The notes under the pieces were generated by a model. It was given only the letters and a program-made list of their open reading frames with translations, searched no databases and was not told the DNA's origin. 64,000 nucleotides of DNA. Origin: Rhodospirillales bacterium. Lineage in GTDB: Bacteria > Pseudomonadota > Alphaproteobacteria > Rhodospirillales > Casp-alpha2. This document shows, piece by piece, positions 1 to 64,000 of this stretch. Position numbers and translations under genes: made by a program. Each line of letters opens with the position of its first letter. The stretch's first letter is position 1. The stretch lies in NCBI GenBank assembly GCA_017640505.1, contig JAEPQO010000001.1, forward strand, positions 1,690,625 to 1,754,624, written 5' to 3'.

Positions 1-2
1 CC

Positions 3-449
3 TTTGAACGGGTTATCGGCTTTGAGCCGGATCCGAAGACGTATGAACAATTAAAGGAAAACTTCCGCACGGATGATCGGGTCGAGTGCGTGAACAAGGG
101 GTTGTACAACTGCTCCGGAACAATGCGGTTCGTCAATGATGCCAGCCGTGGCGCCATTCTGATTGACGACGGGGGACTAGAGGTCGAAGTGACATCACTC
201 GACGATTACCTCAATGGCGACCGAGTGACGTACATAAAGATGAATATCGAGGGGGCTGAATTGGCTGCGCTGGAAGGTGCGCGGCAGTCGATCGAGAAAT
301 GGGCGCCGAAATTGGCAATATCCGGGTATCATCGTCCTTCTGACCTGTGGCGGGTGCCGCAACTTATCAAGCAAATATGGCCCGGCTACGAATTAGCACT
401 GCGACAACAAGATGCAGGCGTTATTGAAACCGTCGTTTATGCGCATTGA
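3..449 (+). CDS. FkbM-family methyltransferase, 3' fragment
   Basis: The frame is open from the left edge, so the start lies outside the window and about 148 residues are visible. The first visible residues read FERVIGFEPDP, then a Leu/Asn helix, the usual SAM-binding core of FkbM methyltransferases. The later YIKMNIEGAELAALEGA segment matches the family motif K-M/I-D/N-I-E-G-A-E. The family O-methylates sugars or natural products; beside glycosyltransferases and a polysaccharide exporter a sugar O-methyltransferase role is the natural inference, but the substrate cannot be read. The gene is complete at its 3' end (TGA at 447-449). The next gene starts 57 bases downstream on the same strand. 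Confidence 0.85.
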   Translation, partial: FERVIGFEPDPKTYEQLKENFRTDDRVECVNKGLYNCSGTMRFVNDASRGAILIDDGGLEVEVTSLDDYLNGDRVTYIKMNIEGAELAALEGARQSIEKWAPKLAISGYHRPSDLWRVPQLIKQIWPGYELALRQQDAGVIETVVYAH

Positions 450-506
450 GAACGAGCCACAGAGGCTTTTTTCTCAATCGTCACGTATAGTCTTGAAATT
501 AGAATA

Positions 507-1625
507 GTGAGTAGGATTCTGGCATCTGTTTTCCGGTATTTGGCCATAATTCTTGGCTCAATTACGGTCGGATATGCTTGTTATCTCGTATACGACTTGA
601 ACGTCCAGCCGCTACGAGATGACTTCAAGTACGACTCCATTGATATCGACAACCCACGTTTCATCGCCAACGATCAAAGCGGTTACGAAAACCGCCCAAA
701 TATCATGATGGAGTTGGTTTCTACGGCCAGTATTGACGGTGAGACCTTCAACATACGGACACCGGTCCGACATGCCGGTGATGGCGCCCGTATCCCGATG
801 AGCGGGCCGCTCGACGCCGCGAGTGAAGTTAAAGTCGTCGCAGTCGGTGGTTCGCAGACGTGGGGGCAGGGGGTTAAGGCCGAGCAGACATTTTCATCCG
901 TTTTTGCATCCCATCTCAGTATACCCAACCGCAATTATGGCGTGTCTGGGAGTGGTGGCGCGAGTTCATATTTTATTTTGAAACAGAAACTTGCAAAAAT
1001 TTCACCGAAATATGTGCTGTACGGTTTTTGGGAAGATCACATGAACCGTAACTTAAGGTACTGCGCGAATAATAAGTTTCCCGTTTGCTCACCCCTCGCC
1101 TATGTATCCGGTACGCGCGAAAATGATTTCGTCCTGAACCCAGCCAAGAACTCGCAAGTACTTATTGAAGATCTTGGGGATTTTTTCAGGGATATGCAGC
1201 GTCGGCCATCTCTCATCGGCCTGCCAAAGGATATGTATTGGACGCACCGGCGCCTTCTGCGGCAATTGGATGAGGCGATCAATCCGCTCGCGTACGACAA
1301 AGCGCCGGTTGAGCGAAAAATAGCGGCATCTCAGTTCGTATTGAAGAACATGGCCGAGCTGACCCGTAAGGCAGGTGCCAGTTTAATCGTTGTTTACATT
1401 CCACTTTATTTTTCCGACACCATCGAGGCGGCGAATTCTGTATTCTTGAAAACCGCGAAGGAAAATAAGTTTGTGTTTGTCGACACAACGGAGGTCCTTC
1501 GGGATATGAAAGAAAAAAACGTTCCCGTCTTTATCGAAGGGGATGGGCACCTATCGGTTTCAGCCCATCGTGCAATTGCCAAAGAAATACTCTCACGGGT
1601 AGGAAGATCGGGGTCGGGCCGATGA
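507..1625 (+). CDS. Membrane-anchored SGNH/GDSL-type hydrolase
   Basis: The 372-residue protein starts at GTG 507. Residues about 7-28 form one hydrophobic N-terminal segment (signal anchor), placing the rest in the periplasm. The nucleophile motif appears as VAVGGSQTWG (Ser about 116, a GGS form of GDS). The C-terminal catalytic Asp-His block is seen as GDGHLSVSAH near residue 350. Such proteins in polysaccharide loci usually add or remove acyl groups on sugars; that role is inferred from context. It overlaps the next gene by four bases (ATGA at 1622-1625), so the two are probably translationally coupled. Confidence 0.75.
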   Translation: MSRILASVFRYLAIILGSITVGYACYLVYDLNVQPLRDDFKYDSIDIDNPRFIANDQSGYENRPNIMMELVSTASIDGETFNIRTPVRHAGDGARIPMSGPLDAASEVKVVAVGGSQTWGQGVKAEQTFSSVFASHLSIPNRNYGVSGSGGASSYFILKQKLAKISPKYVLYGFWEDHMNRNLRYCANNKFPVCSPLAYVSGTRENDFVLNPAKNSQVLIEDLGDFFRDMQRRPSLIGLPKDMYWTHRRLLRQLDEAINPLAYDKAPVERKIAASQFVLKNMAELTRKAGASLIVVYIPLYFSDTIEAANSVFLKTAKENKFVFVDTTEVLRDMKEKNVPVFIEGDGHLSVSAHRAIAKEILSRVGRSGSGR

Positions 1626-2977
1626 TCGAGAACAAACCCTTTTATCTACTGGTTGTGTTCTGGGGGGAACAGCACCGGCGTCTATTCTTGGATTTGGCGC
1701 TGTCGTCACTGTTGGCGGATCAGAATATACCGGCCCTTAACAATTCGGTTCGCAAAAACCGACTTTTGATCGCTACGACCAAAGAGGATTGGGACGCTCT
1801 GAAAGGTGATCCGATTTTCCGGAAAGCGGAACGTGTAATCACGCCTGAATTCATCGAGCTCCTCTATCAGAATGATGCCGATAACAAGATGCTCAAGATG
1901 TCGGCGGGGCACAAAGCTCTGACTGATCGGGCGTTTCGCGACGATGCTTGGGGCGTCCATCTTTGCCCGGATGTGATTTACTCGAATGGTTCGATGAAAT
2001 CCGTTCGCGTACAGGCGGAACTGGGTGCGCATGTCGTACTGACGGCCGCGGTTCGATTTGAATATGAAGGCGTTATAGCAACGCTTAAATCTCGCGGACT
2101 GGAAGGAATGTGCCCGTTAAGCCTCAGCGGACGCGAAGCCGTTGATATTGCCTTAAAGCATCCGCATGGAGAATTTAAAGCTGCCAGTTGGGATAGCCCG
2201 TTTTTTTGGGAGTTTCCGGTTTACACCTCTTGGACGGTACCCGGTGAAAATGGGGTTGTTCAGCACACATATAGTTGGTCGCCTATTTTGTTGGACTACG
2301 CGGCATTGACCGATCACTCGGATGATATTTTCGATAAATGGACGCTCGACGGCGATTACGTTTACCAAAATTTCCCGGAACTAACGTCGGAACTTCATGT
2401 GGTCACGGACTCCGATGAGGTGTTTCTATTGCCCGTAACGCCGGCTGCTGAGGCGTGCCCGCCACAAGACCCGCATTGGAGCAAGAGACTTCCGGGATTT
2501 CGAACTTGGACGCGCGCACATTTCATAAACATGGTGCATAACCACGATGTCATGGACCCGTTGAAGAGGCGAATTTTCTTCAAGCCCGTTAGGTGGCATG
2601 CAGAACCGATCAATAGAAATTGGGAAGCTGTTGAGGCTCGCGTTCGTCATTTCCTACTCAAATATATCCAGTCGGAAGAAGCGGACCAAGAGCGCCGAAA
2701 AGATATGTTGATCGAGAATCCAGCAATGACTGACGAACAAGCAACATATAACGCCCGAATTCGACATCGAATTATCGGCGCGCGGCTCACGCTTGGATGG
2801 ATCATGCGGATGTTGCCGGTTTGGATGGTCTATGCACTTTATTATGGGCCCAAGTACGGGCTGTCGCTGAGCCGTGACTACCTTCGTGTGATCGGGCTTG
2901 CGCTCAGCGGAGATAGGACGGAGTGGGAGCGTATTCAAAAACGCATTAGATGGCTTATTGCCCGCGCCGGGCTGTGA
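1622..2977 (+). CDS. Uncharacterised protein of polysaccharide locus, glycosyltransferase-like
   Basis: A 451-residue protein that I do not recognise as a named family. The N-terminus (FYLLVVFWGEQHRRLF, then LLIATTKEDWDAL) has the beta-strand/helix rhythm of a GT-A-like nucleotide-sugar domain. WGVHLCPDVIYSNGSM near residue 115 could be an acidic metal site, but no clear DXD is present. The C-terminus has a hydrophobic stretch (ILLWIMRMLP-type region near residue 390) and a basic tail. It is coupled by an ATGA overlap to the SGNH gene upstream, so a role in the same glycan modification is likely. The glycosyltransferase idea is weak. Confidence 0.6.
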   Translation: MIENKPFYLLVVFWGEQHRRLFLDLALSSLLADQNIPALNNSVRKNRLLIATTKEDWDALKGDPIFRKAERVITPEFIELLYQNDADNKMLKMSAGHKALTDRAFRDDAWGVHLCPDVIYSNGSMKSVRVQAELGAHVVLTAAVRFEYEGVIATLKSRGLEGMCPLSLSGREAVDIALKHPHGEFKAASWDSPFFWEFPVYTSWTVPGENGVVQHTYSWSPILLDYAALTDHSDDIFDKWTLDGDYVYQNFPELTSELHVVTDSDEVFLLPVTPAAEACPPQDPHWSKRLPGFRTWTRAHFINMVHNHDVMDPLKRRIFFKPVRWHAEPINRNWEAVEARVRHFLLKYIQSEEADQERRKDMLIENPAMTDEQATYNARIRHRIIGARLTLGWIMRMLPVWMVYALYYGPKYGLSLSRDYLRVIGLALSGDRTEWERIQKRIRWLIARAGL

Positions 2978-2989
2978 AAAATTAGGTGA

Positions 2990-3766
2990 TTATCTAGCGC
3001 AATATAGAGCGCAACCGGGGCACTTACCTACTTTGCGCAGAACTTCTTGGCATTGGTCCGATCCGAGCAACGAGTCCATTTTGAAATTATGTTCTTTCAA
3101 GTCACCCATTATCAAATGGGGAACGTTGCCGACGGCCGAGAGGCGACAAGCTTCAACGATTCCGTTTGATCGGATAATCGCTGACTGGACCCCGGCGAGA
3201 CATCGCGGCACTTCCTTTAGTAAATTGCGCACGCCGTATCCCTCGACGCCGCCGTTGATAATCTCCACTTGTATGTTTTTTTCCAGCAACTCCCCGGCCA
3301 CGACATGAGGATACGTCTCGGTGCCGAGTCCAAAAGTAACGGAGTCTCCCAACATCAAAACTCGCGGAAACTTCTCCAGGTCCCTCAGAGCCTCCCCCCG
3401 AAACCCGCTCTGGTTGACGGTTATCCCACTTACGCTTCTTCCCGTTTCATTTTGATCCGCGCTAAAAGCTTGCGCACCGAGTTCCTTTCCTTGCGCCTTT
3501 TTAAGTTCTGCCACGGCCGAACGGTCGGCGCTATACCCAGGCCTCAACACCCAATGAAATGCGTCTCCAGGGACTGCCATTTCATAAGGATCCAGCCTAT
3601 TGCTCAAATTTAAAAGGTCGCCAACATGAAAGAAATTAGCTATGTCTTCGCGTGTCTGGTAAATGACCTGAGAGAAGAGTTCCAACGTCGCAAAAATTAT
3701 CACCACAGTAAAAACCAGCGCAGATAATCTCAGTTTCAGGGTGGTGGGCTTTTTGTTAGAGGTCAT
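2990..3766 (-). CDS. Chimeric ORF: SGNH hydrolase N-half fused to radical SAM C-terminus
   Basis: Two unrelated halves sit in one frame. The start is placed at ATG 3766 (an in-frame ATG lies at 3784). Codons from 3766 down to 3203 encode a signal anchor (ALVFTVVIIFATLELFSQVI), the nucleophile block VLMLGDSVTFG and block III NGGVEGYG of an SGNH hydrolase. The frame should then continue to a GWND motif and a C-terminal Asp-His block. Instead, from 3202 to 2990 it reads CLAGVQSAIIRSNGIVEAC and ends GKCPGCALYCAR, a Cys-rich tail typical of radical SAM/SPASM-like proteins. The missing SGNH half is found in frame at 13401-14024 on the other strand. The product is probably non-functional as a hydrolase. 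Confidence 0.85.
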   Translation of the reverse strand: MTSNKKPTTLKLRLSALVFTVVIIFATLELFSQVIYQTREDIANFFHVGDLLNLSNRLDPYEMAVPGDAFHWVLRPGYSADRSAVAELKKAQGKELGAQAFSADQNETGRSVSGITVNQSGFRGEALRDLEKFPRVLMLGDSVTFGLGTETYPHVVAGELLEKNIQVEIINGGVEGYGVRNLLKEVPRCLAGVQSAIIRSNGIVEACRLSAVGNVPHLIMGDLKEHNFKMDSLLGSDQCQEVLRKVGKCPGCALYCAR

Positions 3767-4056
3767 TTTTCTCACAGAACACATAGTAGACGATACGTGG
3801 CGGCACGGCAGGACTTAGTGCCGTCAAAAGCGTGAAATTAGTTAGATCATTACGGCCAATAAAACTAGGTTTGAACTGCACATCCACTCGTTCAGATACT
3901 CAAAATATCAATTTAAAAAATCAATTCTGTGCACTTATCGAGGAATCAGCGTTTGAAATGTCGGATTCGAAGTTCAAAATGGTGGATGCATGCCTACTGA
4001 TCGAATTTCGCGCTGGACGCATCCGTGCATCTTAACTGAAAGGTCTGGTTTAGGCT

Positions 4057-5016
4057 GTGGCGCTTCTATCCGTAATTATGCCGATATACAATCATGGGCA
4101 TCTCTTAAATCGTGCCGTGACTGCAATTGTTGCGCAAAGCTTGAGACCGGATGAATTGTTTCTCATCGATGACGGGTCAACGGATGAAACGGCGGAGATA
4201 ATCAAAGATCTGGCCGATCTATATTCGTTCATCACGCCAATTTTTTTAGCTGAAAATATCGGTGCCGAAGCGGCCATAAAACATGTGTGGGATCAAGTCA
4301 CCGGTGAGTATATCTACTTCGCGGCGGCTGACGACGTCGTCTGCGGGGATTTTTTTTCAACATCAACGTCCTTGCTTGAAAACCACCCGGAAATCTCTTT
4401 TTGCACCGCGCTTACGGATGAAATAACAGAGACAATTCCGCCACTATCGTCGCCATCGCCGAAAATAATCACGCCGCAACAAGCCGCAGAAATGATCTGC
4501 CAGCACGGCACATGGTTTCGTTGCAACACGGCTATTTACCGGACGAAGCCGCTCAAAAGCCTTGGTGGAATCGATCCCGATCTCGGTCCGTTCGGCGATG
4601 GTTTTATATGCATGCATCTTGCCGTCAAAACAGGATGCGCCTTTGTCCCCGAGGTCTATTGTAAGGTGAATGTCGACCACGCGAGCACGTCGCGGGTATT
4701 TAATGAAAATCCGATGGCTCTCGTAGCAATTTTTAGAAAAGCCGAAAATAAAATGATCGACGAACTGCGTTCGGTTTTCCCGGCGGATGTGATCGACGCC
4801 TGGGGGCGTCAATGGCGACTGACTCTCGCTAAAAGGTTGCTTCAAACTACGGCCAAGGACTGGGACGGTTGCTCCCGCGTTCTGATACCGCCCTTGAACC
4901 AGCTTGATATCTATGTTTTGCGACTGTTGGCGCAGATCTCGAAGCGTGCAAGCAACGCCTACCTGCTTCTAAGACTTATTCCGTCCCAATTTTTTCAAAG
5001 AGTTTTTCGGCACTAA
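4057..5016 (+). CDS. Glycosyltransferase family 2
   Basis: A 319-residue GT-A enzyme starting at GTG 4057. The N-terminal signature LLSVIMPIYNHGHLL is followed by FLIDDGSTDETAEII (the nucleotide-binding D-D-G-S motif). The metal-binding region reads YIYFAAADDVV around residue 90. No membrane segments are obvious, so it should act at the cytoplasmic face, moving a sugar from a nucleotide donor onto a lipid-linked or protein acceptor. It lies inside the putative inverted segment, divergent from the chimeric SGNH gene with about 290 bases of AT-rich DNA between. The donor sugar cannot be told. Confidence 0.88.
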   Translation: MALLSVIMPIYNHGHLLNRAVTAIVAQSLRPDELFLIDDGSTDETAEIIKDLADLYSFITPIFLAENIGAEAAIKHVWDQVTGEYIYFAAADDVVCGDFFSTSTSLLENHPEISFCTALTDEITETIPPLSSPSPKIITPQQAAEMICQHGTWFRCNTAIYRTKPLKSLGGIDPDLGPFGDGFICMHLAVKTGCAFVPEVYCKVNVDHASTSRVFNENPMALVAIFRKAENKMIDELRSVFPADVIDAWGRQWRLTLAKRLLQTTAKDWDGCSRVLIPPLNQLDIYVLRLLAQISKRASNAYLLLRLIPSQFFQRVFRH

Positions 5017-5097
5017 CCGAAATCAATCCTTCCGACATTGACACCGCTCGCAACTGATTTTTTTTAACGTTATCGGCAAAACTGTTAGTCGAGACGC

Positions 5098-6435
5098 TCA
5101 GTTAGTATTTACATATGTGTGCATGTACGTGTAGCAGTCCGGATTGTGCAAATTTAGCGGTGGTTTAGTGCAAAATATATTCATCAACGCTTCTTCTCCA
5201 TTGGCATAGGTGAATTTATGAAATGCGCCTGTCAACGGTAAGTGAAACGGCGGAGTGACGCCATCGTAGCCCGATCGTGTTAAAGCGTCCATCAAGTACA
5301 AATCGGATCGGTACATGCGGGACTCTATGTAGCTGTCGATCACGTAGTCGACCATCTTCCGAAATTCTTCTGGAACATTCGACAACTTGTGCGTCGAATT
5401 TCGAATATTTCGGGTGATAGGCTTACCTTCGCCGACGACCTCGTCAAAATGTTTGGTTGTATACTGAGAATAATCATGTTCCTCGCCCATGATCTGCCGA
5501 GTAATAACCTTTGCCATGGCCCGGGAATAGAACTCTCCTCCCCGGTCTGAATAATGATAATCGTGAGGGATGTTAAACCAGGTTTGTGCTGCAACTATTG
5601 GATCTGGCAGATCGAGATGTTCCCGCATATCGAAGATGTCGATCTCCGGCACAAGCGCTTTTAGTTGGTTTGTCTTGGCCAGTATTTTATCCATGTCTTC
5701 AATATGGGGTCGATCCGGCATTACCGTTGCGAAGGTTTTGACCTCATCATTCAATTTTCTCAAATGCTCGGCTGCGTATTGCACCATTTCGTCAGGGTCC
5801 GTCATTTGCGGCCCTACCTTACGAGGAAAATCCAACTCCAGATAATTAACAACATTCAAATCTGGAGAAAAATGCCGACCCGTCTGATCGTATTCCCTCC
5901 AGAAGGTTTGAAACCCTCCACCTACCCAACCATGGTTGAGTACACGAACACGTTTGACCTTTAGAAAGTCCAAGAACTCGTGGTTCTTGTTCAGAAGTTG
6001 CTCAAGCGTATCAACCCATTGGTATGTGGCCGTAACGGTGCCCGTGAAGGACTCGCCAAGCATTGCAATGCGATATTCCGGTGTATCGGGGTCCCTTTCA
6101 AAGCTGTAATCACTCTCCGACAGAAGACCTGCATTGTTTGTGCGCACAGAGAAATTCCGAACACCAACATCTTCATTCAATGAAATAACTGAAATATCGA
6201 TCTTTGTATTTGTTCGAAACAATCCATATGGGTGGGATGAGACTTCGCGCTTGAAAGTCTTATCGATTACAGAGCTAGCTGGATCAAGAGTATGGTTCTG
6301 TATCCAAATTTTCGCGCTTTCAAAGTGCCTCTCTACCTTGAAAGGCATGGCTAGCCGAGCGTATAACTCGTAACCCGCTGCTCCACATATTACGCATACG
6401 ATCAATACCAGCCCGTATGCGCTCAAAATTTTCAT
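5098..6435 (-). CDS. SGNH-type hydrolase, paralogue 1 of 3, with C-terminal Cys motif
   Basis: A 445-residue protein with a signal anchor at residues about 5-25. Before the nucleophile it has the shared segment VRTNNAGLLSESDYSFERD. The nucleophile block is AMLGESFTG (Ser about 129, Glu replacing Asp of GDS). A WVGGGFQTFW block and WFNIPHDYHYSDRGG (catalytic Asp/His region) follow. After the SGNH core comes an extra domain of about 130 residues ending in FCTKPPLNLHNPDCY, with a Cys-x11-Cys-Tyr pattern that recurs in the two neighbouring paralogues. Likely an envelope esterase or acyltransferase on the polysaccharide; the substrate is unknown. Confidence 0.75.
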   Translation of the reverse strand: MKILSAYGLVLIVCVICGAAGYELYARLAMPFKVERHFESAKIWIQNHTLDPASSVIDKTFKREVSSHPYGLFRTNTKIDISVISLNEDVGVRNFSVRTNNAGLLSESDYSFERDPDTPEYRIAMLGESFTGTVTATYQWVDTLEQLLNKNHEFLDFLKVKRVRVLNHGWVGGGFQTFWREYDQTGRHFSPDLNVVNYLELDFPRKVGPQMTDPDEMVQYAAEHLRKLNDEVKTFATVMPDRPHIEDMDKILAKTNQLKALVPEIDIFDMREHLDLPDPIVAAQTWFNIPHDYHYSDRGGEFYSRAMAKVITRQIMGEEHDYSQYTTKHFDEVVGEGKPITRNIRNSTHKLSNVPEEFRKMVDYVIDSYIESRMYRSDLYLMDALTRSGYDGVTPPFHLPLTGAFHKFTYANGEEALMNIFCTKPPLNLHNPDCYTYMHTYVNTN

Positions 6436-6598
6436 TCTCTAACTCCTACAAATCTCCGCCGCTTTCAAAAATAAACCTCAAAGAACAAATGTATCGAAAA
6501 CACCGTAGGCCATGCAGCGGGACGCACACCTATTAAGACTTGCCTGACTGGCATGTAGCATATTCAGGGTATTTGATGTGATTTCTGGAATGCTTCGA

Positions 6599-8023
6599 TC
6601 AATTTACTGCAAGTTCCGAAATATCATCATCGGCATTTCCAACATATATGATGTAGCCGTGATAGCATGATGGAGAGCTTAGCTTGTATCCTTTTCGATC
6701 GCCCTTGATACAAGTCATCTGAAGAAAGCCTTTCTGCGCGGGTATCGTCCCGAGATCCAGTTCATGAAAAGCCCTCTCCAACTCTGCGTTGGGGGGGATA
6801 TTCGTATACAGAATATCCTCCCCAAGTAGCTTCTTGATCCCGTACAGTTCCCAATTCAGTTCTTTCCCTTTGATATACTCCTGCGTAATCGCATTCCGCA
6901 AAGCCTGCATATCCTTAATTTTAAATGTCCAGCCGCCGACCTTTAATTCTTCCGCACCATAGAGTCCTAGCACGCTCTCATATAGATCGAATCTCTCTTG
7001 CTCGACCGCCAAAACGCCGGGAAAAACAAGCTCCACGCCGAATTCTCTCTCCGCGATGAGACGCGCCATTTCGCGAGCGTATATTGTGCCTCCACGGACA
7101 GACATGTGGCCGTCCCATGGCAGGTTGTACCAGGACTTCAGACTCTCTTTATCCCACTGCTGCCAAGGCAACTGCTCTCGCATGAAATAAAATTCATTTA
7201 TGTCGGTTAGTTCCTTCAGACGTTTCGACAACGTGTACGGATAAATATCCGGATGCATATCTTGATAAAGCGGCATCACGGTTACGATGAAACGTACGTC
7301 TTCATTCTTCAGCTTATCCACATGCTCCACGGCTTGTGCCAGCATCCTGTCAATATCGCGTAACTGCCCCATTGCAGCGGACGTATTCGTTCTCGGAAAG
7401 TCCGAGCGGATGTAGTTCAAAATAACGGTGTCGGGGTCGAACTTTCTTCCGACTTGATCGTAAAGCCGCCAGAAACTGGGGAAGCCCGCGCCTGGGATGC
7501 CCACATTATAAATCTTGACGATTTTATCGGTTCCCAACTGCGGGTGGATTTCCGGGTCGTTGAGGATGTCTTCGACCAAATCGACCCAGTGCCGATTTGC
7601 GGTGGTCCCACCGGTCATCGAGTCGCCAAGCATGACGATACGGTGTTCCGGCGTACTTGCAGACCGCTCAATGGTGTAGCTTTTGTCCGACAATAAACCG
7701 ACATTGTTTGTCGACGCGGAAGCGTAAAATACGACTTTGCCATCTCGATCAACGAATAACGTATCGATGTTGGTATTGATTTTCAGCGGCCCAACATCAC
7801 TGTTTTTGCGCGTTTTATCCCATCCGAAATACTTTTCCATCGGGCTTAAGCGAACACCCAAGTTTAACGGTTCATTTCGGAAAAAAATCGGCGTGGCATT
7901 GGCTTCATAATGCTCGCGGAGATCAGATCGAACCTTATACTCGAACATTCCATAGCCGCCGACCACCGCCAACAACGATAAAAAAAGTGCGACTACGATA
8001 TTATAAAAATTCTTGTTTCTCAT
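6599..8023 (-). CDS. SGNH-type hydrolase, paralogue 2 of 3, with C-terminal Cys motif
   Basis: A 474-residue paralogue of the flanking genes. A hydrophobic anchor lies at residues about 8-25. The pre-catalytic segment reads STNNVGLLSDKSYTIER. The nucleophile block VMLGDSMTGGTT (Ser about 135) is the classical GDS form, followed by VGIPGAGFPSFWRLYDQ and WYNLPWDGHMSVRGG. The C-terminal extension ends with TCIKGDRKGYKLSSPSCYH, a Cys-x14-Cys-Tyr variant of the paralogue motif. It is transcribed in the same direction as paralogue 1, with 163 bases between them. A role in polysaccharide decoration is inferred from the locus. Confidence 0.75.
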   Translation of the reverse strand: MRNKNFYNIVVALFLSLLAVVGGYGMFEYKVRSDLREHYEANATPIFFRNEPLNLGVRLSPMEKYFGWDKTRKNSDVGPLKINTNIDTLFVDRDGKVVFYASASTNNVGLLSDKSYTIERSASTPEHRIVMLGDSMTGGTTANRHWVDLVEDILNDPEIHPQLGTDKIVKIYNVGIPGAGFPSFWRLYDQVGRKFDPDTVILNYIRSDFPRTNTSAAMGQLRDIDRMLAQAVEHVDKLKNEDVRFIVTVMPLYQDMHPDIYPYTLSKRLKELTDINEFYFMREQLPWQQWDKESLKSWYNLPWDGHMSVRGGTIYAREMARLIAEREFGVELVFPGVLAVEQERFDLYESVLGLYGAEELKVGGWTFKIKDMQALRNAITQEYIKGKELNWELYGIKKLLGEDILYTNIPPNAELERAFHELDLGTIPAQKGFLQMTCIKGDRKGYKLSSPSCYHGYIIYVGNADDDISELAVN

Positions 8024-8370
8024 TTCGGCTCCTCAGGATTTGCCGATGAATTTAAAGGCTTTGATATGACCACCGTCCTATTTACATATCGTCGGCATTG
8101 ATGCCTGCAAAACATAATTTCATTCCGATTGAGTCATTTCTGTCGCGCATCCTCTACGATTTAAAAAACCGATAGATTGATGCATGAGCATCGAACAATC
8201 ACTCCCCGCATTGGCAAACCACGCTCTCTCTCCGCCGGCGGCCACCGCTCGCTTGAATGACCAAAGGTCCATGCATTACCATCCAGCCTGACCACTGGCG
8301 TCAGGTTCATGCGCCCTTCAACCATCCTTTTGTTATGCATAGCGGCAATTGATCAAGGGTTTAATTTTAC
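8024..8370. other. Intergenic region between divergent SGNH paralogues
   Basis: 347 bases without a convincing gene, between two divergently transcribed paralogues, so it should carry promoters for both. A short hairpin (cctgac at 8287-8292 with gtcagg at 8300-8305) is the only structure I notice. No confident -10/-35 pair can be named. Confidence 0.5.
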
Positions 8371-9705
8371 ATGCTTAGCAAGTTTAAGATTTATTCGATC
8401 ATCACCGTTCTGTCGGTGGTCGCGGGCTTAATTAGTTATGAAATTTATTTTCGGATTGATCTAGCTCTTCAGCTATCCAATAGAACGGACACGTCATTCT
8501 TATGGCTCCAGAATAAGAACATCACGCCAACCAGAGTGGATGAAGTCTTCGGCCTTAGCTACAAGATGCATGAGAGGGGTCTGTTCAAGGTCGATGAAAC
8601 CATTGAGATTTCGGTCGTAAAAGATCAGACGGATCATCGAAATTTCTCGATAAGAACGAACAACGTCGGGCTTTTCTCAGATCTCGATTACACGTTTGAG
8701 CGTGATCCGGAGAACCCTGAATACAGGATCGTCGTGGTTGGCGACTCCTTCACCGCACCGACAACGTCGACCTATCAATGGGTGGATACAGTTCAGGAAA
8801 TCCTGAACCAATCCAGCGAACTCCGGGAAGCGGTCGGCGGCAAAACATTCAGGCTTTATAACGTCGGCATTATCGGTGCGGGTTTCAATTCGTTCTTGAG
8901 GACATTTAGAACATCGGGTCAACACTTCGATCCGGATTTGACCGTCGTGAATTTTATCGAGATCGATTTCGAGCGCACTGGCAAGGAAGTTCTCATGACG
9001 ATCCCCGATAAGGTGGAGAATGCGGCGAACTATATGGAACAAATCTATGCGCTGACCGACAATGTCCTGCTGACGCTTCTGCCGACTTACAACGATATCA
9101 TTCCTAAGCCGGTCGATTACGAGCTCACCAAAGCGTTTGCCGCGAAATCGCCGCGGTATTCGACTGTCATTATGCGCGATCTCATGCCGATTGATCGCGG
9201 CCAGGAAGAGGTCACGTCGTGGTATAACATTCCATACGACGCACATCTCTCCGATCGCGGTGGCGAGATTTTCGCGCGGGCATTCGCGCAAGTTATTGCG
9301 AATAGAATTACCGGCGAGACTTACGATTTCTCCAATGTCGAAACCAAATATTCCCGCTTCGTCTTAGGCCCCGGCAAACCGAATACACGTCCGGTCGAGA
9401 CGGGCCTAGGATTCATTTCCAAAAGCCAAGAGAAAATTGACCGTATACGTTCTTACATCAAGAGAAATGAGTTTTGGACGAAAGTGTTTCGCCTGGAGCC
9501 ATACATATGGTCGACCCTGCAAGATGTGCCCATCGACGGGATTAACATCCCCTATCGAAAAAAGATCACATCAGGGTTCGTCGAAGTACCTTATGGCGAT
9601 GGCAAGAAAGACGTCGCGTTTCTCTTTTTATCGTGCACCGAAATGCCGATGAAAATCGATAACCCTAACTGCTATCATCATCACCACTTGTTCATCCCGC
9701 ATTAA
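8371..9705 (+). CDS. SGNH-type hydrolase, paralogue 3 of 3, with C-terminal Cys motif
   Basis: A 444-residue protein closest in layout to paralogue 1. A signal anchor lies at residues about 7-25. It has FSIRTNNVGLFSDLDYTFERD before VVVGDSFTAPTTSTYQWVD (Ser about 126), then VGIIGAGFNSFLRTF and WYNIPYDAHLSDRGGEIFAR for the Asp/His region. The C-terminal extension ends SCTEMPMKIDNPNCYHHHH, the same Cys-x11-Cys-Tyr pattern as paralogue 1. It is on the opposite strand from the other two and convergent with the ABC exporter genes. Three divergent copies in tandem suggest different positional specificities on one glycan; that is inference. Confidence 0.75.
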   Translation: MLSKFKIYSIITVLSVVAGLISYEIYFRIDLALQLSNRTDTSFLWLQNKNITPTRVDEVFGLSYKMHERGLFKVDETIEISVVKDQTDHRNFSIRTNNVGLFSDLDYTFERDPENPEYRIVVVGDSFTAPTTSTYQWVDTVQEILNQSSELREAVGGKTFRLYNVGIIGAGFNSFLRTFRTSGQHFDPDLTVVNFIEIDFERTGKEVLMTIPDKVENAANYMEQIYALTDNVLLTLLPTYNDIIPKPVDYELTKAFAAKSPRYSTVIMRDLMPIDRGQEEVTSWYNIPYDAHLSDRGGEIFARAFAQVIANRITGETYDFSNVETKYSRFVLGPGKPNTRPVETGLGFISKSQEKIDRIRSYIKRNEFWTKVFRLEPYIWSTLQDVPIDGINIPYRKKITSGFVEVPYGDGKKDVAFLFLSCTEMPMKIDNPNCYHHHHLFIPH

Positions 9706-9731
9706 GTCAAGAACCTGGCACCGCCGCAGCG

Positions 9732-10496
9732 CTACGCCGCAGATGGTTTTTGCGACTCTTTATAAAACTCGATGACTTCGTCGACGTCACCGAACATTTC
9801 AATCTTTCCTGCCGACATGAAGATTGCTTTATCGCAAAGAGATTTGATCAAGTCATTGGAATGCGATGCGAGCACGATAATCGAAGCGCGGTTAAGAAGC
9901 TCGGCCATCCGCTTCTTCGCTTTTTCGGCAAACCGGGCGTCACCGGCTCCCAATCCTTCGTCGAGAAGCAGGATTTCCGGATGGATTGCGGTCGCAACGG
10001 CGAAAGCCAATCTGACAACCATGCCGGAAGAATACGTTCGAACCGGCAGGCTCAAATAATCCCCGAGCTCAGTGAACTCTTCGATGTCCGGCATAATACC
10101 GGATATTTGCTTTCGAGACATGCCGAGATAAAGGCCGCAGTTATATACGTTGTCATACCCGGTATCTTCCATGTCCATGCCGATGCCCGGCGCAAAGAGC
10201 GCCGACACCTTGCCCTCAACCGACATATGGCCGCTGACGGGCTCGAGGATTCCCGCCATTAACCTCAGCAGCGTCGATTTTCCGGCACCATTGGGGCCAA
10301 TCAATCCGACGCGCTCTCCATTTTTGATATCAACGGAAATATTGTCCAACGCCTTAACAGTGATCCGCCGATGATCGGATGAGCTCCTTTGGATCAACCC
10401 TCCGGCGGTCCGTTGCAATAGCGTCTGGCGAAAGCTTTTGCTTCCCCCGATTACCGGAAACTCGACACTCACATTCTCCAATCGCATTTCGGCCAT
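9732..10496 (-). CDS. ABC polysaccharide exporter ATP-binding subunit (Wzt/KpsT-like)
   Basis: A 254-residue ATPase; the start at ATG 10496 is chosen because it lies two bases after the permease stop. Walker A is GPNGAGKST, the signature region is VRTYSSGMVVRLAF (family-typical YSSGM) and Walker B is ILLLDEGLGAGD. The N-terminal MRLENVSVEFP and the absence of a C-terminal carbohydrate-binding domain match KpsT-type or short Wzt-type ATPases. It powers export of a finished polysaccharide across the inner membrane with the permease encoded just upstream. The frame is open further upstream into the permease gene, but that part is not conserved-looking. Confidence 0.9.
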   Translation of the reverse strand: MAEMRLENVSVEFPVIGGSKSFRQTLLQRTAGGLIQRSSSDHRRITVKALDNISVDIKNGERVGLIGPNGAGKSTLLRLMAGILEPVSGHMSVEGKVSALFAPGIGMDMEDTGYDNVYNCGLYLGMSRKQISGIMPDIEEFTELGDYLSLPVRTYSSGMVVRLAFAVATAIHPEILLLDEGLGAGDARFAEKAKKRMAELLNRASIIVLASHSNDLIKSLCDKAIFMSAGKIEMFGDVDEVIEFYKESQKPSAA

Positions 10497-10498
10497 AG

Positions 10499-11347
10499 CT
10501 ACACCCAATAAATCACTCTGTGGCGAAATTTCGTGAACATGTACAATGCCAATGCCCACCCCAACAGAGTTAAGGACAAACTTACGCTCCAGTTCAATGC
10601 GGAGGGGGCATGTCCGAGCAGAGGTTCCCGAACAATCGACAGGAAATGATACAACGGATTGCTATCGACGATCAGTGGCTTCAAGTCGCCTACTTGCTCC
10701 GGAGGCCAAAAGACCGGGGTGACCAACATCATAATCTGCAAGAAACTGCCGATAAGAGGCTGCACATCGCGAAAGCGCGCACATAGAATCCCGAGAACAA
10801 GGCCAACCCAGACGCCGTTTAAAAGTACGATGAACAATCCGGGAATCAGAAACAGGCTGTTTAGCGTCAGATCAACCGAGAAAATAATCGCAACAATCAG
10901 GCAAACTATAAGGTTGTGCCCAAAGACAATAAAATTGCGCCAAACACATTGCAGGGCAAAGACCGTTTTCGGGAATGCAAACTGCTTTAGAACCCCTTGG
11001 TTTGCCGAGTATATACCGCACCCCTCGGTCATAAGCGCCGAGATAAAGAGCCAGGTCGTGACTCCCGTGCTCAGGAACGGCAGAAAGGTCTTGAGATCCG
11101 TTCCCCAGAGATTCGAAAAAACGAACCCCACAGCGATCACGAACACAGCGAGATTTAATGCCGACCAGAACGGCCCCAAAACGGTTCGAGCATACCGGCG
11201 ACGAATTTCATGCCAGCCGAGCCTTGCCCACAACTCCCATTGCATTAGGCCCTGGTAGATATCTCTAAGTGCTCTTGAGAACATAATTCGCTGGATTACC
11301 TTTTCCAGAATTCGATCTTTACGGATGAAGTGGCGCAAACTTTTCAA
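10499..11347 (-). CDS. ABC-2 type polysaccharide exporter permease (Wzm/KpsM-like)
   Basis: A 282-residue membrane protein. The cytoplasmic N-terminus WELWARLGWHEIRRRYAR is characteristic of ABC-2 polysaccharide exporters. It is followed by about six hydrophobic segments (AVFVIAVGFVFSNLWG, TWLFISALM, IVCLIVAIIFSV, LFIVLLNGVWVGLVLGI and others). The conserved end FTKFRHRVIYWV is also family-like. It forms a pair with the ATPase downstream (stop 10499-10501, next ATG 10496). No polymer-modifying terminal transferase is fused to it. An internal Met near residue 23 is an alternative start. Confidence 0.9.
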   Translation of the reverse strand: MKSLRHFIRKDRILEKVIQRIMFSRALRDIYQGLMQWELWARLGWHEIRRRYARTVLGPFWSALNLAVFVIAVGFVFSNLWGTDLKTFLPFLSTGVTTWLFISALMTEGCGIYSANQGVLKQFAFPKTVFALQCVWRNFIVFGHNLIVCLIVAIIFSVDLTLNSLFLIPGLFIVLLNGVWVGLVLGILCARFRDVQPLIGSFLQIMMLVTPVFWPPEQVGDLKPLIVDSNPLYHFLSIVREPLLGHAPSALNWSVSLSLTLLGWALALYMFTKFRHRVIYWV

Positions 11348-11368
11348 GAATAAATTCAGAATGTCGTT

Positions 11369-12310
11369 TCAAAGTTCCCACTTGAAGCGATCCGCCAATG
11401 TATGACCGATTATTTCAGCACATCTTTTCTTCTGCCTCTCTGTCAAGACGCCCACCCACTCATCTTTCTGGCCACTTCGGAAATTATTATCGATATGTTT
11501 TGCTGGCTCGGCTAAATCGTTGGCCGCATTTTCAATTCCGTAGAAGTCAAAAATGCGCTGAAAAAATGCCTGTTTATCTACGAGGAAGTCCTCGTACGTT
11601 GTCAATAAAATAGGCAAGTTCTTATTTTTCTCGGCTACATGTAGCCAATCGTTAATCCAGTTCACACACGAAGCAAGGTGCGTTTCAATGTGCCAATCGA
11701 TTCGCTCAGGATTTGAGAGGTCACCGTAGCCCGGCGGCGCCTGATGAACGGTATAGTTTATACCGTCTGGGTGTAGTTGCTGGAGACGGTCAAAGTGATG
11801 AAACCATGACAGAGTTGCCTGTCGTGGATCACGAACATGAACCACCAACTTATCTACAAACCTAGTGATCAAGTTGATGTTTAGGGCTGATGCATCAAAA
11901 TGCTCTTGCCGTATAATATTGCCTAACCGCAATCTCTGCGCTGCTGAATCAATCAAAAAATAGGTAGGGAAAAAACCGTGAAACATTGGCTGCTCGGAAT
12001 ACTCAATATCGATGCTTTGCGCTAACGTCTTACCAATGAATACACTGCCGGATTTCGGAAGCGTGTTAAAAAGTATGGGCGCAACTTTCGTTTCACGCGA
12101 CACAAACTCATGCTGTCGTGCATTAACTTCTTTCAGCTGACTTATTTCCCGCTCTTTTGCGGCGATGTATTCTTCAAATTGGCGTCTAAGCGCAGGAACC
12201 CGCGTACCCTCGCGGTAAACGTCGATGTACGGCGTCAGTCCAGTTACCCTAGCTATTGCACCTAAAATATTCAAGCGGCCCCCTAAAAGTTCTGAAACGC
12301 TATCTCGCAC
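11369..12310 (-). CDS. Sulfotransferase-family protein
   Basis: A 313-residue protein. The PAPS 5'-phosphosulfate loop is recognisable in LFNTLPKSGSVFIGKTL, and the 3'-phosphate binding region in LVVHVRDPRQATLSWFHHF. The last third carries helices rich in aromatic residues, as in carbohydrate sulfotransferases. No membrane segment is visible; residues 40-60 look like a short coiled coil (FEEYIAAKEREISQLKEVN). It lies 22 bases upstream-to-downstream of the exporter pair on the same strand, so sulfation of the exported glycan is the simplest reading. The acceptor is unknown. Confidence 0.8.
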   Translation of the reverse strand: MRDSVSELLGGRLNILGAIARVTGLTPYIDVYREGTRVPALRRQFEEYIAAKEREISQLKEVNARQHEFVSRETKVAPILFNTLPKSGSVFIGKTLAQSIDIEYSEQPMFHGFFPTYFLIDSAAQRLRLGNIIRQEHFDASALNINLITRFVDKLVVHVRDPRQATLSWFHHFDRLQQLHPDGINYTVHQAPPGYGDLSNPERIDWHIETHLASCVNWINDWLHVAEKNKNLPILLTTYEDFLVDKQAFFQRIFDFYGIENAANDLAEPAKHIDNNFRSGQKDEWVGVLTERQKKRCAEIIGHTLADRFKWEL

Positions 12311-12479
12311 TCTCCGCCTGATCAGTCAAACATAGATTGCTCAAGCGCCACCCAGCGTCAAGAAGTACATGTTTCCACGCATGAACTGCTCTGTTACATT
12401 TGATGAGTTTATACACGGCTCTGAGATCGTCTAAAGATGTTTGATATGCGCAGTCCAATCCAGCACCAGTTCGCGACAC

Positions 12480-14024
12480 ATGTTTGAATATTTTTATCAA
12501 AAGTTTGCTAAACCCCGCGATCAATCCGGGCTGGCAGATGGCTTCAACCACAAGCAAAGGTTCAAGGAATGGGCGCGTTCTCAGCGTGCTGGTGCCGATT
12601 CAATCAAAGCGGACTTAGAAAACGCCTCGCCCGATCAGTTGATGAACTTAGCCCACATCCTTGCGGGATTATGCGAATTCGATGATGCTCAGATATACGT
12701 CGAACTCGCTCTTGATCGCGCGGAGGCCTCTAACGAACCTACGACAACCGCCTTTACTTTATACGTTACGGAACTTTGCAATCTCCGATGTCAGCATTGC
12801 TTTATCTATGATGATATTGCGGAACCGTTTCTTAAACGAAGCGACGAAATGACCGTGAATGAAATAGTCCGCATCGTTGATGGTCTCCGCTTGAACGAGA
12901 CCAACCGTCATCTTTTTTTGACGGGAGGCGAGGTTTTTGCCCGAAAAGACTTTGAAGAGATTGTCGAGGGTATTTCAAACCTCGATGTCAAATTTAGCTT
13001 CGGAACGAATGGTATGTTTCCCGAACGCCTGGAGAAAATTTTAACAACGCCCAAGTTACTAAAACCGATTGCAGGCATACAATTTTCCCTGGATGGGGCG
13101 AGAACTGGCCACGAGAATGTCCGAGGGAAAGGTACTTTTGATCCGCTGATGAAGAGCATGAAGATCGTCAAGCAACATGGCCTCCCCTTGAATGCATGCA
13201 CCGTCATTCAAGATGGGAATGATGGCGAGGTAGCGGAAGTCCAAACATTGATTAGAGAACTCGGTGTCGACAATCACCGATTCCAACTCTTCTCAAAAGC
13301 AGATCAATTGATGACCAAAGATATCAGTCGGTTTGAAAACGTCATCGAAGAACGAGAATTTTATCAGGCGACCGTAAGTCCCTCCGTTCCAGGCAAAGGA
13401 TACCGTGATTTGTCGCCAAAGGTAGTAACGGTGATGATCGGCTGGAACGATATATACGACGAAAACCTGCTAGATGAACTGCAGGAACTGCCGATAAAAA
13501 CGGGGTGGCTGCTGCGCGAAGCATGGCGTGCCGCGATGCGCTTGAGCGAAAAAGATCGCAGCCGCGCAATCGAACTCTACCAGCGCCAAAAAACGCCGGA
13601 CCGGCACGCCGCCGTTCTGGAAAAAGTGCGAAGTTTCGAGCCGAGATTTTTGGATGAGGTGATCACGCTTATAGACAAATTGCAGGCCATGGGTGCGCGT
13701 GTCGCCCTGATCACGCTGCCAGGTCTCTATTCGGCGGAGGTCGAACCGGATGCCACGGCATTGGCGATCGGTCACTTGCCCGCGTACACAGCTAACCCGT
13801 TCGTCCTTGCAGAATTGACGGCTCGCTACAACGCGGCGCTCAGGGAGATAGCGGAACGTCCGGACGTTTATCTATTTGATGCTGCTGAATGGAGCCGAGA
13901 AGCCCTATCGCCGCGCCGCGAGTATTTTCTGGACTCCGTCCATTTGAACGAAAGGGGGCTGCGAAAATTGGGCGTCTTTTTCGCGGAACGACTTCAGCAA
14001 TCCGGTGCGCTGGATTTTCGTTGA
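12480..14024 (+). CDS. Chimeric ORF: radical SAM N-half fused to SGNH hydrolase C-half
   Basis: The start is placed at ATG 12480 (frame open from TTG 12441). Residues 1-307 form a radical SAM core with the cluster motif ELCNLRCQHCF (Cys-x3-Cys-x2-Cys), then FLTGGEVFARKDF and FSLDGARTGHENVRGKG. After 13400 the protein changes identity. PKVVTVMIGWND is an SGNH block III/IV element, and the end has AEWSREALSPRREYFLDSVH and LNERG, the C-terminal catalytic Asp-His block of an SGNH hydrolase. The radical SAM C-terminal cysteines expected here are instead found in frame at 3202-2990 on the other strand. Neither half is complete, so function is doubtful. Confidence 0.85.
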   Translation: MFEYFYQKFAKPRDQSGLADGFNHKQRFKEWARSQRAGADSIKADLENASPDQLMNLAHILAGLCEFDDAQIYVELALDRAEASNEPTTTAFTLYVTELCNLRCQHCFIYDDIAEPFLKRSDEMTVNEIVRIVDGLRLNETNRHLFLTGGEVFARKDFEEIVEGISNLDVKFSFGTNGMFPERLEKILTTPKLLKPIAGIQFSLDGARTGHENVRGKGTFDPLMKSMKIVKQHGLPLNACTVIQDGNDGEVAEVQTLIRELGVDNHRFQLFSKADQLMTKDISRFENVIEEREFYQATVSPSVPGKGYRDLSPKVVTVMIGWNDIYDENLLDELQELPIKTGWLLREAWRAAMRLSEKDRSRAIELYQRQKTPDRHAAVLEKVRSFEPRFLDEVITLIDKLQAMGARVALITLPGLYSAEVEPDATALAIGHLPAYTANPFVLAELTARYNAALREIAERPDVYLFDAAEWSREALSPRREYFLDSVHLNERGLRKLGVFFAERLQQSGALDFR

Positions 14025-14220
14025 TATCGCCCCGCGCCGATCCGCGCCAGAGGCATGGAAACTCATTTAGGATGTTTCAAAACTGAATTGAAACAAGCAT
14101 ATTTACCAACGGGCGATGTCGCGACGAAGCTAGTGAGACACTAGGCTGTGCCGAATTCATGATGCCGAAGTCAGGACGTCCCCTCTCATTCAGAAGAATT
14201 TGTCGAATCGATAGAGCCAT

Positions 14221-17010
14221 ATGAACGCCGAAAACCGCTCCTTGGTGCTGACCCAATACCCGATGTTGCGCGACCAGCGCTTGGATTTTGAGCGTCAGGT
14301 AGATCATCATGTCGATTACGTGGTCGTCTCGACCTTTATGCCCCATGGTCACTTCGGACTGGTGAAGTATTTGCGGAAACTGAAACGCCCGCGGGTCTAC
14401 ATCATGCTTGGCGAAGATGTCGCAATGCCGATGTTTCCGATTCTGAGTATCCTCTCGTTGTGGATCGATACCGGAACCCGTTACGTGGTCAATCCTGACA
14501 TGTCCGTTGTTGAAGTAAAATCATCGGATGTTGGTCGGTGCACACTATCACTCGCCCGTGCTGTTCTTGCCGGCCTATGCAATTTGGTGGTGACGGGGTT
14601 TCAGGCTCTTTCTCTTAATTATGCAACTCGTGTCCGTGTCAACACGGATACAATCACGGACAAAGTTGCGTACTTGCGCACCAATCTGTGGCTTGGCGTG
14701 CAAGCTGGAGGCGCCCTGTCGCATGCACGCGGTATTATTTTGGCGGCATTATCACGTGGCCGAGAAGTTTTTGTGCTTGCCCCGGACAACAAAGGTGTAG
14801 GGGCGCACGATGGCTATCATCTTGAGCGCGTTCTTCCAGATCATGCTTATATTGTCCCTCGTGAACTAAATCACTTTTCGTACAATAGATACTTCGTGGC
14901 GCGAGCGGCGGCATGTCTCGTCGACTTCAAAGGAATGATCTACCAACGAACCTCTCTAGGGAGTTTGGCGGGCGTTCTTCTATCGCGGCGTTACAAGCTT
15001 CCTCTCGTGCTGGAATACAATGGGTCAGAAATTTGGATGGCGCATAACTGGGGAACGCCGTTCATGTTTGGGGGGGTGATCCGTCTAATCGAGAACGTAA
15101 GCCTCCGGCAGGCACACGCAGTGGTGACGGTATCTGGTCCGTTACGCGACGACCTGGTGTCAAAGGGCGTGAACCCGGACCGGATTATTATGCTGCCAAA
15201 CGGGGTGGATCCGGCGGAGTTCGATCCAACGCAGTTTTCACAGGAAGAATTAGATGAATTGCGCGCCCTTCACGGTATTCCCTCGGACGCAGTTTTGGTG
15301 ACGTTTGTCGGCACATTTGGTCCTTGGCACGGGGTGGAAGTTCTTGCGGAGGCTGCATATGAAATGTCGAAGGCGCCGAGTGCCGAACAGAAGTGGCATT
15401 TTATGTTTATTGGAGACGGCGCTAGCCGGCCGACGGTAGAACGCATCACAAGCGAGCTTGTCTCGAATGGAACGGTTACTCTCACGGGGCTGGTGGCGCA
15501 ATCCGAGGTTGCGAAATACCTGGCGGCTTCGGACGTTCTCGTTTCTCCTATGGTCACGAACCCGGACAAGTCACCGTTTTTCGGCTCTCCCACGAAGCTC
15601 TTCGAATACATGGCGGCAGCGCGCCCTGTGATTGCCAGCCGAATTGGGCAAGTCGCTGAAATCTGCAGCGACTGCAGGACCGTTTCGCAAATTGCCGAAG
15701 GAAGTCCGTCGGTTGGTAGTAAAGATGAGTTTGGCATCACGATTGAGCCTGGAAATGTCGAACAGCTTGTTACGGCGATCCAATTTGCCGGGCGAAATCG
15801 CGAATGGCGTATGCAAGCCGGGGGCAATGCCCGTCGCGTTGTGACCGAGCGCTATACCTGGGAGAAGCATTATGAGGCTATTGAGCGGGGCGCAGACGGA
15901 ATTGTCCGGCGAACTCGCGTGCTCGTTAATGCGCTGCATTCTCGAAGTGGCGGCGGCATTACCTATTTGGCCAATATTCTTCCACGTCTAGCGGCAATTA
16001 AAGACTTGGATTTGCACGTCATATTGCATACGGACCAAATGCCGACATTTTCCGAGGTGCTTGATGGTGTTACGGTGCATGAAGTCAATTTTAAAAGTTC
16101 ATTCTGGCGCTTGATGACTTTTGAGCAACTGTCGGTGCCTCGAATCGAACGGGCGATTGACGCGGATGTCGTTTACTCTCCTGCAAACTACGGTCCGATC
16201 TTTTGCCGCAACAGCGTTCTTCTGCTTCGTAATGCTCTAAGTGTCGTTTTTGTCGAGCGCCGCCCTGCAAAACTATTGTATTGGGCAGCGCTGTTCGCCG
16301 GGACGGCGATGTCAGTGATGCGCGCAAAGGCGATCGTCTCCGTATCAGAATATTCGAAGCGGTCCGCCGCCGGTGGCGTGTTGCGCATGATTTCCAAAGA
16401 TATTGCGATTATTCCCCATGGGGTCAACAAGGTCTTTTCTCCAGGCCCGGTCGACGAAAGAGACGACGACGAATTGCTGGCAGTTTCGGATTTGTACCTA
16501 CAGAAAAATCTGCACTCGCTGTTGATTGCTCTCAGTAAATTAGCGCCACGTTTCCCGTCATTGAAGCTGTCGATCGCAGGCGCACCGCTCGACGCGGCAT
16601 ATGCCAATCGCTTGAAAAGTATGACGGAAAAACTTGGACTCTCATCTAAGGTTCGCTTCCTGGGATCTGTGCAAGCTGACGAACTTTCAAAACTGTACCG
16701 AAAATGCACAGTCTTCGTTTTCCCCTCAACAGTCGAAACATTTGGAAACCCGTTGGTTGAGGCGATGGCTTGCGGCTGTGCTGTGGCAACGTCCAGGACC
16801 GCAGCGATGCCAGAAATCGCAGGTGACGCGGCGAATTACTTCGACCCAAATGATGTCGATGATATGGTCGACGTAATTGCCAATTTGATGTCGGATCGTG
16901 AAGCTCGACAGCAACTCGGCGAGCGCGCAAAAATGAGAGCGCAACGCTATAGCTGGGACAGAAATGCCGAAGAACTCTTCCGTATTTTTGACCGCTTGAA
17001 TCGTAGCTAG
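14221..17010 (+). CDS. Two-domain GT4 glycosyltransferase fusion
   Basis: A 929-residue protein with two glycosyltransferase family 4 modules in one frame. The first (about residues 160-555) has a GT-B C-terminal domain with IIMLPNGVDPAEFDP, then FVGTFGPWHGVEVLAEAA and SPTKLFEYMAAARPVIAS (E-x7-E-like). The second begins near residue 561 (RTRVLVNALHSRSGGGITYL) and contains IIPHGVNKVFSP and ETFGNPLVEAMACGCAVATS. The first 150 residues are a separate region with hydrophobic helices. Two consecutive sugars could be added by one polypeptide. Upstream is a 196-base gap after the chimeric gene; downstream is the ligase-like gene. Confidence 0.88.
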   Translation: MNAENRSLVLTQYPMLRDQRLDFERQVDHHVDYVVVSTFMPHGHFGLVKYLRKLKRPRVYIMLGEDVAMPMFPILSILSLWIDTGTRYVVNPDMSVVEVKSSDVGRCTLSLARAVLAGLCNLVVTGFQALSLNYATRVRVNTDTITDKVAYLRTNLWLGVQAGGALSHARGIILAALSRGREVFVLAPDNKGVGAHDGYHLERVLPDHAYIVPRELNHFSYNRYFVARAAACLVDFKGMIYQRTSLGSLAGVLLSRRYKLPLVLEYNGSEIWMAHNWGTPFMFGGVIRLIENVSLRQAHAVVTVSGPLRDDLVSKGVNPDRIIMLPNGVDPAEFDPTQFSQEELDELRALHGIPSDAVLVTFVGTFGPWHGVEVLAEAAYEMSKAPSAEQKWHFMFIGDGASRPTVERITSELVSNGTVTLTGLVAQSEVAKYLAASDVLVSPMVTNPDKSPFFGSPTKLFEYMAAARPVIASRIGQVAEICSDCRTVSQIAEGSPSVGSKDEFGITIEPGNVEQLVTAIQFAGRNREWRMQAGGNARRVVTERYTWEKHYEAIERGADGIVRRTRVLVNALHSRSGGGITYLANILPRLAAIKDLDLHVILHTDQMPTFSEVLDGVTVHEVNFKSSFWRLMTFEQLSVPRIERAIDADVVYSPANYGPIFCRNSVLLLRNALSVVFVERRPAKLLYWAALFAGTAMSVMRAKAIVSVSEYSKRSAAGGVLRMISKDIAIIPHGVNKVFSPGPVDERDDDELLAVSDLYLQKNLHSLLIALSKLAPRFPSLKLSIAGAPLDAAYANRLKSMTEKLGLSSKVRFLGSVQADELSKLYRKCTVFVFPSTVETFGNPLVEAMACGCAVATSRTAAMPEIAGDAANYFDPNDVDDMVDVIANLMSDREARQQLGERAKMRAQRYSWDRNAEELFRIFDRLNRS

Positions 17011-17036
17011 TTCCTGCAAATGGCAGATGCGAAAGC

Positions 17037-18248
17037 ATGACAGTTTCATTGAATAGGCATCTTAACGGCGGGGGCTTTTATGCCTCGCTTGGCGCAATGC
17101 CTTTCGCTGTAATAATGGCCCCTCGTTTGACCGTCGTAGTTGTCGCGGTGCTCGGTGCCATTTGTATAATTCATCATATTACCGAGCGTGTGTCGCCAAT
17201 CTCTTGGGGGAAGCCAATGCCCCTTGCTGTGACGGCCACAGCTTTTTCAGTTTGGGTGATTGTGGCTACGATTTGGTCACCGGAGCCAGCCGACGCGTTG
17301 CCGCGAGTGATTAAGTTGGTGCCCCTTATCTTATTGGGATGTTTTGCGCTGAGATTGCCGCATATGGTCGATGTCGATGGCCGGCGGGCAGCGCGGTGGA
17401 TGACGAATGGGACCGCAGTCGCGGTGGTCCTGCTATTGGCCGCGATTGGCTATGCCTATGGAACTGGAGACGCACTATGGGGCGAATTTGATCAAGATCC
17501 ATTGACGCCTCTCAATAGTAACGCCGTCGTACTTGCTTTAATCAGTTGGCCGCTGTTGATCGTTTTTGGTCCCCGGAAACCGTTTGAAGCCGCTGCCCTG
17601 GCAGTGTGTACGTTGATTACCTTGTGTTTGTCTTCAAGCCTAGCCGCATTTATGGTTTTTCTTATTTGCAGCGGGGTGCTGGTATTTCGATGGATGATTG
17701 GTGTAAGGGCCGGCTACGCCATCGCTGTCGTTGCTGCGGCACTAATCGTTTTAGCGCCATACATAATCCAACTGACTAAAGTTAAAGAATATCTCGCCGA
17801 TCATCCTGTCGCTTATAGCGACGTTACGTCGTCTGCCCGACACAGGTTGGCCATGTGGTCGTTTGCTGCGGAGAAGATCGGCGAAAAACCATGGCTCGGA
17901 TGGGGGATGGGGGCTTCCCGCCATATTCCGCAGGAAGAATACCGTCTGGCGCCGAACATGGAGATCATGCCGCTGCACCCGCATAATCTCGCTTTACAGA
18001 CGCGACTGGAACTCGGGCTGCCGGGGGCGCTTATCCTGGCGGGATTCGTCTTTGCCATCTTTTACCGACTGGCGACATTCACCGATGATGGCTGGAAGAG
18101 CGGGGTCGCGATGGCTGCGGCTTCGGCATGGCTTTTTGTTGCTAACGTTTCCTACGGCATGTGGCAAAGCTGGTGGATCGCCATGGCGTTCCTGCTGGCA
18201 ATATTGATGAAAATTGCCTTTGCCGCAGGCACCCGAAAAGCAGACTGA
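17037..18248 (+). CDS. O-antigen ligase/polymerase-like membrane protein
   Basis: A 403-residue polytopic protein with about ten hydrophobic segments. The Wzy_C/WaaL signature is the large loop SARHRLAMWSFAAEKIGEKP, LGWGMGASRHIP and LHPHNLALQTRLELGLPG, including the conserved H-P-H-N-x6-E-x-G-pattern around residue 310. Members join O-antigen to lipid A core or polymerise repeat units in the inner membrane. It starts 26 bases after the double glycosyltransferase. Ligase versus polymerase cannot be decided. It marks the end of the AT-richer polysaccharide locus. Confidence 0.85.
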   Translation: MTVSLNRHLNGGGFYASLGAMPFAVIMAPRLTVVVVAVLGAICIIHHITERVSPISWGKPMPLAVTATAFSVWVIVATIWSPEPADALPRVIKLVPLILLGCFALRLPHMVDVDGRRAARWMTNGTAVAVVLLLAAIGYAYGTGDALWGEFDQDPLTPLNSNAVVLALISWPLLIVFGPRKPFEAAALAVCTLITLCLSSSLAAFMVFLICSGVLVFRWMIGVRAGYAIAVVAAALIVLAPYIIQLTKVKEYLADHPVAYSDVTSSARHRLAMWSFAAEKIGEKPWLGWGMGASRHIPQEEYRLAPNMEIMPLHPHNLALQTRLELGLPGALILAGFVFAIFYRLATFTDDGWKSGVAMAAASAWLFVANVSYGMWQSWWIAMAFLLAILMKIAFAAGTRKAD

Positions 18249-18510
18249 GCGCGGCGAAGCGACTGATTGGCAAGTAATTTCCGTATGGGGTTTGAGTTTC
18301 TTGACCCAAAAGTGTAGCCTTTCGGCACGAGGGGACAGACAACCGGTCTGCGGTTAAAAAATTGGACGCCTTTAAAAGTCCAAAAATAGTCGCAAACCGG
18401 ATACCGTCTTGGCAGGACTTGAAAACATAATCCGGCCATGATGGACTAAAACGATAATGATCGCGCGTATACGTGCGGCACATCGTGTAACAGGGATGGC
18501 GCAGGGTGGT

Positions 18511-19602
18511 ATGACGGAAAACAATGATCCGCTCGTTCGATTCGAATCAGTTCAAAAAAGTTATGATGGCGAAACACTCGTCGTAAAAGACCTAAATCTG
18601 GATGTGGCGCGTGGTGAGTTTCTCACCATGCTTGGTCCGTCCGGGTCGGGTAAAACGACGTGCCTCATGATGCTTGCGGGCTTCGAACCGGCGACGCACG
18701 GGGAAATCTATCTGGACAACGCACCGATCAACAACGTACCGCCGCACAAGCGCGGTATCGGCATGGTGTTCCAGAATTACGCACTTTTTCCACACATGAC
18801 GGTGGCTGAGAACCTGGCATTTCCGCTGGAAGTCAGGAAAGCCCCCAAGAGCGAGATCGAGGCGCGCGTTAAAAAGGCGCTCGACATGGTGCAGCTTGGC
18901 ACGTTCGGCAACCGGCGCCCGGCGCAGTTGTCCGGCGGGCAGCAGCAGCGTGTCGCGGTGGCCCGCGCACTCGTGTTCGACCCGGTGCTTGTCCTGATGG
19001 ACGAGCCGCTGGGCGCGCTCGACAAGCAGCTGCGCGAGCAGATGCAGTACGAGATCAAACACATTCACGAAAACCTCGGCGTGACTGTGGTCTACGTGAC
19101 ACACGATCAGTCGGAAGCACTGACCATGTCGAACCGCGTGGCGGTCTTCAATGACGGTGTGATCCAGCAACTGGCACCGCCGGATGTTCTCTATGAACGT
19201 CCCGACAATGCCTTCGTTGCGCAGTTCATCGGTGAGAACAACACGCTCGTCGGCGACATCAAGGAAGTGAACGGGGACAACGTGACAGTCGATGTCAACG
19301 GCTCCATCATCACCGCCTTGAACGTCAATACCGAAGGCGTCGGTTCGAAAACGACACTGTCGATCCGGCCGGAACGCGTTGCGGTCAATCCGTCCAACGA
19401 GGGCGATTACCAGAACGTGTTCAAGGCCAAGGTCGAGGAACTGATTTATCTCGGTGACCATATCCGCACCCGCGCATCGGTGTGCGGCGACGACGAATTC
19501 GTCGTCAAGATCGCCAACGCCTCGGCATTGGCTGCGATCAATGAAGGCACTGAGGTTACCTTTGGCTGGAAAGCAGAGGATTGCCGGGCGCTCGATGCAT
19601 AG
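18511..19602 (+). CDS. ABC importer ATP-binding protein, PotA-like
   Basis: A 363-residue ATPase from ATG 18511, which has a close AGGG upstream (in-frame alternatives at 18496 and 18457). Walker A is GPSGSGKTT, the Q-loop region is GMVFQNYALFPHMTV, the signature is QLSGGQQQRVAVARAL and Walker B is VLVLMDEPLGALD. A TOBE domain follows near residue 280 (LSIRPERVAVNP). With the binding protein and two permeases downstream it forms a spermidine/putrescine-type (PotABCD-like) importer. The exact substrate is unresolved and may be another amine or betaine. Confidence 0.93.
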   Translation: MTENNDPLVRFESVQKSYDGETLVVKDLNLDVARGEFLTMLGPSGSGKTTCLMMLAGFEPATHGEIYLDNAPINNVPPHKRGIGMVFQNYALFPHMTVAENLAFPLEVRKAPKSEIEARVKKALDMVQLGTFGNRRPAQLSGGQQQRVAVARALVFDPVLVLMDEPLGALDKQLREQMQYEIKHIHENLGVTVVYVTHDQSEALTMSNRVAVFNDGVIQQLAPPDVLYERPDNAFVAQFIGENNTLVGDIKEVNGDNVTVDVNGSIITALNVNTEGVGSKTTLSIRPERVAVNPSNEGDYQNVFKAKVEELIYLGDHIRTRASVCGDDEFVVKIANASALAAINEGTEVTFGWKAEDCRALDA

Positions 19603-19717
19603 TGAGCACCGCAAGACGGCGCGTGTGGAACGGCGCGCCGGACCCACATTTGGGCAAAATGACCGGCCCCGGCCGGTCACCGACGTTTACGTTTAAAAAC
19701 CAGGGAGTTGATTACTC

Positions 19718-20815
19718 ATGATTAACAAACTCAAACTGACGACTTTCGCAGCCGCAGGCGTTATTGCCTTCGGTGCGATGGCGGCAGCGCCGGCGAATGC
19801 CGACAGCCTGACCGTCGTTTCCTGGGGTGGTGCTTATACCAAATCCCAGGTTGAAGCGTATCACAAGCCGTTCACCAAAAAGACCGGCACGGAAATCCTT
19901 TCCGAGAACTACTCGGGCGGCCTCGCCGAAATCAAGGCGCAGGTTGAAGCCGGCAGCGTGAAGTGGGACGTCGTTGACGTCGAACTTTCCGACGCCGTGC
20001 GCGGCTGTGACGAAGGTCTGCTGGAGCCGATCGACGCGTCGATCCTGCCGCCGGCACCGGACGGCACGCCGGCCAGCAAGGACTTCATCGACGGCGCGAT
20101 CACCGACTGCGCCGTGGCGAGCATCGTCTGGTCGACGATCTATTCGTACGACAAGTCCAAGTTCTCGGGTGACAAGCCGTCGACCATCGCCGACTTCTTC
20201 GACCTGAAGAAGTTCCCGGGCAAGCGCGGCATGCGTAAGACGCCGAAAGCCAACCTGGAAATGGCGCTGGCTGCTGACGGTGTCCCGACCAGCGAAATCT
20301 ACGACGTGCTGGCGACCGACGCCGGTGTCGACCGCGCCTTCAAGAAGCTCGACAGCATCAAGGACTCGGTTGTCTGGTGGGAAGCCGGTGCACAGCCGCC
20401 GCAGCTTCTGGCTGACGGTGAAGTCGCCATGACCACCGCCTACAACGGTCGTATCTTCAACGCGATCGCGACCGAGAATAAGCCGTTCGATATCGTCTGG
20501 GATGCCCAGGTGTTCGATACGGACCTCTTCGTTGTCGTCAAGGGTGCGCCGAACAAGAAGGCCGCCATGGACTTCATCGCGTTCGCGACCGATACGCAGC
20601 GCCTCGCGGATCAGGCAGCCTGGATCTCCTACGGTCCGGCCCGCAAGTCCTCCGCGCCGCTGATCGGCAAGCACGCCGAAGCCGGTATCGAAATGGGGCC
20701 GCACATGCCGACGGCACCGGAAAACTTCAAGACCGCGATCCAGAACGACTTCGAGTTCTGGGCCGACCGTCAGGACGAGCTGAACAACCGCTTCAACTCG
20801 TGGCTGGCTAACTAA
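19718..20815 (+). CDS. Periplasmic polyamine-type solute-binding protein
   Basis: A 365-residue protein with a classical signal peptide (residues 1-28, cleavage after APANA). The mature N-terminus LTVVSWGGAYTKSQVEAY is typical of PotD/PotF-like extracellular solute-binding family 1/8 proteins. The conserved YDKSKFSGDKPSTIADFFD and LADGEVAMTTAYNGRI hinge regions are also present. It collects the substrate for the importer encoded by its neighbours. A GC-rich hairpin follows its stop codon, as often seen when a binding-protein mRNA is stabilised relative to the permease part. Confidence 0.92.
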   Translation: MINKLKLTTFAAAGVIAFGAMAAAPANADSLTVVSWGGAYTKSQVEAYHKPFTKKTGTEILSENYSGGLAEIKAQVEAGSVKWDVVDVELSDAVRGCDEGLLEPIDASILPPAPDGTPASKDFIDGAITDCAVASIVWSTIYSYDKSKFSGDKPSTIADFFDLKKFPGKRGMRKTPKANLEMALAADGVPTSEIYDVLATDAGVDRAFKKLDSIKDSVVWWEAGAQPPQLLADGEVAMTTAYNGRIFNAIATENKPFDIVWDAQVFDTDLFVVVKGAPNKKAAMDFIAFATDTQRLADQAAWISYGPARKSSAPLIGKHAEAGIEMGPHMPTAPENFKTAIQNDFEFWADRQDELNNRFNSWLAN

Positions 20816-20830
20816 TAAGAACCGCTGGAT

Positions 20831-20857
20831 CCGGGGGCGGCTTTCCGCCGTCCCCGG
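20831..20857 (+). terminator. Intra-operon hairpin after the binding-protein gene
   Basis: Imperfect GC-rich hairpin (ccgggg at 20831-20836 with ccccgg at 20852-20857, inner cgg/ccg pairing) 16 bases after the stop of the binding protein. There is no strong T-run, so it is more likely an mRNA-stabilising or attenuating hairpin than a full terminator. Confidence 0.45.
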
Positions 20858-20931
20858 TATCCTCGGCAACCTAAAAAGATTTTGCCGAAGCGGCGCCAAA
20901 AGCCGCGGCAGAGGGAAAACGGGGTGGCGAA

Positions 20932-22173
20932 ATGAGCGAACAGCTTACGACAGTCGACGGGCGACCGCTTAAGGCAGCACTGGCAAGCGCCGAGAGATCG
21001 AAGCGCATCCGGGCCGTGCTCCTGGTCATGCCGCTTTTCATATTTATCTTCTTTTCTTTCCTTTATCCGATTGCATTGATGCTCTACCGCTCGGTAGAGA
21101 ACCCGCTGATCGCACAGCACATGCCGGAGACGGTCGCCGTTCTTGAGGATTGGGACGGCAACGAGGTGCCCGGCGAGGAGGCTTTTGCCGCGCTCGCCAA
21201 GGACCTGGTCGTCGCGCGCGAATCTCGTGAAATCGGCAAGGTCGCGACCCGGTTGAACTTTGAAACCCCGGGATTGCGCAGTGTCATTACCGGGTCGGCC
21301 CGAAGCGCCGGCAAATGGGAACCGCCCTACAAGGAAAAATTCATCGACCGCCGAAAGGAATGGGGTGAACTTGCCACATGGGCGACGATCAAGCGGTTGT
21401 CGCCGACGATTACGAGCGTGAATTACCTTGCCGCGGTCGATCGCCAGTACAGCGTCGACGGCGAAATCCAGATGATCGGCGAGGACTACCAGATCTACGT
21501 CGATCTGTTCCTGCGCACGCTCTGGATGAGCGTGGTCGTCACGGTGTCGTGTCTCATTCTCGGTTTCCCGATCGCCTACATGCTGGCCAGTTTGCCGCTC
21601 AGGCACTCGAACCTGTTGATGATCCTTGTGTTGCTGCCGTTCTGGACATCGCTGCTGGTGCGGACCACGTCGTGGATTGTGCTCCTGCAGACCCAGGGTG
21701 TGTTGAACGACATTATGGTTTGGACCGGGATTATAGATGACGCGCAGCGAATACAGCTGATATTCAACGCACAAGGCACGGTCATTGCCATGACGCAGAT
21801 TTTGCTGCCGTTCATGGTGTTGCCGCTCTACAGCGTGATGAAGACTATTCCGCCAAGTTATCTGCGTGCGGCCGAATCTCTCGGTGCGCACCGGTTCCTG
21901 GCATTTTGGCGCATCTATGTGCCGAATACGCTGCCGGGTGTCGGCGCCGGGTGCCTGCTCGTGTTCATTCTCGCCATCGGGTACTACATCACGCCGGCGC
22001 TGGTCGGTGGCCAGGATGGTCAGATGATCTCGAACATGATCGCTTTCCACATGCAGAAATCCCTCAACTGGGGCCTGGCGGCCGCGCTTGGCGGTATCCT
22101 GCTTGTCGGCGTCATCATCCTGTATTGGCTGTACAACAAACTGGTCGGTATCGACCGTCTGAAGCTGGGGTAA
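20932..22173 (+). CDS. ABC importer permease, PotB-like
   Basis: A 413-residue inner-membrane permease. The first transmembrane segment (VLLVMPLFIFIFFSFLYPIALMLYRS) is separated from the rest by about 150 largely hydrophilic residues. These make it longer than the roughly 280-residue E. coli PotB. The remaining five or so segments include the cytoplasmic coupling motif SLGAHRFLAFWRIYVPNTLPG (EAA-like). It lies seven bases from the second permease and is part of the same operon. The enlarged periplasmic loop is shared by some alphaproteobacterial homologues and may contact the binding protein. Confidence 0.92.
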   Translation: MSEQLTTVDGRPLKAALASAERSKRIRAVLLVMPLFIFIFFSFLYPIALMLYRSVENPLIAQHMPETVAVLEDWDGNEVPGEEAFAALAKDLVVARESREIGKVATRLNFETPGLRSVITGSARSAGKWEPPYKEKFIDRRKEWGELATWATIKRLSPTITSVNYLAAVDRQYSVDGEIQMIGEDYQIYVDLFLRTLWMSVVVTVSCLILGFPIAYMLASLPLRHSNLLMILVLLPFWTSLLVRTTSWIVLLQTQGVLNDIMVWTGIIDDAQRIQLIFNAQGTVIAMTQILLPFMVLPLYSVMKTIPPSYLRAAESLGAHRFLAFWRIYVPNTLPGVGAGCLLVFILAIGYYITPALVGGQDGQMISNMIAFHMQKSLNWGLAAALGGILLVGVIILYWLYNKLVGIDRLKLG

Positions 22174-22179
22174 GAAGAC

Positions 22180-23052
22180 ATGAGCCAGATTTCACTTCCA
22201 GATCATGCCGGCCCCGTAGAGACCATTTGGCACTACCTGTATATCTTTATCTGCTGCCTGGTCTTCCTGTTCCTGATCGCGCCGATCCTGGTGATCATTC
22301 CGCTCAGCTTTAATGCGGAACCGTACTTCACGTTCACCAAGCAAATGATGTCGCTCGATCCCGAAGCGTTTTCCATGCGCTGGTATCAGGACTTTATGAA
22401 CAAGGAAATCTGGCAGGTTTCCATCGGCAACTCGTTCTTCATTGCGTTTTGCGCGACCATTCTGGCGACGACGCTGGGGACGATTGCGGCGCTCGGCCTG
22501 TCGCGGGCGGAAATGCCCTACAAAGGCCTGTTCATGGGGCTGTTGATTTCGCCGATGATCGTGCCGCTGGTGATCACGGCGGCCGGTATCTTCTTCTTCT
22601 ACGCAACGGTGAATGATTACATTCCGCTGACCGGCACGTATCTTGGCGTCATTTTGGCGCATACGGTGCTCGGCACGCCGTTCGTGGTTATCACGGTGAC
22701 GGCCACACTCAGCGGTTTCGACCATTCGCTGACCCGCGCCGGCGCGATGCTCGGTGCAGATCCGACGACGGTGTTCTTCAAGATCATCATGCCGTTGATC
22801 CTGCCGGGCGTGATCTCGGGGGCGCTGTTCGCCTTCGTGACGTCGTTCGACGAGGTTGTCGTGGTTCTGTTCGTTGCATCCGTGGAGCAACAGACGATTC
22901 CGCGTCAGATGTGGGCCGGTATTCGCGAGTCCATCAGTCCGACGATCCTTGCCGTGGCGACGATCCTGATCTGTATCTCGGTCGTCCTGCTGGCAACGGT
23001 GGAACTGCTGCGCCGCCGCTCCGAGCGTCTGCGTGGCATGAGCCCGGGCTGA
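22180..23052 (+). CDS. ABC importer permease, PotC-like
   Basis: A 290-residue permease with six hydrophobic segments. The first is LYIFICCLVFLFLIAPILVII. The coupling EAA loop reads AGAMLGADPTTVFFKIIMPLILPG. The FTKQMMSLDPEAFSMRWY region before the core is common in PotC-like subunits. It is the last gene of the importer operon (18511-23052) and ends 71 bases before the phosphatase gene. It forms the heterodimeric channel with the PotB-like subunit. Confidence 0.93.
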   Translation: MSQISLPDHAGPVETIWHYLYIFICCLVFLFLIAPILVIIPLSFNAEPYFTFTKQMMSLDPEAFSMRWYQDFMNKEIWQVSIGNSFFIAFCATILATTLGTIAALGLSRAEMPYKGLFMGLLISPMIVPLVITAAGIFFFYATVNDYIPLTGTYLGVILAHTVLGTPFVVITVTATLSGFDHSLTRAGAMLGADPTTVFFKIIMPLILPGVISGALFAFVTSFDEVVVVLFVASVEQQTIPRQMWAGIRESISPTILAVATILICISVVLLATVELLRRRSERLRGMSPG

Positions 23053-23123
23053 GTACGCCGAGGTCATCAAAACCTAACGCAGTGGCGTCTTGTTTTTTCG
23101 GCATCCGGCATTAATTTGTCGGC

Positions 23124-23711
23124 ATGACATCCATTGCACTTGCCGATCTCACCATTTGCGGCGTCGAAGAGCTGCCCGAGCATGCCGGGCGCGCGGTGAC
23201 GCACGTTCTCACCGTTATTGATCCGGACTGGCCGGAAATCCCGGCTTTCGACAGCTTCGACGAGCACCACCGGCTTACGCTCCGGTGCCACGATGTGATC
23301 GACCCGCTGCCCGGGCGTACGCCGCCGAGCCCGGAACTCGTCGGCGAGGTCCTGGACTTCGGCCGTGACGTCGCCCAGCAGGCGGCGAGCGGCGATCCCG
23401 TCCGGTTGCTGATTCATTGCCATATGGGCGTGTCGCGCTCGTCGGCGGCGATGCTGTCGTTTCTGGCGCAGGTGCACCGGGAAGAACCGGTGCACGTGCT
23501 TTACGACCGGTTGCGGACCATCCGGCCGCAGGCGTGGCCGAATTCGGTGATGGTCGGTTTCATCGATGAGCAACTCGATTTCGGGGGCGCGCTTGTGGAA
23601 GGGCTGCGTACCCATTACGGGCACCGGCTTCGCGCGCATCCGCGCACCGGCGAGTGGATGATGGCAAACGGCCGTACACGCGAAGTGGAAATGGCGATAA
23701 TGCCGGACTGA
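23124..23711 (+). CDS. Tyrosine/dual-specificity phosphatase-like protein
   Basis: A 195-residue protein. The phosphatase loop is IHCHMGVSRSSAAML, giving the C-x5-R motif with Cys about 99 and Arg about 105. A general-acid Asp could be the one in CHDVIDPLPG. No signal peptide or membrane segment is seen, so it should be cytoplasmic. In this lineage such small proteins are annotated as protein tyrosine phosphatases; substrates are unknown. It is convergent with the M24 hydrolase gene, with two bases between stop codons. Confidence 0.8.
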   Translation: MTSIALADLTICGVEELPEHAGRAVTHVLTVIDPDWPEIPAFDSFDEHHRLTLRCHDVIDPLPGRTPPSPELVGEVLDFGRDVAQQAASGDPVRLLIHCHMGVSRSSAAMLSFLAQVHREEPVHVLYDRLRTIRPQAWPNSVMVGFIDEQLDFGGALVEGLRTHYGHRLRAHPRTGEWMMANGRTREVEMAIMPD

Positions 23712-23713
23712 CG

Positions 23714-24886
23714 TCAGTCCTTGACGACCAGTCCCTGCGGAAAATCACAAAGTTTTTCGGCGCCGGTATCTGTGACCAGCACCCCTTCGCTGATCTCGAC
23801 ACCCCAGTTATCCAGCCAGATTCCCGGCATGACGTGAATGGTCATGCCCGCCTGCAGCGATGTGGTGTCGCCCGGACGAATGGAAATCGTGTGCTCGCCC
23901 CAGTCCGGGGGATAGTTGAGGCCGATGGAATAGCCCATGCGCGAATCCTTGACGATCCCGTGACGGCTGACAACGCGGTTCCACGCGGCATGGACTTCCT
24001 CGCACGTCACACCCGGACGCATGCTCTCGACGGCCACGTTCAGCGCCTCGACGGCGACCTCGGCGATCTCCGCCATGCGTTTCGGCGGCGGCCCCAGGTG
24101 TACGGTGCGCGACATCGGGCAGTGATAGCGCATGCGGCACCCGGCAAGTTCCAGGATCGTCGCTTCGCCTTTCTTGAAGGGTTCCGAATTCCACGTCAGG
24201 TGCGGCGTCGTGGTGCCGAGGCCGGTCGGCAGCATCGGCACGATGGAGGTGTACTCGCCGCCGAACGCCTCCGTGCCCCGAATCTGCGCATTATAGATAT
24301 CGGCGACCGCATCACACTGCCGCACCCCGGGTTCAATGGCATCGATACCGGCCTGCATGGCAAGTTCGACGAGCTTGGCGGCTTCCCGCATATAGGCGAT
24401 TTCGCTGGCGCTTTTGACGATACGGACCCAGTTGACGAGGTTTTTCGAATCTTCGAACGTTGCGTCCGGCATGGCGGCGCCGAGGGCTGCATGCGCACGC
24501 GCGGAATAATAATAGGCGTCCATATCGATGCCGACGCGGCCCTTGCCCAACCCGCGCTCGACCAGCAGCCCGCCGATCCAGTCCATCGGATGAATATCCT
24601 CGGCCTGTACATAATGGTCGGGGTAGCCGAGCATGTTTTCTTCGTTCAGGTGCGTGGTGACGAAACCACCGGCGCGATCGATACCGCGCACGATGCAGAT
24701 CGGTTCACTTTCTTCCTGTGCAACGGCGACCACTTGCGGCGTGTAAAATGACCAGCCGTCGTATCCTGTCAGGTAATTCATATTGGCCGGATTGCACGTG
24801 ATCAGCAGGTCGAGACCCTGCGCGGCCATACGTGCACGAACGCGATCGACGCGGATGTCATACTCGGCTTTTTCAAAGCTGCGCAT
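23714..24886 (-). CDS. doeA: M24-family hydrolase, ectoine hydrolase (DoeA)-like
   Basis: A 390-residue pita-bread-fold protein. The N-terminal creatinase domain includes MNYLTGYDGWSFYTPQVVAV and ENMLGYPDHYVQ, segments I associate with DoeA ectoine hydrolases. The catalytic half starts near LVNWVRIVKSASEIAYMREA. Where metal-dependent aminopeptidases have two metal-binding Asp, this protein reads ELAGCRMRYHCPMSRT, so both are missing; creatinase and ectoine hydrolase also work without metal. Ectoine ring opening to N-acetyl-diaminobutyrate is the best guess, but no deacetylase partner (DoeB) lies next to it. It is divergent from a GlxA-type regulator. Confidence 0.75.
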   Translation of the reverse strand: MRSFEKAEYDIRVDRVRARMAAQGLDLLITCNPANMNYLTGYDGWSFYTPQVVAVAQEESEPICIVRGIDRAGGFVTTHLNEENMLGYPDHYVQAEDIHPMDWIGGLLVERGLGKGRVGIDMDAYYYSARAHAALGAAMPDATFEDSKNLVNWVRIVKSASEIAYMREAAKLVELAMQAGIDAIEPGVRQCDAVADIYNAQIRGTEAFGGEYTSIVPMLPTGLGTTTPHLTWNSEPFKKGEATILELAGCRMRYHCPMSRTVHLGPPPKRMAEIAEVAVEALNVAVESMRPGVTCEEVHAAWNRVVSRHGIVKDSRMGYSIGLNYPPDWGEHTISIRPGDTTSLQAGMTIHVMPGIWLDNWGVEISEGVLVTDTGAEKLCDFPQGLVVKD

Positions 24887-25044
24887 ACGAGCGGTGACCC
24901 CCTAAACTATTGATCAGTAATGCCTACCTCGGTTCTTGCGCCGTGTCACGCGAATGTCATTTGTGTATTTTCTCTTTTTTTAATGTGCACTAATCTCGTC
25001 CGAATACGACGTAAAATGAGTCGTTTGATAAGGGAATTTTGCCC
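24887..25044. promoter_or_regulatory. Divergent promoter region, hydrolase / AraC-type regulator
   Basis: 158 bases between two divergent starts. The AT-rich stretch at about 24960-25020 and the geometry suggest that the regulator controls the hydrolase gene and perhaps itself. The regulator start at ATG 25045 is supported by AGGGA at 25031-25035. No operator can be defined confidently. Confidence 0.4.
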
Positions 25045-26010
25045 ATGTTCGGTGGCGCAAGCGGGGTCAAACCGCACAAAATCGGTTTCGTGCTGTTGCC
25101 CGAATTCACGATGATCGGGTTCAGCGCCGGCGTGGAGCCGTTCCGGATCGCCAACCGTCTGGCGGAGAAATCGCTCTATGCGTGCGACGTCTATTCCGAA
25201 GACGGGAACCCGGTGATGGCAAGTAACGGCCTGTCGGTGAATGTCGACGGTCCGATCAGCGCCGCTGAAGGCCTGGAGACGATTTTTGTCTGTGCCGGGC
25301 TGAACGTGAAGTCCTATACGTCGAAAGGATTGATCCAGAAGCTCCGGCGGCTGGCGTCGCACGGCACCGGGATCGGCGCGATCTGCACCGGGACAGAAAT
25401 CCTTGCAAAAGCGGGGCTTCTGGAAGGGTACAGCTGCACGATCCATTGGGAGAACATGCCCTCGTTCATCGAGGACTATCCCGAACTGGACGTCGTGACA
25501 GAGCTGTTCGAAATCGACCGCAACCGTTACACCTGCGCCGGCGGCACGGCGGCACTCGATCTTTCGCTCCGGCTGATTGCATTGCATTACGACGCGGCGA
25601 CGGCGGCGGCGGTTGCCGACCAGCTCATTCATCATCGCATCCGCGAGGGCGATGAGGGCCAGCGCATGGAACTTCGGACCCGGCTGGGTGTATCGCACCC
25701 GAAACTCCTGGCGGTCATCCAGCAGATGGAAGAAAGCCTCGAAGAGCCGGTCAACTGTGCACAACTCGCCGCCGGGGTCGGGCTTTCGACGCGTCAGCTC
25801 GAACGACTGTTCCGGAAATATCTGGGGACGGCGCCAACCAAGTATTATCTATCGTTGCGATTGAGCCGCGCCCGGTTCCTTTTACGCCAAACGAGCCTGC
25901 CGATTCTCTCCATCGCGCTCGCCTGCGGATTCGTCTCGGCGTCGCATTTCTCGAAGTGCTACCGCGAGCACTACAACCGGACGCCCAGCCTCGAACGCCG
26001 GACCGCCTGA
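25045..26010 (+). CDS. GlxA-family AraC-type transcriptional regulator (GbdR/CdhR-like)
   Basis: A 321-residue regulator. Residues about 10-180 form a DJ-1/PfpI-like amidotransferase-fold sensor (IGFVLLPEFTMIGFSAGVEP; GAICTGTEILAKAGLL, where Cys sits at the nucleophile elbow; YTCAGGTAALDLSL). The C-terminal 100 residues carry two AraC helix-turn-helix units (CAQLAAGVGLSTRQLERLF and ILSIALACGFVSASHFSKCY). Members such as GbdR and CdhR sense glycine betaine, dimethylglycine or carnitine. That fits the quaternary-amine genes in this window, but the ligand here is inferred. Confidence 0.88.
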   Translation: MFGGASGVKPHKIGFVLLPEFTMIGFSAGVEPFRIANRLAEKSLYACDVYSEDGNPVMASNGLSVNVDGPISAAEGLETIFVCAGLNVKSYTSKGLIQKLRRLASHGTGIGAICTGTEILAKAGLLEGYSCTIHWENMPSFIEDYPELDVVTELFEIDRNRYTCAGGTAALDLSLRLIALHYDAATAAAVADQLIHHRIREGDEGQRMELRTRLGVSHPKLLAVIQQMEESLEEPVNCAQLAAGVGLSTRQLERLFRKYLGTAPTKYYLSLRLSRARFLLRQTSLPILSIALACGFVSASHFSKCYREHYNRTPSLERRTA

Positions 26011-26015
26011 TCCCT

Positions 26016-27332
26016 TTAAATTTTGCGTTGCAGGCCCGGCAGCATCCAGCCGAGCGTGACGGCACGTGCCGCCATCAGGACCATGAACGCGCCCCAAAGG
26101 CCGTGGTTTGCGAACGGCGGCACCAGGACCGGCAGTGCCGCCAGGTAAACCAGCAGCGACACGATCATGGCGTTGCGCATTTCCCGGGACCACGTGCAGC
26201 CGATGAAAATGCCGTCGAGCTGGAAGCTCCAGACCGACACCAGTGGCAGCAGAATGCTCCAGATCAGGTAGGTGCGTGCCGTTTCGCGAACGCTTTCGAC
26301 GATGGTCAGGGCATCGATCATATAGGGGCCGAGCGTCGCGGTCAGGCCACTGAAGACGACGGCGAGAAGGAACGACCAGAACACCGTGGTGCGGATGGCG
26401 GCAGCGAAGTTGCGGCGGTTACGCGCCCCCTTGGCTTCGCCGGCGAGGGCTTCCGCCGCGTTCGAGAAGCCGTCGAGGGCATAGGCGGTAAGCACCTGCA
26501 GGTGAAGCAGGATGGCGTTCGCGGCGAGCACGCTGTCGCCCATGCGCGCGCCCAGCGCGGTCAGGATCACGAACACCGATTGCAGGCACATCGAACGGAT
26601 GAAAATATCGCGGTTCACGCCCAACATGCGTTTGAACGGGCCCGCCTGCATGATCTGCGCGCCGTCGAAATGCCCGCCCATGCGTCTCAGGTGCTGTCCG
26701 GCCAGTGCGAGACCAAGGATCACCGCCGTGGTCTCGCCGATGACGGTCGCCCAGGCGACGCCGGCGACACCCCAGCCGAGACCGAGCACGAACCAGAAAT
26801 CCAGAATCGCGTTGATCCCGTTCATGTAAATCTGCGTGATCAGCGCGGCGCGTGTGTTCTGCACGCCGAAGAACCAGCCGAGCAGGGCAAAGTTGGCGAG
26901 CGCCGCGGGCGCCGACCAAATGCGAACCTCGAAGTATTCCCGGGTGAGCGGCAGGACGCTCTCGCTGGGGCCGACGGTGAGCGCCGAGATTTCGAAAATC
27001 GGCCATTGCAAAATGACCATTGCCACGCCGATGACGATGCCGAGCATGAGCGCGCGGACCAGCCACGTCCGGACCTCGCGTCCGTCACGTGCCCCGAAGG
27101 ACTGTGCCGTCAGTCCCGTGGTGCCCATGCGCAGGAAATTACAGCCGTGATAGAGCAGGTTGAAGATCAATGCGCCGATGGCGACGGCACCGACGAATTC
27201 GGGTCCGGGTAGCCGCCCGACGACGGCGGTATCGACAATTCCCAGGATCGGCACCGATACGTTGGTGACGATAACGGGAAGGGCGATACGCCACGTGCGG
27301 CGGTGCCAGTATTTCGCATCCTGGTCAAACAT
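26016..27332 (-). CDS. MATE-family efflux transporter (DinF-like)
   Basis: A 438-residue protein with about twelve hydrophobic segments. It begins IALPVIVTNVSVPILGIVDTAVVGRLPGPEFVGAVAIG, cut here into the family hallmarks: PVIVTNVSVPILGIVDTAV and the early Asp in a helix. The second half repeats the layout. MATE proteins extrude cationic or organic compounds using Na+ or H+ gradients. It is the last gene on the strand after the corrinoid operon (55 bases after the activator stop), and may be cotranscribed. A substrate cannot be assigned. Confidence 0.88.
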   Translation of the reverse strand: MFDQDAKYWHRRTWRIALPVIVTNVSVPILGIVDTAVVGRLPGPEFVGAVAIGALIFNLLYHGCNFLRMGTTGLTAQSFGARDGREVRTWLVRALMLGIVIGVAMVILQWPIFEISALTVGPSESVLPLTREYFEVRIWSAPAALANFALLGWFFGVQNTRAALITQIYMNGINAILDFWFVLGLGWGVAGVAWATVIGETTAVILGLALAGQHLRRMGGHFDGAQIMQAGPFKRMLGVNRDIFIRSMCLQSVFVILTALGARMGDSVLAANAILLHLQVLTAYALDGFSNAAEALAGEAKGARNRRNFAAAIRTTVFWSFLLAVVFSGLTATLGPYMIDALTIVESVRETARTYLIWSILLPLVSVWSFQLDGIFIGCTWSREMRNAMIVSLLVYLAALPVLVPPFANHGLWGAFMVLMAARAVTLGWMLPGLQRKI

Positions 27333-27387
27333 GGGGTTTTGGTAGGGAGATTCCGGGGAAAAAACAAACCCCTTTACGCCGGGACGA

Positions 27388-29421
27388 TTACCTGGCGCGC
27401 CGCCGCCGGCGACGGCCCTCCGCCGGGGTGTCCAGCAGCGGCGCCAGCATCCGGACCTTGGTCAGCTCCGGCACTTCGGCTTCCAGCTGCGGATAGGGCG
27501 CATCCGCGTGCGGCAGGGCCATGGCCTTGACGAAATGCTCCTGGAACCGCGGCTCGACCGCCGTTTCGACCTTGGTGATGGTCTTGACGATGCGCTGGAT
27601 GTCGTCGCGGCTTTGCTGGTTCAAAAGCGCGATCCGCGCGCCCGTGCCCGCGGCATTGCCGGCGGCATAGACGCGATCGAGCCCGCAGTCCGGGATCATA
27701 CCGAGGATCATCGCGTAGCGCGGGTCGATGTGCGTGCCGAATGCCCCGGCCAGCACGACCCGGTCCACGTGATCGACTTCCATCTTGTCCATCAACAGGG
27801 CCGCACCGGCATACAGCGCGGCCTTGGCGAGCTGGATCGCGCGGACGTCGTTCTGCGTGATGCTGATCCGGTTCTCGCCGTCATGGACCAGATAGGCGAA
27901 CGTGCGCCCATCCGTTTCGACGCGGGGCGAACGCGCGGCAAGGGTGCCGTCGATGGTCCCGTCGGTTTTCAGGATGCCCGCGAGCAGCATCTCCCCGAGC
28001 ACCTCGATAATGCCGGATCCGCAGATGCCGGTAACGCCGGTCTTTGCCGTTTCTGATTCAAAGCCGGGATCGTCCGACCACAGGTCTGAGCCGATCACCT
28101 TGAACCGCGGCTCCAGCGTTTCCGGATCGATCCTGAGGCGTTCGATCGCACCCGGCGCCGCACGCTGCCCGCACGAAATCTGCGCGCCTTCGAAGGCCGG
28201 ACCGGTCGGCGAGGACGCGGCCAGAAGCGTGTGCCGGTTGCCGAGAACGATTTCCGCATTGGTGCCGACATCGACGATCAGGGTCATCTCATCGCGGAGA
28301 TGCGGCTCCTCGGACAGGATCACGCCTGCCGTATCCGAGCCCACATGTCCGGCGATACAGGGCAGCATGTAGACGCGCGCGTCCTCGTTGACGGTATCGA
28401 GCCCGACTTCCGTCGCCCACACCGTCATCCCCGAACTCGTCGAAAGCGCGAACGGCGCACCGCCCAGCTCGATCGGGTTAATGCCGAGGAAAAGGTGGTG
28501 CATGATCGGGTTGCCGACGACCGTCACGTTCAGCAGCGCGTCGGGCGTGACGCCCGCCTGGTCGATGATCTCCTTGGCAAGATCGCTGACGGCACGGCGC
28601 ACGGTTTCGATCAGGTCGTTCTCGCCACCCGGGTTCATCATGATGTACGACACGCGGCTCATCAGATCCTCGCCGAAACGGATCTGGGGGTTCATCGCGC
28701 CGCCGGACTCCAGCACCTCGCCGGTCGAGAGATCGCACAGGTGCGCGGCAATGGTCGTCGAACCGATATCGAACGCGATGCCGTAAGCCTTGTCCTTGAA
28801 GCCGGGCCAGACCGCCGTAATGCGAAGGCTGCGGTGCACGGCAACGGTGACCTTCCAGTCGCCTTTGCGGAGTGCGGTCTGCAGGTCCCTCAGCACCCGC
28901 ATGTCGATCTCTTCGAGGCCTTTCACATCCCACTGTTCGTCAAGCGCCTTGAGCAGCCGCTCGAAGTCGCCGAGCGGGTTGTGCATGTCCGGTTCTTCGA
29001 CGACGCAGTAGTGCAGCCGGATCGCCGGGTCCATGACGATGTCGCGAACCTCGGCGCGTTTGCGGACGACCTGCTTGTGAACCTGGCTTGTCGCGGGCAC
29101 GTCGATCACGACATCGCCCCACAGCAGCGCGTGGCAGCTCAGCCGCCGCTCCGGTGCCAGTCCCTTACGGGCATCGAACAGGTTTTCCGGTTCGCCGCGC
29201 GGGCTGACGTTCGCACCGGAGCTTTGAATTCCGTGCTTGGAAAACTCGCCCTCGGCGACGACGACCTGACAGCGGCCGCAGATGCCGCGGCCGCCGCAGA
29301 CGCTGTCGATATCGACGCCGAGCTGGCGTGCACAATCGAGGATGGGTGTTCCTACCGGGAAGCGGCCCCGACGGCCCGACGGCATGAATGCCACGAAAGC
29401 GCTGTTATCCTTAAGTGGCAC
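27388..29421 (-). CDS. Corrinoid activation protein (RACo/RamA-type ASKHA ATPase with 2Fe-2S domain)
   Basis: A 677-residue protein starting at GTG 29421. The N-terminal ferredoxin domain has the cluster ligands CGGRGICGRCQ and a later RLSCH. The large C-terminal ASKHA ATPase domain (DUF4445) has AYGIAFDIGSTTIAAHLCDL near residue 215, and later LIVDVGTNAEIVLG, ISCGQRAAPGAIER and VVLAGAFGTHIDP. Such proteins re-reduce accidentally oxidised Co(II) corrinoid proteins to Co(I) using ATP. It is the last gene of the corrinoid operon. The basic Arg-rich tail (EGRRRRRRAR) is unusual. An electron donor is not encoded in the operon. Confidence 0.9.
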   Translation of the reverse strand: MPLKDNSAFVAFMPSGRRGRFPVGTPILDCARQLGVDIDSVCGGRGICGRCQVVVAEGEFSKHGIQSSGANVSPRGEPENLFDARKGLAPERRLSCHALLWGDVVIDVPATSQVHKQVVRKRAEVRDIVMDPAIRLHYCVVEEPDMHNPLGDFERLLKALDEQWDVKGLEEIDMRVLRDLQTALRKGDWKVTVAVHRSLRITAVWPGFKDKAYGIAFDIGSTTIAAHLCDLSTGEVLESGGAMNPQIRFGEDLMSRVSYIMMNPGGENDLIETVRRAVSDLAKEIIDQAGVTPDALLNVTVVGNPIMHHLFLGINPIELGGAPFALSTSSGMTVWATEVGLDTVNEDARVYMLPCIAGHVGSDTAGVILSEEPHLRDEMTLIVDVGTNAEIVLGNRHTLLAASSPTGPAFEGAQISCGQRAAPGAIERLRIDPETLEPRFKVIGSDLWSDDPGFESETAKTGVTGICGSGIIEVLGEMLLAGILKTDGTIDGTLAARSPRVETDGRTFAYLVHDGENRISITQNDVRAIQLAKAALYAGAALLMDKMEVDHVDRVVLAGAFGTHIDPRYAMILGMIPDCGLDRVYAAGNAAGTGARIALLNQQSRDDIQRIVKTITKVETAVEPRFQEHFVKAMALPHADAPYPQLEAEVPELTKVRMLAPLLDTPAEGRRRRRRAR

Positions 29422-29443
29422 CGTTCCGTTCCGTCAGTCCGTT

Positions 29444-30346
29444 TTACCCGCGCCGCCGACGCCGCCCTTCGCGCCGTCCGGCACCTTCCGCACCTTCCGC
29501 GGCGGGTTCACGGAACTTGCGGATCCAGCGCCCGCAGTTCGGATCGTGACCCATCACGACATTGGCGCCCATGATACCCTGCATTTCGGGATCGTGAAGC
29601 GGATTTGTGATGGCCGATGTCATGCCCGCGCCGATGGCCATGGCGAGGAAGCTGGAGTTCAGACCGTGCCGGTTGGGCAGGCCGAACGAGAAGTTCGACG
29701 CCCCGCAGGTGGTGTTGACCTGCAGCTCTTCGCGAAGGCGGCGGATCAGGTGCAGCACGTTGCGTCCGGCGTCGTTGAGCGCGCCCACCGGCATCACCAG
29801 CGGGTCGACGACGATGTCTTCTTTCGGGATGCCGTGGTCGGCGGCACGCTCGACGATTTTCTTGGCAACTTCGAAGCGCACGTTGGGGTCTTCGGAAATG
29901 CCGGTTTCATCGTTGGAGATCGCAACCACGGCGGCGCCGTATTTCTTGATCAGCGGCAGCACGACCTCGAGCCGCTCTTCCTCGCCGGTTACCGAGTTGA
30001 CCAGCGCCTTACCCTGATAGACCGAGAGACCCGATTCCAGTGCGGCGACGATCGAGCTGTCGATCGACAGCGGCACGTCGGTCAGCGACTGAACGAGCTG
30101 CACGCACTCGGCGAGGATCTTCGGTTCATCGGCCAGCGGAATGCCGGCGTTGACGTCCAGCATCTGTGCACCCGCCGCGACCTGCGCGAGGGCGTCGGAT
30201 TCGACACGGGAGTAATCGCCCTCGGCCATTTCCGCGGCGAGGAGTTTGCGCCCTGTCGGGTTGATGCGTTCACCGATGATGACGAACGGCTGATCGAAGC
30301 CGATGACGACTTCCTTGGTGGCGGAGCTGACGACGGTCCTGGTCAA
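29444..30346 (-). CDS. Methyltetrahydrofolate:corrinoid methyltransferase (MtgA/AcsE-like)
   Basis: A 300-residue pterin-binding TIM-barrel protein. FVIIGERINPTGRKLLA is the typical pterin-binding start; MLDVNAGIPLADEP, VPLSIDSS, ALVNSVTGEEERLE and AISNDETG are further strand-end motifs. NTTCGASNFSFGLPNRHGLN is shared with acetogen MeTr/AcsE and with MtgA of the betaine system in Desulfitobacterium. It would move methyl groups between the corrinoid protein and THF. It lies 22 bases upstream of the activator gene. The C-terminus carries an Arg/Gly-rich tail not needed for the fold. Confidence 0.92.
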   Translation of the reverse strand: MTRTVVSSATKEVVIGFDQPFVIIGERINPTGRKLLAAEMAEGDYSRVESDALAQVAAGAQMLDVNAGIPLADEPKILAECVQLVQSLTDVPLSIDSSIVAALESGLSVYQGKALVNSVTGEEERLEVVLPLIKKYGAAVVAISNDETGISEDPNVRFEVAKKIVERAADHGIPKEDIVVDPLVMPVGALNDAGRNVLHLIRRLREELQVNTTCGASNFSFGLPNRHGLNSSFLAMAIGAGMTSAITNPLHDPEMQGIMGANVVMGHDPNCGRWIRKFREPAAEGAEGAGRREGRRRRRG

Positions 30347-30439
30347 AGCGGTGACTCCCGAAAATAAAGATACAGGCTATCCCTGAACGGCCTCTAATTA
30401 CCGATTCCGGGTGCCGTTAACTGTTCAAAACACGACCTT

Positions 30440-31486
30440 TCACGTATCGGCGGCGGCGAGTTTTTCGGCCTCGCGTTCGGCGAACTCGATCGCTGCCGCG
30501 TCGCCCGGATTGAGCTCGCGTTTCCAGGGGCGACGGTCCTTCAGGACGCCCGATTCATGGACGATCTCGGCGACGAATTCTTCCTGCCGGTAAGCCATCA
30601 CGTGGATGCCGGAAACGCCCTCGATCTCGTGGATCTCCTGCATCAGGTCGATGCACAGACGCTTGCCTTCCTCTTTCTGGTTCTCGGCGCCTTCGAGGCG
30701 CGCGATGATGTTGTCCGGAATGTGCACGCCGGGCACGTTGGTGCGGATCCAGCGGGCGGTCTTGGCCGACGCCATCGGGCCGACGCCGACCAGGATGTAA
30801 CACTTTTCGTGCAGGCCCATGTCGCAGACGCGCTTCATGTATTCTCTCAGCATCGGCACGTCGTAGCAGTACTGGCTCTGTACGAACTGGGCGCCGGCCT
30901 CGATTTTCTTCTTCAGGCGCAGCGGCCGGAAGTCATAGGGCGGCGCGAACGGGTTGATGGCGGCGCCGAGGAATACCTTGGGCGGTTCGGTGATCTTGCG
31001 GCCGGACAGGAAGCGGCCTTCGTCGCGCATGGTGCGGATCGTCTCCAGCAGCGACATGCAGTCGAAGTCGAAGACCGGCTTGGCGCCCGGCTGGTCGCCC
31101 GCTTGTACGCCGTCGCCGGTCAGGCACAGGATATTGGAAACCCCCATGGCGGCAGCGCCCAGTACGTCGCCCTGTATGGCGATGCGGTTCCGGTCGCGGC
31201 AGGAGATCTGCATGATCGGTGCATAGCCGACGCGGGTCAGCAGTGCACAGATGCCGACGCTCGACATGTGGCAGTTGGCACCGGAGCCGTCGGTGGCGTT
31301 GATGCCGTCGACCCAGCCGTCGAACACGCCGCCGCGCTCGTACACTTCGTTCGGGTCGGCACTGTCGGGCGGGTTGAGTTCCGCCGTGATGGCGAATTCG
31401 CCACGGCGCAGGATGCGTTCCAGCCGGCCGCGGGACGAATGACCCTCCGGGACGATGGAATAGTCTTCGTAGGCATCTGCATTCAT
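30440..31486 (-). CDS. metF: Methylenetetrahydrofolate reductase
   Basis: A 348-residue protein from ATG 31486, chosen because it overlaps the upstream stop (ATGA). The frame is open further upstream but that part is another gene's shadow. Family features are FAITAELNPPDSADPNEVYE (substrate-binding Glu), GINATDGSGANCHMSSVGI, NILCLTGDGVQAGDQPGAK (FAD site) and AQFVQSQYCYDVPMLREY. In a methylotrophic direction it would oxidise methyl-THF to methylene-THF. Its neighbours (Cys-rich partner upstream, methyl-THF:corrinoid transferase downstream) favour this over a role in methionine synthesis. Electron acceptor unknown. Confidence 0.9.
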   Translation of the reverse strand: MNADAYEDYSIVPEGHSSRGRLERILRRGEFAITAELNPPDSADPNEVYERGGVFDGWVDGINATDGSGANCHMSSVGICALLTRVGYAPIMQISCRDRNRIAIQGDVLGAAAMGVSNILCLTGDGVQAGDQPGAKPVFDFDCMSLLETIRTMRDEGRFLSGRKITEPPKVFLGAAINPFAPPYDFRPLRLKKKIEAGAQFVQSQYCYDVPMLREYMKRVCDMGLHEKCYILVGVGPMASAKTARWIRTNVPGVHIPDNIIARLEGAENQKEEGKRLCIDLMQEIHEIEGVSGIHVMAYRQEEFVAEIVHESGVLKDRRPWKRELNPGDAAAIEFAEREAEKLAAADT

Positions 31487-32046
31487 TGTGCCGTCTCCGA
31501 GGCCGCTTCGCGTTCCGCTGCCTTCTGTGCCGTCACGCGGAGCCACGCGGAGCTGTTTCGCAGGCTCTGATCGACTGGTTTCTGAACTTTGAGAATATTG
31601 CCGTCGGCACGCATGCGCTGGCTGCCCTGCCACGCCTGCACCCAGACGCAGGGCATGTCGGGTTCGACCTCGCAGTTGCCGTTTGCGCGGACGCCGCCGC
31701 ACGGGCCGTTGCGTAGCTGTTTCGGGCAGTTCATCGGGCACGACATCCCGGTATCGGACAGCGCGCACTGGCCGCACATGCGGCAGTCGAACAGAAAACT
31801 TTTCACGGCTTTTTCGACGACCATGACGGGGCGTTCGACTCGGCGGTAGCCGATGGCGTTCCAGAGCGGATGAAGTTTCAGAAACACATCGGCAAGCGCA
31901 TTGTAGACCGCCTCGAACAGGCGGGCGCGCCGGACCGACCAGAGCCGGATCGAATAGCGTGCGCGCTGGCGACGGACCGCACTGGTGTCGCTCGGTTTAT
32001 AGGCGGTTTCCTTTTTCTTCGGTCGGAATACCATCACGCGCTCCAA
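31483..32046 (-). CDS. Methylene-THF reductase C-terminal Cys-rich partner (MTHFR_C/MetV-like)
   Basis: A 187-residue protein whose central region has a dense Cys pattern: FDCRMCGQCALSDTGMSCPM, then NCPKQLRNGPCGGV and NCEVEPDMPCVW. This is the MTHFR C-terminal domain that is often a separate subunit (MetV in acetogens), binding zinc or an Fe-S cluster and contacting MetF. The N-terminus is basic with an amphipathic helix. It overlaps the reductase gene by four bases, as expected for subunits made in equal amounts. Confidence 0.87.
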   Translation of the reverse strand: MERVMVFRPKKKETAYKPSDTSAVRRQRARYSIRLWSVRRARLFEAVYNALADVFLKLHPLWNAIGYRRVERPVMVVEKAVKSFLFDCRMCGQCALSDTGMSCPMNCPKQLRNGPCGGVRANGNCEVEPDMPCVWVQAWQGSQRMRADGNILKVQKPVDQSLRNSSAWLRVTAQKAAEREAASETAQ

Positions 32047-32098
32047 TCGCGAAATTGTCGTTTCGTCAGCCCGGTCCCGGTGAAAGGGAAGGGTGCCG

Positions 32099-32398
32099 TC
32101 ATGGCTCGAAACCCTTGCCGTCGACGAGCGACTTTATCCGTGCGTCGTCGTACTCGGCCTCAAGCCGCGCCTGCCAGGCGTCGGCCTCTGTCTCCAGATC
32201 GTCACCGCATTCAATGCCGCCGTCACGCCGCCAATCGGCGAGGTAGGCATCGGTGCCGATCGCCTTGGCGCGCATCGCGGCCAGGTCGATGGCTTCCTGG
32301 AAACGCGGCGCCAGTTCCCGCTTGGCCGTCTGACGGCCCTGCTTGACGATGACCTGCGCCGGAATGTCACGCCAGTATACGATGGTCGCCTGCGCCAT
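32099..32398 (-). CDS. Small protein with virulence-factor domain (PF13769-like)
   Basis: A 99-residue protein beginning MAQATIVYWRDIPAQVIVKQ and including a KRELAPRFQEAIDLAAMRAK helix and DAYLADWRR. I recognise this as the short domain labelled virulence factor in family databases; the name gives no real function. Its first 32 bases overlap the end of the DUF1638 gene. The reading inside the corrinoid operon suggests an accessory role for corrinoid methyl transfer. No metal or catalytic motif stands out. Confidence 0.75.
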   Translation of the reverse strand: MAQATIVYWRDIPAQVIVKQGRQTAKRELAPRFQEAIDLAAMRAKAIGTDAYLADWRRDGGIECGDDLETEADAWQARLEAEYDDARIKSLVDGKGFEP

Positions 32399-32996
32399 CG
32401 GCTGATCCTTTCTTTGCCTGCTCGGCGATGAAGTCGCCGAGCCCGCCGTAACCGGTGAAATGGTAGTGGTAGTCGAGCCCCAGTGCGTCGGCCGCCTGTT
32501 CGGCTTTTTGCTGCAGCTCGGTGTCCTCTGTCTGCGCCAGATAGACGAGACGTTTGTAGTTGCCGAAGTACATGTCCTTCAGTTCCGGGTGCCGGTCGAT
32601 GCCGAGGCCCTTGATGATCAGCCGATCGAAGAAGCGCACCAGGTAATCGGTCAGATAGAAGCTGCCGATTTCGTCTTCGTGCATTTTTTCGAACACATCG
32701 TCACCGGCATAGAACGCATAGCAGTGCGCACCGCCGATCCGTTCCACGCCTTTTTCCGCCAGCAACTCGTCGAGCAGACCGCCGGTGCCGCAATCGGCAT
32801 AGAGCGCGACGATACGTTCGTACTTGTCCTGGTTGGCGTCGATCTTGCGGCGCATCTCGTCCGGAATGCGGTCGGGCCGGTTGTGCAACTCGGCCGGCAG
32901 GCACGTCAGATCGATCCCCTCGAGGCCGCCCGCGTCGATGACCCAGCCGATTTCCCGGGCCAGGGCGCCGCAGGCGATGATCAGAAGGGGGCGCAT
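32367..32996 (-). CDS. DUF1638 protein
   Basis: A 209-residue protein. It opens PLLIIACGALAREIGWVI and has ALYADCGTGGLLDELLAEKG, IGGAHCYAFYAGDDVF and FYLTDYLVRFFDRLIIKGLG, features of DUF1638. This family commonly accompanies MttB-type methyltransferases and corrinoid proteins in bacteria and archaea, but its biochemical role is unknown to me. The conserved Cys residues (ACGAL, DCGTG, HCYAF) could bind a metal or a cofactor. It starts 21 bases after the corrinoid gene stop. Confidence 0.88.
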   Translation of the reverse strand: MRPLLIIACGALAREIGWVIDAGGLEGIDLTCLPAELHNRPDRIPDEMRRKIDANQDKYERIVALYADCGTGGLLDELLAEKGVERIGGAHCYAFYAGDDVFEKMHEDEIGSFYLTDYLVRFFDRLIIKGLGIDRHPELKDMYFGNYKRLVYLAQTEDTELQQKAEQAADALGLDYHYHFTGYGGLGDFIAEQAKKGSADGAGDHRILA

Positions 32997-33017
32997 CGGT
33001 CGACGGCCCGCCCGGGG

Positions 33018-33725
33018 TCAGGTCGACGCCAACGCCGAACCCTGACGGCGCGACATCCAGTCCTTGGCGGTTTCGACGGCAACGGCGGCGTCGCGGCAAT
33101 ACGCGTCCGCGCCGATATTTTCGGCGAAGGCTTCGTTCAGCGGCGCGCCGCCGACGAGGACGACGTAGTCGCTGCGGATACCTTTTTCGACCAGCGTGTC
33201 GATGACGACCTTCATGTACGGCATCGTCGTGGTCAGCAGGGCGGACATGCCGAGAATGTCCGGCTGGTGTTCTTCGAGGGCCTTGAGGTACGTGTCGACG
33301 TCGATGTTGATGCCGATGTCGACGACCTCGAAGCCAGCGCCTTCCATCATCATGCCGACCAGGTTCTTGCCGATATCGTGGATGTCGCCCTTGACCGTGC
33401 CGATGACCATCTTGCCCATTTTCGGTGCACCGGTTTCGGCGAGCAGCGGGCGCAGGACACCCATGCCGGCCTTCATGGCATTGGCCGCCATCAGCACTTC
33501 CGGCACAAACAGGATGCCGTCGCGGAAGTCGACGCCGACGATCCGCATGCCTTCGACGAGCGCTTTGGTCAGCGTGTCATAAGGCGTCCAGCCGCGTTCC
33601 AGCAGGATCTGCGTGCCTTCGACGATTTCGTCGGCGAGGCCGTCATACAGGTCGTCGTGCATCTGCTGCACGAGTTCTTCGTCATTCAGTTCGGAAAGAA
33701 CGATATCGTCGTCTTGATCGGCCAC
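33018..33725 (-). CDS. Corrinoid (B12-binding) methyl carrier protein, MttC/MtgC-like
   Basis: A 235-residue protein. Residues about 10-95 form the helical cap domain (LLERGWTPYDTLTKALVEGM, FVPEVLMAANAMKAGMGVL). The cobalamin-binding Rossmann domain follows, with GTVKGDIHDIGKN giving the lower axial His at about 116. Later elements are GMSALLTTTMPYM and VLVGGAPLNEAFAENIGADA. It carries the methyl group between a substrate-specific MttB-type methyltransferase and the THF methyltransferase. It is the first gene of the operon 33725-27388. No MttB homologue sits next to it; one lies at 53065. Confidence 0.93.
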   Translation of the reverse strand: MADQDDDIVLSELNDEELVQQMHDDLYDGLADEIVEGTQILLERGWTPYDTLTKALVEGMRIVGVDFRDGILFVPEVLMAANAMKAGMGVLRPLLAETGAPKMGKMVIGTVKGDIHDIGKNLVGMMMEGAGFEVVDIGINIDVDTYLKALEEHQPDILGMSALLTTTMPYMKVVIDTLVEKGIRSDYVVLVGGAPLNEAFAENIGADAYCRDAAVAVETAKDWMSRRQGSALAST

Positions 33726-33896
33726 AAGTACTCTCCCAGCCAGATGCAGCCCGTCATGCGGGCCGTGAAATCACTCAATATTACCATAGCATATCGTGTG
33801 GCTGTTCATTTGCAGACAACATTTAGAATTGAAGCGACATCGGGACGTCGCGAATACGATTTTCTCTCCTGTTTAAAGGGGGTTAGGGATGTCGCA

Positions 33897-33934
33897 TAAA
33901 GAAAAGGGGAGGGAGCCCTGAGGCGCCCTCCCCT
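33897..33934 (-). terminator. Rho-independent terminator after the BCCT remnant
   Basis: On the minus strand a perfect 9-bp stem (33934-33926 with 33913-33905; aggggaggg/ccctcccct) is followed by TTTTCTTT. It separates the transporter remnant from the corrinoid operon. Confidence 0.8.
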
Positions 33935-33961
33935 CGGTGTCATGAGGATGACGAGTGCTTC

Positions 33962-35056
33962 TTAGCGCTCGGCCTTCTGCAGTCCCATGAACAGAGACAC
34001 GCACATGGCCAGAAGCACGATCGCGAACGGGAAGCCCGTGGCGATCGCCAGCGCCTGGAGCGATCCAAGACCGCCGCCCAGCAGAAGCGTGATGGCGACG
34101 AGGCCCTCGAACGTGCACCAGAAGACCCGCTGCGCCACCGGCGCATCGATCTTGCCGCCCGCGGTGATCGTATCGATCACGAGCGATCCGGAGTCCGACG
34201 AGGTCACGAAGAAGACGATGACCAGCACGATCCCGATGAAGGACGTGATGCCGGCCAGCGGCAGGACTTCGAGCATCTTGAACAGCGACAGTTCGGGGGT
34301 CCAGTCCTTCACGGTCTGGGCAACACCCTGGTAGCCGTCGGTCATGTACTGTTCGACGGCGGTGCCGCCGAAAACGGCCATCCAGGCGACGCATGCCAGC
34401 GTCGGGACGATCAGCACGCAGATGATGAATTCGCGCACCGTGCGGCCCTTGGAAACGCGGGCGATGAACATGCCGACGAACGGCGACCACGCGATCCACC
34501 ATGCCCAGTAGAAGGTCGTCCAGCCGTGCATGAAGCCGAGGTCGTCACGGCCGACCCAGTTGGAGAGCTGCGGCACCGTCGTGATGTAGTTGAACAGACC
34601 CGAGAAGAAGCCCTGCACGATGGTCATGGTCGGGCCGACGGCGATGACGAACGCCAGCAGCAACAGTGCCAGAACCATGTTGATCTCGCTGAGGCGTTTG
34701 ACCCCGGCATCGAGACCCGCCAGCACGGAGACCAGCGCGACGCCGGTGATGGCGATGATCAAGACGACCTTGGTCCCATCGCCGCTCGGGATATCGAAGA
34801 GATAGGAAAGACCGGCAGTCGCCTGCTCGGCACCGAAACCCAGCGAGGTCGCGAGGCCGAACAGCGTCGCGAACACGGCGAGGATATCGATGATGTGACC
34901 CCACCAGCCCCAGACGCGCTCACCCAGCAGCGGGTAAAAGGCCGAACGGATCGTCAGCGGCAGCTTTGCGTTGTAGCAGAAAAACGCGAGTGCCAGGGCG
35001 ACGACGGCATAGATCGCCCACGGGTGCAGGCCCCAGTGGAAGATGGTCGCCGGCAT
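33962..35056 (-). pseudogene. BCCT-family transporter, N-terminal third missing
   Basis: About 364 residues of a betaine/carnitine/choline transporter. The match begins abruptly at [18 protein letters not shown], which is normally well inside the protein. It continues through the core, including GWTTFYWAWWIAWSPFVGMF (the Trp-rich helix that binds trimethylammonium groups) and VTSSDSGSLVIDTI, to a normal stop. Family members are usually over 500 residues, so the first helices are gone. Just beyond 35056 the DNA becomes the 3' end of a chemotaxis receptor on the other strand. The frame stays open to 35317 but that part is antisense to the receptor. Confidence 0.8.
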
Positions 35057-35057
35057 C

Positions 35058-35477
35058 GCCGGCGCGGGCTTCGCGGTTGTCGCCAACGAGGTCAAAAGCC
35101 TCGCCAGCCAGACGGCAAAGGCGACCGAAGAGATCTCGCGCCAGATCGGTTCGATCCAGTCGGCGACGCAGAACGCGGCCGGTGCCATCGAAGGCATCAG
35201 CGAGCGTATCCGCAAGATCAACGAGGTCTCAGCCGCCATCGAGGCTGCGGTCAACCAGCAGTCCGAGGCAACGACGGAAATCGCCCGCAACGTGGACAAC
35301 GCGTCGATGGGCACCAACAGGGTGATGGACAGTATCGCCGACGTGCAGAAATCTGCCGGCGATACGGGCGATGAGGCGGGCCGGATTGCCGAAGCCGCCG
35401 ATGCCCTCTCGCGACAGGCGGATGGCCTCCGCGCCGAGGTCGAGAAGTTCCTGAACGAAGTGAGGGGGGCTGCCTGA
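35058..35477 (+). pseudogene. Methyl-accepting chemotaxis protein, C-terminal fragment
   Basis: The sequence starts at [18 protein letters not shown], the tip of the receptor signalling hairpin. It continues through the coiled coil ([34 protein letters not shown]) to a proper stop. The sensor domain, membrane segments, HAMP and first half of the hairpin are absent, and no start codon with a ribosome site precedes it. The 8-base sequence tcgccggc occurs twice side by side at the junction (35047-35054 and 35056-35063). This points to illegitimate recombination with the transporter gene. Confidence 0.82.
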
Positions 35478-35506
35478 TCAACAGGCAGCGGTGAAGCAAA
35501 AGCGAA

Positions 35507-35534
35507 CGGCGCCCGGGCAACCGGGCGCCGTTTT
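35507..35534 (+). terminator. Rho-independent terminator after the receptor fragment
   Basis: Perfect 10-bp stem (cggcgcccgg 35507-35516, ccgggcgccg 35521-35530) with a GCAA tetraloop, followed by TTTT. This is the original terminator of the chemotaxis gene. Confidence 0.88.
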
Positions 35535-35732
35535 CTTTGTGTCCGGCTCGTCTCCGATGGTCACACAGCCAATTTAAGAAAACCATCACGTCACGTGTCC
35601 GCATCTGACATGCGGATCGCGGATACAGGTTGCTGCCGTAATTGAGGCGCGCGGTGCCCCAAGGGTGCCCGAATTTGACCTCAATTCATGATTTAAAATT
35701 TTCTCATTAGCAACCTTTAGGAGACCAAACCA

Positions 35733-36860
35733 ATGACGTCGAAATACATCAATGTGATTGAACTGGACGACAGCGGCAGCACCTGCGTGGTGTCGTCCGG
35801 CCTCGTGCCGCTGCCCGGCGGCGCGATGCCGAACCTGCTGATCAACGGGAACTTCAGCGTCGCGCAGCGGGGCACGTCATTCGATTCAACGACCTCGCCG
35901 GCCAATGACGACGACACGTACCTGCTGGACCGGTGGGTGTTGCTGAGCGACGGCGACGATATCGTCGACGTCGATCAAGTCGAAACGGCATCGGACTTGC
36001 CGACCGGCGCCGCTGCGGCGATCAAGTACACGTGGGAAACCGCGAACAAGCAGGCGGGACTTCTGCAGATTATCGAGGGGATCAATGCCCGTCCGGCGAT
36101 CGGCGGTACTGTCAGCCTGAGTTTTCAGGCCAAGGGGAGTGGGCTCGAAAACCTTCGGGCGGCCGTTCTTTCGTGGGACAGTGCCGAAGACAGCGTGACC
36201 AGCGATGTCGTCGCGACCTGGGCCGGGGACGGCACCAACCCGACGTTCGCGACGAACTGGACGGCGGAGAATACACCGAGCGACTTGGCACTTTCGACGA
36301 GCTGGCAGACGTTCACCATTGAAGGTGTCGATATCGACACGTCGAGCATGACCAATGTCGCCGTCTTTATCTGGCTCGACGATACCGACGTGGCGGTGGA
36401 CGATACGCTCTTCGTCACCAACGTGAAACTGGAGGTCGGCGAGGCGGCGACGCCGTTCGTGCCGCGCTCGTACGGTGACGAGCTGGCGCTGTGCCAACGG
36501 TACTTCGTGAAAACGTTTCGGCAGAATGTTGTGCCGGCGCAGAATACAAATGACTACAACGGGTCGTTACGGGTTTATGCGACGAGTTCGATGGAGCCTG
36601 TAACTGTCTGGAAGCTGCCTGTCAGTCTGCGGAAATCCCCAGCTGATACGGCGTCGGGATATCCGGCGTCGGATGAGGTTCAGTTGTATGCCGTAGATCA
36701 ATTTGCGACAGCAAACCAATGGTCGAGTACTGGCAACACACTTTCAAACGCACGTTCCATACAGAACAGCGAGATAGTTGTCGCATTTGACAATGGAGGT
36801 TCTGCAGCCACAGCTACGGCGCAGTGGTATATCCATGCGACGGTTGACGTCGAGCTTTGA
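35733..36860 (+). CDS. Phage tail-fibre-like / carbohydrate-binding protein
   Basis: A 375-residue protein with a ribosome site (ttaggaga) before ATG 35733. NLLINGNFSVAQRGTSFDST, then YLLDRWVLL, and later FVTNVKLEVGEAATPFVPRS followed by YGDELALCQRYF are a layout I know from tail-fibre or tail-associated proteins of phages and prophage remnants. The middle is a beta-rich jelly-roll-like domain. No signal peptide or membrane segment is seen. It is flanked by terminators on both sides and has no other phage genes nearby, so it is either a moron-like gene or a decayed prophage leftover. Confidence 0.7.
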   Translation: MTSKYINVIELDDSGSTCVVSSGLVPLPGGAMPNLLINGNFSVAQRGTSFDSTTSPANDDDTYLLDRWVLLSDGDDIVDVDQVETASDLPTGAAAAIKYTWETANKQAGLLQIIEGINARPAIGGTVSLSFQAKGSGLENLRAAVLSWDSAEDSVTSDVVATWAGDGTNPTFATNWTAENTPSDLALSTSWQTFTIEGVDIDTSSMTNVAVFIWLDDTDVAVDDTLFVTNVKLEVGEAATPFVPRSYGDELALCQRYFVKTFRQNVVPAQNTNDYNGSLRVYATSSMEPVTVWKLPVSLRKSPADTASGYPASDEVQLYAVDQFATANQWSSTGNTLSNARSIQNSEIVVAFDNGGSAATATAQWYIHATVDVEL

Positions 36861-36879
36861 GCAGGAAGCAATAAGGACT

Positions 36880-36914
36880 CGGCCCGGGGCATTGCCCCGG
36901 GCCGTTTCCGTTTT
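36880..36914 (+). terminator. Rho-independent terminator after the phage-like gene
   Basis: Stem of 11 bp (36880-36890 with 36894-36904; cggcccggggc/gccccgggccg) with an ATT loop, followed by TTTCCGTTTT. It may also serve the convergent flavoprotein gene ending at 36920. Confidence 0.85.
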
Positions 36915-36919
36915 CGAAC

Positions 36920-39487
36920 CTACGACTTCGGCCGGGCGTTCTCCGGGTCGTAGAGCGGCTTGTAGCCGACCGCGGCGACCTCGACCGGGAACTTCTGGTT
37001 AAAGTACTCGATCTCGAGCGTGCGGCCTTCCTCGCAGTAGTCCTGCGGCAGGTAACCCAGCGCGATGTTCTTGCCGATGGTCGGCCCGAACGCGATCGAC
37101 GTCGTATAGGAGCGCCGGCCCTTGCTGTCGATCAGCACCTCGTTCGTCTTCGGATCGACGATCGGGCAGTTGCCGACCATGTAGCGCGCGACGCCGTCCT
37201 TGTCGGTGTTGTCGGTGACGACCAGCGTGCAGAGCGTCGCCGGCTGGTGCGCAAGCGCGCGCTGTTCCAGGTTGGCGGCCTTGCCGCGGAAATCGGCGGC
37301 CTTGACCTTGGGCCGTGCGAGACCGGCTTCGAGCAGGTTGTACTCGGTCAGCAGGTCGGCGTTCTGCAGGCGCAGGCTCTTTTCCATGCGCCGTGTGTTG
37401 GCGTAGGTCTCGACGCCGACCGGCGTGATGCCGAGTTCGGCGAACATGTCCCAGAGTGCCAGGCCGTAGCTGAACGGGAAGTGCAGTTCCCAGCCCTGTT
37501 CGCCGACGTATGAGATGCGGAACGCCTTCACCGGCACGCCCCTGAGCGTGATGTCCTTGATCGCCGCGAACGGGAAGTTCTCCGGATCCAGGCCCGCCGG
37601 GTCGTCGGCGATCTTCTTCAGGTTTTCGCGTGCGTTCGGGCCCCAGACGCCGATGCAGCCGAAGTTGTCGCTGCGGTCCTCGACGGTGGCCGCCCATTCC
37701 TTGTCACGGACGAGGCGGCGCAGGTACGTCATGTCGCGGTGACCGGCATCGGCGCCGTCGATGACGCGGAAGCGGTCCTCGGCCAGGCGCAGGATCGTCA
37801 AATCGGCCAGCACGCCGCCGGTGTCGTCGAGGAAGTTGGTGTAGACGCCTTTGCCGACCGGGGTGTCGCCACCGACCTTGGACGATGCGGCGAATTCCAC
37901 CAGTTGTTCGGCATCCTTGCCGGTCACGTCGTAGATCGCGAAGTGCGACAGGTTGATCATGCCGACGTTTTCGGAAAGCTCCAGGTGCTCGGCATTGGAC
38001 ACGCGCCAGAAGTGACGGTTGTCCCATTCGTTTTCGCGAACCGGCACGCGGTCGGCGTACTTCTCGAGCAGTTTTTCTTCGTTCGACGCGTAGCCGTGCG
38101 CCCGTTCCCAGCCGGCCAGCTCCATGAAGTAGCCGCCCAGTTCCTTCTCGCGCAGATACGACGGCGCCGAGCGCAGGTTGCGGGCGGCGGTGTACGGTTC
38201 ACGGTTGTGGACCGGCGGGTTGTAGATCTTAAACGCCGTTTCGTAGCAACGGTCGAAGATGTACTTCTCAGAACGCTGGATCGGGTAATAGCGCGCATAG
38301 TCGATGGAGTGATGATCCAGCTCGGTGCGGCCGTCCGTCATCCAGTCGGCGATCACCTTACCGGTCCCGGGGCCGTCCTTGACCCAGACCGAAACGCCGT
38401 ACCAGAGACCTTTGACGTCGGGTGATTCCCCGATCGACGGGCCGCCGTCGGCGGTGACCTGCAACAGGCCGTTGAACGAATGCTTTTCGTTATAGCCGAG
38501 TTCGCCCAGGATCGGCGTTAGCTCCATGGCGCGTTCCAGCGGCTCGATGATCTGTTCCATTTCGAGGTCGCGCTGCGACGGCGACAGCCGGGCCTGTTCT
38601 TTTTCAAGCAGGTCGCGCGGATGACAGAGGCGCGGCTCTTTTTCCTCGTAATAGCCCCATTCGATCTGGCCGCCCTCGGCGGTCTTCGGATCGCCGGTGT
38701 CGCGCAGATAGGCGGAATTGCCCTGGTCGCGCAGCAGCGGGTAACCGATGTCCTTGCCGGTGCCTTCGAACTCGTCGTAGGGGCCGAAGAACGTCAGCGG
38801 GTGGTCGACCGGCATGACCGGCAGGTCTTCGCCCGCCATTTCCGAGATCAGGCGGCCCCAGAGCCCGGCGCAGACGACGACGTACGGCGTTTCGATGTAA
38901 CCGCGCGAGGTGTGCACGCCCTTGATCTGGCCGTTTTCGATGTCGAGGCCGGTGCACGGCGTGTTGGCGATGGATTCCAGCTTGCCGGTCGCTTCGGCTT
39001 CCAGGATCATCTCACCGGAAACGACCTGCGAGCGGGGAATGACAAGGCCCGCATCCGGGTCCCAGAGCGCGCCCTGGATCACGTCTTCCTCGATCAGCGG
39101 CATCAGTTCCTTGGCTTTCGCGGCGGTGATCATTTCGACACGGCTGCCGAACGCGCGGCCGGAACTGACCCGGCGCTCCAGTTCGCGCATGCGCTCGTCG
39201 TCGTCCTTGCGCGCCACCTCGATACCGCCGATCCGCGCGTAACGGCCGCGTTTTTCAAAGAAGTCGATCGAGTACTTGGTGGTGAAGATGGTCATCTGGT
39301 CATGCATCGTGTTGAAACAGAAGTCCGATGCATGCGCGGTCGAGCCGATATCGGTCGGAATGCCCGACTTGTCGATGCCGATGATATTTTCCCAGCCACG
39401 CTCGATCAGATGGTGCGCGACCGAGGCGCCGACGATACCGCCGAGGCCGATGATTACGACGTCCGCCTTCTTTTCAAAATTCGCCAT
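36920..39487 (-). CDS. FAD/GcvT oxidoreductase, dimethylglycine/sarcosine dehydrogenase-like
   Basis: An 855-residue two-part enzyme. The N-terminal DAO-type FAD domain starts ADVVIIGLGGIVGASVAHHL and has GSTAHASDFCF near residue 50, where the His may carry covalent FAD as in the dimethylglycine dehydrogenase family. VVVCAGLWGRLISEM closes it. The second half is a GcvT-like folate domain (VIDGADAGHRDMTYLRRL, ISYVGEQGWELHFPFSYG, VGVETYANTRRMEKSLRLQN). Enzymes of this layout oxidatively demethylate methylamines and pass formaldehyde to THF. The exact methylamine is not decided by sequence; dimethylglycine would fit the betaine scheme. Confidence 0.85.
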   Translation of the reverse strand: MANFEKKADVVIIGLGGIVGASVAHHLIERGWENIIGIDKSGIPTDIGSTAHASDFCFNTMHDQMTIFTTKYSIDFFEKRGRYARIGGIEVARKDDDERMRELERRVSSGRAFGSRVEMITAAKAKELMPLIEEDVIQGALWDPDAGLVIPRSQVVSGEMILEAEATGKLESIANTPCTGLDIENGQIKGVHTSRGYIETPYVVVCAGLWGRLISEMAGEDLPVMPVDHPLTFFGPYDEFEGTGKDIGYPLLRDQGNSAYLRDTGDPKTAEGGQIEWGYYEEKEPRLCHPRDLLEKEQARLSPSQRDLEMEQIIEPLERAMELTPILGELGYNEKHSFNGLLQVTADGGPSIGESPDVKGLWYGVSVWVKDGPGTGKVIADWMTDGRTELDHHSIDYARYYPIQRSEKYIFDRCYETAFKIYNPPVHNREPYTAARNLRSAPSYLREKELGGYFMELAGWERAHGYASNEEKLLEKYADRVPVRENEWDNRHFWRVSNAEHLELSENVGMINLSHFAIYDVTGKDAEQLVEFAASSKVGGDTPVGKGVYTNFLDDTGGVLADLTILRLAEDRFRVIDGADAGHRDMTYLRRLVRDKEWAATVEDRSDNFGCIGVWGPNARENLKKIADDPAGLDPENFPFAAIKDITLRGVPVKAFRISYVGEQGWELHFPFSYGLALWDMFAELGITPVGVETYANTRRMEKSLRLQNADLLTEYNLLEAGLARPKVKAADFRGKAANLEQRALAHQPATLCTLVVTDNTDKDGVARYMVGNCPIVDPKTNEVLIDSKGRRSYTTSIAFGPTIGKNIALGYLPQDYCEEGRTLEIEYFNQKFPVEVAAVGYKPLYDPENARPKS

Positions 39488-39620
39488 GGTGCCATCTCCG
39501 TGTTGGCTCAGCCGGCGGACCGTTGCAAATGCCCGGTACGCTTCAAAATTTCACCATGGTTGGTAAGGAATTGGCAACCTCCCCGCTAAGATGCGCGCGA
39601 CCCCGGATGTTCTGAAATCG

Positions 39621-40847
39621 TCAGGCCAGGGCGGCGGTGGCAAAGCCCCGCTGACGGTACGTATAAAGCGACGAAGCGATTGCCAGATTGACGACACCCG
39701 CAAGAACCGCAACGCCGTAGGATGTCACATAGTCCCCGGTCAGGTCGTAAAAATAGCCGCCGAGATACCCGCCGATCCCCATGCCGGCCCAGCCAGCGGC
39801 AGTGACGATGGCGACCGACAGTCCGGCGGACTTGGGGGGCGCCGCTTCGCGGGTGGCGATGATCAGGCACGTCATGACGCCGGAAAATCCGAAGCCGAAC
39901 AGGACGGCCAGGGTGAACAACGCGGGCATCAGCTCGGTCTGCGTGAACCAGAATACGATGGACGTCTGCACCAGCGACCCGATCATGTAAGCCCGCAGGC
40001 CGCCGATCCGGTCGGCGATGGTGCCGAACATGATGCGCCCGGCAACGCCGCATATCATAACGGTCATCAAAAGCTGCGTGCCGCCACCGGGTGTTGTGCT
40101 GACGGCGTTGCCGAGCGGCACCAGGTGCATGATCGGCACCGCCATGCAGATGCAGCAAAAGACACCGGCGGATGCCAGCCAGGGCAGCGAAATCCGCGCC
40201 GGGATGTGCCATTGCTGTGCCGGACGTGCCATGGGTACGGCCTGGGCGGCTGTCCCGGGGGCAGGGCGCAGCAGCATAAGCAACGGCAGCAGGATCAACA
40301 GGTATCCGCCACCGAGCAGGAACATCGCCTCGCGCCAGTCCATATGTTCCATCAATGTACGGAGCACGAACGGCACGATACCCTGACCCAGTGCCCCGCC
40401 GGCGGTAATCAGGCCGAGGGCGAGGCCGCGGCGGCGGTCGAACCAGTTTGAGCCGAGCGCCAGCAGCGGCGTGAACAGGCATGCAAAGCCAAGGCCGCCG
40501 ATCGCGGCATAAATGGTGTAGATGGCGGTGAGGTCCGACTGGTGACTGACGAGCATCAGCGAGACACCCAGCGTGGTTGCGCCGAACAGCGCGATCCGCT
40601 TGGCGCCGAACCGGTCCGATAAACTGCCCCAGAGCAGCCCGCCCGTTGCCGCGCCGGCGGCCGCCATGGTGTAGGCCATCGAGATATCAGCCCGGAGCCA
40701 GCCGAACTCCTTCTCTAGCGGCTCGATCAGGACCGACACCGTCACGTTGGCGCCGAAGCCGAGGGCAAGGCTGGCAAGGCCCACGAAAACGATGATCCAG
40801 CCGTAGGGTTGCTCGTTGCTGGCGGCTTTGCGTTCTGTCTCGGTCAT
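39621..40847 (-). CDS. MFS transporter, OxlT-like
   Basis: A 408-residue protein from ATG 40847, preceded by AAGGA (the frame is open to 40925). It has twelve hydrophobic segments. The A-like motif LLWGSLSDRFGAKRIALFG lies between helices 2 and 3, and NWFDRRRGLALGLITAGGALG before helix 5 is typical of the oxalate/formate antiporter and monocarboxylate branch of MFS. A carboxylate substrate is likely but unproven. It is divergent from the TauD-family gene with about 214 bases between starts. Confidence 0.88.
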   Translation of the reverse strand: MTETERKAASNEQPYGWIIVFVGLASLALGFGANVTVSVLIEPLEKEFGWLRADISMAYTMAAAGAATGGLLWGSLSDRFGAKRIALFGATTLGVSLMLVSHQSDLTAIYTIYAAIGGLGFACLFTPLLALGSNWFDRRRGLALGLITAGGALGQGIVPFVLRTLMEHMDWREAMFLLGGGYLLILLPLLMLLRPAPGTAAQAVPMARPAQQWHIPARISLPWLASAGVFCCICMAVPIMHLVPLGNAVSTTPGGGTQLLMTVMICGVAGRIMFGTIADRIGGLRAYMIGSLVQTSIVFWFTQTELMPALFTLAVLFGFGFSGVMTCLIIATREAAPPKSAGLSVAIVTAAGWAGMGIGGYLGGYFYDLTGDYVTSYGVAVLAGVVNLAIASSLYTYRQRGFATAALA

Positions 40848-41061
40848 CTCGATATCCTTGTCCTGCACCCTTCGGGATCGTTGACACGCTGCTGTCCGCG
40901 CGGTTTGATTCCCGGACTGCGGCACCGGGGGCGTTATCGCTGCCGGCCGTCACCAGATCGTCAAAGCACCCGTACCGGTGCGAGAAAAAAGCGTGAAAAA
41001 CTTGCTGCGCGTGACGCAGCGCACAGGGCCGAAAACGGCCTTAAGGGAAGGAAAACGACAG

Positions 41062-41946
41062 ATGTTAAGCGATTGGGAGCCGCCCAAGTCCTTTGCGGCA
41101 TACGAACATATCAAGGTGAAACGGATCGCCGGCAGCATTGGCGCCGAGATTTCCGGTGTCGATCTTTCGGCGGACCTGTCAGACGAGGTGATCGACGAGA
41201 TCACCGGTGCGCTCAACGAACACCATGTGATCTTTTTCCGCGATCAGGATCTTGCGCCCAAGCGCCAGGCCGCGTTCGCATCCAGGTTCGGGCCGCTCAT
41301 TCCCTATCCGATGGTCAAGGGCCTCGACGGCACCGACGAGGTCGTGCCCGTGACGAAGCTGCCGGAGGAGCGCGTGAACTTCGGCGGCATCTGGCACGCC
41401 GACACGACGTATCTCGAAGAACCGCCGATGTGCGCGCTGCTGTATGCGGTCGAGCTGCCGCCCTATGGCGGCGATACGCTGTTTGCCAACATGCATCTGG
41501 CCTACGAGACTCTGTCGCCGAGCCTGCAGGCCTACCTTGAGACGCTGACGGTGATCCAGAACTCCGCCAAGGCGGAAGTGACCCGCACGCGCGAGGACCG
41601 GATCAAGGGTGACGGCAGCAAGCGGATGCAGCTCATCGCCGAGCACCCGGCGGTGATCACGCATCCGCGCACCGGGCGCAAGGCGCTTTACGTGAATTCC
41701 GGGCATACCGAGCGTTTCAAGGAGCTGACCGAAGAAGAGAGCCAGCCGTTGCTGGAGTTCCTGTTCCGGCACCTGTCGCGTCCGGAATTCACCTGCCGTT
41801 TCGTCTGGTCCGAGGGCGCGCTCGCGTTCTGGGACAACTACGCGACCCAGCACAATCCGATCAACGATTACCACGGCTTCAAACGGGTCATGCACCGCGT
41901 CACCGTCGGTGGCGGGCGGCCGCAACTACTGAGGGCTGCCGAGTAA
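41062..41946 (+). CDS. TauD/TfdA-family 2-oxoglutarate-dependent dioxygenase
   Basis: A 294-residue enzyme from ATG 41062, supported by AAGGGAAGG upstream (frame open from 40978). The Fe(II) facial triad is visible as WHADTTY (H-x-D, about residue 111) and the distal His in FKRVMHRVTVGG. The 2-oxoglutarate-binding Arg is probably in that last segment. IGAEISGVDLSADLSDEVID and HHVIFFRDQDL are family start motifs. Members hydroxylate taurine, alkyl sulfates, carnitine precursors, trimethyllysine or herbicides, so specificity is open. No partner reductase is needed. Confidence 0.9.
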   Translation: MLSDWEPPKSFAAYEHIKVKRIAGSIGAEISGVDLSADLSDEVIDEITGALNEHHVIFFRDQDLAPKRQAAFASRFGPLIPYPMVKGLDGTDEVVPVTKLPEERVNFGGIWHADTTYLEEPPMCALLYAVELPPYGGDTLFANMHLAYETLSPSLQAYLETLTVIQNSAKAEVTRTREDRIKGDGSKRMQLIAEHPAVITHPRTGRKALYVNSGHTERFKELTEEESQPLLEFLFRHLSRPEFTCRFVWSEGALAFWDNYATQHNPINDYHGFKRVMHRVTVGGGRPQLLRAAE

Positions 41947-41986
41947 CAGCAGACGCCTGGTCATTTTGATCCGGTGCAGACAGGAT

Positions 41987-42712
41987 TTACTGGCGTATCA
42001 CGCGTAGCCCCGGGTGCGCGAACGGCTGGGCGCGTTCGCGCATCATCGCCTTGCGCCGGTTGCGCGCGTCGGCGTCGGTCGCCGACGACAGCACGAACGC
42101 ATCGAAGTTCAGGTCGGGGTCGGCAATGCCGTGAACGGCGGCCTGGATATCGGCTTGAGCGAAGGCCGGCCACTGCCGGTTTCGCGCCGGTATTTCCGAT
42201 AGCGGCACTGGCGCGCCTTCATGAACGAACGCGCCCGCATTCGAGCAATAGAAGTAAACGTTGTCGATCGTCAGCCCGAGTTCCGTATCGATCCGGATGC
42301 CGTTCAATGCGGCGTAGCAGTAATTCTCGTTGCCGAGTTCGGTTTCGTGCATGCGGTCCATGTGGTCGTCGTGCAGCCAGTTGATGAACAGCGTGACTTC
42401 CGTGCCGGGCGACGGATGCAGGCACGATGCAATGGAACCGTAGCCGGTGACGTGAGCCGAATAGACGCTGTCGAAACCATGAACGGTGCAGCGTTCGCAC
42501 GGGATCGGCGGCGTGTCGAGATGCCCGAACTTGCGGATGATCTGTTCCGGCGCCTGGTTGGAGCCGACGGCGAGCACCGGGGTACGTCCCCGGCGGAGCG
42601 AGGCCGCCTCGTCCGCCGTCATATCGGTGACGCGGGTGCCGTCCACGACATACGAACGTGCCGGCAGGGGATAGGGATACCCCAGGGCAAGTTTCAACGT
42701 CTCCTCAGACAC
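41987..42712 (-). CDS. Conserved hypothetical protein with GGCT-like VGSN motif
   Basis: A 241-residue protein of unknown function. PVLAVGSNQAPEQIIRKFG resembles the Y-G-S-N substrate loop of gamma-glutamylcyclotransferase-fold proteins, and the rest (SAHVTGYGSIASCLHPSPGT, VTLFINWLHDDHMDRMHETE) could form such a beta barrel. The assignment is a suggestion only. No signal peptide or membrane segment. It ends the stretch between the dioxygenase and the cobalt genes, with short gaps on both sides (40 and 35 bases). Confidence 0.65.
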   Translation of the reverse strand: MSEETLKLALGYPYPLPARSYVVDGTRVTDMTADEAASLRRGRTPVLAVGSNQAPEQIIRKFGHLDTPPIPCERCTVHGFDSVYSAHVTGYGSIASCLHPSPGTEVTLFINWLHDDHMDRMHETELGNENYCYAALNGIRIDTELGLTIDNVYFYCSNAGAFVHEGAPVPLSEIPARNRQWPAFAQADIQAAVHGIADPDLNFDAFVLSSATDADARNRRKAMMRERAQPFAHPGLRVIRQ

Positions 42713-42747
42713 GCCTTGTCCTTGCCCCGGGGTAGCCGCTTGTCATG

Positions 42748-43446
42748 TCAGTCCTGCTGCAGGCCGCGGCCGATGAAGTGGCCGGTCAACGCACCCAGCA
42801 ACAGCCAGAACAATCCGGCCGTGACCAGCGACGTGGCGACAAACTGTGCCGCCAGTTCCGCCGGCACGCCGCCGGAAAATTCATGCGGATGCGGGGCGCC
42901 GACAAGGTGCGGAATCGAGAGCATCGCGGCGCCCAGGAACCGCAGCGGCCAGTTCGGGCTGAACGCGATCAGGGCAAGGCCGCCGGCCGACGCCGCAACG
43001 GTCATTACCCACCAGAGCTGGCGCCCGGTCAGGTCCGCTGCTGCCATCCCCGGCAATTCAGGCGGTAACCCGAGTGCCGGCAGGAATGAAAACGAGAGGA
43101 ACCCGGCGGCGCCCCAGATGAGGCCCAGCCGCCAGTTCGTCGCGCGGCCGCGCAGTGTCATACCGGCGGCGATCAGCAATGCGAACCCGGCACCCAGGAC
43201 GATGTTGGTCAGCGCGGTGAGGCCGATCCGCTCGAACCCGTCGTCCGGCATATAAGCCGCACCGTGGTCGTGGCTGTGGTCCGCCGTCGCGTTGTCGTGG
43301 CTGTGTGTTTCCGCGCCGGGCGCAGGGGCTTCATAAGCTTCGGCCGCATAGATCAGCGGCACGACTTTCAGCATCTGCGCACCCGAGACGAACGCACCAG
43401 CGATCAGTCCGGCCGCGACCGCGGCCAGAAGAATCCTTCCGATCAT
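42748..43446 (-). CDS. cbtA: CbtA-family cobalt transport protein
   Basis: A 232-residue protein with five hydrophobic segments, starting IGRILLAAVAAGLIAGAFVS. A His-rich loop (HSHDNATADHSHDHGAAY, residues about 48-65) lies between the first and second segments. The C-terminal HEFSGGVPAELAAQFVATSL segment is typical of CbtA. CbtA and CbtB form a predicted cobalt uptake system whose genes are usually under B12 riboswitches, as here. It follows the cbtB gene by 21 bases. Confidence 0.9.
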   Translation of the reverse strand: MIGRILLAAVAAGLIAGAFVSGAQMLKVVPLIYAAEAYEAPAPGAETHSHDNATADHSHDHGAAYMPDDGFERIGLTALTNIVLGAGFALLIAAGMTLRGRATNWRLGLIWGAAGFLSFSFLPALGLPPELPGMAAADLTGRQLWWVMTVAASAGGLALIAFSPNWPLRFLGAAMLSIPHLVGAPHPHEFSGGVPAELAAQFVATSLVTAGLFWLLLGALTGHFIGRGLQQD

Positions 43447-43467
43447 GTCGTATCTCCGGTCTGGAAC

Positions 43468-43650
43468 TCAGTGGCAGGGAAACGCGAAAGCGTGCCGGCC
43501 GTCGTGCGCCACGTTGTGCATGGTGGCGGAATTCGCGAGGCCGACGCCATAAACGAGAAAGCTGCCGAGAAGTGCTGCCGCAAGGGTCGCGGCGATACGC
43601 TGCTGAAAGGTCAGCGGAAGTGAAACGTTAGCTTGTTTGGTCTGTTCCAT
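43468..43650 (-). CDS. cbtB: CbtB-family small cobalt transport protein
   Basis: A 60-residue protein from ATG 43650, which has a good ribosome site (GGAGGG six bases upstream; the open frame continues to 43704 without support). It has one transmembrane helix (AATLAAALLGSFLVYGVGLA) and a His-rich metal-binding end HNVAHDGRHAFAFPCH, the hallmark of CbtB. It is the first gene behind the cobalamin riboswitch and is coexpressed with cbtA. Confidence 0.9.
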   Translation of the reverse strand: MEQTKQANVSLPLTFQQRIAATLAAALLGSFLVYGVGLANSATMHNVAHDGRHAFAFPCH

Positions 43651-43698
43651 CAGACTCCCTCCGAGTTTGATTACGGTTACCGCAGGCAATGCCCGTCG

Positions 43699-43893
43699 AT
43701 GCAAAGGCAGGTCTCCTGGCTCACGGCTACTCTGCGGAAGATCACCTTCCCAACCCTCGGGTCAGTGGTTTACGACCTTCGCTCGCCGCTTACAGTTGCG
43801 GGGGCAGCCCGGGTAGGCATTCCCTGATGGGTAAATCCCTCCCGTGTTCCCTATTAATCCCCGAGACTTTGTCGTCTCTGCGCGGGGAACCCT
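43699..43893 (-). promoter_or_regulatory. Cobalamin riboswitch controlling cbtB-cbtA
   Basis: Read on the minus strand, the conserved B12-aptamer boxes appear in order: AATAGGGAA near 43850; GCTGCCCCCGCAACTGTAAG near 43800; CCACTG, then GGGAAGGTGA; and the B12 box GAGCCAGGAGACCTGCC ending near 43705. The ribosome site of cbtB lies about 45 bases beyond, so control is likely at translation start or by an intervening hairpin. Cobalamin binding should shut off cobalt uptake. Confidence 0.93.
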
Positions 43894-44077
43894 TACCCGG
43901 AAATGATGCGCTGAACGGATATCTTTTGTCAAACGCCGGTTTAAGCGTTTGGTCGCAGAACCGGTACAATTTCCGCTTGTATGGGTTCTCGGCACGCCGC
44001 GATTTTTTCGTGTTCTATGTTGCAGTGCAAAAATAGTTATGGAATGCTGACCTATCGAACAGGGACAAGGGGTGGTT

Positions 44078-46144
44078 GTGAGTTCGCTTTCGACAGTCGA
44101 TGTCGTCTGGGTTTTGACCAGTGCAGCACTGGTCTTCATGATGCAGGCAGGGTTTTGCTGTCTTGAGAGCGGTTATGTCCGCTCCAAGAACAGTGTCAAT
44201 GTGGCGGCAAAGAACTTTGCCGATTTCTGTATTTCCGCGGGCATTTTCTGGGCTGTCGGTTTCGGCCTCATGTTCGGCGCCAGCGACAACGGAATCGTTG
44301 GCGTCTCGGGGTTTCTTTTCGCCGAAAGCAGCGATCCCAGTCACATCGCGTTTTTCGTCTTTCAGCTGATGTTTTGCGGTGCGGCGACGACCATCGTGTC
44401 GGGCGCCGTTGCCGAGCGCACGACCTATGTCGGCTACCTGATGATCGCCATCGTCATTTCCCTCGTCATCTATCCGTTGTTCGGGCATTGGGCGTGGGGC
44501 GGGGCGGACGGCGGCGCGCCCGGCTGGCTTGCCGCGCTCGGATTCGTGGATTTCGCAGGCTCGACCGTAGTGCATTCCGTCGCGGGTTGGGTCGGTCTGG
44601 CGGCGGTCCTCATTATCGGCCCCCGCGATGGCCGTTTCGACGGCACCGGCGGCAATTTCAGAAGTCACAGCCTGCCGTTGTCGGCGCTCGGCGTGTTCAC
44701 GATCTGGGTCGGCTGGATCGGCTTCAACGGCGGCAGCACGCTGGCCGCCAACGACGCGGTGCCGCTGATCGTATTCAACACATTGATTGCGGGCGCATTC
44801 GGCGGCCTCGCGTCGATCGTTCTCGCGCCGGCGATTTTCGGCCGCTCGGACGTGCCGAGCATGCTGAACGGTGCCCTGGCCGGTCTGGTTGCGATCACCG
44901 CGCCGGCACATGCCGTCGGTCCCGAGAGCGCGGTCGTCATCGGCCTGATCGGCGGGATGCTGTGCATGGCCGCGACGTACATGCTGGAGCGGTTTCGTAT
45001 CGACGACGTGCTGTCGGCGTTTCCGGTTCATGCCGTTGCCGGCGTCTGGGGCACGCTGTCGGTGGCGTTGTTTGGGCAGCCCGAGATTCTCGCGACGGGG
45101 CTCGGCCGTTTCGACCAGTTCCTGGTGCAGGGCGCGGGCGCGCTGACGGCGGCGGTCTGGGCCTTCGGCCTCGGTTTCATCCTGCTGAAAATCATCAATC
45201 GGGTATACCCGCTGCGCGTGCCGCTGGACGCGGAACGTGTCGGCCTCAATATCAGCGAGCACGACCAGTCGACCGAGCAACTGGATCTTCTTCAGGCGAT
45301 GGAATTCCAACGGGTCACCGGCGATTATTCCCGGCCCATCCCGGTGGAGCCGAACTCCGAAACAGGGGACATCGCCGCGCAGTACAATCGCGTTCTGCAG
45401 AACCTGTACAACGCGAAACTGGACGCCGAGACGGCCAACAACGCGAAGTCGGACTTTCTCGCGTCGATGAGCCACGAACTGCGCACGCCGCTGAACGCGA
45501 TCATGGGCTTTTCGGAAGTGATCACGAACCAGTACTTCGGCCCCGTCGGTTCGGCGAAGTATCAGGACTATGCGAACGACATCATGTCGAGCGGCAAGCA
45601 CCTGTTGAGCCTTGTGAACGATATTCTCGATCTCTCCAAGATCGAGTCCGGACGGAACACCCTGATCAGGAAGGAAATCTGTCCGAGAGAGGCCTTCGAC
45701 GAGGCGCTCAAGATCGCCAAGAATGCCATCGACTGCAGCCAGATCTATTTCGAGACCCGTGTCGCCGACAGTGTGCCGCCGCTTTATGTCGACGAACGCG
45801 CGATCAAGCAGGTGCTGCTCAATCTGCTTTTCAACGCCGTGAAATTTACGCCGGGTGGCGGGCACGTGACGCTCAAGGCGACGTATGCCAACAACCTTCA
45901 TGTGCTCGAGGTCGTCGACACCGGCGGCGGTATCGCGCCGGAGAACCTGAAGAAGATCACGGAGCCTTTCGCGCAACTTCAGGCCAACCCGCACATCGCG
46001 AAGATGGGGACGGGCCTGGGGCTCGCCATCGCCAAAGCCCTCGTGGAAGCACATGGCGGCGAACTTCGGATCACGAGCGAGGTCGGCAAGGGAACCTCGG
46101 TGCGCGTGGTCCTGCCACGCCAGCAGAACGCCGCCGCCGAATAA
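44078..46144 (+). CDS. Ammonium transporter-histidine kinase fusion (Amt-HK)
   Basis: A 688-residue protein; the start GTG 44078 is preferred over GTG 44072 because AAGG lies seven bases before it. Residues about 1-395 form an 11-helix Amt/Rh transporter (MMQAGFCCLESGYVRSKNS, AGSTVVHSVAGWVGLAAVL, the pore His in HSVAG and FPVHAVAGVWG). A linker is followed by a HisKA domain with SHELRTPLNAIMGF (His about 466). The HATPase domain has the N-box NLLFNAVKFTP, DTGGGIAPEN and GTGLGLAIAK. It should sense external ammonium. No response regulator lies beside it. Confidence 0.93.
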   Translation: MSSLSTVDVVWVLTSAALVFMMQAGFCCLESGYVRSKNSVNVAAKNFADFCISAGIFWAVGFGLMFGASDNGIVGVSGFLFAESSDPSHIAFFVFQLMFCGAATTIVSGAVAERTTYVGYLMIAIVISLVIYPLFGHWAWGGADGGAPGWLAALGFVDFAGSTVVHSVAGWVGLAAVLIIGPRDGRFDGTGGNFRSHSLPLSALGVFTIWVGWIGFNGGSTLAANDAVPLIVFNTLIAGAFGGLASIVLAPAIFGRSDVPSMLNGALAGLVAITAPAHAVGPESAVVIGLIGGMLCMAATYMLERFRIDDVLSAFPVHAVAGVWGTLSVALFGQPEILATGLGRFDQFLVQGAGALTAAVWAFGLGFILLKIINRVYPLRVPLDAERVGLNISEHDQSTEQLDLLQAMEFQRVTGDYSRPIPVEPNSETGDIAAQYNRVLQNLYNAKLDAETANNAKSDFLASMSHELRTPLNAIMGFSEVITNQYFGPVGSAKYQDYANDIMSSGKHLLSLVNDILDLSKIESGRNTLIRKEICPREAFDEALKIAKNAIDCSQIYFETRVADSVPPLYVDERAIKQVLLNLLFNAVKFTPGGGHVTLKATYANNLHVLEVVDTGGGIAPENLKKITEPFAQLQANPHIAKMGTGLGLAIAKALVEAHGGELRITSEVGKGTSVRVVLPRQQNAAAE

Positions 46145-46151
46145 ACGCGCG

Positions 46152-47759
46152 TCAGGAAACGTCGACGCTCTCCAGTCTTTTCGCGGCTTTCTCAAGGTGA
46201 TTCGCGATGGAGCGCATGTCGTTCAGCGCGTCCAGGGCAATGCCCGTTTGCGCCACGGTGAGTTCGCCGCTGCCCGCGGCGCGTAGCGTTTCCGCCTTGA
46301 GCTCCTGATATGCGGTTTCGAAGCCGGAACCGTTCGGCGATTGGCCATCCTCGGGGACACCGGTCTTCACGCCGGAGGCACTGATCTCCGACGCCAGCTT
46401 GGCGGCGACGGCATGGAACCGGTGCACGTAATCCGCCGGCAGGTGGTCGAGACGGTGGCGCCGCGTGGCGAGGTCGCGGCCATTGCGGGCGATTTCGAGA
46501 TAATGCCAGATCGCACGGACGATACTGGAAAGCGACATCGCGATGTCTTCGGTGTTACGCCCGGCGTTAAGACGGCGGATATAGCCGTACACCGCTTCGC
46601 TAAGGGCATCGGCGATTTCTAGTTTGTGCTCCAGCCGCGGGACCGACACCTCCCGGTCGACGAGTGAAGACTTGGCGATCCCGTATGCGACATCGGCGAT
46701 CCGTTTCATTTCCAGGACGATCGCGTTCAACGCGATCGACGGGACGGCCAGGCTGAATTCATCCAGGTACTGCGGCCGGGCCTCGGCTTCTTCGCGCGTC
46801 GACAGCCGCGTGGCGAGCCAGGTTTCGAGCCGCTTGCTGAGCGGCCACATCAGCAGAATGCCAAGAACGTTGAACGCGGTGTGAAACAGCGCGAGCGTCG
46901 TCGCGGGCGCTCTGACGCCAGCGACCTTTGTCTCGATGAACGTGACGATAAGCAACATGACCGGGAGCATCGCCAGTGCCGACAGGCCGGTCAGGATGTT
47001 GAAGAACACATGCGAGAGCGCAACCCTTTTGGCGGCGGCGGTCGCGCCGAAGACGGCAATCAGCGCGGTGCTGGTGGTGCCGATATTGGCGCCGATCACC
47101 AGCGCGGCGCCGGACTCGATGCTCAATAATCCACCCAGTGCAGCGGTGATGGCGATGGCAATGACGGCGCTGGACGACTGCATCAGCGTCGTCAACACGA
47201 TCCCGGCACCGACAAAAGCGGCCGTGTTCCATACACCCTCGATCTGCAGGTGCGTGACGTCGATCTCGGCAGCGATGCCTTCGAACGTCAGCTTCAGTGT
47301 CGCGATGCCGAGAAAGAAGATGCCGAATCCGGTCAGCGCTTCGCCCAACGCGCCGCGTCGCGTCGACGTGCCGGAAAGAAAAAGGATCATGCCGATGCCG
47401 AGCAGGGGCAGGGCGAGGGCCTCGATCTTGAAGTTGATGCCGATCAGGGCGACCAGCCATCCGGTGAGCGTGGTGCCGACGTTGCTGCCGAACACCACCC
47501 ACATGGCTTGCGGCAGCGTCAGCAGGCCGGCGTTCACGATACCGATCGCGGCCACCGTCACGGCGCTGGACGACTGGACGAGACCGGTAATCAGGATGCC
47601 CGACAACAGGCCGCGGGCACGCGAATTGGTCCAGTGCCCGAGGACATCGCGCAGCGTGTCGCCCGCCGCGACCTTCAGGCCCGCGGTCATCAGGTGAATG
47701 CCAAGAAGAAACAGGCCAATGCCGCCCAATGCGCTGCCGGCCAATGTCCAGCTGATCAT
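46152..47759 (-). CDS. Na/Pi-cotransporter II-related protein with PhoU-like domain
   Basis: A 535-residue protein from ATG 47759 (open frame to 47828). Two inverted membrane repeats carry the family motif GLVQSSSAVTVAAIGI and TTLMQSSSAVIAIAITAA, plus VVFGSNVGTTLTGW and LVIGANIGTTSTALI. The last 200 residues form a helical PhoU-like domain (MKRIADVAYGIAKSS, LSSIVRAIWHYLEIARNG). It should move phosphate with sodium across the inner membrane. It is convergent with the Amt-HK gene, with seven bases between. Confidence 0.92.
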   Translation of the reverse strand: MISWTLAGSALGGIGLFLLGIHLMTAGLKVAAGDTLRDVLGHWTNSRARGLLSGILITGLVQSSSAVTVAAIGIVNAGLLTLPQAMWVVFGSNVGTTLTGWLVALIGINFKIEALALPLLGIGMILFLSGTSTRRGALGEALTGFGIFFLGIATLKLTFEGIAAEIDVTHLQIEGVWNTAAFVGAGIVLTTLMQSSSAVIAIAITAALGGLLSIESGAALVIGANIGTTSTALIAVFGATAAAKRVALSHVFFNILTGLSALAMLPVMLLIVTFIETKVAGVRAPATTLALFHTAFNVLGILLMWPLSKRLETWLATRLSTREEAEARPQYLDEFSLAVPSIALNAIVLEMKRIADVAYGIAKSSLVDREVSVPRLEHKLEIADALSEAVYGYIRRLNAGRNTEDIAMSLSSIVRAIWHYLEIARNGRDLATRRHRLDHLPADYVHRFHAVAAKLASEISASGVKTGVPEDGQSPNGSGFETAYQELKAETLRAAGSGELTVAQTGIALDALNDMRSIANHLEKAAKRLESVDVS

Positions 47760-47857
47760 GTCGGTTCCGTCGTTCAAGCGAAGGACAATAGGCCAATGAT
47801 TATAGACGACACCGCTTTTCCGCGACATAGGCCTTGGCGTCTGCGGCCGTCATCGGA

Positions 47858-48310
47858 TCAGGTTTGCTTGGCGGCCTTTTGCACGAGGGTTTCCAGCCGG
47901 TTCAGGAAATTCGAACGGTCCGCCTTGGAGAATGCGGCGGGGCCGCCGCCGATCTCGCCCGTTTCGCGCAGGCCCTGCATCAGCTCGCGCGTCGCCAGCG
48001 CCATGCCGATCATCTGTTCCGTAAAGACATCGCCGTTGGGTTTGATCGCCATGGCGTCCTTTTCCAGGCAGCGTGCCGCCAGCGGGATGTCATTGGTAAC
48101 GCAGATGTCCGCGCGGTCGATATGCTCGGCGATCCAGTCGTCGGCGGCATCGGCGCCCGCGGCAACGATCACCAGTTCGACAAGCGGGTTGGCGCTCGGC
48201 CGGATGCCGCCGTCGCAGACCATGTACGTTTTCAGATTGTGCCGTGCGGCAACGCGTTCGACCTCGTCTCGGACCGGGCAGGCGTCGGCATCGACATAGA
48301 TCGCGACCAT
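47858..48310 (-). CDS. YaiI/YqxD-family protein (DUF188, PIN-like)
   Basis: A 150-residue protein with the family start AIYVDADACPVRDEVERVA and later IVAAGADAADDWIAEH and CVTNDIPLAARCLEKD. Asp residues at these sites are typical of a PIN-like nuclease fold, though activity has not been shown for the family as far as I know. The last half has FTEQMIGMALATRELMQGLR. Its start lies four bases after the stop of the HD-GYP gene on the same strand, so the two are likely cotranscribed. Confidence 0.93.
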   Translation of the reverse strand: MVAIYVDADACPVRDEVERVAARHNLKTYMVCDGGIRPSANPLVELVIVAAGADAADDWIAEHIDRADICVTNDIPLAARCLEKDAMAIKPNGDVFTEQMIGMALATRELMQGLRETGEIGGGPAAFSKADRSNFLNRLETLVQKAAKQT

Positions 48311-48314
48311 GCGG

Positions 48315-50129
48315 TCAGTCGTCGCCGGCTTCGGCTTCTTCCTTCGGCAGGTACTGCGAGATGTCGACCTCGTCCAACTGCTCCGGCATGAGGAAGCGCT
48401 CGGCGTATTCCTTGTAGACGCCCGACGTCAGGAACAGTTCGAACAGTTCGTCGTCGATGTGCGCGTCCTTTTTCATGAACGACATGATCTTGACGCTGTC
48501 GGAGAGCTTCTTCGGCGCCTTGTAGGGGCGGTCCGCCGCCGTCAGAGCCTCGAAGATATCCGCAATCGCCATGATCCTGGCCGGGACGGACATGTGATCC
48601 TTGTTGAGCTTTTTCGGATAGCCGGTGCCGTCCATCTTTTCGTGGTGACCGCCGGCCATCTCCGGCACGCGAGCCAGGTGTTTCGGGAACGGCAGCGCCT
48701 CCAGCATGATGATGGTCTGCACGATGTGGTCGTTGATCTTGAAACGCTCTTCCTCGGTCAGTGTGCCCCGTGCGATGCAGAGATTGTAGATTTCGCCGAG
48801 ATTGTATTTGTGCTCCGGCACGTCGAGCTTGAAGCCCCACGGATTGTCGTCTTCCGCCGTCGGCTCCGTGCCTTCGCGGTAAATCACGTGATCGTAGCGG
48901 TCGGCGAGCAGGTTTTCCTCGTGCGGCAGCTCCGGTTCGGGTTCGCGTTCGACGCGCTTGAGTTCCTCGTAGGATAGGCCGAGCCGGTCCGAAAGCGTCC
49001 GTGTCCATTTGATCTCGGCGATCTCTTTGACCCGTTCGATGCGGTCGGGCGCCATGAACTCGCCGCCGACGTTGCTTTCGGCGATGAACGCGAAGTCGTC
49101 GTCGAGCTTGGCAAGCTGTTCTTCCAGTTCCGCCTTGAGCGTCTCCGGGTCGCCGCCGTCGATGATCTTGTTCTGGTATTCGATCACCCGGTCGCGCTTG
49201 ACGACTTCGAAGCGGTTGCGGATTTCATGAATGCGGTTGTAGATGGTTTCCAGCTTGGTTGCCTTGTCGACCACGTACTCCGGCGTCGTGACCTTGCCGC
49301 AGTCGTGCAACCACGCCGCGATGTGCAGCTCGTACCATTCCTCGTCCGTCAGGTCGAAGTCCTTGAACGGACCGTCCTTCTGATCGGCGGCGGCATTCGC
49401 CAGCATCTTGGTCAGTTCCGGCACGCGCTGGCAGTGGCCGCCGGTGTAGGGCGACTTGGCGTCAATGGCCGACGCGATCAGCTCGATGAAGCTGTCGAGG
49501 AGCTTCTTCTGCGCTTCGAGAAGCTGCTGGTTGTCCAGTGCCACGGCCGCCTGCGACGCCAGTGCCTCGATCAGCGGTTGAATGTCGTCGCCGAACGCGA
49601 TGACTTCACCGGACGACTTGTCGACAGCGTTCAGCAGTTGCAGGACGCCGATCACCTCGTTCTGCGAGTTCTTGAGCGGCACGCAAAGGAACGATTTCGA
49701 ACGATAGCCGGTGCCTTCGTCGAATTTCTTGGTGCCGGAAAAATCGAAGCTGTCGTTTTCGTAGGCGTCGGGAATATTGATCGAATTGCCGGTCAGTGCC
49801 GCGGCAGAGGCCACGTTCTTGTGGTTTTCCTCGCCGGTTTTCGGATCGACCAGCATAAGCGGCGGGAAATTGATGTCCTTGCCGGTGGTGCCGCCCATGG
49901 CGATTTCAAGACTGTCGGTCCGCATGATTTCGAAGCGGAGACGGTTGTCGTCGGTGCGGATATAGAGCGTGCCGCCATCGGCGTTGGCGAGGCTCTTGGC
50001 TTCCAGCAGAATCGTCTCCATCAGAACGTTGGTGTCCCGTTCCGCGGATAGCGCGATTCCGATGTCAATCAGACGTTGCAGGCTAGATGCGCTTAGCCCG
50101 TCGTTGGTTTCCGTCGTCCCGTCAGCCAT
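48315..50129 (-). CDS. GAF/HD-GYP phosphodiesterase-like protein with large insertion
   Basis: A 604-residue protein from ATG 50129 (frame open to 50171). Residues about 20-200 are a GAF sensor (FLCVPLKNSQNEVIGVLQLL). The HD domain starts near SPYTGGHCQRVPELTKML, with the HD motif AAWLHDCGKVTTPEY (about 275). The GYP signature HHEKMDGTGYPKKL lies at about residue 495-508, instead of some 65 residues after the HD pair. The extra 160 or so residues are acidic and helical (KAELEEQLAKLDDDFAFIA). c-di-GMP hydrolysis is the family activity; all main metal-ligand motifs appear present. Confidence 0.9.
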   Translation of the reverse strand: MADGTTETNDGLSASSLQRLIDIGIALSAERDTNVLMETILLEAKSLANADGGTLYIRTDDNRLRFEIMRTDSLEIAMGGTTGKDINFPPLMLVDPKTGEENHKNVASAAALTGNSINIPDAYENDSFDFSGTKKFDEGTGYRSKSFLCVPLKNSQNEVIGVLQLLNAVDKSSGEVIAFGDDIQPLIEALASQAAVALDNQQLLEAQKKLLDSFIELIASAIDAKSPYTGGHCQRVPELTKMLANAAADQKDGPFKDFDLTDEEWYELHIAAWLHDCGKVTTPEYVVDKATKLETIYNRIHEIRNRFEVVKRDRVIEYQNKIIDGGDPETLKAELEEQLAKLDDDFAFIAESNVGGEFMAPDRIERVKEIAEIKWTRTLSDRLGLSYEELKRVEREPEPELPHEENLLADRYDHVIYREGTEPTAEDDNPWGFKLDVPEHKYNLGEIYNLCIARGTLTEEERFKINDHIVQTIIMLEALPFPKHLARVPEMAGGHHEKMDGTGYPKKLNKDHMSVPARIMAIADIFEALTAADRPYKAPKKLSDSVKIMSFMKKDAHIDDELFELFLTSGVYKEYAERFLMPEQLDEVDISQYLPKEEAEAGDD

Positions 50130-50318
50130 TTCACCACACAATCCCTGCAGGCAAGCGCCTTTCCGGCGCATTTGCTTGATGCCCCAACTCGAACCCGGAC
50201 TCTAGACGGATAAGCCATTGATTGACAATGGTCACACCGCTCGTCGCGCAATTTTCCGGATTGCTTGACCGTTCCGCCCGGAACGGGTCAACCTTGCGCC
50301 GGTCGAGGAGTAATCGGA

Positions 50319-51827
50319 ATGGCTTACAGTTCCCTGAGGGATTTCATGTCCAGGCTGGAGAAGGACGGCCGGCTGGTGCGTGTCACGGCGCCGGTGTCGA
50401 CGGCGCTGGAAATGACGGAAATCCAGACCCGCGTGCTGGCGGAGGGCGGCCCCGCACTTCTGTTCGAAAACGTGATCAAGGCCGACGGCACGCCATCCGA
50501 CATGCCGGTCCTCGTCAACCTGTTCGGCACCGTCGAGCGGGTGGCCTGGGGCATGAACCGGGAACCGGCGGAACTGCGTGAAATCGGCGAAACGCTGGCG
50601 TTTCTGCGCCAGCCCGAACCGCCCGGCGGCTGGCGCGAAGCGATGGAAATGCTGCCGCTGATGAAGACCGTGATGGCGATGAAGCCCAAGGATTCCGGCA
50701 CCGCGTACTGCCAGGAAACGGTGCTGACGGGCGACGATATCGACCTCGCAAAGCTGCCGGTCCAGACCTGCTGGCCGGGCGAACCGGCGCCGCTGATCAC
50801 TTGGCCGCTGGTCGTCACCAAGGGGCCTGGCGGCGACAAACGCGACGACTACAACCTCGGTATCTACCGGATGCAGGTGACGGGCAAAGACACCACGCTG
50901 ATGCGCTGGCTCAAGCACCGGGGCGGGGCACAGCATCACCAGCGCTGGAAGGCGGAAAAGCCGGAACCGCTGCCGGCCGCCGTCGTGCTCGGCGCCGATC
51001 CCGGTACGATCCTTGCCGCCGTGACGCCGGTGCCGGATACGTTGTCCGAATACCAGTTCGCGGGCCTCTTGCGGGGCAAGAAGGTGGAACTGGTCGATTG
51101 CGTGACGCAGCCCCTGAAGGTGCCGGCGGAGGCCGAAATCGTCCTCGAAGGGACGGTGTCGCTGACGGACTACGGCGACGAAGGGCCCTACGGCGATCAC
51201 ACGGGGTATTACAATTCGGTGGAGCAGTTCCCGGTCTTTACCGTCACCGCGATCACCATGCGCAAGAACCCGATCTATCTCTCGACCTATACCGGCAGGC
51301 CACCGGACGAGCCGTCGGTGCTGGGCGAGGCATTGAATGACGTGTTCGTGCCGCTGCTCCAGCAGCAGTTCCCGGAAATCGTCGACTTCTGGCTGCCGCC
51401 TGAGGGCTGCTCCTACCGCGTCGCCGTGGTGTCCATGAAGAAGGCCTACGCCGGGCACGCCAAGCGCATCATGATGGCCGTCTGGTCGTATCTGCGGCAG
51501 TTCATGTACACCAAGTTCGTCATCGTCGTGGATGCCGACATCAACGCGCGTGACTGGAACGACGTGATCTGGGCGATTTCCACCAACGTCGATCCGAGCC
51601 GGGATCTGACCGTCATCGACAACACGCCGATCGATTATCTGGACTTCGCGTCACCGGAATCCGGGCTCGGCGGCAAGCTCGGCATCGATGCGACGACCAA
51701 GCTGCCGCCCGAAACCCACCGCGAGTGGGGCCAGAAAATCCGCATGGACGACGACGTCGTCAAAAAGGTCGATGACATGTGGGAAAGCCTCGGTATTCCG
51801 GGATCGGGCAAACCGATCTGGAGGTGA
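50319..51827 (+). CDS. UbiD-family decarboxylase
   Basis: A 502-residue protein from ATG 50319, preceded by GAGGAG (open frame from 50265). It has the UbiD layout: [20 protein letters not shown] at the start; the prenyl-FMN/Mn site near [38 protein letters not shown] with the conserved E-x-P-F/Y-x-D/E segment; and [20 protein letters not shown]. Members decarboxylate aromatic or unsaturated acids using prenylated FMN. UbiX, which makes that cofactor, is not in the window. It may be ubiquinone UbiD or a catabolic relative. Confidence 0.92.
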
Positions 51828-51842
51828 CGGCTATGCAAGAGC

Positions 51843-51930
51843 CGTCATCCTGAACTTGGTTCAGGATCCATAATAACTGCAGCTGATTGCCCAGATTTCA
51901 TGGGCCCTGAACCGAGTTCAGGGCGACGGC
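51843..51930. repeat. Intergenic palindromic repeat pair (REP-like)
   Basis: Two short palindromes about 40 bases apart: atcctgaac-ttg-gttcaggat (51847-51867) and ccctgaac-cga-gttcaggg (51905-51923). They share the CCTGAAC core. Units of this look are common as dispersed intergenic repeats in alphaproteobacteria; the window holds only this pair. Confidence 0.65.
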
Positions 51931-52022
51931 GAGGAATGAAGCTATAACTTTCACTGGACGCGATAGGGCATGGGCGCAATCATTCCCGCATTGGTGTCAC
52001 CAACAGACAAAAGAGAATTGCG

Positions 52023-52826
52023 ATGAAAAAAGTATTTATCGGCGTCGGTGTCGTGGTCGTGCTCCTGGTGGCCGGCGGCATTTACCTCTATTCCAATCTG
52101 GGCGGCATCATCAAATCCGCGATCGAGACCTATGGTTCCGAGGCGACCAAGGCCGAGGTGACGCTGAACAGCGTCGATCTCGACGCCGGATCGGGCAAGG
52201 CGGCGCTCAACGCACTTTCCGTCGGCAACCCGTCGGGCTTCAAGACCAAGCGCGCGTTCGAACTGGGTTCCGTCGCCGTGCAGCTCGACACCTCGACCCT
52301 CAATTCCGATCCCATCGTCATCAATTCGGTGATGATCGACGGTCCCAAGATCACCTATGAGCTGGCCAACGGCGGCTCCAACGTCGATGCCATCAAGCGC
52401 AATGTCGACGAATACGCCAAGCAGTTCGGCGGCGGGGGCTCAAGCGCGTCGTCGTCTGAAGGCGAGGGGCCCAAGATCATCATCGAGAAGCTGACCATCA
52501 CCGGCGGCGAGGTAAAGGTCTCGGCGTCGTTCCTCGACGGCAAGGAGATGGGCTCCAGCCTGCCGACACTGACGCTGACGGATATCGGCAAGGATGACGG
52601 CGGCGCGTCGCCGGCGGAAGTCATCAAGCAGGTCATCGACAAGATGACGGCGGGTGTCGGCAATGCGGTTTCCGGCCTCAACCTCGATGATCTCGCCAAG
52701 GGCGTCGGCGAGGGCGCCAAGAAGCTGATGGAAGGCGCCGGCGAAGGCGCCTCCGGCGCGATGGAAGGCGCATCCGGCGCCATGGACGACGCCGGCAAGA
52801 AGCTGAAAGGCCTGCTGGGGAACTGA
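52023..52826 (+). CDS. AsmA-like envelope protein
   Basis: A 267-residue protein. An N-terminal anchor (VFIGVGVVVVLLVAGGIYLY) is followed by the AsmA/DUF748-like beta repeat (TKAEVTLNSVDLDAGSGKAA, LSVGNPSGFKTKRAFELGSV, VMIDGPKITYEL, KIIIEKLTITGGEVKVSA). The C-terminal 80 residues are a low-complexity Gly/Ala/Glu run with repeated GAMEGASGAMDDAG-like units. It is much shorter than typical AsmA, and should face the periplasm. Related proteins are linked to lipid movement between membranes. It stands alone between the repeat element and a terminator. Confidence 0.78.
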   Translation: MKKVFIGVGVVVVLLVAGGIYLYSNLGGIIKSAIETYGSEATKAEVTLNSVDLDAGSGKAALNALSVGNPSGFKTKRAFELGSVAVQLDTSTLNSDPIVINSVMIDGPKITYELANGGSNVDAIKRNVDEYAKQFGGGGSSASSSEGEGPKIIIEKLTITGGEVKVSASFLDGKEMGSSLPTLTLTDIGKDDGGASPAEVIKQVIDKMTAGVGNAVSGLNLDDLAKGVGEGAKKLMEGAGEGASGAMEGASGAMDDAGKKLKGLLGN

Positions 52827-52852
52827 TATCCTATCGGCGCGAAGACAACGAA

Positions 52853-52883
52853 AACCCCGCCAGCCCGGCGGGGTTTTCTTTTT
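52853..52883 (+). terminator. Rho-independent terminator after the AsmA-like gene
   Basis: Stem aaccccgcc (52853-52861) with ggcggggtt (about 52867-52875), followed by TTCTTTTT. It lies 26 bases after the stop codon. Confidence 0.88.
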
Positions 52884-53064
52884 GCCCGCGCGAGACGTTG
52901 CGAGAACAGGCGCAAGACGCCTTTGGACAACAAAATGACGGCACTGGATTAGTGGCCGGGCCCTTCGCGGGGGTATCAAATCACCAGTATAATTCTTGAC
53001 CCGAACGGTTGGTCTTGTGCGCAAGTTCAGGACCGGCCCGTTCCCTTTGGAGTGAGTGCTCGCC

Positions 53065-54594
53065 ATGTCCGAGAGAGCCGCCCGCAGGGGCCGTGATGCC
53101 CGCCGTGAAGCCCGTGGAAAAGCGGGGGCCGCGTCGAAGCCCTATATCGTCCGCAATATTCCGCTGCTGGAGCTGGCCTCCACCGAAGCGCTCGAGATGA
53201 TCGAGGCCAACGCCGACCTGATCCTGGAAGAAATCGGCATCGAGTTCCGCGATGACGAGGAAGCGCTCAAGCTGTTCAAGGACGCCGGCGCCGACGTGCA
53301 AGGCACGCGCGTGCACTTCCCCAAGGGGTTCTGCCAGAACCTGCTCAAGACGGCGCCGTCGCAGTATACGCAGCATGCCCGCAACCCGGCGCGCAGCGTC
53401 GAGATCGGCGGCAATCACACTGTCTTCGCACCGGTCTACGGCCCCCCGTTCGTGCGGGATCTGGACGAGGGGCGCCGCTACGGCACGATCGAGGATTTCC
53501 GCAATTTCGTGAAACTCGCCTACATGGCGCCCGCCATGCACCATTCGGGTGGTACCGTGTGCGAGCCGGTCGACCTGCCGGTGAACAAGCGGCACTACGA
53601 CATGCTCTATGCGCACATGAAGTATTCCGACAAGCCGTTCATGGGCTCGGTCACGCACCCGCAGCGCGCCGAAGATTCGGTCGCCATGTGCGAGATTCTG
53701 TTCGGCAAGGAATTCGTCGATCAGAACACGGTCATGATCAGCCTGATCAACGCCAACTCGCCGATGGTGTTCGACGGTACCATGCTGGGCGCGCTCAAGG
53801 TCTATGCCCGCGCCAACCAGGCGTGCATCGTCTCGCCGTTCATTCTTGCCGGCGCCATGAGCCCGGTGACGGCGCTCGGCACGCTTGCCCAGGTGCAGGC
53901 CGAAGTCCTTGCCGGCGGCGCGCTGACGCAGCTTTGCCGCCCGGGTGCGCCGCTCATTTACGGTGCGTTCGTCAGCGCCATTTCCATGCAGTCCGGCGCG
54001 CCGACCTTCGGCACGCCCGAACCGACGCTGGTGATCTCGGCCGCCGCCGCGCTGGCGCGCCGTCTCAACCTGCCATTCCGTTCCGGCGGCTCGCTCTGTG
54101 CGTCGAAGGTCGCCGATGCGCAGGCAGCCTACGAAAGCGCCAACACGCTCAACGCCACCGTGCTGTCGGGCGTCAACTTCGCACTGCATTCGGCGGGCTG
54201 GCTTGAAGGCGGTCTGTCGTCCGGCTATGAAAAATTCGTCATGGACTGCGATCAGCTCGCCATGATGCAGCGCCTGACCGAAGGCTACGACCTGACCGAC
54301 AACGGCCAGGGGCTCGACGCCATCCGCGAAGTCGGCCCTGGCTCGCACTATCTGGGCTGCGCGCACACGCAGGCCAACTTCGAAACCGCGTTCATCCGCT
54401 CGACGCTGGCCGACAACAATTCGTACGAACAGTGGGAAGCCGAAGGCGCGCAGGACATGGCGCAGCGCGCGAACACGCTCTGGAAGAAGTGGCTTGCCGA
54501 ATACCAGGAACCGGCGCTGGATCCGGGAATCGACGAGGCTTTGCAGGCGTTTATGGCCGAAAAGAAGGCAAGTTTCCCCGATTCCAACGTGTAA
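53065..54594 (+). CDS. MttB-superfamily (non-pyrrolysine) corrinoid methyltransferase
   Basis: A 509-residue protein from ATG 53065. It has a short basic N-terminus (RAARRGRDARREARGKAG), then the MttB fold. ILEEIGIEFRDDEEALKLFK and GTRVHFPKGFCQNLL are family features; MHHSGGTVCEPVDLP, KPFMGSVTHPQRAEDS and LSGVNFALHSAGWLEGGLSS line the barrel. The frame has no internal TAG, so it is not pyrrolysine-type. Characterised non-Pyl relatives demethylate glycine betaine, proline betaine or carnitine. It is probably the substrate-binding partner of the corrinoid protein at 33 kb. Confidence 0.92.
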   Translation: MSERAARRGRDARREARGKAGAASKPYIVRNIPLLELASTEALEMIEANADLILEEIGIEFRDDEEALKLFKDAGADVQGTRVHFPKGFCQNLLKTAPSQYTQHARNPARSVEIGGNHTVFAPVYGPPFVRDLDEGRRYGTIEDFRNFVKLAYMAPAMHHSGGTVCEPVDLPVNKRHYDMLYAHMKYSDKPFMGSVTHPQRAEDSVAMCEILFGKEFVDQNTVMISLINANSPMVFDGTMLGALKVYARANQACIVSPFILAGAMSPVTALGTLAQVQAEVLAGGALTQLCRPGAPLIYGAFVSAISMQSGAPTFGTPEPTLVISAAAALARRLNLPFRSGGSLCASKVADAQAAYESANTLNATVLSGVNFALHSAGWLEGGLSSGYEKFVMDCDQLAMMQRLTEGYDLTDNGQGLDAIREVGPGSHYLGCAHTQANFETAFIRSTLADNNSYEQWEAEGAQDMAQRANTLWKKWLAEYQEPALDPGIDEALQAFMAEKKASFPDSNV

Positions 54595-54603
54595 TAAGGG
54601 TAG

Positions 54604-54700
54604 ACCCTCACCCGTCGCTTCGCGCCACCCTCTCCCCAGGGAGAGGGAAGCTTGACCCGGGAGTTCCTTCTCCCTCGGGAGAAGGACAGGATGAGGGGGT
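54604..54700. repeat. Intergenic double-palindrome repeat element
   Basis: Two GC-rich palindromes, ccctctccc-ca-gggagaggg (54628-54647) and ccttctccc-tc-gggagaagg (54666-54685), are framed by accctcaccc and gatgaggg. Elements of this look recur between genes in many proteobacteria. Here it separates the MttB and AFOR genes and could act as a terminator or mRNA-processing site. Confidence 0.65.
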
Positions 54701-54793
54701 ACTATGCCGGATTGTAGGGCTTTCGCCTTGATCCATCGGGCATCAGGGCTTACCTAGCAGGTAATCCCGTGCCGCACCTGTTGGAGACGCACC

Positions 54794-56554
54794 ATGCGCA
54801 CTTATCTGCACATCGACCTGGCAACCCGCGACATCAAGCGCGAAACCTGGGAGGGTGAGCAGCTTGCCCGCGCCGGCCGGTATCATATCGCAAAAACGCT
54901 TTACGAGCGTGGCCTCGCGACCGTCGACCCGCTGTCGCCGGAAAATCCGCTGATTTTCTCGGTCGGGCCGTTCGCCGGATCCAACATGTCGAACGCCAAC
55001 CGCATCTCGGTCGGCTGCAAGAGCCCGCTCACCGGCGGCATCAAGGAAGCCAACGCGGGCGGCACCTTCGGCTTCGCCATGGGCCAGTCGGAAATCTGCG
55101 GGATCAACCTTGAAAACGCGTCTGACGACTGGGTCGTCATCTATATCACCAAGGAAGGCGAGGTTACGTTCCACGACGCCGCCAAGTACTTAGGCCACGG
55201 CGTCATCGAAACCGCCGCACTGCTGCACGACGACTTCGGCGAAAAGGTCAGCCTCGGTATCTGCGGGCCGGTGGGTGAATACGGCGGGCTGATGTCGGGC
55301 GTCTCGTTCTCCGACCCCGAAGGCCGCCCGGTGCGGATCGCGGCCCGCGGTGGCGTGGGTGCCGTCATGGGCCTGAAAAAGGTCAAGGCGCTGGTCTGCG
55401 ACAAGCACAAGCTGCCGACGTTCCACGACCGCAAGGGCGTGATGCAGGGCGTGAAGGAATACACCGCCAAGCTTCGCGTCGACGAAAAAGTCATCTCGAT
55501 GGGCGAATACGGCACTGCGCTCGTCGCCGATGTCATGAACGGCATGGGCGGTCTGCCGACGCGCAACTTCTCCAGCGGTCGCCTCGTCGATGCCTCCAAG
55601 GAACGCATGCGCATGGGCGGCGACTTCATCCGCGAACAGAACATCGAACGCGGCGGCGTGCCGACGCACGCCTGCATGCCGGGCTGCATGATCAAGTGCT
55701 CCAACATCTATGCCGGCAAGGACGGCGAGGAAATCGTCTCGCCGCTGGAATACGAAACCATCGGTCTGTTGGGGACCAACTGCGGCATCACCGATCCGGA
55801 CGATGTCGCACGACTTAATATGACGGCCAACGACCTCGGCATCGATACCATCGAACTGGGCGCGACGCTGGGCGTGCTGATGGAAGCGGGCGAAGCCGAA
55901 TTCGGCGACGTGCCGTTCATGGAAGCGGCGCTCGAAGACATCCGCACCGGCACGGAACGCGGCAAGCTGCTGGCCCAGGGCACGGCACGCGTCGCCGAGA
56001 AGTACCAGGTCCGCCGCGCGCCGGTCATCAAGAAGCAAGCGATCAGCGCCTACGATCCGCGCGTCATCGAAGTCACCGGCATTTCCATGATGTCGACGGC
56101 ACAGGGTGCCGATCACACGACCGGCAACATCCCGACCCACGAATGCGATGGCCAGACGACGGAACAGCTCGTCGCCGAAAGCATGAACGTGCAGATGTTG
56201 TGCGCGGCGGCGGACAGCGTCGGGCTTTGCCTGTTCGGCCGCACGGTGACGAACATCAATCTCGACCTGATCATGTCGGCGGTGAACAATGCCGTGGGCA
56301 CCGACCTTGCGCCTGATTTCTTCAAGCAGCTGGGCGTCGAGACGATCAAGATCGAAGAAGCGTTCAACCGCGACGCCGGCTTCGAAACCGACGACGACGA
56401 GCTGCCCGCGTTCTTCTACGACGAAGCGCTGGAACCGACCGGCAAGAAAGCCCGCCACCATGCCAAGGAGGTGCAGGAATTCCGCGCCGCGTGGTTGGAA
56501 AAAGCGGGTGCCGATCTCGCCGTCAATCCGCTGCCGGAGAATTCGGTTTACTAA
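54794..56554 (+). CDS. Aldehyde:ferredoxin oxidoreductase-family protein
   Basis: A 586-residue protein matching the tungsten-pterin AFOR family. LIFSVGPFAGSNMSNANRIS and GCKSPLTGGIKEANAGGTFG are N-terminal domain motifs. Fe-S ligands appear as HACMPGCMIKCSN (C-x3-C-x3-C, about residue 293) with a later Cys in SVGLCLFG. The pterin-contact segments include SPLEYETIGLLGTNCGITDP. It would oxidise an aldehyde (or reduce an acid) with ferredoxin. The family is mostly known from anaerobes. It is downstream of the MttB gene on the same strand, 199 bases away. Confidence 0.92.
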   Translation: MRTYLHIDLATRDIKRETWEGEQLARAGRYHIAKTLYERGLATVDPLSPENPLIFSVGPFAGSNMSNANRISVGCKSPLTGGIKEANAGGTFGFAMGQSEICGINLENASDDWVVIYITKEGEVTFHDAAKYLGHGVIETAALLHDDFGEKVSLGICGPVGEYGGLMSGVSFSDPEGRPVRIAARGGVGAVMGLKKVKALVCDKHKLPTFHDRKGVMQGVKEYTAKLRVDEKVISMGEYGTALVADVMNGMGGLPTRNFSSGRLVDASKERMRMGGDFIREQNIERGGVPTHACMPGCMIKCSNIYAGKDGEEIVSPLEYETIGLLGTNCGITDPDDVARLNMTANDLGIDTIELGATLGVLMEAGEAEFGDVPFMEAALEDIRTGTERGKLLAQGTARVAEKYQVRRAPVIKKQAISAYDPRVIEVTGISMMSTAQGADHTTGNIPTHECDGQTTEQLVAESMNVQMLCAAADSVGLCLFGRTVTNINLDLIMSAVNNAVGTDLAPDFFKQLGVETIKIEEAFNRDAGFETDDDELPAFFYDEALEPTGKKARHHAKEVQEFRAAWLEKAGADLAVNPLPENSVY

Positions 56555-56585
56555 GATCCGCGGTCCGTTTCGACGGTGCCGTTTC

Positions 56586-57368
56586 CTATCTCAGGTCTTT
56601 CACGCAGCGAAAGCCGATGTAGACGACAGCCATGTCCCTTGGCTTGGATGCATCATAGTCGGCCCGCATCTGCGTGGCGCCGTACCACCACGAGCCGCCT
56701 CTGGTTCCTTTCTGGGCACGATCCTCTGTGTCGACCCACTCCCATACGTTCGCCCCCATGTCATAAAGGCCGTTCACGCCTTTCCGTGAGGCGCCGGCCG
56801 GGGCATGGCCTCGTCCTCGCTCAAGAACATCCGAGCGGTCGATCGCGGGGGTGCTGCCGCAGTCTTTCAGGCAATTGGCGCCATTCGGGTTGTCACCTGT
56901 GGGAAAGCGATATGTGCGCCCGTTTTCGAACGGTGGCGACGGGGTAGGACGGGATTCCGTGTATGCGGCGAGAATCCACTCGTCTTCGCGCGGGAGGCGC
57001 TTGCCGGCCCACCTGCAATATGCCTGCGCTTCATCGAACGTGATGTGTACTGCCGGCTCGTTGCTTGCGGCAGGCATCCCATACGGGGTGCGCCAGGTCC
57101 ATCCGGGTTTCTGTTCCCATCCCGCCGCATAGACGAGGCCACCACCTTCGCGTTCCGCTTTCGTGACCGTTCCCGTTGCCGCCGCGAAGTGTGCGAACTG
57201 TTCAATGGTAACTTCTGTTCTATCGATCGCGAGATCGCCGAGCACCTGCATGTCGGAACCCGTTTCCGCACGCAGTCCTTTCCCGTGTGTTGCCGGTAAT
57301 AGAACGGCCATGACAAGGGCGAGGAATTTAAGTGTTCGGGTCAATGACATTTCCGAGTTCATCCGCAT
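56586..57368 (-). CDS. Secreted FGE/SUMF1-fold protein lacking FGE cysteines
   Basis: A 260-residue protein from ATG 57368, the start that gives a signal peptide (LKFLALVMAVLLPATHG). The fold is marked by LAIDRTEVTIEQFAHFA, HITFDEAQAYCRWAGKRLPR, EDEWILAAY, NGLYDMGANVWEWVDTED, GTRGGSWWYGATQMRADYD and YIGFRCV. True formylglycine-generating enzymes have Cys right after GGSW; here it is Trp/Tyr, so sulfatase activation is unlikely. It may be a C-type-lectin-like binding protein or another oxidoreductase of this fold. It is convergent with the AFOR gene. No sulfatase lies nearby. Confidence 0.82.
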   Translation of the reverse strand: MRMNSEMSLTRTLKFLALVMAVLLPATHGKGLRAETGSDMQVLGDLAIDRTEVTIEQFAHFAAATGTVTKAEREGGGLVYAAGWEQKPGWTWRTPYGMPAASNEPAVHITFDEAQAYCRWAGKRLPREDEWILAAYTESRPTPSPPFENGRTYRFPTGDNPNGANCLKDCGSTPAIDRSDVLERGRGHAPAGASRKGVNGLYDMGANVWEWVDTEDRAQKGTRGGSWWYGATQMRADYDASKPRDMAVVYIGFRCVKDLR

Positions 57369-57589
57369 CGCAGTCGTTCTTACCATTTGAATATTGGCAT
57401 CCGCCGCCGAATTGCCAGGGTGATAGTGGACAAGAAATTGCCGCTCGGAATCTTGAACGGGCAAAATCCAATTGTGCGCCGGTTGCGTATCTCCAATGAA
57501 GATCCCGGAATGTCCGAACCTCGGTGCCCGCCGCGCTTGGGTTCGATTTTCGCAATATGGATGGAGGCCCGTTTGTCAAAGATGCCGTC

Positions 57590-57961
57590 ATGCACAACCG
57601 TATCTACGACGGTGACTGTCCATTGTGCCGGGCGGAGATCCGCCACTATCGAAGCCTCGACGATGACGGCCGTCTGAACCTGGTCGACGTGAGCAAGAAC
57701 ACGGCTTCCTTACCTGAAGATATTCCGGCCGAAATGCTGCTGGCCCGGTTTCACGTCGAGCGGGCGGATGGCGTCCGGCTCAGCGGTGCGCAGGCGTTCG
57801 CCCACGTTTGGTGCGAACTGCCCGGCTGGCAGGTCATCGGGAGGATCGCTTCGTTGCCGGGGATGGTTCACCTTCTTGAAATTTGTTACCGGGCGTTTCT
57901 GCCTGTCCGTCGCCCACTTGCACGGATTGTTGGCCGGTTTGTTGAGACAGCGGCGCGCTGA
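57590..57961 (+). CDS. DUF393 thiol-disulfide oxidoreductase-like (DCC family)
   Basis: A 123-residue protein from ATG 57590, the start nearest the conserved motif (in-frame ATG 57557 and GTG 57524 are alternatives). The DCC motif reads IYDGDCPLCRAEIRHYRSLD, with the C-x-x-C typical of the thioredoxin-like family. The C-terminus (HLLEICYRAFLPVRRPLARI) is usual for the family. A downstream 51-codon membrane gene starts nine bases after its stop, so the two are cotranscribed. The partner protein is unknown. Confidence 0.85.
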   Translation: MHNRIYDGDCPLCRAEIRHYRSLDDDGRLNLVDVSKNTASLPEDIPAEMLLARFHVERADGVRLSGAQAFAHVWCELPGWQVIGRIASLPGMVHLLEICYRAFLPVRRPLARIVGRFVETAAR

Positions 57962-57970
57962 CCGGGAACG

Positions 57971-58126
57971 ATGCTGGGAACCGGTTTTATTGCTGCAGCA
58001 ATCATTGATTTTCGGGTGTTCAGCTCTAACAATGCGGCGCCGTGGTTCGGCGAACTGCGGATGATCCTCAGTCTTGGCGTCATTGCCGCGTTGCTGATGG
58101 CACTGGTATTGGGCACTTATTTCTAG
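57971..58126 (+). CDS. Small membrane protein (51 aa)
   Basis: A 51-residue frame starting MLGTGFIAAAIIDFRVF and ending LLMALVLGTYF. It has two hydrophobic stretches (about 2-15 and 31-49), separated by a short loop with PWFGELR. It sits nine bases after the DUF393 stop and 12 bases before the next gene, which has GGAG as its ribosome site. This packing is the main reason to call it a gene; I know no family for it. It could be a remnant of a longer membrane protein. Confidence 0.5.
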   Translation: MLGTGFIAAAIIDFRVFSSNNAAPWFGELRMILSLGVIAALLMALVLGTYF

Positions 58127-58138
58127 TTCCGGAGTACG

Positions 58139-59167
58139 ATGGACCCTCTGACACAGGGCGTTTTAGGCGCCGCATTGCCACAAGCGACATATGCGGGCAA
58201 TGGAAGCACGCGCAAGTACCAGATCGCCATCGCCGGCGCGCTCGGCATGCTGGGCGGCATGGCCGCCGACCTGGACGTGCTGATCCGGTCGAACACGGAT
58301 CCGCTTCTGTTTCTGGTCTATCACCGGCAATTCACGCATTCGCTTGCCTTCATTCCCATCGGCGGTTTGATCGTCGGCTTCGTGCTGCATTGGGTTCTCG
58401 GCCGGCGCTGGCAATTGCGGTTCTGGCAGACCGTGCTTTTGTGTTCGCTCGGATATGCGACGCACGCGCTGCTGGATACGGCAACGTCGTACGGCACGAT
58501 GTTGCTTTGGCCATTCGTCGATACGCGATATGCGTTGAACATTATCTCCGTCGTCGATCCGTTGTTTACGGTGCCGCTCGCCCTGTCGGTTCTGTGGGCC
58601 GCGGTGCGCGGTAGGCCCGGGCTAGCGCGGATTGGTCTGGTCTGGGCGTTGTTGTATCTGGGTGCAGGCTGGTGGCAGCATCAAACCGCGCGCGAGATGG
58701 CAATCGCGTTAGCAGACTCTCGCGGTCACAACCCGGTCCGTCTCGAGGTAAAGCCCAGCTTCGGGAACATCGTCGTCTGGAAAAGCATTTACGAAGTGGA
58801 CGGCACCTTCCACGTCGATGCCATTCGCCCGCGCATTGCATCTGCGGTGATCGAGGGGGACTCGGTTCGCAAGCTGGATACCGCGAGGGATTTTCCCTGG
58901 TTGTCACCGGAGAGCCAGCAGGCGCGCGACATAGACCGCTTCGTTCATTTCAGCGACGGGTACGCCGCTGTCGATCCGGCGAATGCGAGCAGGGTGATCG
59001 ACGCGCGCTATTCATTCGTGCCCAACGAGATCAGCGCCCTGTTCTCGATCGAACTTGCCGAGGACGCCAGGCCGTCGTCGCACGTCAGATATGTATCGCA
59101 CCGTGAACGTGCGCGCGAACAGTTCGGGCGGCTCTGGCACTTGATCGCGGGTTGGGTGTCGCCCTGA
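58139..59167 (+). CDS. Membrane metal-dependent hydrolase-like protein (YdjM/DUF457 family)
   Basis: A 342-residue protein. The N-terminal half carries the family motif MDPLTQGVLGAALPQATY, MAADLDVLI, YHRQFTHSLAFIPIGG and THALLDTATSYGTMLLWPF. His/Asp residues sit at membrane edges among about four transmembrane segments. The C-terminal half (about residues 195-342) is soluble, with WKSIYEVDGTFHVDAIRP and HFSDGYAAVDPANASRVID. The related E. coli YdjM is an SOS-controlled inner-membrane protein, but its chemistry is uncertain. It ends the DUF393 operon. Confidence 0.87.
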   Translation: MDPLTQGVLGAALPQATYAGNGSTRKYQIAIAGALGMLGGMAADLDVLIRSNTDPLLFLVYHRQFTHSLAFIPIGGLIVGFVLHWVLGRRWQLRFWQTVLLCSLGYATHALLDTATSYGTMLLWPFVDTRYALNIISVVDPLFTVPLALSVLWAAVRGRPGLARIGLVWALLYLGAGWWQHQTAREMAIALADSRGHNPVRLEVKPSFGNIVVWKSIYEVDGTFHVDAIRPRIASAVIEGDSVRKLDTARDFPWLSPESQQARDIDRFVHFSDGYAAVDPANASRVIDARYSFVPNEISALFSIELAEDARPSSHVRYVSHRERAREQFGRLWHLIAGWVSP

Positions 59168-59297
59168 CACGATCTTACCCGATGACCTCCGTAAGGCACC
59201 GCCGCTCAACTGGAAATGGCTCTGCCGCGACGGTGACGCGCGTCATACGCTAAGGCGTTGGATTGTGTTACCTTTCAAACGTTGAACGGGGGAAAAG

Positions 59298-59744
59298 ATG
59301 AAACTCAGAACAGACGATCCGTGGATGCCCGCCGACGAATACGGCCGGTCGCTCAGGGGACTTGGTGTGAATCTCCTGGTGCCGTCAATCGACGCCGAGC
59401 GGCCGTTTCAGGTGACCGTTCTTGGCGCCGAGGAGGTCTATGCTGATCCCGATTTCGCGGTTTACCGGGGGTGCGGCGCCGAGTGGATTCTGCACGCGGA
59501 CCATACCTATTCGGATCATCCGCTGAAGGGGTCGCTCGGCGGCGACCTGCCGCGCGGTATCGGCGCTGAAATCCGGCTTTATGGCCGCGATCCGGACGCG
59601 GCGGAGGCGGCGGCCAGATCGCTCGACATGACGGTGCTTGCCGGTGCGATGGATAAGCCGCATGGTCTTCGGGAATGTTTTGTGATCTCGCCGTCCGGGT
59701 ATATGTGGGTCCCGAGTATGGCGATCGGCGGAGCAACGGAATGA
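59298..59744 (+). CDS. VOC-superfamily (glyoxalase-like) protein
   Basis: A 148-residue protein. LRGLGVNLLVPSIDAERPFQ followed by VTVLGAEEVYADPDFAVYR and later GIGAEIRLYGRDPDAAEAAA and GLRECFVISPSGYMWVPS are the beta-alpha-beta-beta-beta pattern of VOC proteins. Possible metal ligands include His in HADHTY and Glu in RECF, but I cannot confirm a site. Its end overlaps the next start by four bases (ATGA at 59741-59744), so it is coupled to a membrane protein gene. Confidence 0.75.
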   Translation: MKLRTDDPWMPADEYGRSLRGLGVNLLVPSIDAERPFQVTVLGAEEVYADPDFAVYRGCGAEWILHADHTYSDHPLKGSLGGDLPRGIGAEIRLYGRDPDAAEAAARSLDMTVLAGAMDKPHGLRECFVISPSGYMWVPSMAIGGATE

Positions 59745-60763
59745 CGTTACGCCCTTTGGCAGTTGCTGCCTTGACGATGCTGGGGATTTTGCTGCCGGCG
59801 GTATCGGCGCATGCGGAAAGCGTCGCGCTGCAGCTCAAGCCTGTCGCCATGACGGCAATTACCGAGAAGGGCTACCAGGGCCGGACAACGTTCACGCCCT
59901 ACATCGAGGTCGAGGATGCGAAGGCGGTGGAGCGGCTGTGCGCCCGCCTGCCGCGCCTGATGGACGGCATTCTGGTGACCCTCGAAGAGCGCCCTGTGCA
60001 ACTGGCCAACGTCGCGCTCGATATCGCGTCGCGCCAGCACATGTTCAAGCTGATCACCGACGGTACTATCGGCACCGGCGTGTTCCGTGCGTTTTATCTG
60101 GTGCAGGGCTCGAAGTCCCGGGGCGAGGGGACGGAGGCCTATTTCCTCGACGGTGCGACCCGCGAATGTACGCCGATCAGATATCTGCCGTGGACAACCT
60201 CCGTGCCTGTGGCGTCTGCCGGTGACGGGGGAGGGGTGTCTGCAATACCGGCGCCTGCGACGGCGGTTGATCCAAGCGCGCCGCCTGCCCGGGAAATTCC
60301 GCCCGAAGGCGCGCCGTCGCCGCTGAGCGAGGAGGAACTGGCACGTGCCGAAGCCGAGCTTCTGGCCGATCTGCCCGAGCCGAAACCGTTTCCGGGCGCG
60401 CCGCCCGGGGCGCGTCGCGAAGCCCCGAATACGGTGGTGATGGCGCTCGTCCTGCTGGGGCTTGCCGGCGTCATGATGGTGGTCGGCAGCTACGTCGGCT
60501 ACCGTGTCGCCAAGACCCGCCGTGACCGCCGCCGCCTTGAGCGGCGTCTGGCGAAGAAGGATCGCCGCACCGGGATCGAACGGCGCCAGCGTGCGGACGG
60601 GCCGCCGGCTGCGGGCGAGCGCCGCTCCGGCGACGATCGGCGCAAGGTCGATGACCGCCGCAAGGCCGAGGACCGTCGCTCGAAACGGGACCGGCGTGCC
60701 GAGGCGGACTCCGGGGCGCCACCGGAAGCCGCTGCAGAAAACGATCCCGACACCGAAAAATAG
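59741..60763 (+). CDS. Membrane protein with Asp-Arg-Arg repeat tail
   Basis: A 340-residue protein from ATG 59741. A signal peptide (AVAALTMLGILLPAVSAHA) leads to a periplasmic domain of about 120 residues (YQGRTTFTPYIEVEDAKAVE, QLANVALDIASRQHMFKLIT). A Pro-rich linker and one transmembrane helix (VVMALVLLGLAGVMMVVGSY) follow near residue 235. The cytoplasmic tail is about 80 residues of repeated D/E-R-R units (DRRRLERRLAKKDRRTGIER, then DDRRKVDDRRKAEDRRSKRD). I do not recognise the periplasmic domain as a known family. The tail may bind acidic partners or nucleic acid. Confidence 0.72.
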   Translation: MTLRPLAVAALTMLGILLPAVSAHAESVALQLKPVAMTAITEKGYQGRTTFTPYIEVEDAKAVERLCARLPRLMDGILVTLEERPVQLANVALDIASRQHMFKLITDGTIGTGVFRAFYLVQGSKSRGEGTEAYFLDGATRECTPIRYLPWTTSVPVASAGDGGGVSAIPAPATAVDPSAPPAREIPPEGAPSPLSEEELARAEAELLADLPEPKPFPGAPPGARREAPNTVVMALVLLGLAGVMMVVGSYVGYRVAKTRRDRRRLERRLAKKDRRTGIERRQRADGPPAAGERRSGDDRRKVDDRRKAEDRRSKRDRRAEADSGAPPEAAAENDPDTEK

Positions 60764-60834
60764 ACAAGCCTCCCTTTCGTCAACGGAGCCGCGACGCTAG
60801 TGTTGACCGAGCGCACCTGTGACGGAGGGAAGGC

Positions 60835-61266
60835 ATGGCGACCCAGCCGACAAGAACCACGGAGAGCAGCTGGACCATCACCGGTGCATCTGCGGAAACC
60901 CGCGAAAAGGTCAAGAAAGCCGCGGCGGCGGAGGGGATGACCATCCGCGCGTGGGTCGACAAGACGCTCAACGCGGCCGCGGACGGCAAGCTGAGCGCGG
61001 GGCCGGCGAGCACGGTGCCGAAGGAGCTGGCGGAGATGCAGGCCAAGCTCGACGATCTGCTGAAGCGCATGCCCGAGGACCCGAAAGCGGCGGAAAAAGC
61101 CGCGTCGGAGCGGACCAGCGCGGCCGTGCTCAAGGCCGTCGCGGCGGGGCTCGGCGAGATGCAGCGCAGCGCCAAGGAACAGGCGCGGATCGCCGAGGGC
61201 AAGCCGGCGAAGAAAAAAACCAAGGCAAGTAAGGCCCCGGCGCGGCGCACAGCGGGTCGCGGCTAG
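60835..61266 (+). CDS. Small RHH-like protein with Lys/Ala-rich tail
   Basis: A 143-residue protein. WTITGASAETREKVKKAAAA, then EGMTIRAWVDKTLN, fits a ribbon-helix-helix DNA-binding unit at residues about 13-47. A coiled-coil-like helical middle (ELAEMQAKLDDLLKRM) and a Lys-rich tail (KPAKKKTKASKAPARRT) follow. A small DNA-associated or regulatory protein is possible. The gene has GGAGGGAAGG before ATG 60835, a strong ribosome site. It stands alone between other genes. Confidence 0.65.
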   Translation: MATQPTRTTESSWTITGASAETREKVKKAAAAEGMTIRAWVDKTLNAAADGKLSAGPASTVPKELAEMQAKLDDLLKRMPEDPKAAEKAASERTSAAVLKAVAAGLGEMQRSAKEQARIAEGKPAKKKTKASKAPARRTAGRG

Positions 61267-61442
61267 CTTGCATAATCCTGCATAAAGCTGTCTCGATTTC
61301 CGTTCTTCCCTCAAAAATTAACGAATTTTGCCCCGGTTTGCTGGACAAAGCGGCCGTCGTCTCCATATTGAAAACAGCCTGCCCCTGCTCGAGGGATAAT
61401 TCACGCAGGTCCTAAAAAACCGAATAACGACGAAGGATAACA

Positions 61443-61820
61443 ATGAAGACAAAAACGATAGCGCTCGCCGCGCTGGTTTCGCTTGCGCTCTCCGCATGCG
61501 CGACCGGGGAAGACAACATGAAATCCGACAACGTGCTCGACGCCAAGGGCCTCCAGGCCATCTTCAAACAGGGTGGCGGTACCTGCTCGTGGACGACCGG
61601 CGCGACCGAGGGTCAGGATTTCTATTACTCGACCACGTCGAAATCCATGGGTGAAGCCGACCGCAACGTGGGCAGCGAAACCAAGCAGGGCACGTGGCAG
61701 CTCAAGGGCAACCAGCTTTGCGTGAACTTCGGTGAAGAGCAGTGCTCGACTCTCGAGAAAGCGGGCAAGAAGAAGTACAAGGCCAGCTTTGGCGGCAAGG
61801 CCTACGATCTGGGTTGCTGA
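61443..61820 (+). CDS. Small secreted lipoprotein
   Basis: A 125-residue protein with a lipoprotein signal peptide (IALAALVSLALSACATG; lipobox LSAC, lipidated Cys at about 19). The mature part has four further Cys (GGTCSW, NQLCVN, EEQCST, DLGC), suggesting two disulfide bonds, and a beta-rich TWQLKGNQLCVNFGEEQC segment. I do not know its function. It ends just before a strong terminator and appears to be a single-gene unit with 176 bases upstream. Confidence 0.82.
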   Translation: MKTKTIALAALVSLALSACATGEDNMKSDNVLDAKGLQAIFKQGGGTCSWTTGATEGQDFYYSTTSKSMGEADRNVGSETKQGTWQLKGNQLCVNFGEEQCSTLEKAGKKKYKASFGGKAYDLGC

Positions 61821-61841
61821 GGTAGCCGCATATCGATCTTG

Positions 61842-61872
61842 AAAGGGCGCGGCGCGGCTGCGCCCTTTTTTG
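61842..61872 (+). terminator. Rho-independent terminator after the lipoprotein gene
   Basis: Nine-bp stem aaagggcgc (61842-61850) with gcgcccttt (61860-61868), and T's continuing to 61871. Confidence 0.88.
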
Positions 61873-61955
61873 TTGGCCGCGGGATACGCGCACCCCATAT
61901 GCATGTGGGGCATGAACAGGGGCCGGCACGCATGCCGGCGGGAGAGGACAAGACA

Positions 61956-62822
61956 ATGAAGCTGATGATGTTCGAGGCCGGCGGCCCGGCGCGGTTGGGC
62001 GTGGTCGAGGGTGACACGGTGATCGACGTGCATGCCTCAGATGCGGCGCTGCCGGCAACCATGACCGCGCTGCTGGCGGGCGGTGACGATGCGCTTGCCA
62101 AGGTGAAAGACGCGGTCGCGGACGCCCCGGAGGGGGCGCGTCACGCGCTCGCTGGCGTGAAGCCCGCGCTGCCGATCGAACGGCCCGGCAAGTTCGTCTG
62201 CGTCGGTCTGAATTATGCCGCGCACGCCAGGGAAGGCGGTCACGACATCCCGGAATATCCGTCGCTGTTTCCGCGCTGGGCGACGTCGCTGGTCGCAGCA
62301 AACCAGCCGGTGGTCCGCCCGAACGTGTCCGACAAGTTCGATTACGAGGTGGAACTGACCATCGTCATCGGCAAGGGCGGACGCGCGATTGCCGAGGAAG
62401 ACGCGCTCGATCACGTGTTCGGCTATACCATCTTCAACGACGTCTCAGTACGCGATTACCAGCGCAAGACCAAGCAGTGGACGCAGGGCAAGAACTTCGA
62501 CGGCACCGGCCCGCTGGGTCCCTTGGTGGTCACGCCCGAGGATCTGCCGCCGGGCGCGTCGGGGCTTCGCATCACGAGCCGGGTCAACGGCGAGACGCGC
62601 CAGGATTCCAATACCGCCGACATGATTTTCCCGACGGCGAAAATCATCGCCATCCTGTCCGAGTTCATGACGCTGGAACCCGGCGACGTGATCGCGACCG
62701 GCACGCCGTCGGGCGTCGCCCACGCCATGACGCCGCCCGGCTGGATGAAACCCGGCGACACCGTCGAGGCCGAGATCGAGGGCATCGGTATTCTCAGCAA
62801 TCCGGTCGTGCAGGAGGGGTAG
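61956..62822 (+). CDS. Fumarylacetoacetate hydrolase (FAH)-family protein
   Basis: A 288-residue protein from ATG 61956, preceded by GGGAGAGGA (frame open from 61839). FAH hallmarks are GKFVCVGLNYAAHAREGG, DKFDYEVELTIVIGKGGR (metal-ligand Glu pair), YTIFNDVSVRDYQRKTKQW (Asp ligand), GKNFDGTGPLGP and DVIATGTPSGVAHAM. The N-terminal 60 residues are the short non-catalytic cap. Members hydrolyse or decarboxylate beta-diketo acids or isomerise 2-hydroxyhepta-2,4-diene-1,7-dioate in aromatic breakdown. Which reaction applies is not decidable here. Confidence 0.92.
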   Translation: MKLMMFEAGGPARLGVVEGDTVIDVHASDAALPATMTALLAGGDDALAKVKDAVADAPEGARHALAGVKPALPIERPGKFVCVGLNYAAHAREGGHDIPEYPSLFPRWATSLVAANQPVVRPNVSDKFDYEVELTIVIGKGGRAIAEEDALDHVFGYTIFNDVSVRDYQRKTKQWTQGKNFDGTGPLGPLVVTPEDLPPGASGLRITSRVNGETRQDSNTADMIFPTAKIIAILSEFMTLEPGDVIATGTPSGVAHAMTPPGWMKPGDTVEAEIEGIGILSNPVVQEG

Positions 62823-62837
62823 GCGCCGCCGCCGCGG

Positions 62838-64000
62838 CTACTTCCCGACGATCAGGCCGTCGGCGAGGGATTGCCGCGCGGCGCGGAGGGCCGGCACCAG
62901 TCCGGCCAGGGCGCCGCCGATGATCGCGCCCGCCACCAGTAGCCATTCCGTTGGCGTTGGCGCGATCCGCGACAGAAACAGTCCGTACGTCGCCCCGATC
63001 CAGTCGGCGAGCAGGGCATAGATCACCGTGACGGCGGCAAGGCCGAGCCCGGCGCCGGCTGCGGAAAGCGCGGATGCCTCGATCACCAGCAGCAATGCGA
63101 TATGGCGGGGCCCGGCGCCGACGGCACGCAAAATCGCCATCTCGCGGCGGCGTTCGTTCAGACCCGCCAGCAGCATGGTCATCATGCCGAGGAACGCACT
63201 GACAAGGACGCAGACGGAGACCGCCCGGAGCGCCGTTTCCGCGACCGAGACGGTCGACCATAGTTCGTGCATCGCAACGCCCGGCAGGATCGCCATCAGC
63301 GCTTCGCCCCGGTAATTGTTGATGTCCCGCTGCAACGAGAATATCGACGTTTTCGACTTCAGACCGACCATGTAGGCCGTGATCGAGCGCGGCTTCAGCT
63401 CGAGCGTGCGTAACCCATCCGCGTCCAGTTCACGCCCCGCCGCGCGCTTGGCCGGACCGAAATCGATGTGGATCGCTTCAAGCGCGGCAAGACTGACGTG
63501 GATCGTGCGGTCGACCGGTGTGCCGGTCCGGGCGAGGATGCCCGACACCGCGAACGGCAGATTGTCGTGCTTGTTGATGCCGCCGCCGAGACCGTGTTCG
63601 ATCACGAGATCGCTGCCGACGGTGTAGCCGAGCGCGTCGGCGACTTCGGCGCCGACGACGACGTCGAACAGGTCGTCGAACGGTTTGCCGTCCGCCATGC
63701 CCAGGCGGCGGCCATCGGCATATCGGTAGTGTTCGAAATAGGATGACGTGGTGCCGAGGACGCGGTAGCCCCGGTGCGAGTCGCCGAGCGCCAACGGGAT
63801 CGTCCACGCGACGCGCCGGTCGGCGGCAAAGTCGGCATGGCTTTTCCAGCTGATGTTGCTGGTCGCATTGCCGATGCGGAAGACGCTGTAAAGCAGGAGC
63901 TGAACCGACCCCGTGCGCGCGCCGACGATCAGGTCGGTGCCTGAAACGGTGTTGGCGAAGCTGGACCGGGCATCGTGGCGCAGCCGGTCGACGCCGAGCA
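62838..64000 (-). CDS. ABC transporter permease (FtsX/MacB type), 5' end outside window
   Basis: The minus-strand frame is open from the right edge, so the start is missing; about 387 residues are visible. The first visible part (FANTVSGTDLIVGARTGSVQ) is the periplasmic MacB-type core domain. The C-terminal half has three hydrophobic helices: VSVCVLVSAFLGMMTMLLAG, then LLVIEASALSAAGAGLGLAA and LLVAGAIIGGALAGLVPALR. Between the first two is the cytoplasmic segment NERRREMAILRAVGAGPRHI typical of FtsX-like permeases. Such permeases work with a LolD-like ATPase, probably encoded outside the window. It is convergent with the FAH gene (15 bases). Confidence 0.88.
   Translation of the reverse strand, partial: LGVDRLRHDARSSFANTVSGTDLIVGARTGSVQLLLYSVFRIGNATSNISWKSHADFAADRRVAWTIPLALGDSHRGYRVLGTTSSYFEHYRYADGRRLGMADGKPFDDLFDVVVGAEVADALGYTVGSDLVIEHGLGGGINKHDNLPFAVSGILARTGTPVDRTIHVSLAALEAIHIDFGPAKRAAGRELDADGLRTLELKPRSITAYMVGLKSKTSIFSLQRDINNYRGEALMAILPGVAMHELWSTVSVAETALRAVSVCVLVSAFLGMMTMLLAGLNERRREMAILRAVGAGPRHIALLLVIEASALSAAGAGLGLAAVTVIYALLADWIGATYGLFLSRIAPTPTEWLLVAGAIIGGALAGLVPALRAARQSLADGLIVGK

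Follow-up and report, generated by a model that had tools for sequence, protein, structure and literature searches.

A stretch of 64,000 nucleotides from the genome of a Rhodospirillales bacterium, hereafter the window, carries two open reading frames (ORFs) on opposite strands, each combining part of an SGNH hydrolase with part of a radical SAM protein, and the best explanation, very probably the right one, is an illegitimate inversion of positions 3203–13400 by which a polysaccharide locus would have lost the function of both enzymes. Fusions created by inversion, and illegitimate inversion itself, are an already known kind of event; no matching case was among the papers listed for bacterial fusion genes and inversions, which is not proof that none is in print. 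The parts of the two ORFs and the junctions between them, in window coordinates, are as follows.

3203–13400, no strand: putative inverted segment, 10,198 bp, its ends uncertain within the shared GAT
3202–3204, minus: left junction, shared GAT, from the junction comparison
13399–13401, plus: right junction, shared GAT, from the junction comparison
3203–3784, minus: SGNH hydrolase N-half, with hydrophobic anchor, GDS (146–148), and NGGVEGYG; last residue R194
2990–3202, minus: radical SAM C-terminal tail, with six Cys; profile match 284–350 of 379
12480–13400, plus: radical SAM N-half, with CX3CX2C (100–107) and core; PF04055; profile 27–237
13401–14024, plus: SGNH hydrolase C-half, with GWND (321–324) and DSVH (485–488 of the ORF); PF13472; profile 196–397

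The minus-strand ORF (2990–3784, with ATG options at 3784 and 3766) consists of the SGNH N-half and the radical SAM tail, its motifs running from the hydrophobic anchor through GDS and NGGVEGYG to a Cys-rich end, and the plus-strand ORF (12480–14024) consists of the radical SAM core and the SGNH C-half, in the order CNLRCQHC, radical SAM core, GWND, and DSVH. Both are open, with no stop inside either chimaera. The minus-strand ORF has no match in Pfam; the plus-strand ORF matches Radical_SAM (PF04055) and, in part, Lipase_GDSL_2 (PF13472, profile positions 60–176 of 178), the latter with the last two thirds of the profile only. The original prediction, made from the letters alone, that the first ORF turns from SGNH hydrolase into radical SAM tail is borne out by profiles of both families, which match the respective parts, and the converse make-up claimed for the second is upheld by both Pfam domains together with both family profiles. 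When the set of catalytic blocks of SGNH hydrolases is used as a check, the blocks are found on separate chains, GDS and GYG in 2990–3784 and GWND and DSVH in 12480–14024. Likewise, the CX3CX2C core of the radical SAM enzyme is present at residues 100–107 of the plus-strand ORF, which has no Cys after residue 240, and the Cys-rich tail is not on the core's chain, sitting instead in the minus-strand ORF; with its six Cys, this tail would be auxiliary-cluster-like.

The SGNH parent is documented by its relatives. A search of 297 genomes of the order, the window's own included, with the SGNH C-half matched 11 at E 1e-6 or better, and eight of the 10 other genomes were examined, the two weakest (G001 and G056) being left aside. 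All eight carry the N-part, matched by the minus-strand ORF, together with the C-part, matched by the plus-strand ORF; the gene is intact in one open frame in six, and seven match nearly the whole C-half. That the rebuilt protein might never align over its full length elsewhere had been named as a refuting case, and for the SGNH hydrolase this is contradicted by relatives that align over both halves. A profile of seven relatives (G254 excluded, the gene of G051 entered as locus L047) is tiled by the two ORFs at model positions 16–199 and 196–397, with best stretches of 160.9 bits for the minus-strand ORF and 224.8 bits for the plus-strand ORF, and a profile of L047 alone is tiled at 15–172 and 169–369. 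Since none of 2000 shuffled controls reached E 0.1 with the seven-relative profile, the match of the two halves to it is beyond chance. In the alignment, the minus-strand ORF ends at an R column and the plus-strand ORF restarts, gap-free, at a Y column, and the residue pair at the junction reads RY in four of the seven aligned relatives. In wider searches, the C-half matched its own genome alone in a class sample of 385 genomes (E 1e-10) and nothing among plasmids, a scan of genome contigs with the plus-strand fusion returned no relative, and the SGNH alignment as a query of genome contigs returned three loci, L047 and the weaker L048 and L049.

Damaged SGNH copies occur in three of the nine genomes examined (the window, G051, and G254). 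In G051 (L047, 274–1401), a single in-frame TAA stands between the N- and C-parts, and in G254 (L090, 9305–10105), the middle of the gene is missing with the frame kept. The loss point in G254 lies within about a codon of the place of the inversion junction in the window's gene, and the corresponding point of the G261 gene carries a pair of direct repeats, GAGCGTTACAA and GAGCGTTATAA (ERY codons).

The radical SAM half is the weaker half of the case, as judged from sequence comparison, with a modest score for the tail and distant relatives only. Searches at E 1e-15 in 296 other genomes of the order and at E 1e-12 in 397 of the phylum matched five and nine genomes, respectively, at 17 places in total, none of them a close relative of the window's gene; identity to the core is 27–37%. 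A profile built without L018, L022, and L026, whose ORFs are unusually long, took in the other 14 of the 17 and is tiled by the plus-strand ORF at 27–237 and by the minus-strand tail at 284–350 of 379. The tail alone scores 17.0 bits and the whole minus-strand ORF 14.6 bits with this profile, and one of 2000 shuffled tails passed E 1, at 5.7 bits. In a BLAST comparison, the tail aligns with L024 at 27% identity over 77 residues, starting from Cys195, the first residue beyond the junction. A plasmid search with the radical SAM half found eight records, all below 60% identity, and among the 25 of 62 NCBIfam SPASM radical SAM subfamilies listed, no cut-off was reached, the best score being 71.3 bits against a cut-off of 400 (TIGR04250) and covering positions 7–169 of 358 only. 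Some SGNH relatives have an intact radical SAM gene nearby, but these genes are only distantly related or belong to different kinds (that of L087 resembles MoaA by eye) and were given no weight.

At the junctions, GAT is the sole run of identity of at least three bases in the 33 bases compared, and it stands in equal codon phase at both, as the original prediction had it; because no other run is shared, the segment 3203–13400 is exact to within a base or two. When the segment is turned round, the SGNH halves join without gaining or losing a residue compared with the aligned relatives, in keeping with the proposal that inversion restores the gene in frame. The two junctions are reciprocal, with matching breakpoints. 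The 200 bases around the left and right junctions have elsewhere in the genome only short, chance-level matches (best E 1.28 and 0.37, respectively), positions 2500–14500 contain no N, and the locus lies inside a 2.1-Mb contig.

The surroundings of the two ORFs bear on their former arrangement, and involve the following genes.

1622–2977, plus: orf1622, 451 residues, unmatched in Pfam and NCBIfam; relatives co-directional with Wzm/Wzt-like genes (G104, G170)
9732–11347, minus: Wzt-like (9732–10559) and Wzm-like (10499–11347) polysaccharide export ABC transporter, within the inversion
14221–17010, plus: two-domain GT4 glycosyltransferase; relatives directly after the SGNH gene in G261, G119, and G254
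17037–18248, plus: Wzy_C/O-antigen ligase-like protein, from domain search and neighbours in relatives

The SGNH gene lies directly upstream of a GT4 gene in three of the eight relatives (G261, G119, and G254), the GT4 proteins sharing 41–45% identity over more than 900 residues with that of 14221–17010, and a Wzy-like gene follows beyond it, on the other strand in G119. In G146, the GT4 relative is about 6 kb from the SGNH gene and on the opposite strand, and none occurs in the stretches fetched around the SGNH genes of G051, G153, G242, and G125. Because the C-half at 13401–14024 occupies the place that the gene takes in these three of eight relatives, it is the N-half that would have moved away. 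Relatives of orf1622 were matched in 10 of the 297 genomes, the window's own included, and of the 10 places matched outside the window's genome, three were inspected: Wzm/Wzt-like genes are co-directional with the orf1622 relative, preceding it in G104 and following it in G170, and none was seen beside the second copy in G104. In the window, Wzm and Wzt oppose orf1622, and undoing the inversion aligns them. Within the segment, six genes lie on the minus strand and three on the plus strand; outside it, the plus strand carries the main genes on the upstream side and, as far as about 23.7 kb, on the downstream side. Of the unswapped order, relatives show the two SGNH parts together in all eight cases, but none of the samples searched contained a genome in which the entire locus is uninverted. 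Seven congeners were compared; the locus is missing from all of them, and what they have in common with the window is at most the right flank (starting near 17.9 kb) and short matches.

Strand composition follows the same boundaries. GC skew is +0.074 to the left of the segment, −0.067 inside it, and +0.063 to the right (+0.067 for the flanks combined), so that the segment, turned round, matches its flanks; in a sliding test in 100-base steps, only one of 440 placements, the proposed segment itself, reached the observed contrast, and a free scan puts the edges at 3000–3200 and 12800. This evidence is not independent of the argument from gene orientation, because skew follows gene direction. 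In addition, third-codon G:C counts, a test chosen after the skews had been seen, separate the four halves along the lines of the parent genes (p 0.0008) but do not separate the present ORFs (p 0.54). The direction of the transporter genes in two relatives, the GC skew, and the third-codon composition all point to 3203–13400 as the inverted segment.

The ancestral state would have been a surface-polysaccharide locus with a whole SGNH gene directly upstream of GT4 and, next to orf1622, an equally whole radical SAM gene in the opposite direction. Two breaks, one in each gene, followed by crosswise rejoining, would have inverted 10.2 kb, and because the two genes pointed opposite ways and were broken at the same codon phase, a coincidence with a chance of one in three, both products became in-frame chimaeras. 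The joining step would have been Ku-independent end joining or template switching, a mechanism suggested by the three shared bases, the absence of a repeat, and the absence of a Ku match in the genome (the only match among 14 control genomes came from B. subtilis). Since neither chimaera has acquired a stop, the inversion probably happened recently.

Surface-polysaccharide loci are often phase-variable, and a programmed, reversible inversion that toggles the two enzymes could be imagined here, all the more as an imperfect inverted similarity of 12 of 15 bases (3194–3208 and 13403–13417) adjoins the junctions. This similarity, however, is shifted by eight bases from the in-phase junction and does not keep the codon phase; a crossover through it would not give whole parents and was rejected; there are 28 comparable (overlapping) 15-mer pairs between the two ORFs, and the motif has 17 matches in the window against 25 expected, which is not above chance and led to its rejection as a recombinase site. 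It occurs, with one mismatch, at three further places in the genome, and its position beside the junctions is possibly a matter of chance. Moreover, none of the 25 of 42 inverted-repeat pairs listed joins the two breakpoints, no recombinase was present among the ORFs scanned at 507–18248 or seen when the other ORFs of the window and 19.9 kb upstream (L055) were read by eye, and the single PF00239 recombinase of the genome sits on a different contig (C8). An invertible element is therefore very improbable, and the earlier claim of illegitimate rather than site-specific recombination is supported by the 3-bp homology and by the absence of a joining pair among the inverted repeats listed and of a recombinase among the nearby ORFs inspected.

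An assembly or library artefact, in which the contig misrepresents cells whose two genes are whole, is unlikely. An unbroken chimaera would look the same, and 3 bp of shared sequence fits a chimaeric molecule, but two joins with matching breakpoints, exactly reciprocal, would be needed, and both fall in genome-unique, N-free sequence inside the 2.1-Mb contig, whereas assemblers usually err at repeats. Because both junctions are reciprocal and in unique sequence, a real inversion is favoured over an assembly error, and it would be present in living cells. That the two fusions are old, conserved, functional proteins is scarcely credible: both frames are open, but the catalytic blocks are divided between two proteins, and the other family is absent from every relative examined, the radical SAM profile finding no match among the ORFs of the eight SGNH relatives (best −2.3 bits) and the SGNH profile none among the 17 radical SAM ORFs (best 0.6 bits, L019). 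An SGNH–radical SAM fusion elsewhere had been named as another refuting case, and none occurs in the samples searched.

Elements flipped by a recombinase, invertons, are usually much shorter than the 10.2-kb segment here. The inversion resembles invertons (PMC11892184) in affecting a cell-surface locus, and differs from them in that no inverted repeat and no nearby recombinase were seen. With the spontaneous illegitimate inversions of Salmonella, it has in common the short shared ends and a probable origin without a site-specific recombinase; in the portion of Sun et al. (2012, PMC3411829) drawn on here, five of seven tested inversions, which share 12–18 bp, were confirmed, and candidates sharing 7 and 9 bp went unconfirmed. 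Because the confirmed inversions had at least 12 bp, the 3 bp found here is unusually short, and both ends, unlike those in the cited portion, lie inside genes and in frame. In Helicobacter pylori, inversions by illegitimate recombination are said, in the cited part of PMC3046158, to contribute to new genes; there, as here, genes are altered by inversion without clear homology, and the present case differs in being one reciprocal half-swap between two unrelated genes.

Both enzymes have probably been lost. For the SGNH hydrolase, loss is indicated because the serine block and the Asn and Asp–His blocks are on separate proteins. The minus-strand ORF has a hydrophobic stretch at residues 23–41 (mean hydropathy 2.25), which would place the anchored N-half on the periplasmic side, and the plus-strand ORF has no comparable stretch (highest mean hydropathy 1.23); because the first protein is anchored and the second is not, the halves should not meet. 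For the radical SAM enzyme, loss is suggested since its core is separated from the Cys-rich tail. No close second copy was seen in the genome, in which the minus-strand ORF (E 1e-3), the SGNH C-half (E 1e-6), and the radical SAM core (E 1e-15) each give a single match. Four other SGNH-like ORFs of the locus (507–1625, 5098–6435, 6599–8023, and 8371–9705), which score at or below Pfam cut-offs, with no Pfam match for 5098–6435, may make the loss tolerable. An unlikely reading is that selection maintains the inversion, or even that it can revert: one inversion would remove two surface-polysaccharide-modifying enzymes together, and on this reading the repeated loss of the SGNH gene, by inversion in the window, a stop in G051, and a deletion in G254, could be an adaptive change of the surface, for example, against phages.

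Automatic annotation would give the two proteins names that are wrong end to end. The locus illustrates cleanly how an inversion with almost no homology yields two reciprocal in-frame fusions in a genome with no Ku gene detected, and shows that such an event can be established from one genome by combining gene neighbours in relatives, the composition of the strands, and profile matches divided between ORFs. Two further observations concern other parts of the window. Positions 5098–9705 hold three adjacent long SGNH-like proteins (445, 474, and 444 residues) without an NCBIfam match and with Pfam matches that are borderline at best, and a Pfam-unmatched ORF of 375 residues at 35733–36860 gives the impression of a phage tail or carbohydrate-binding protein.
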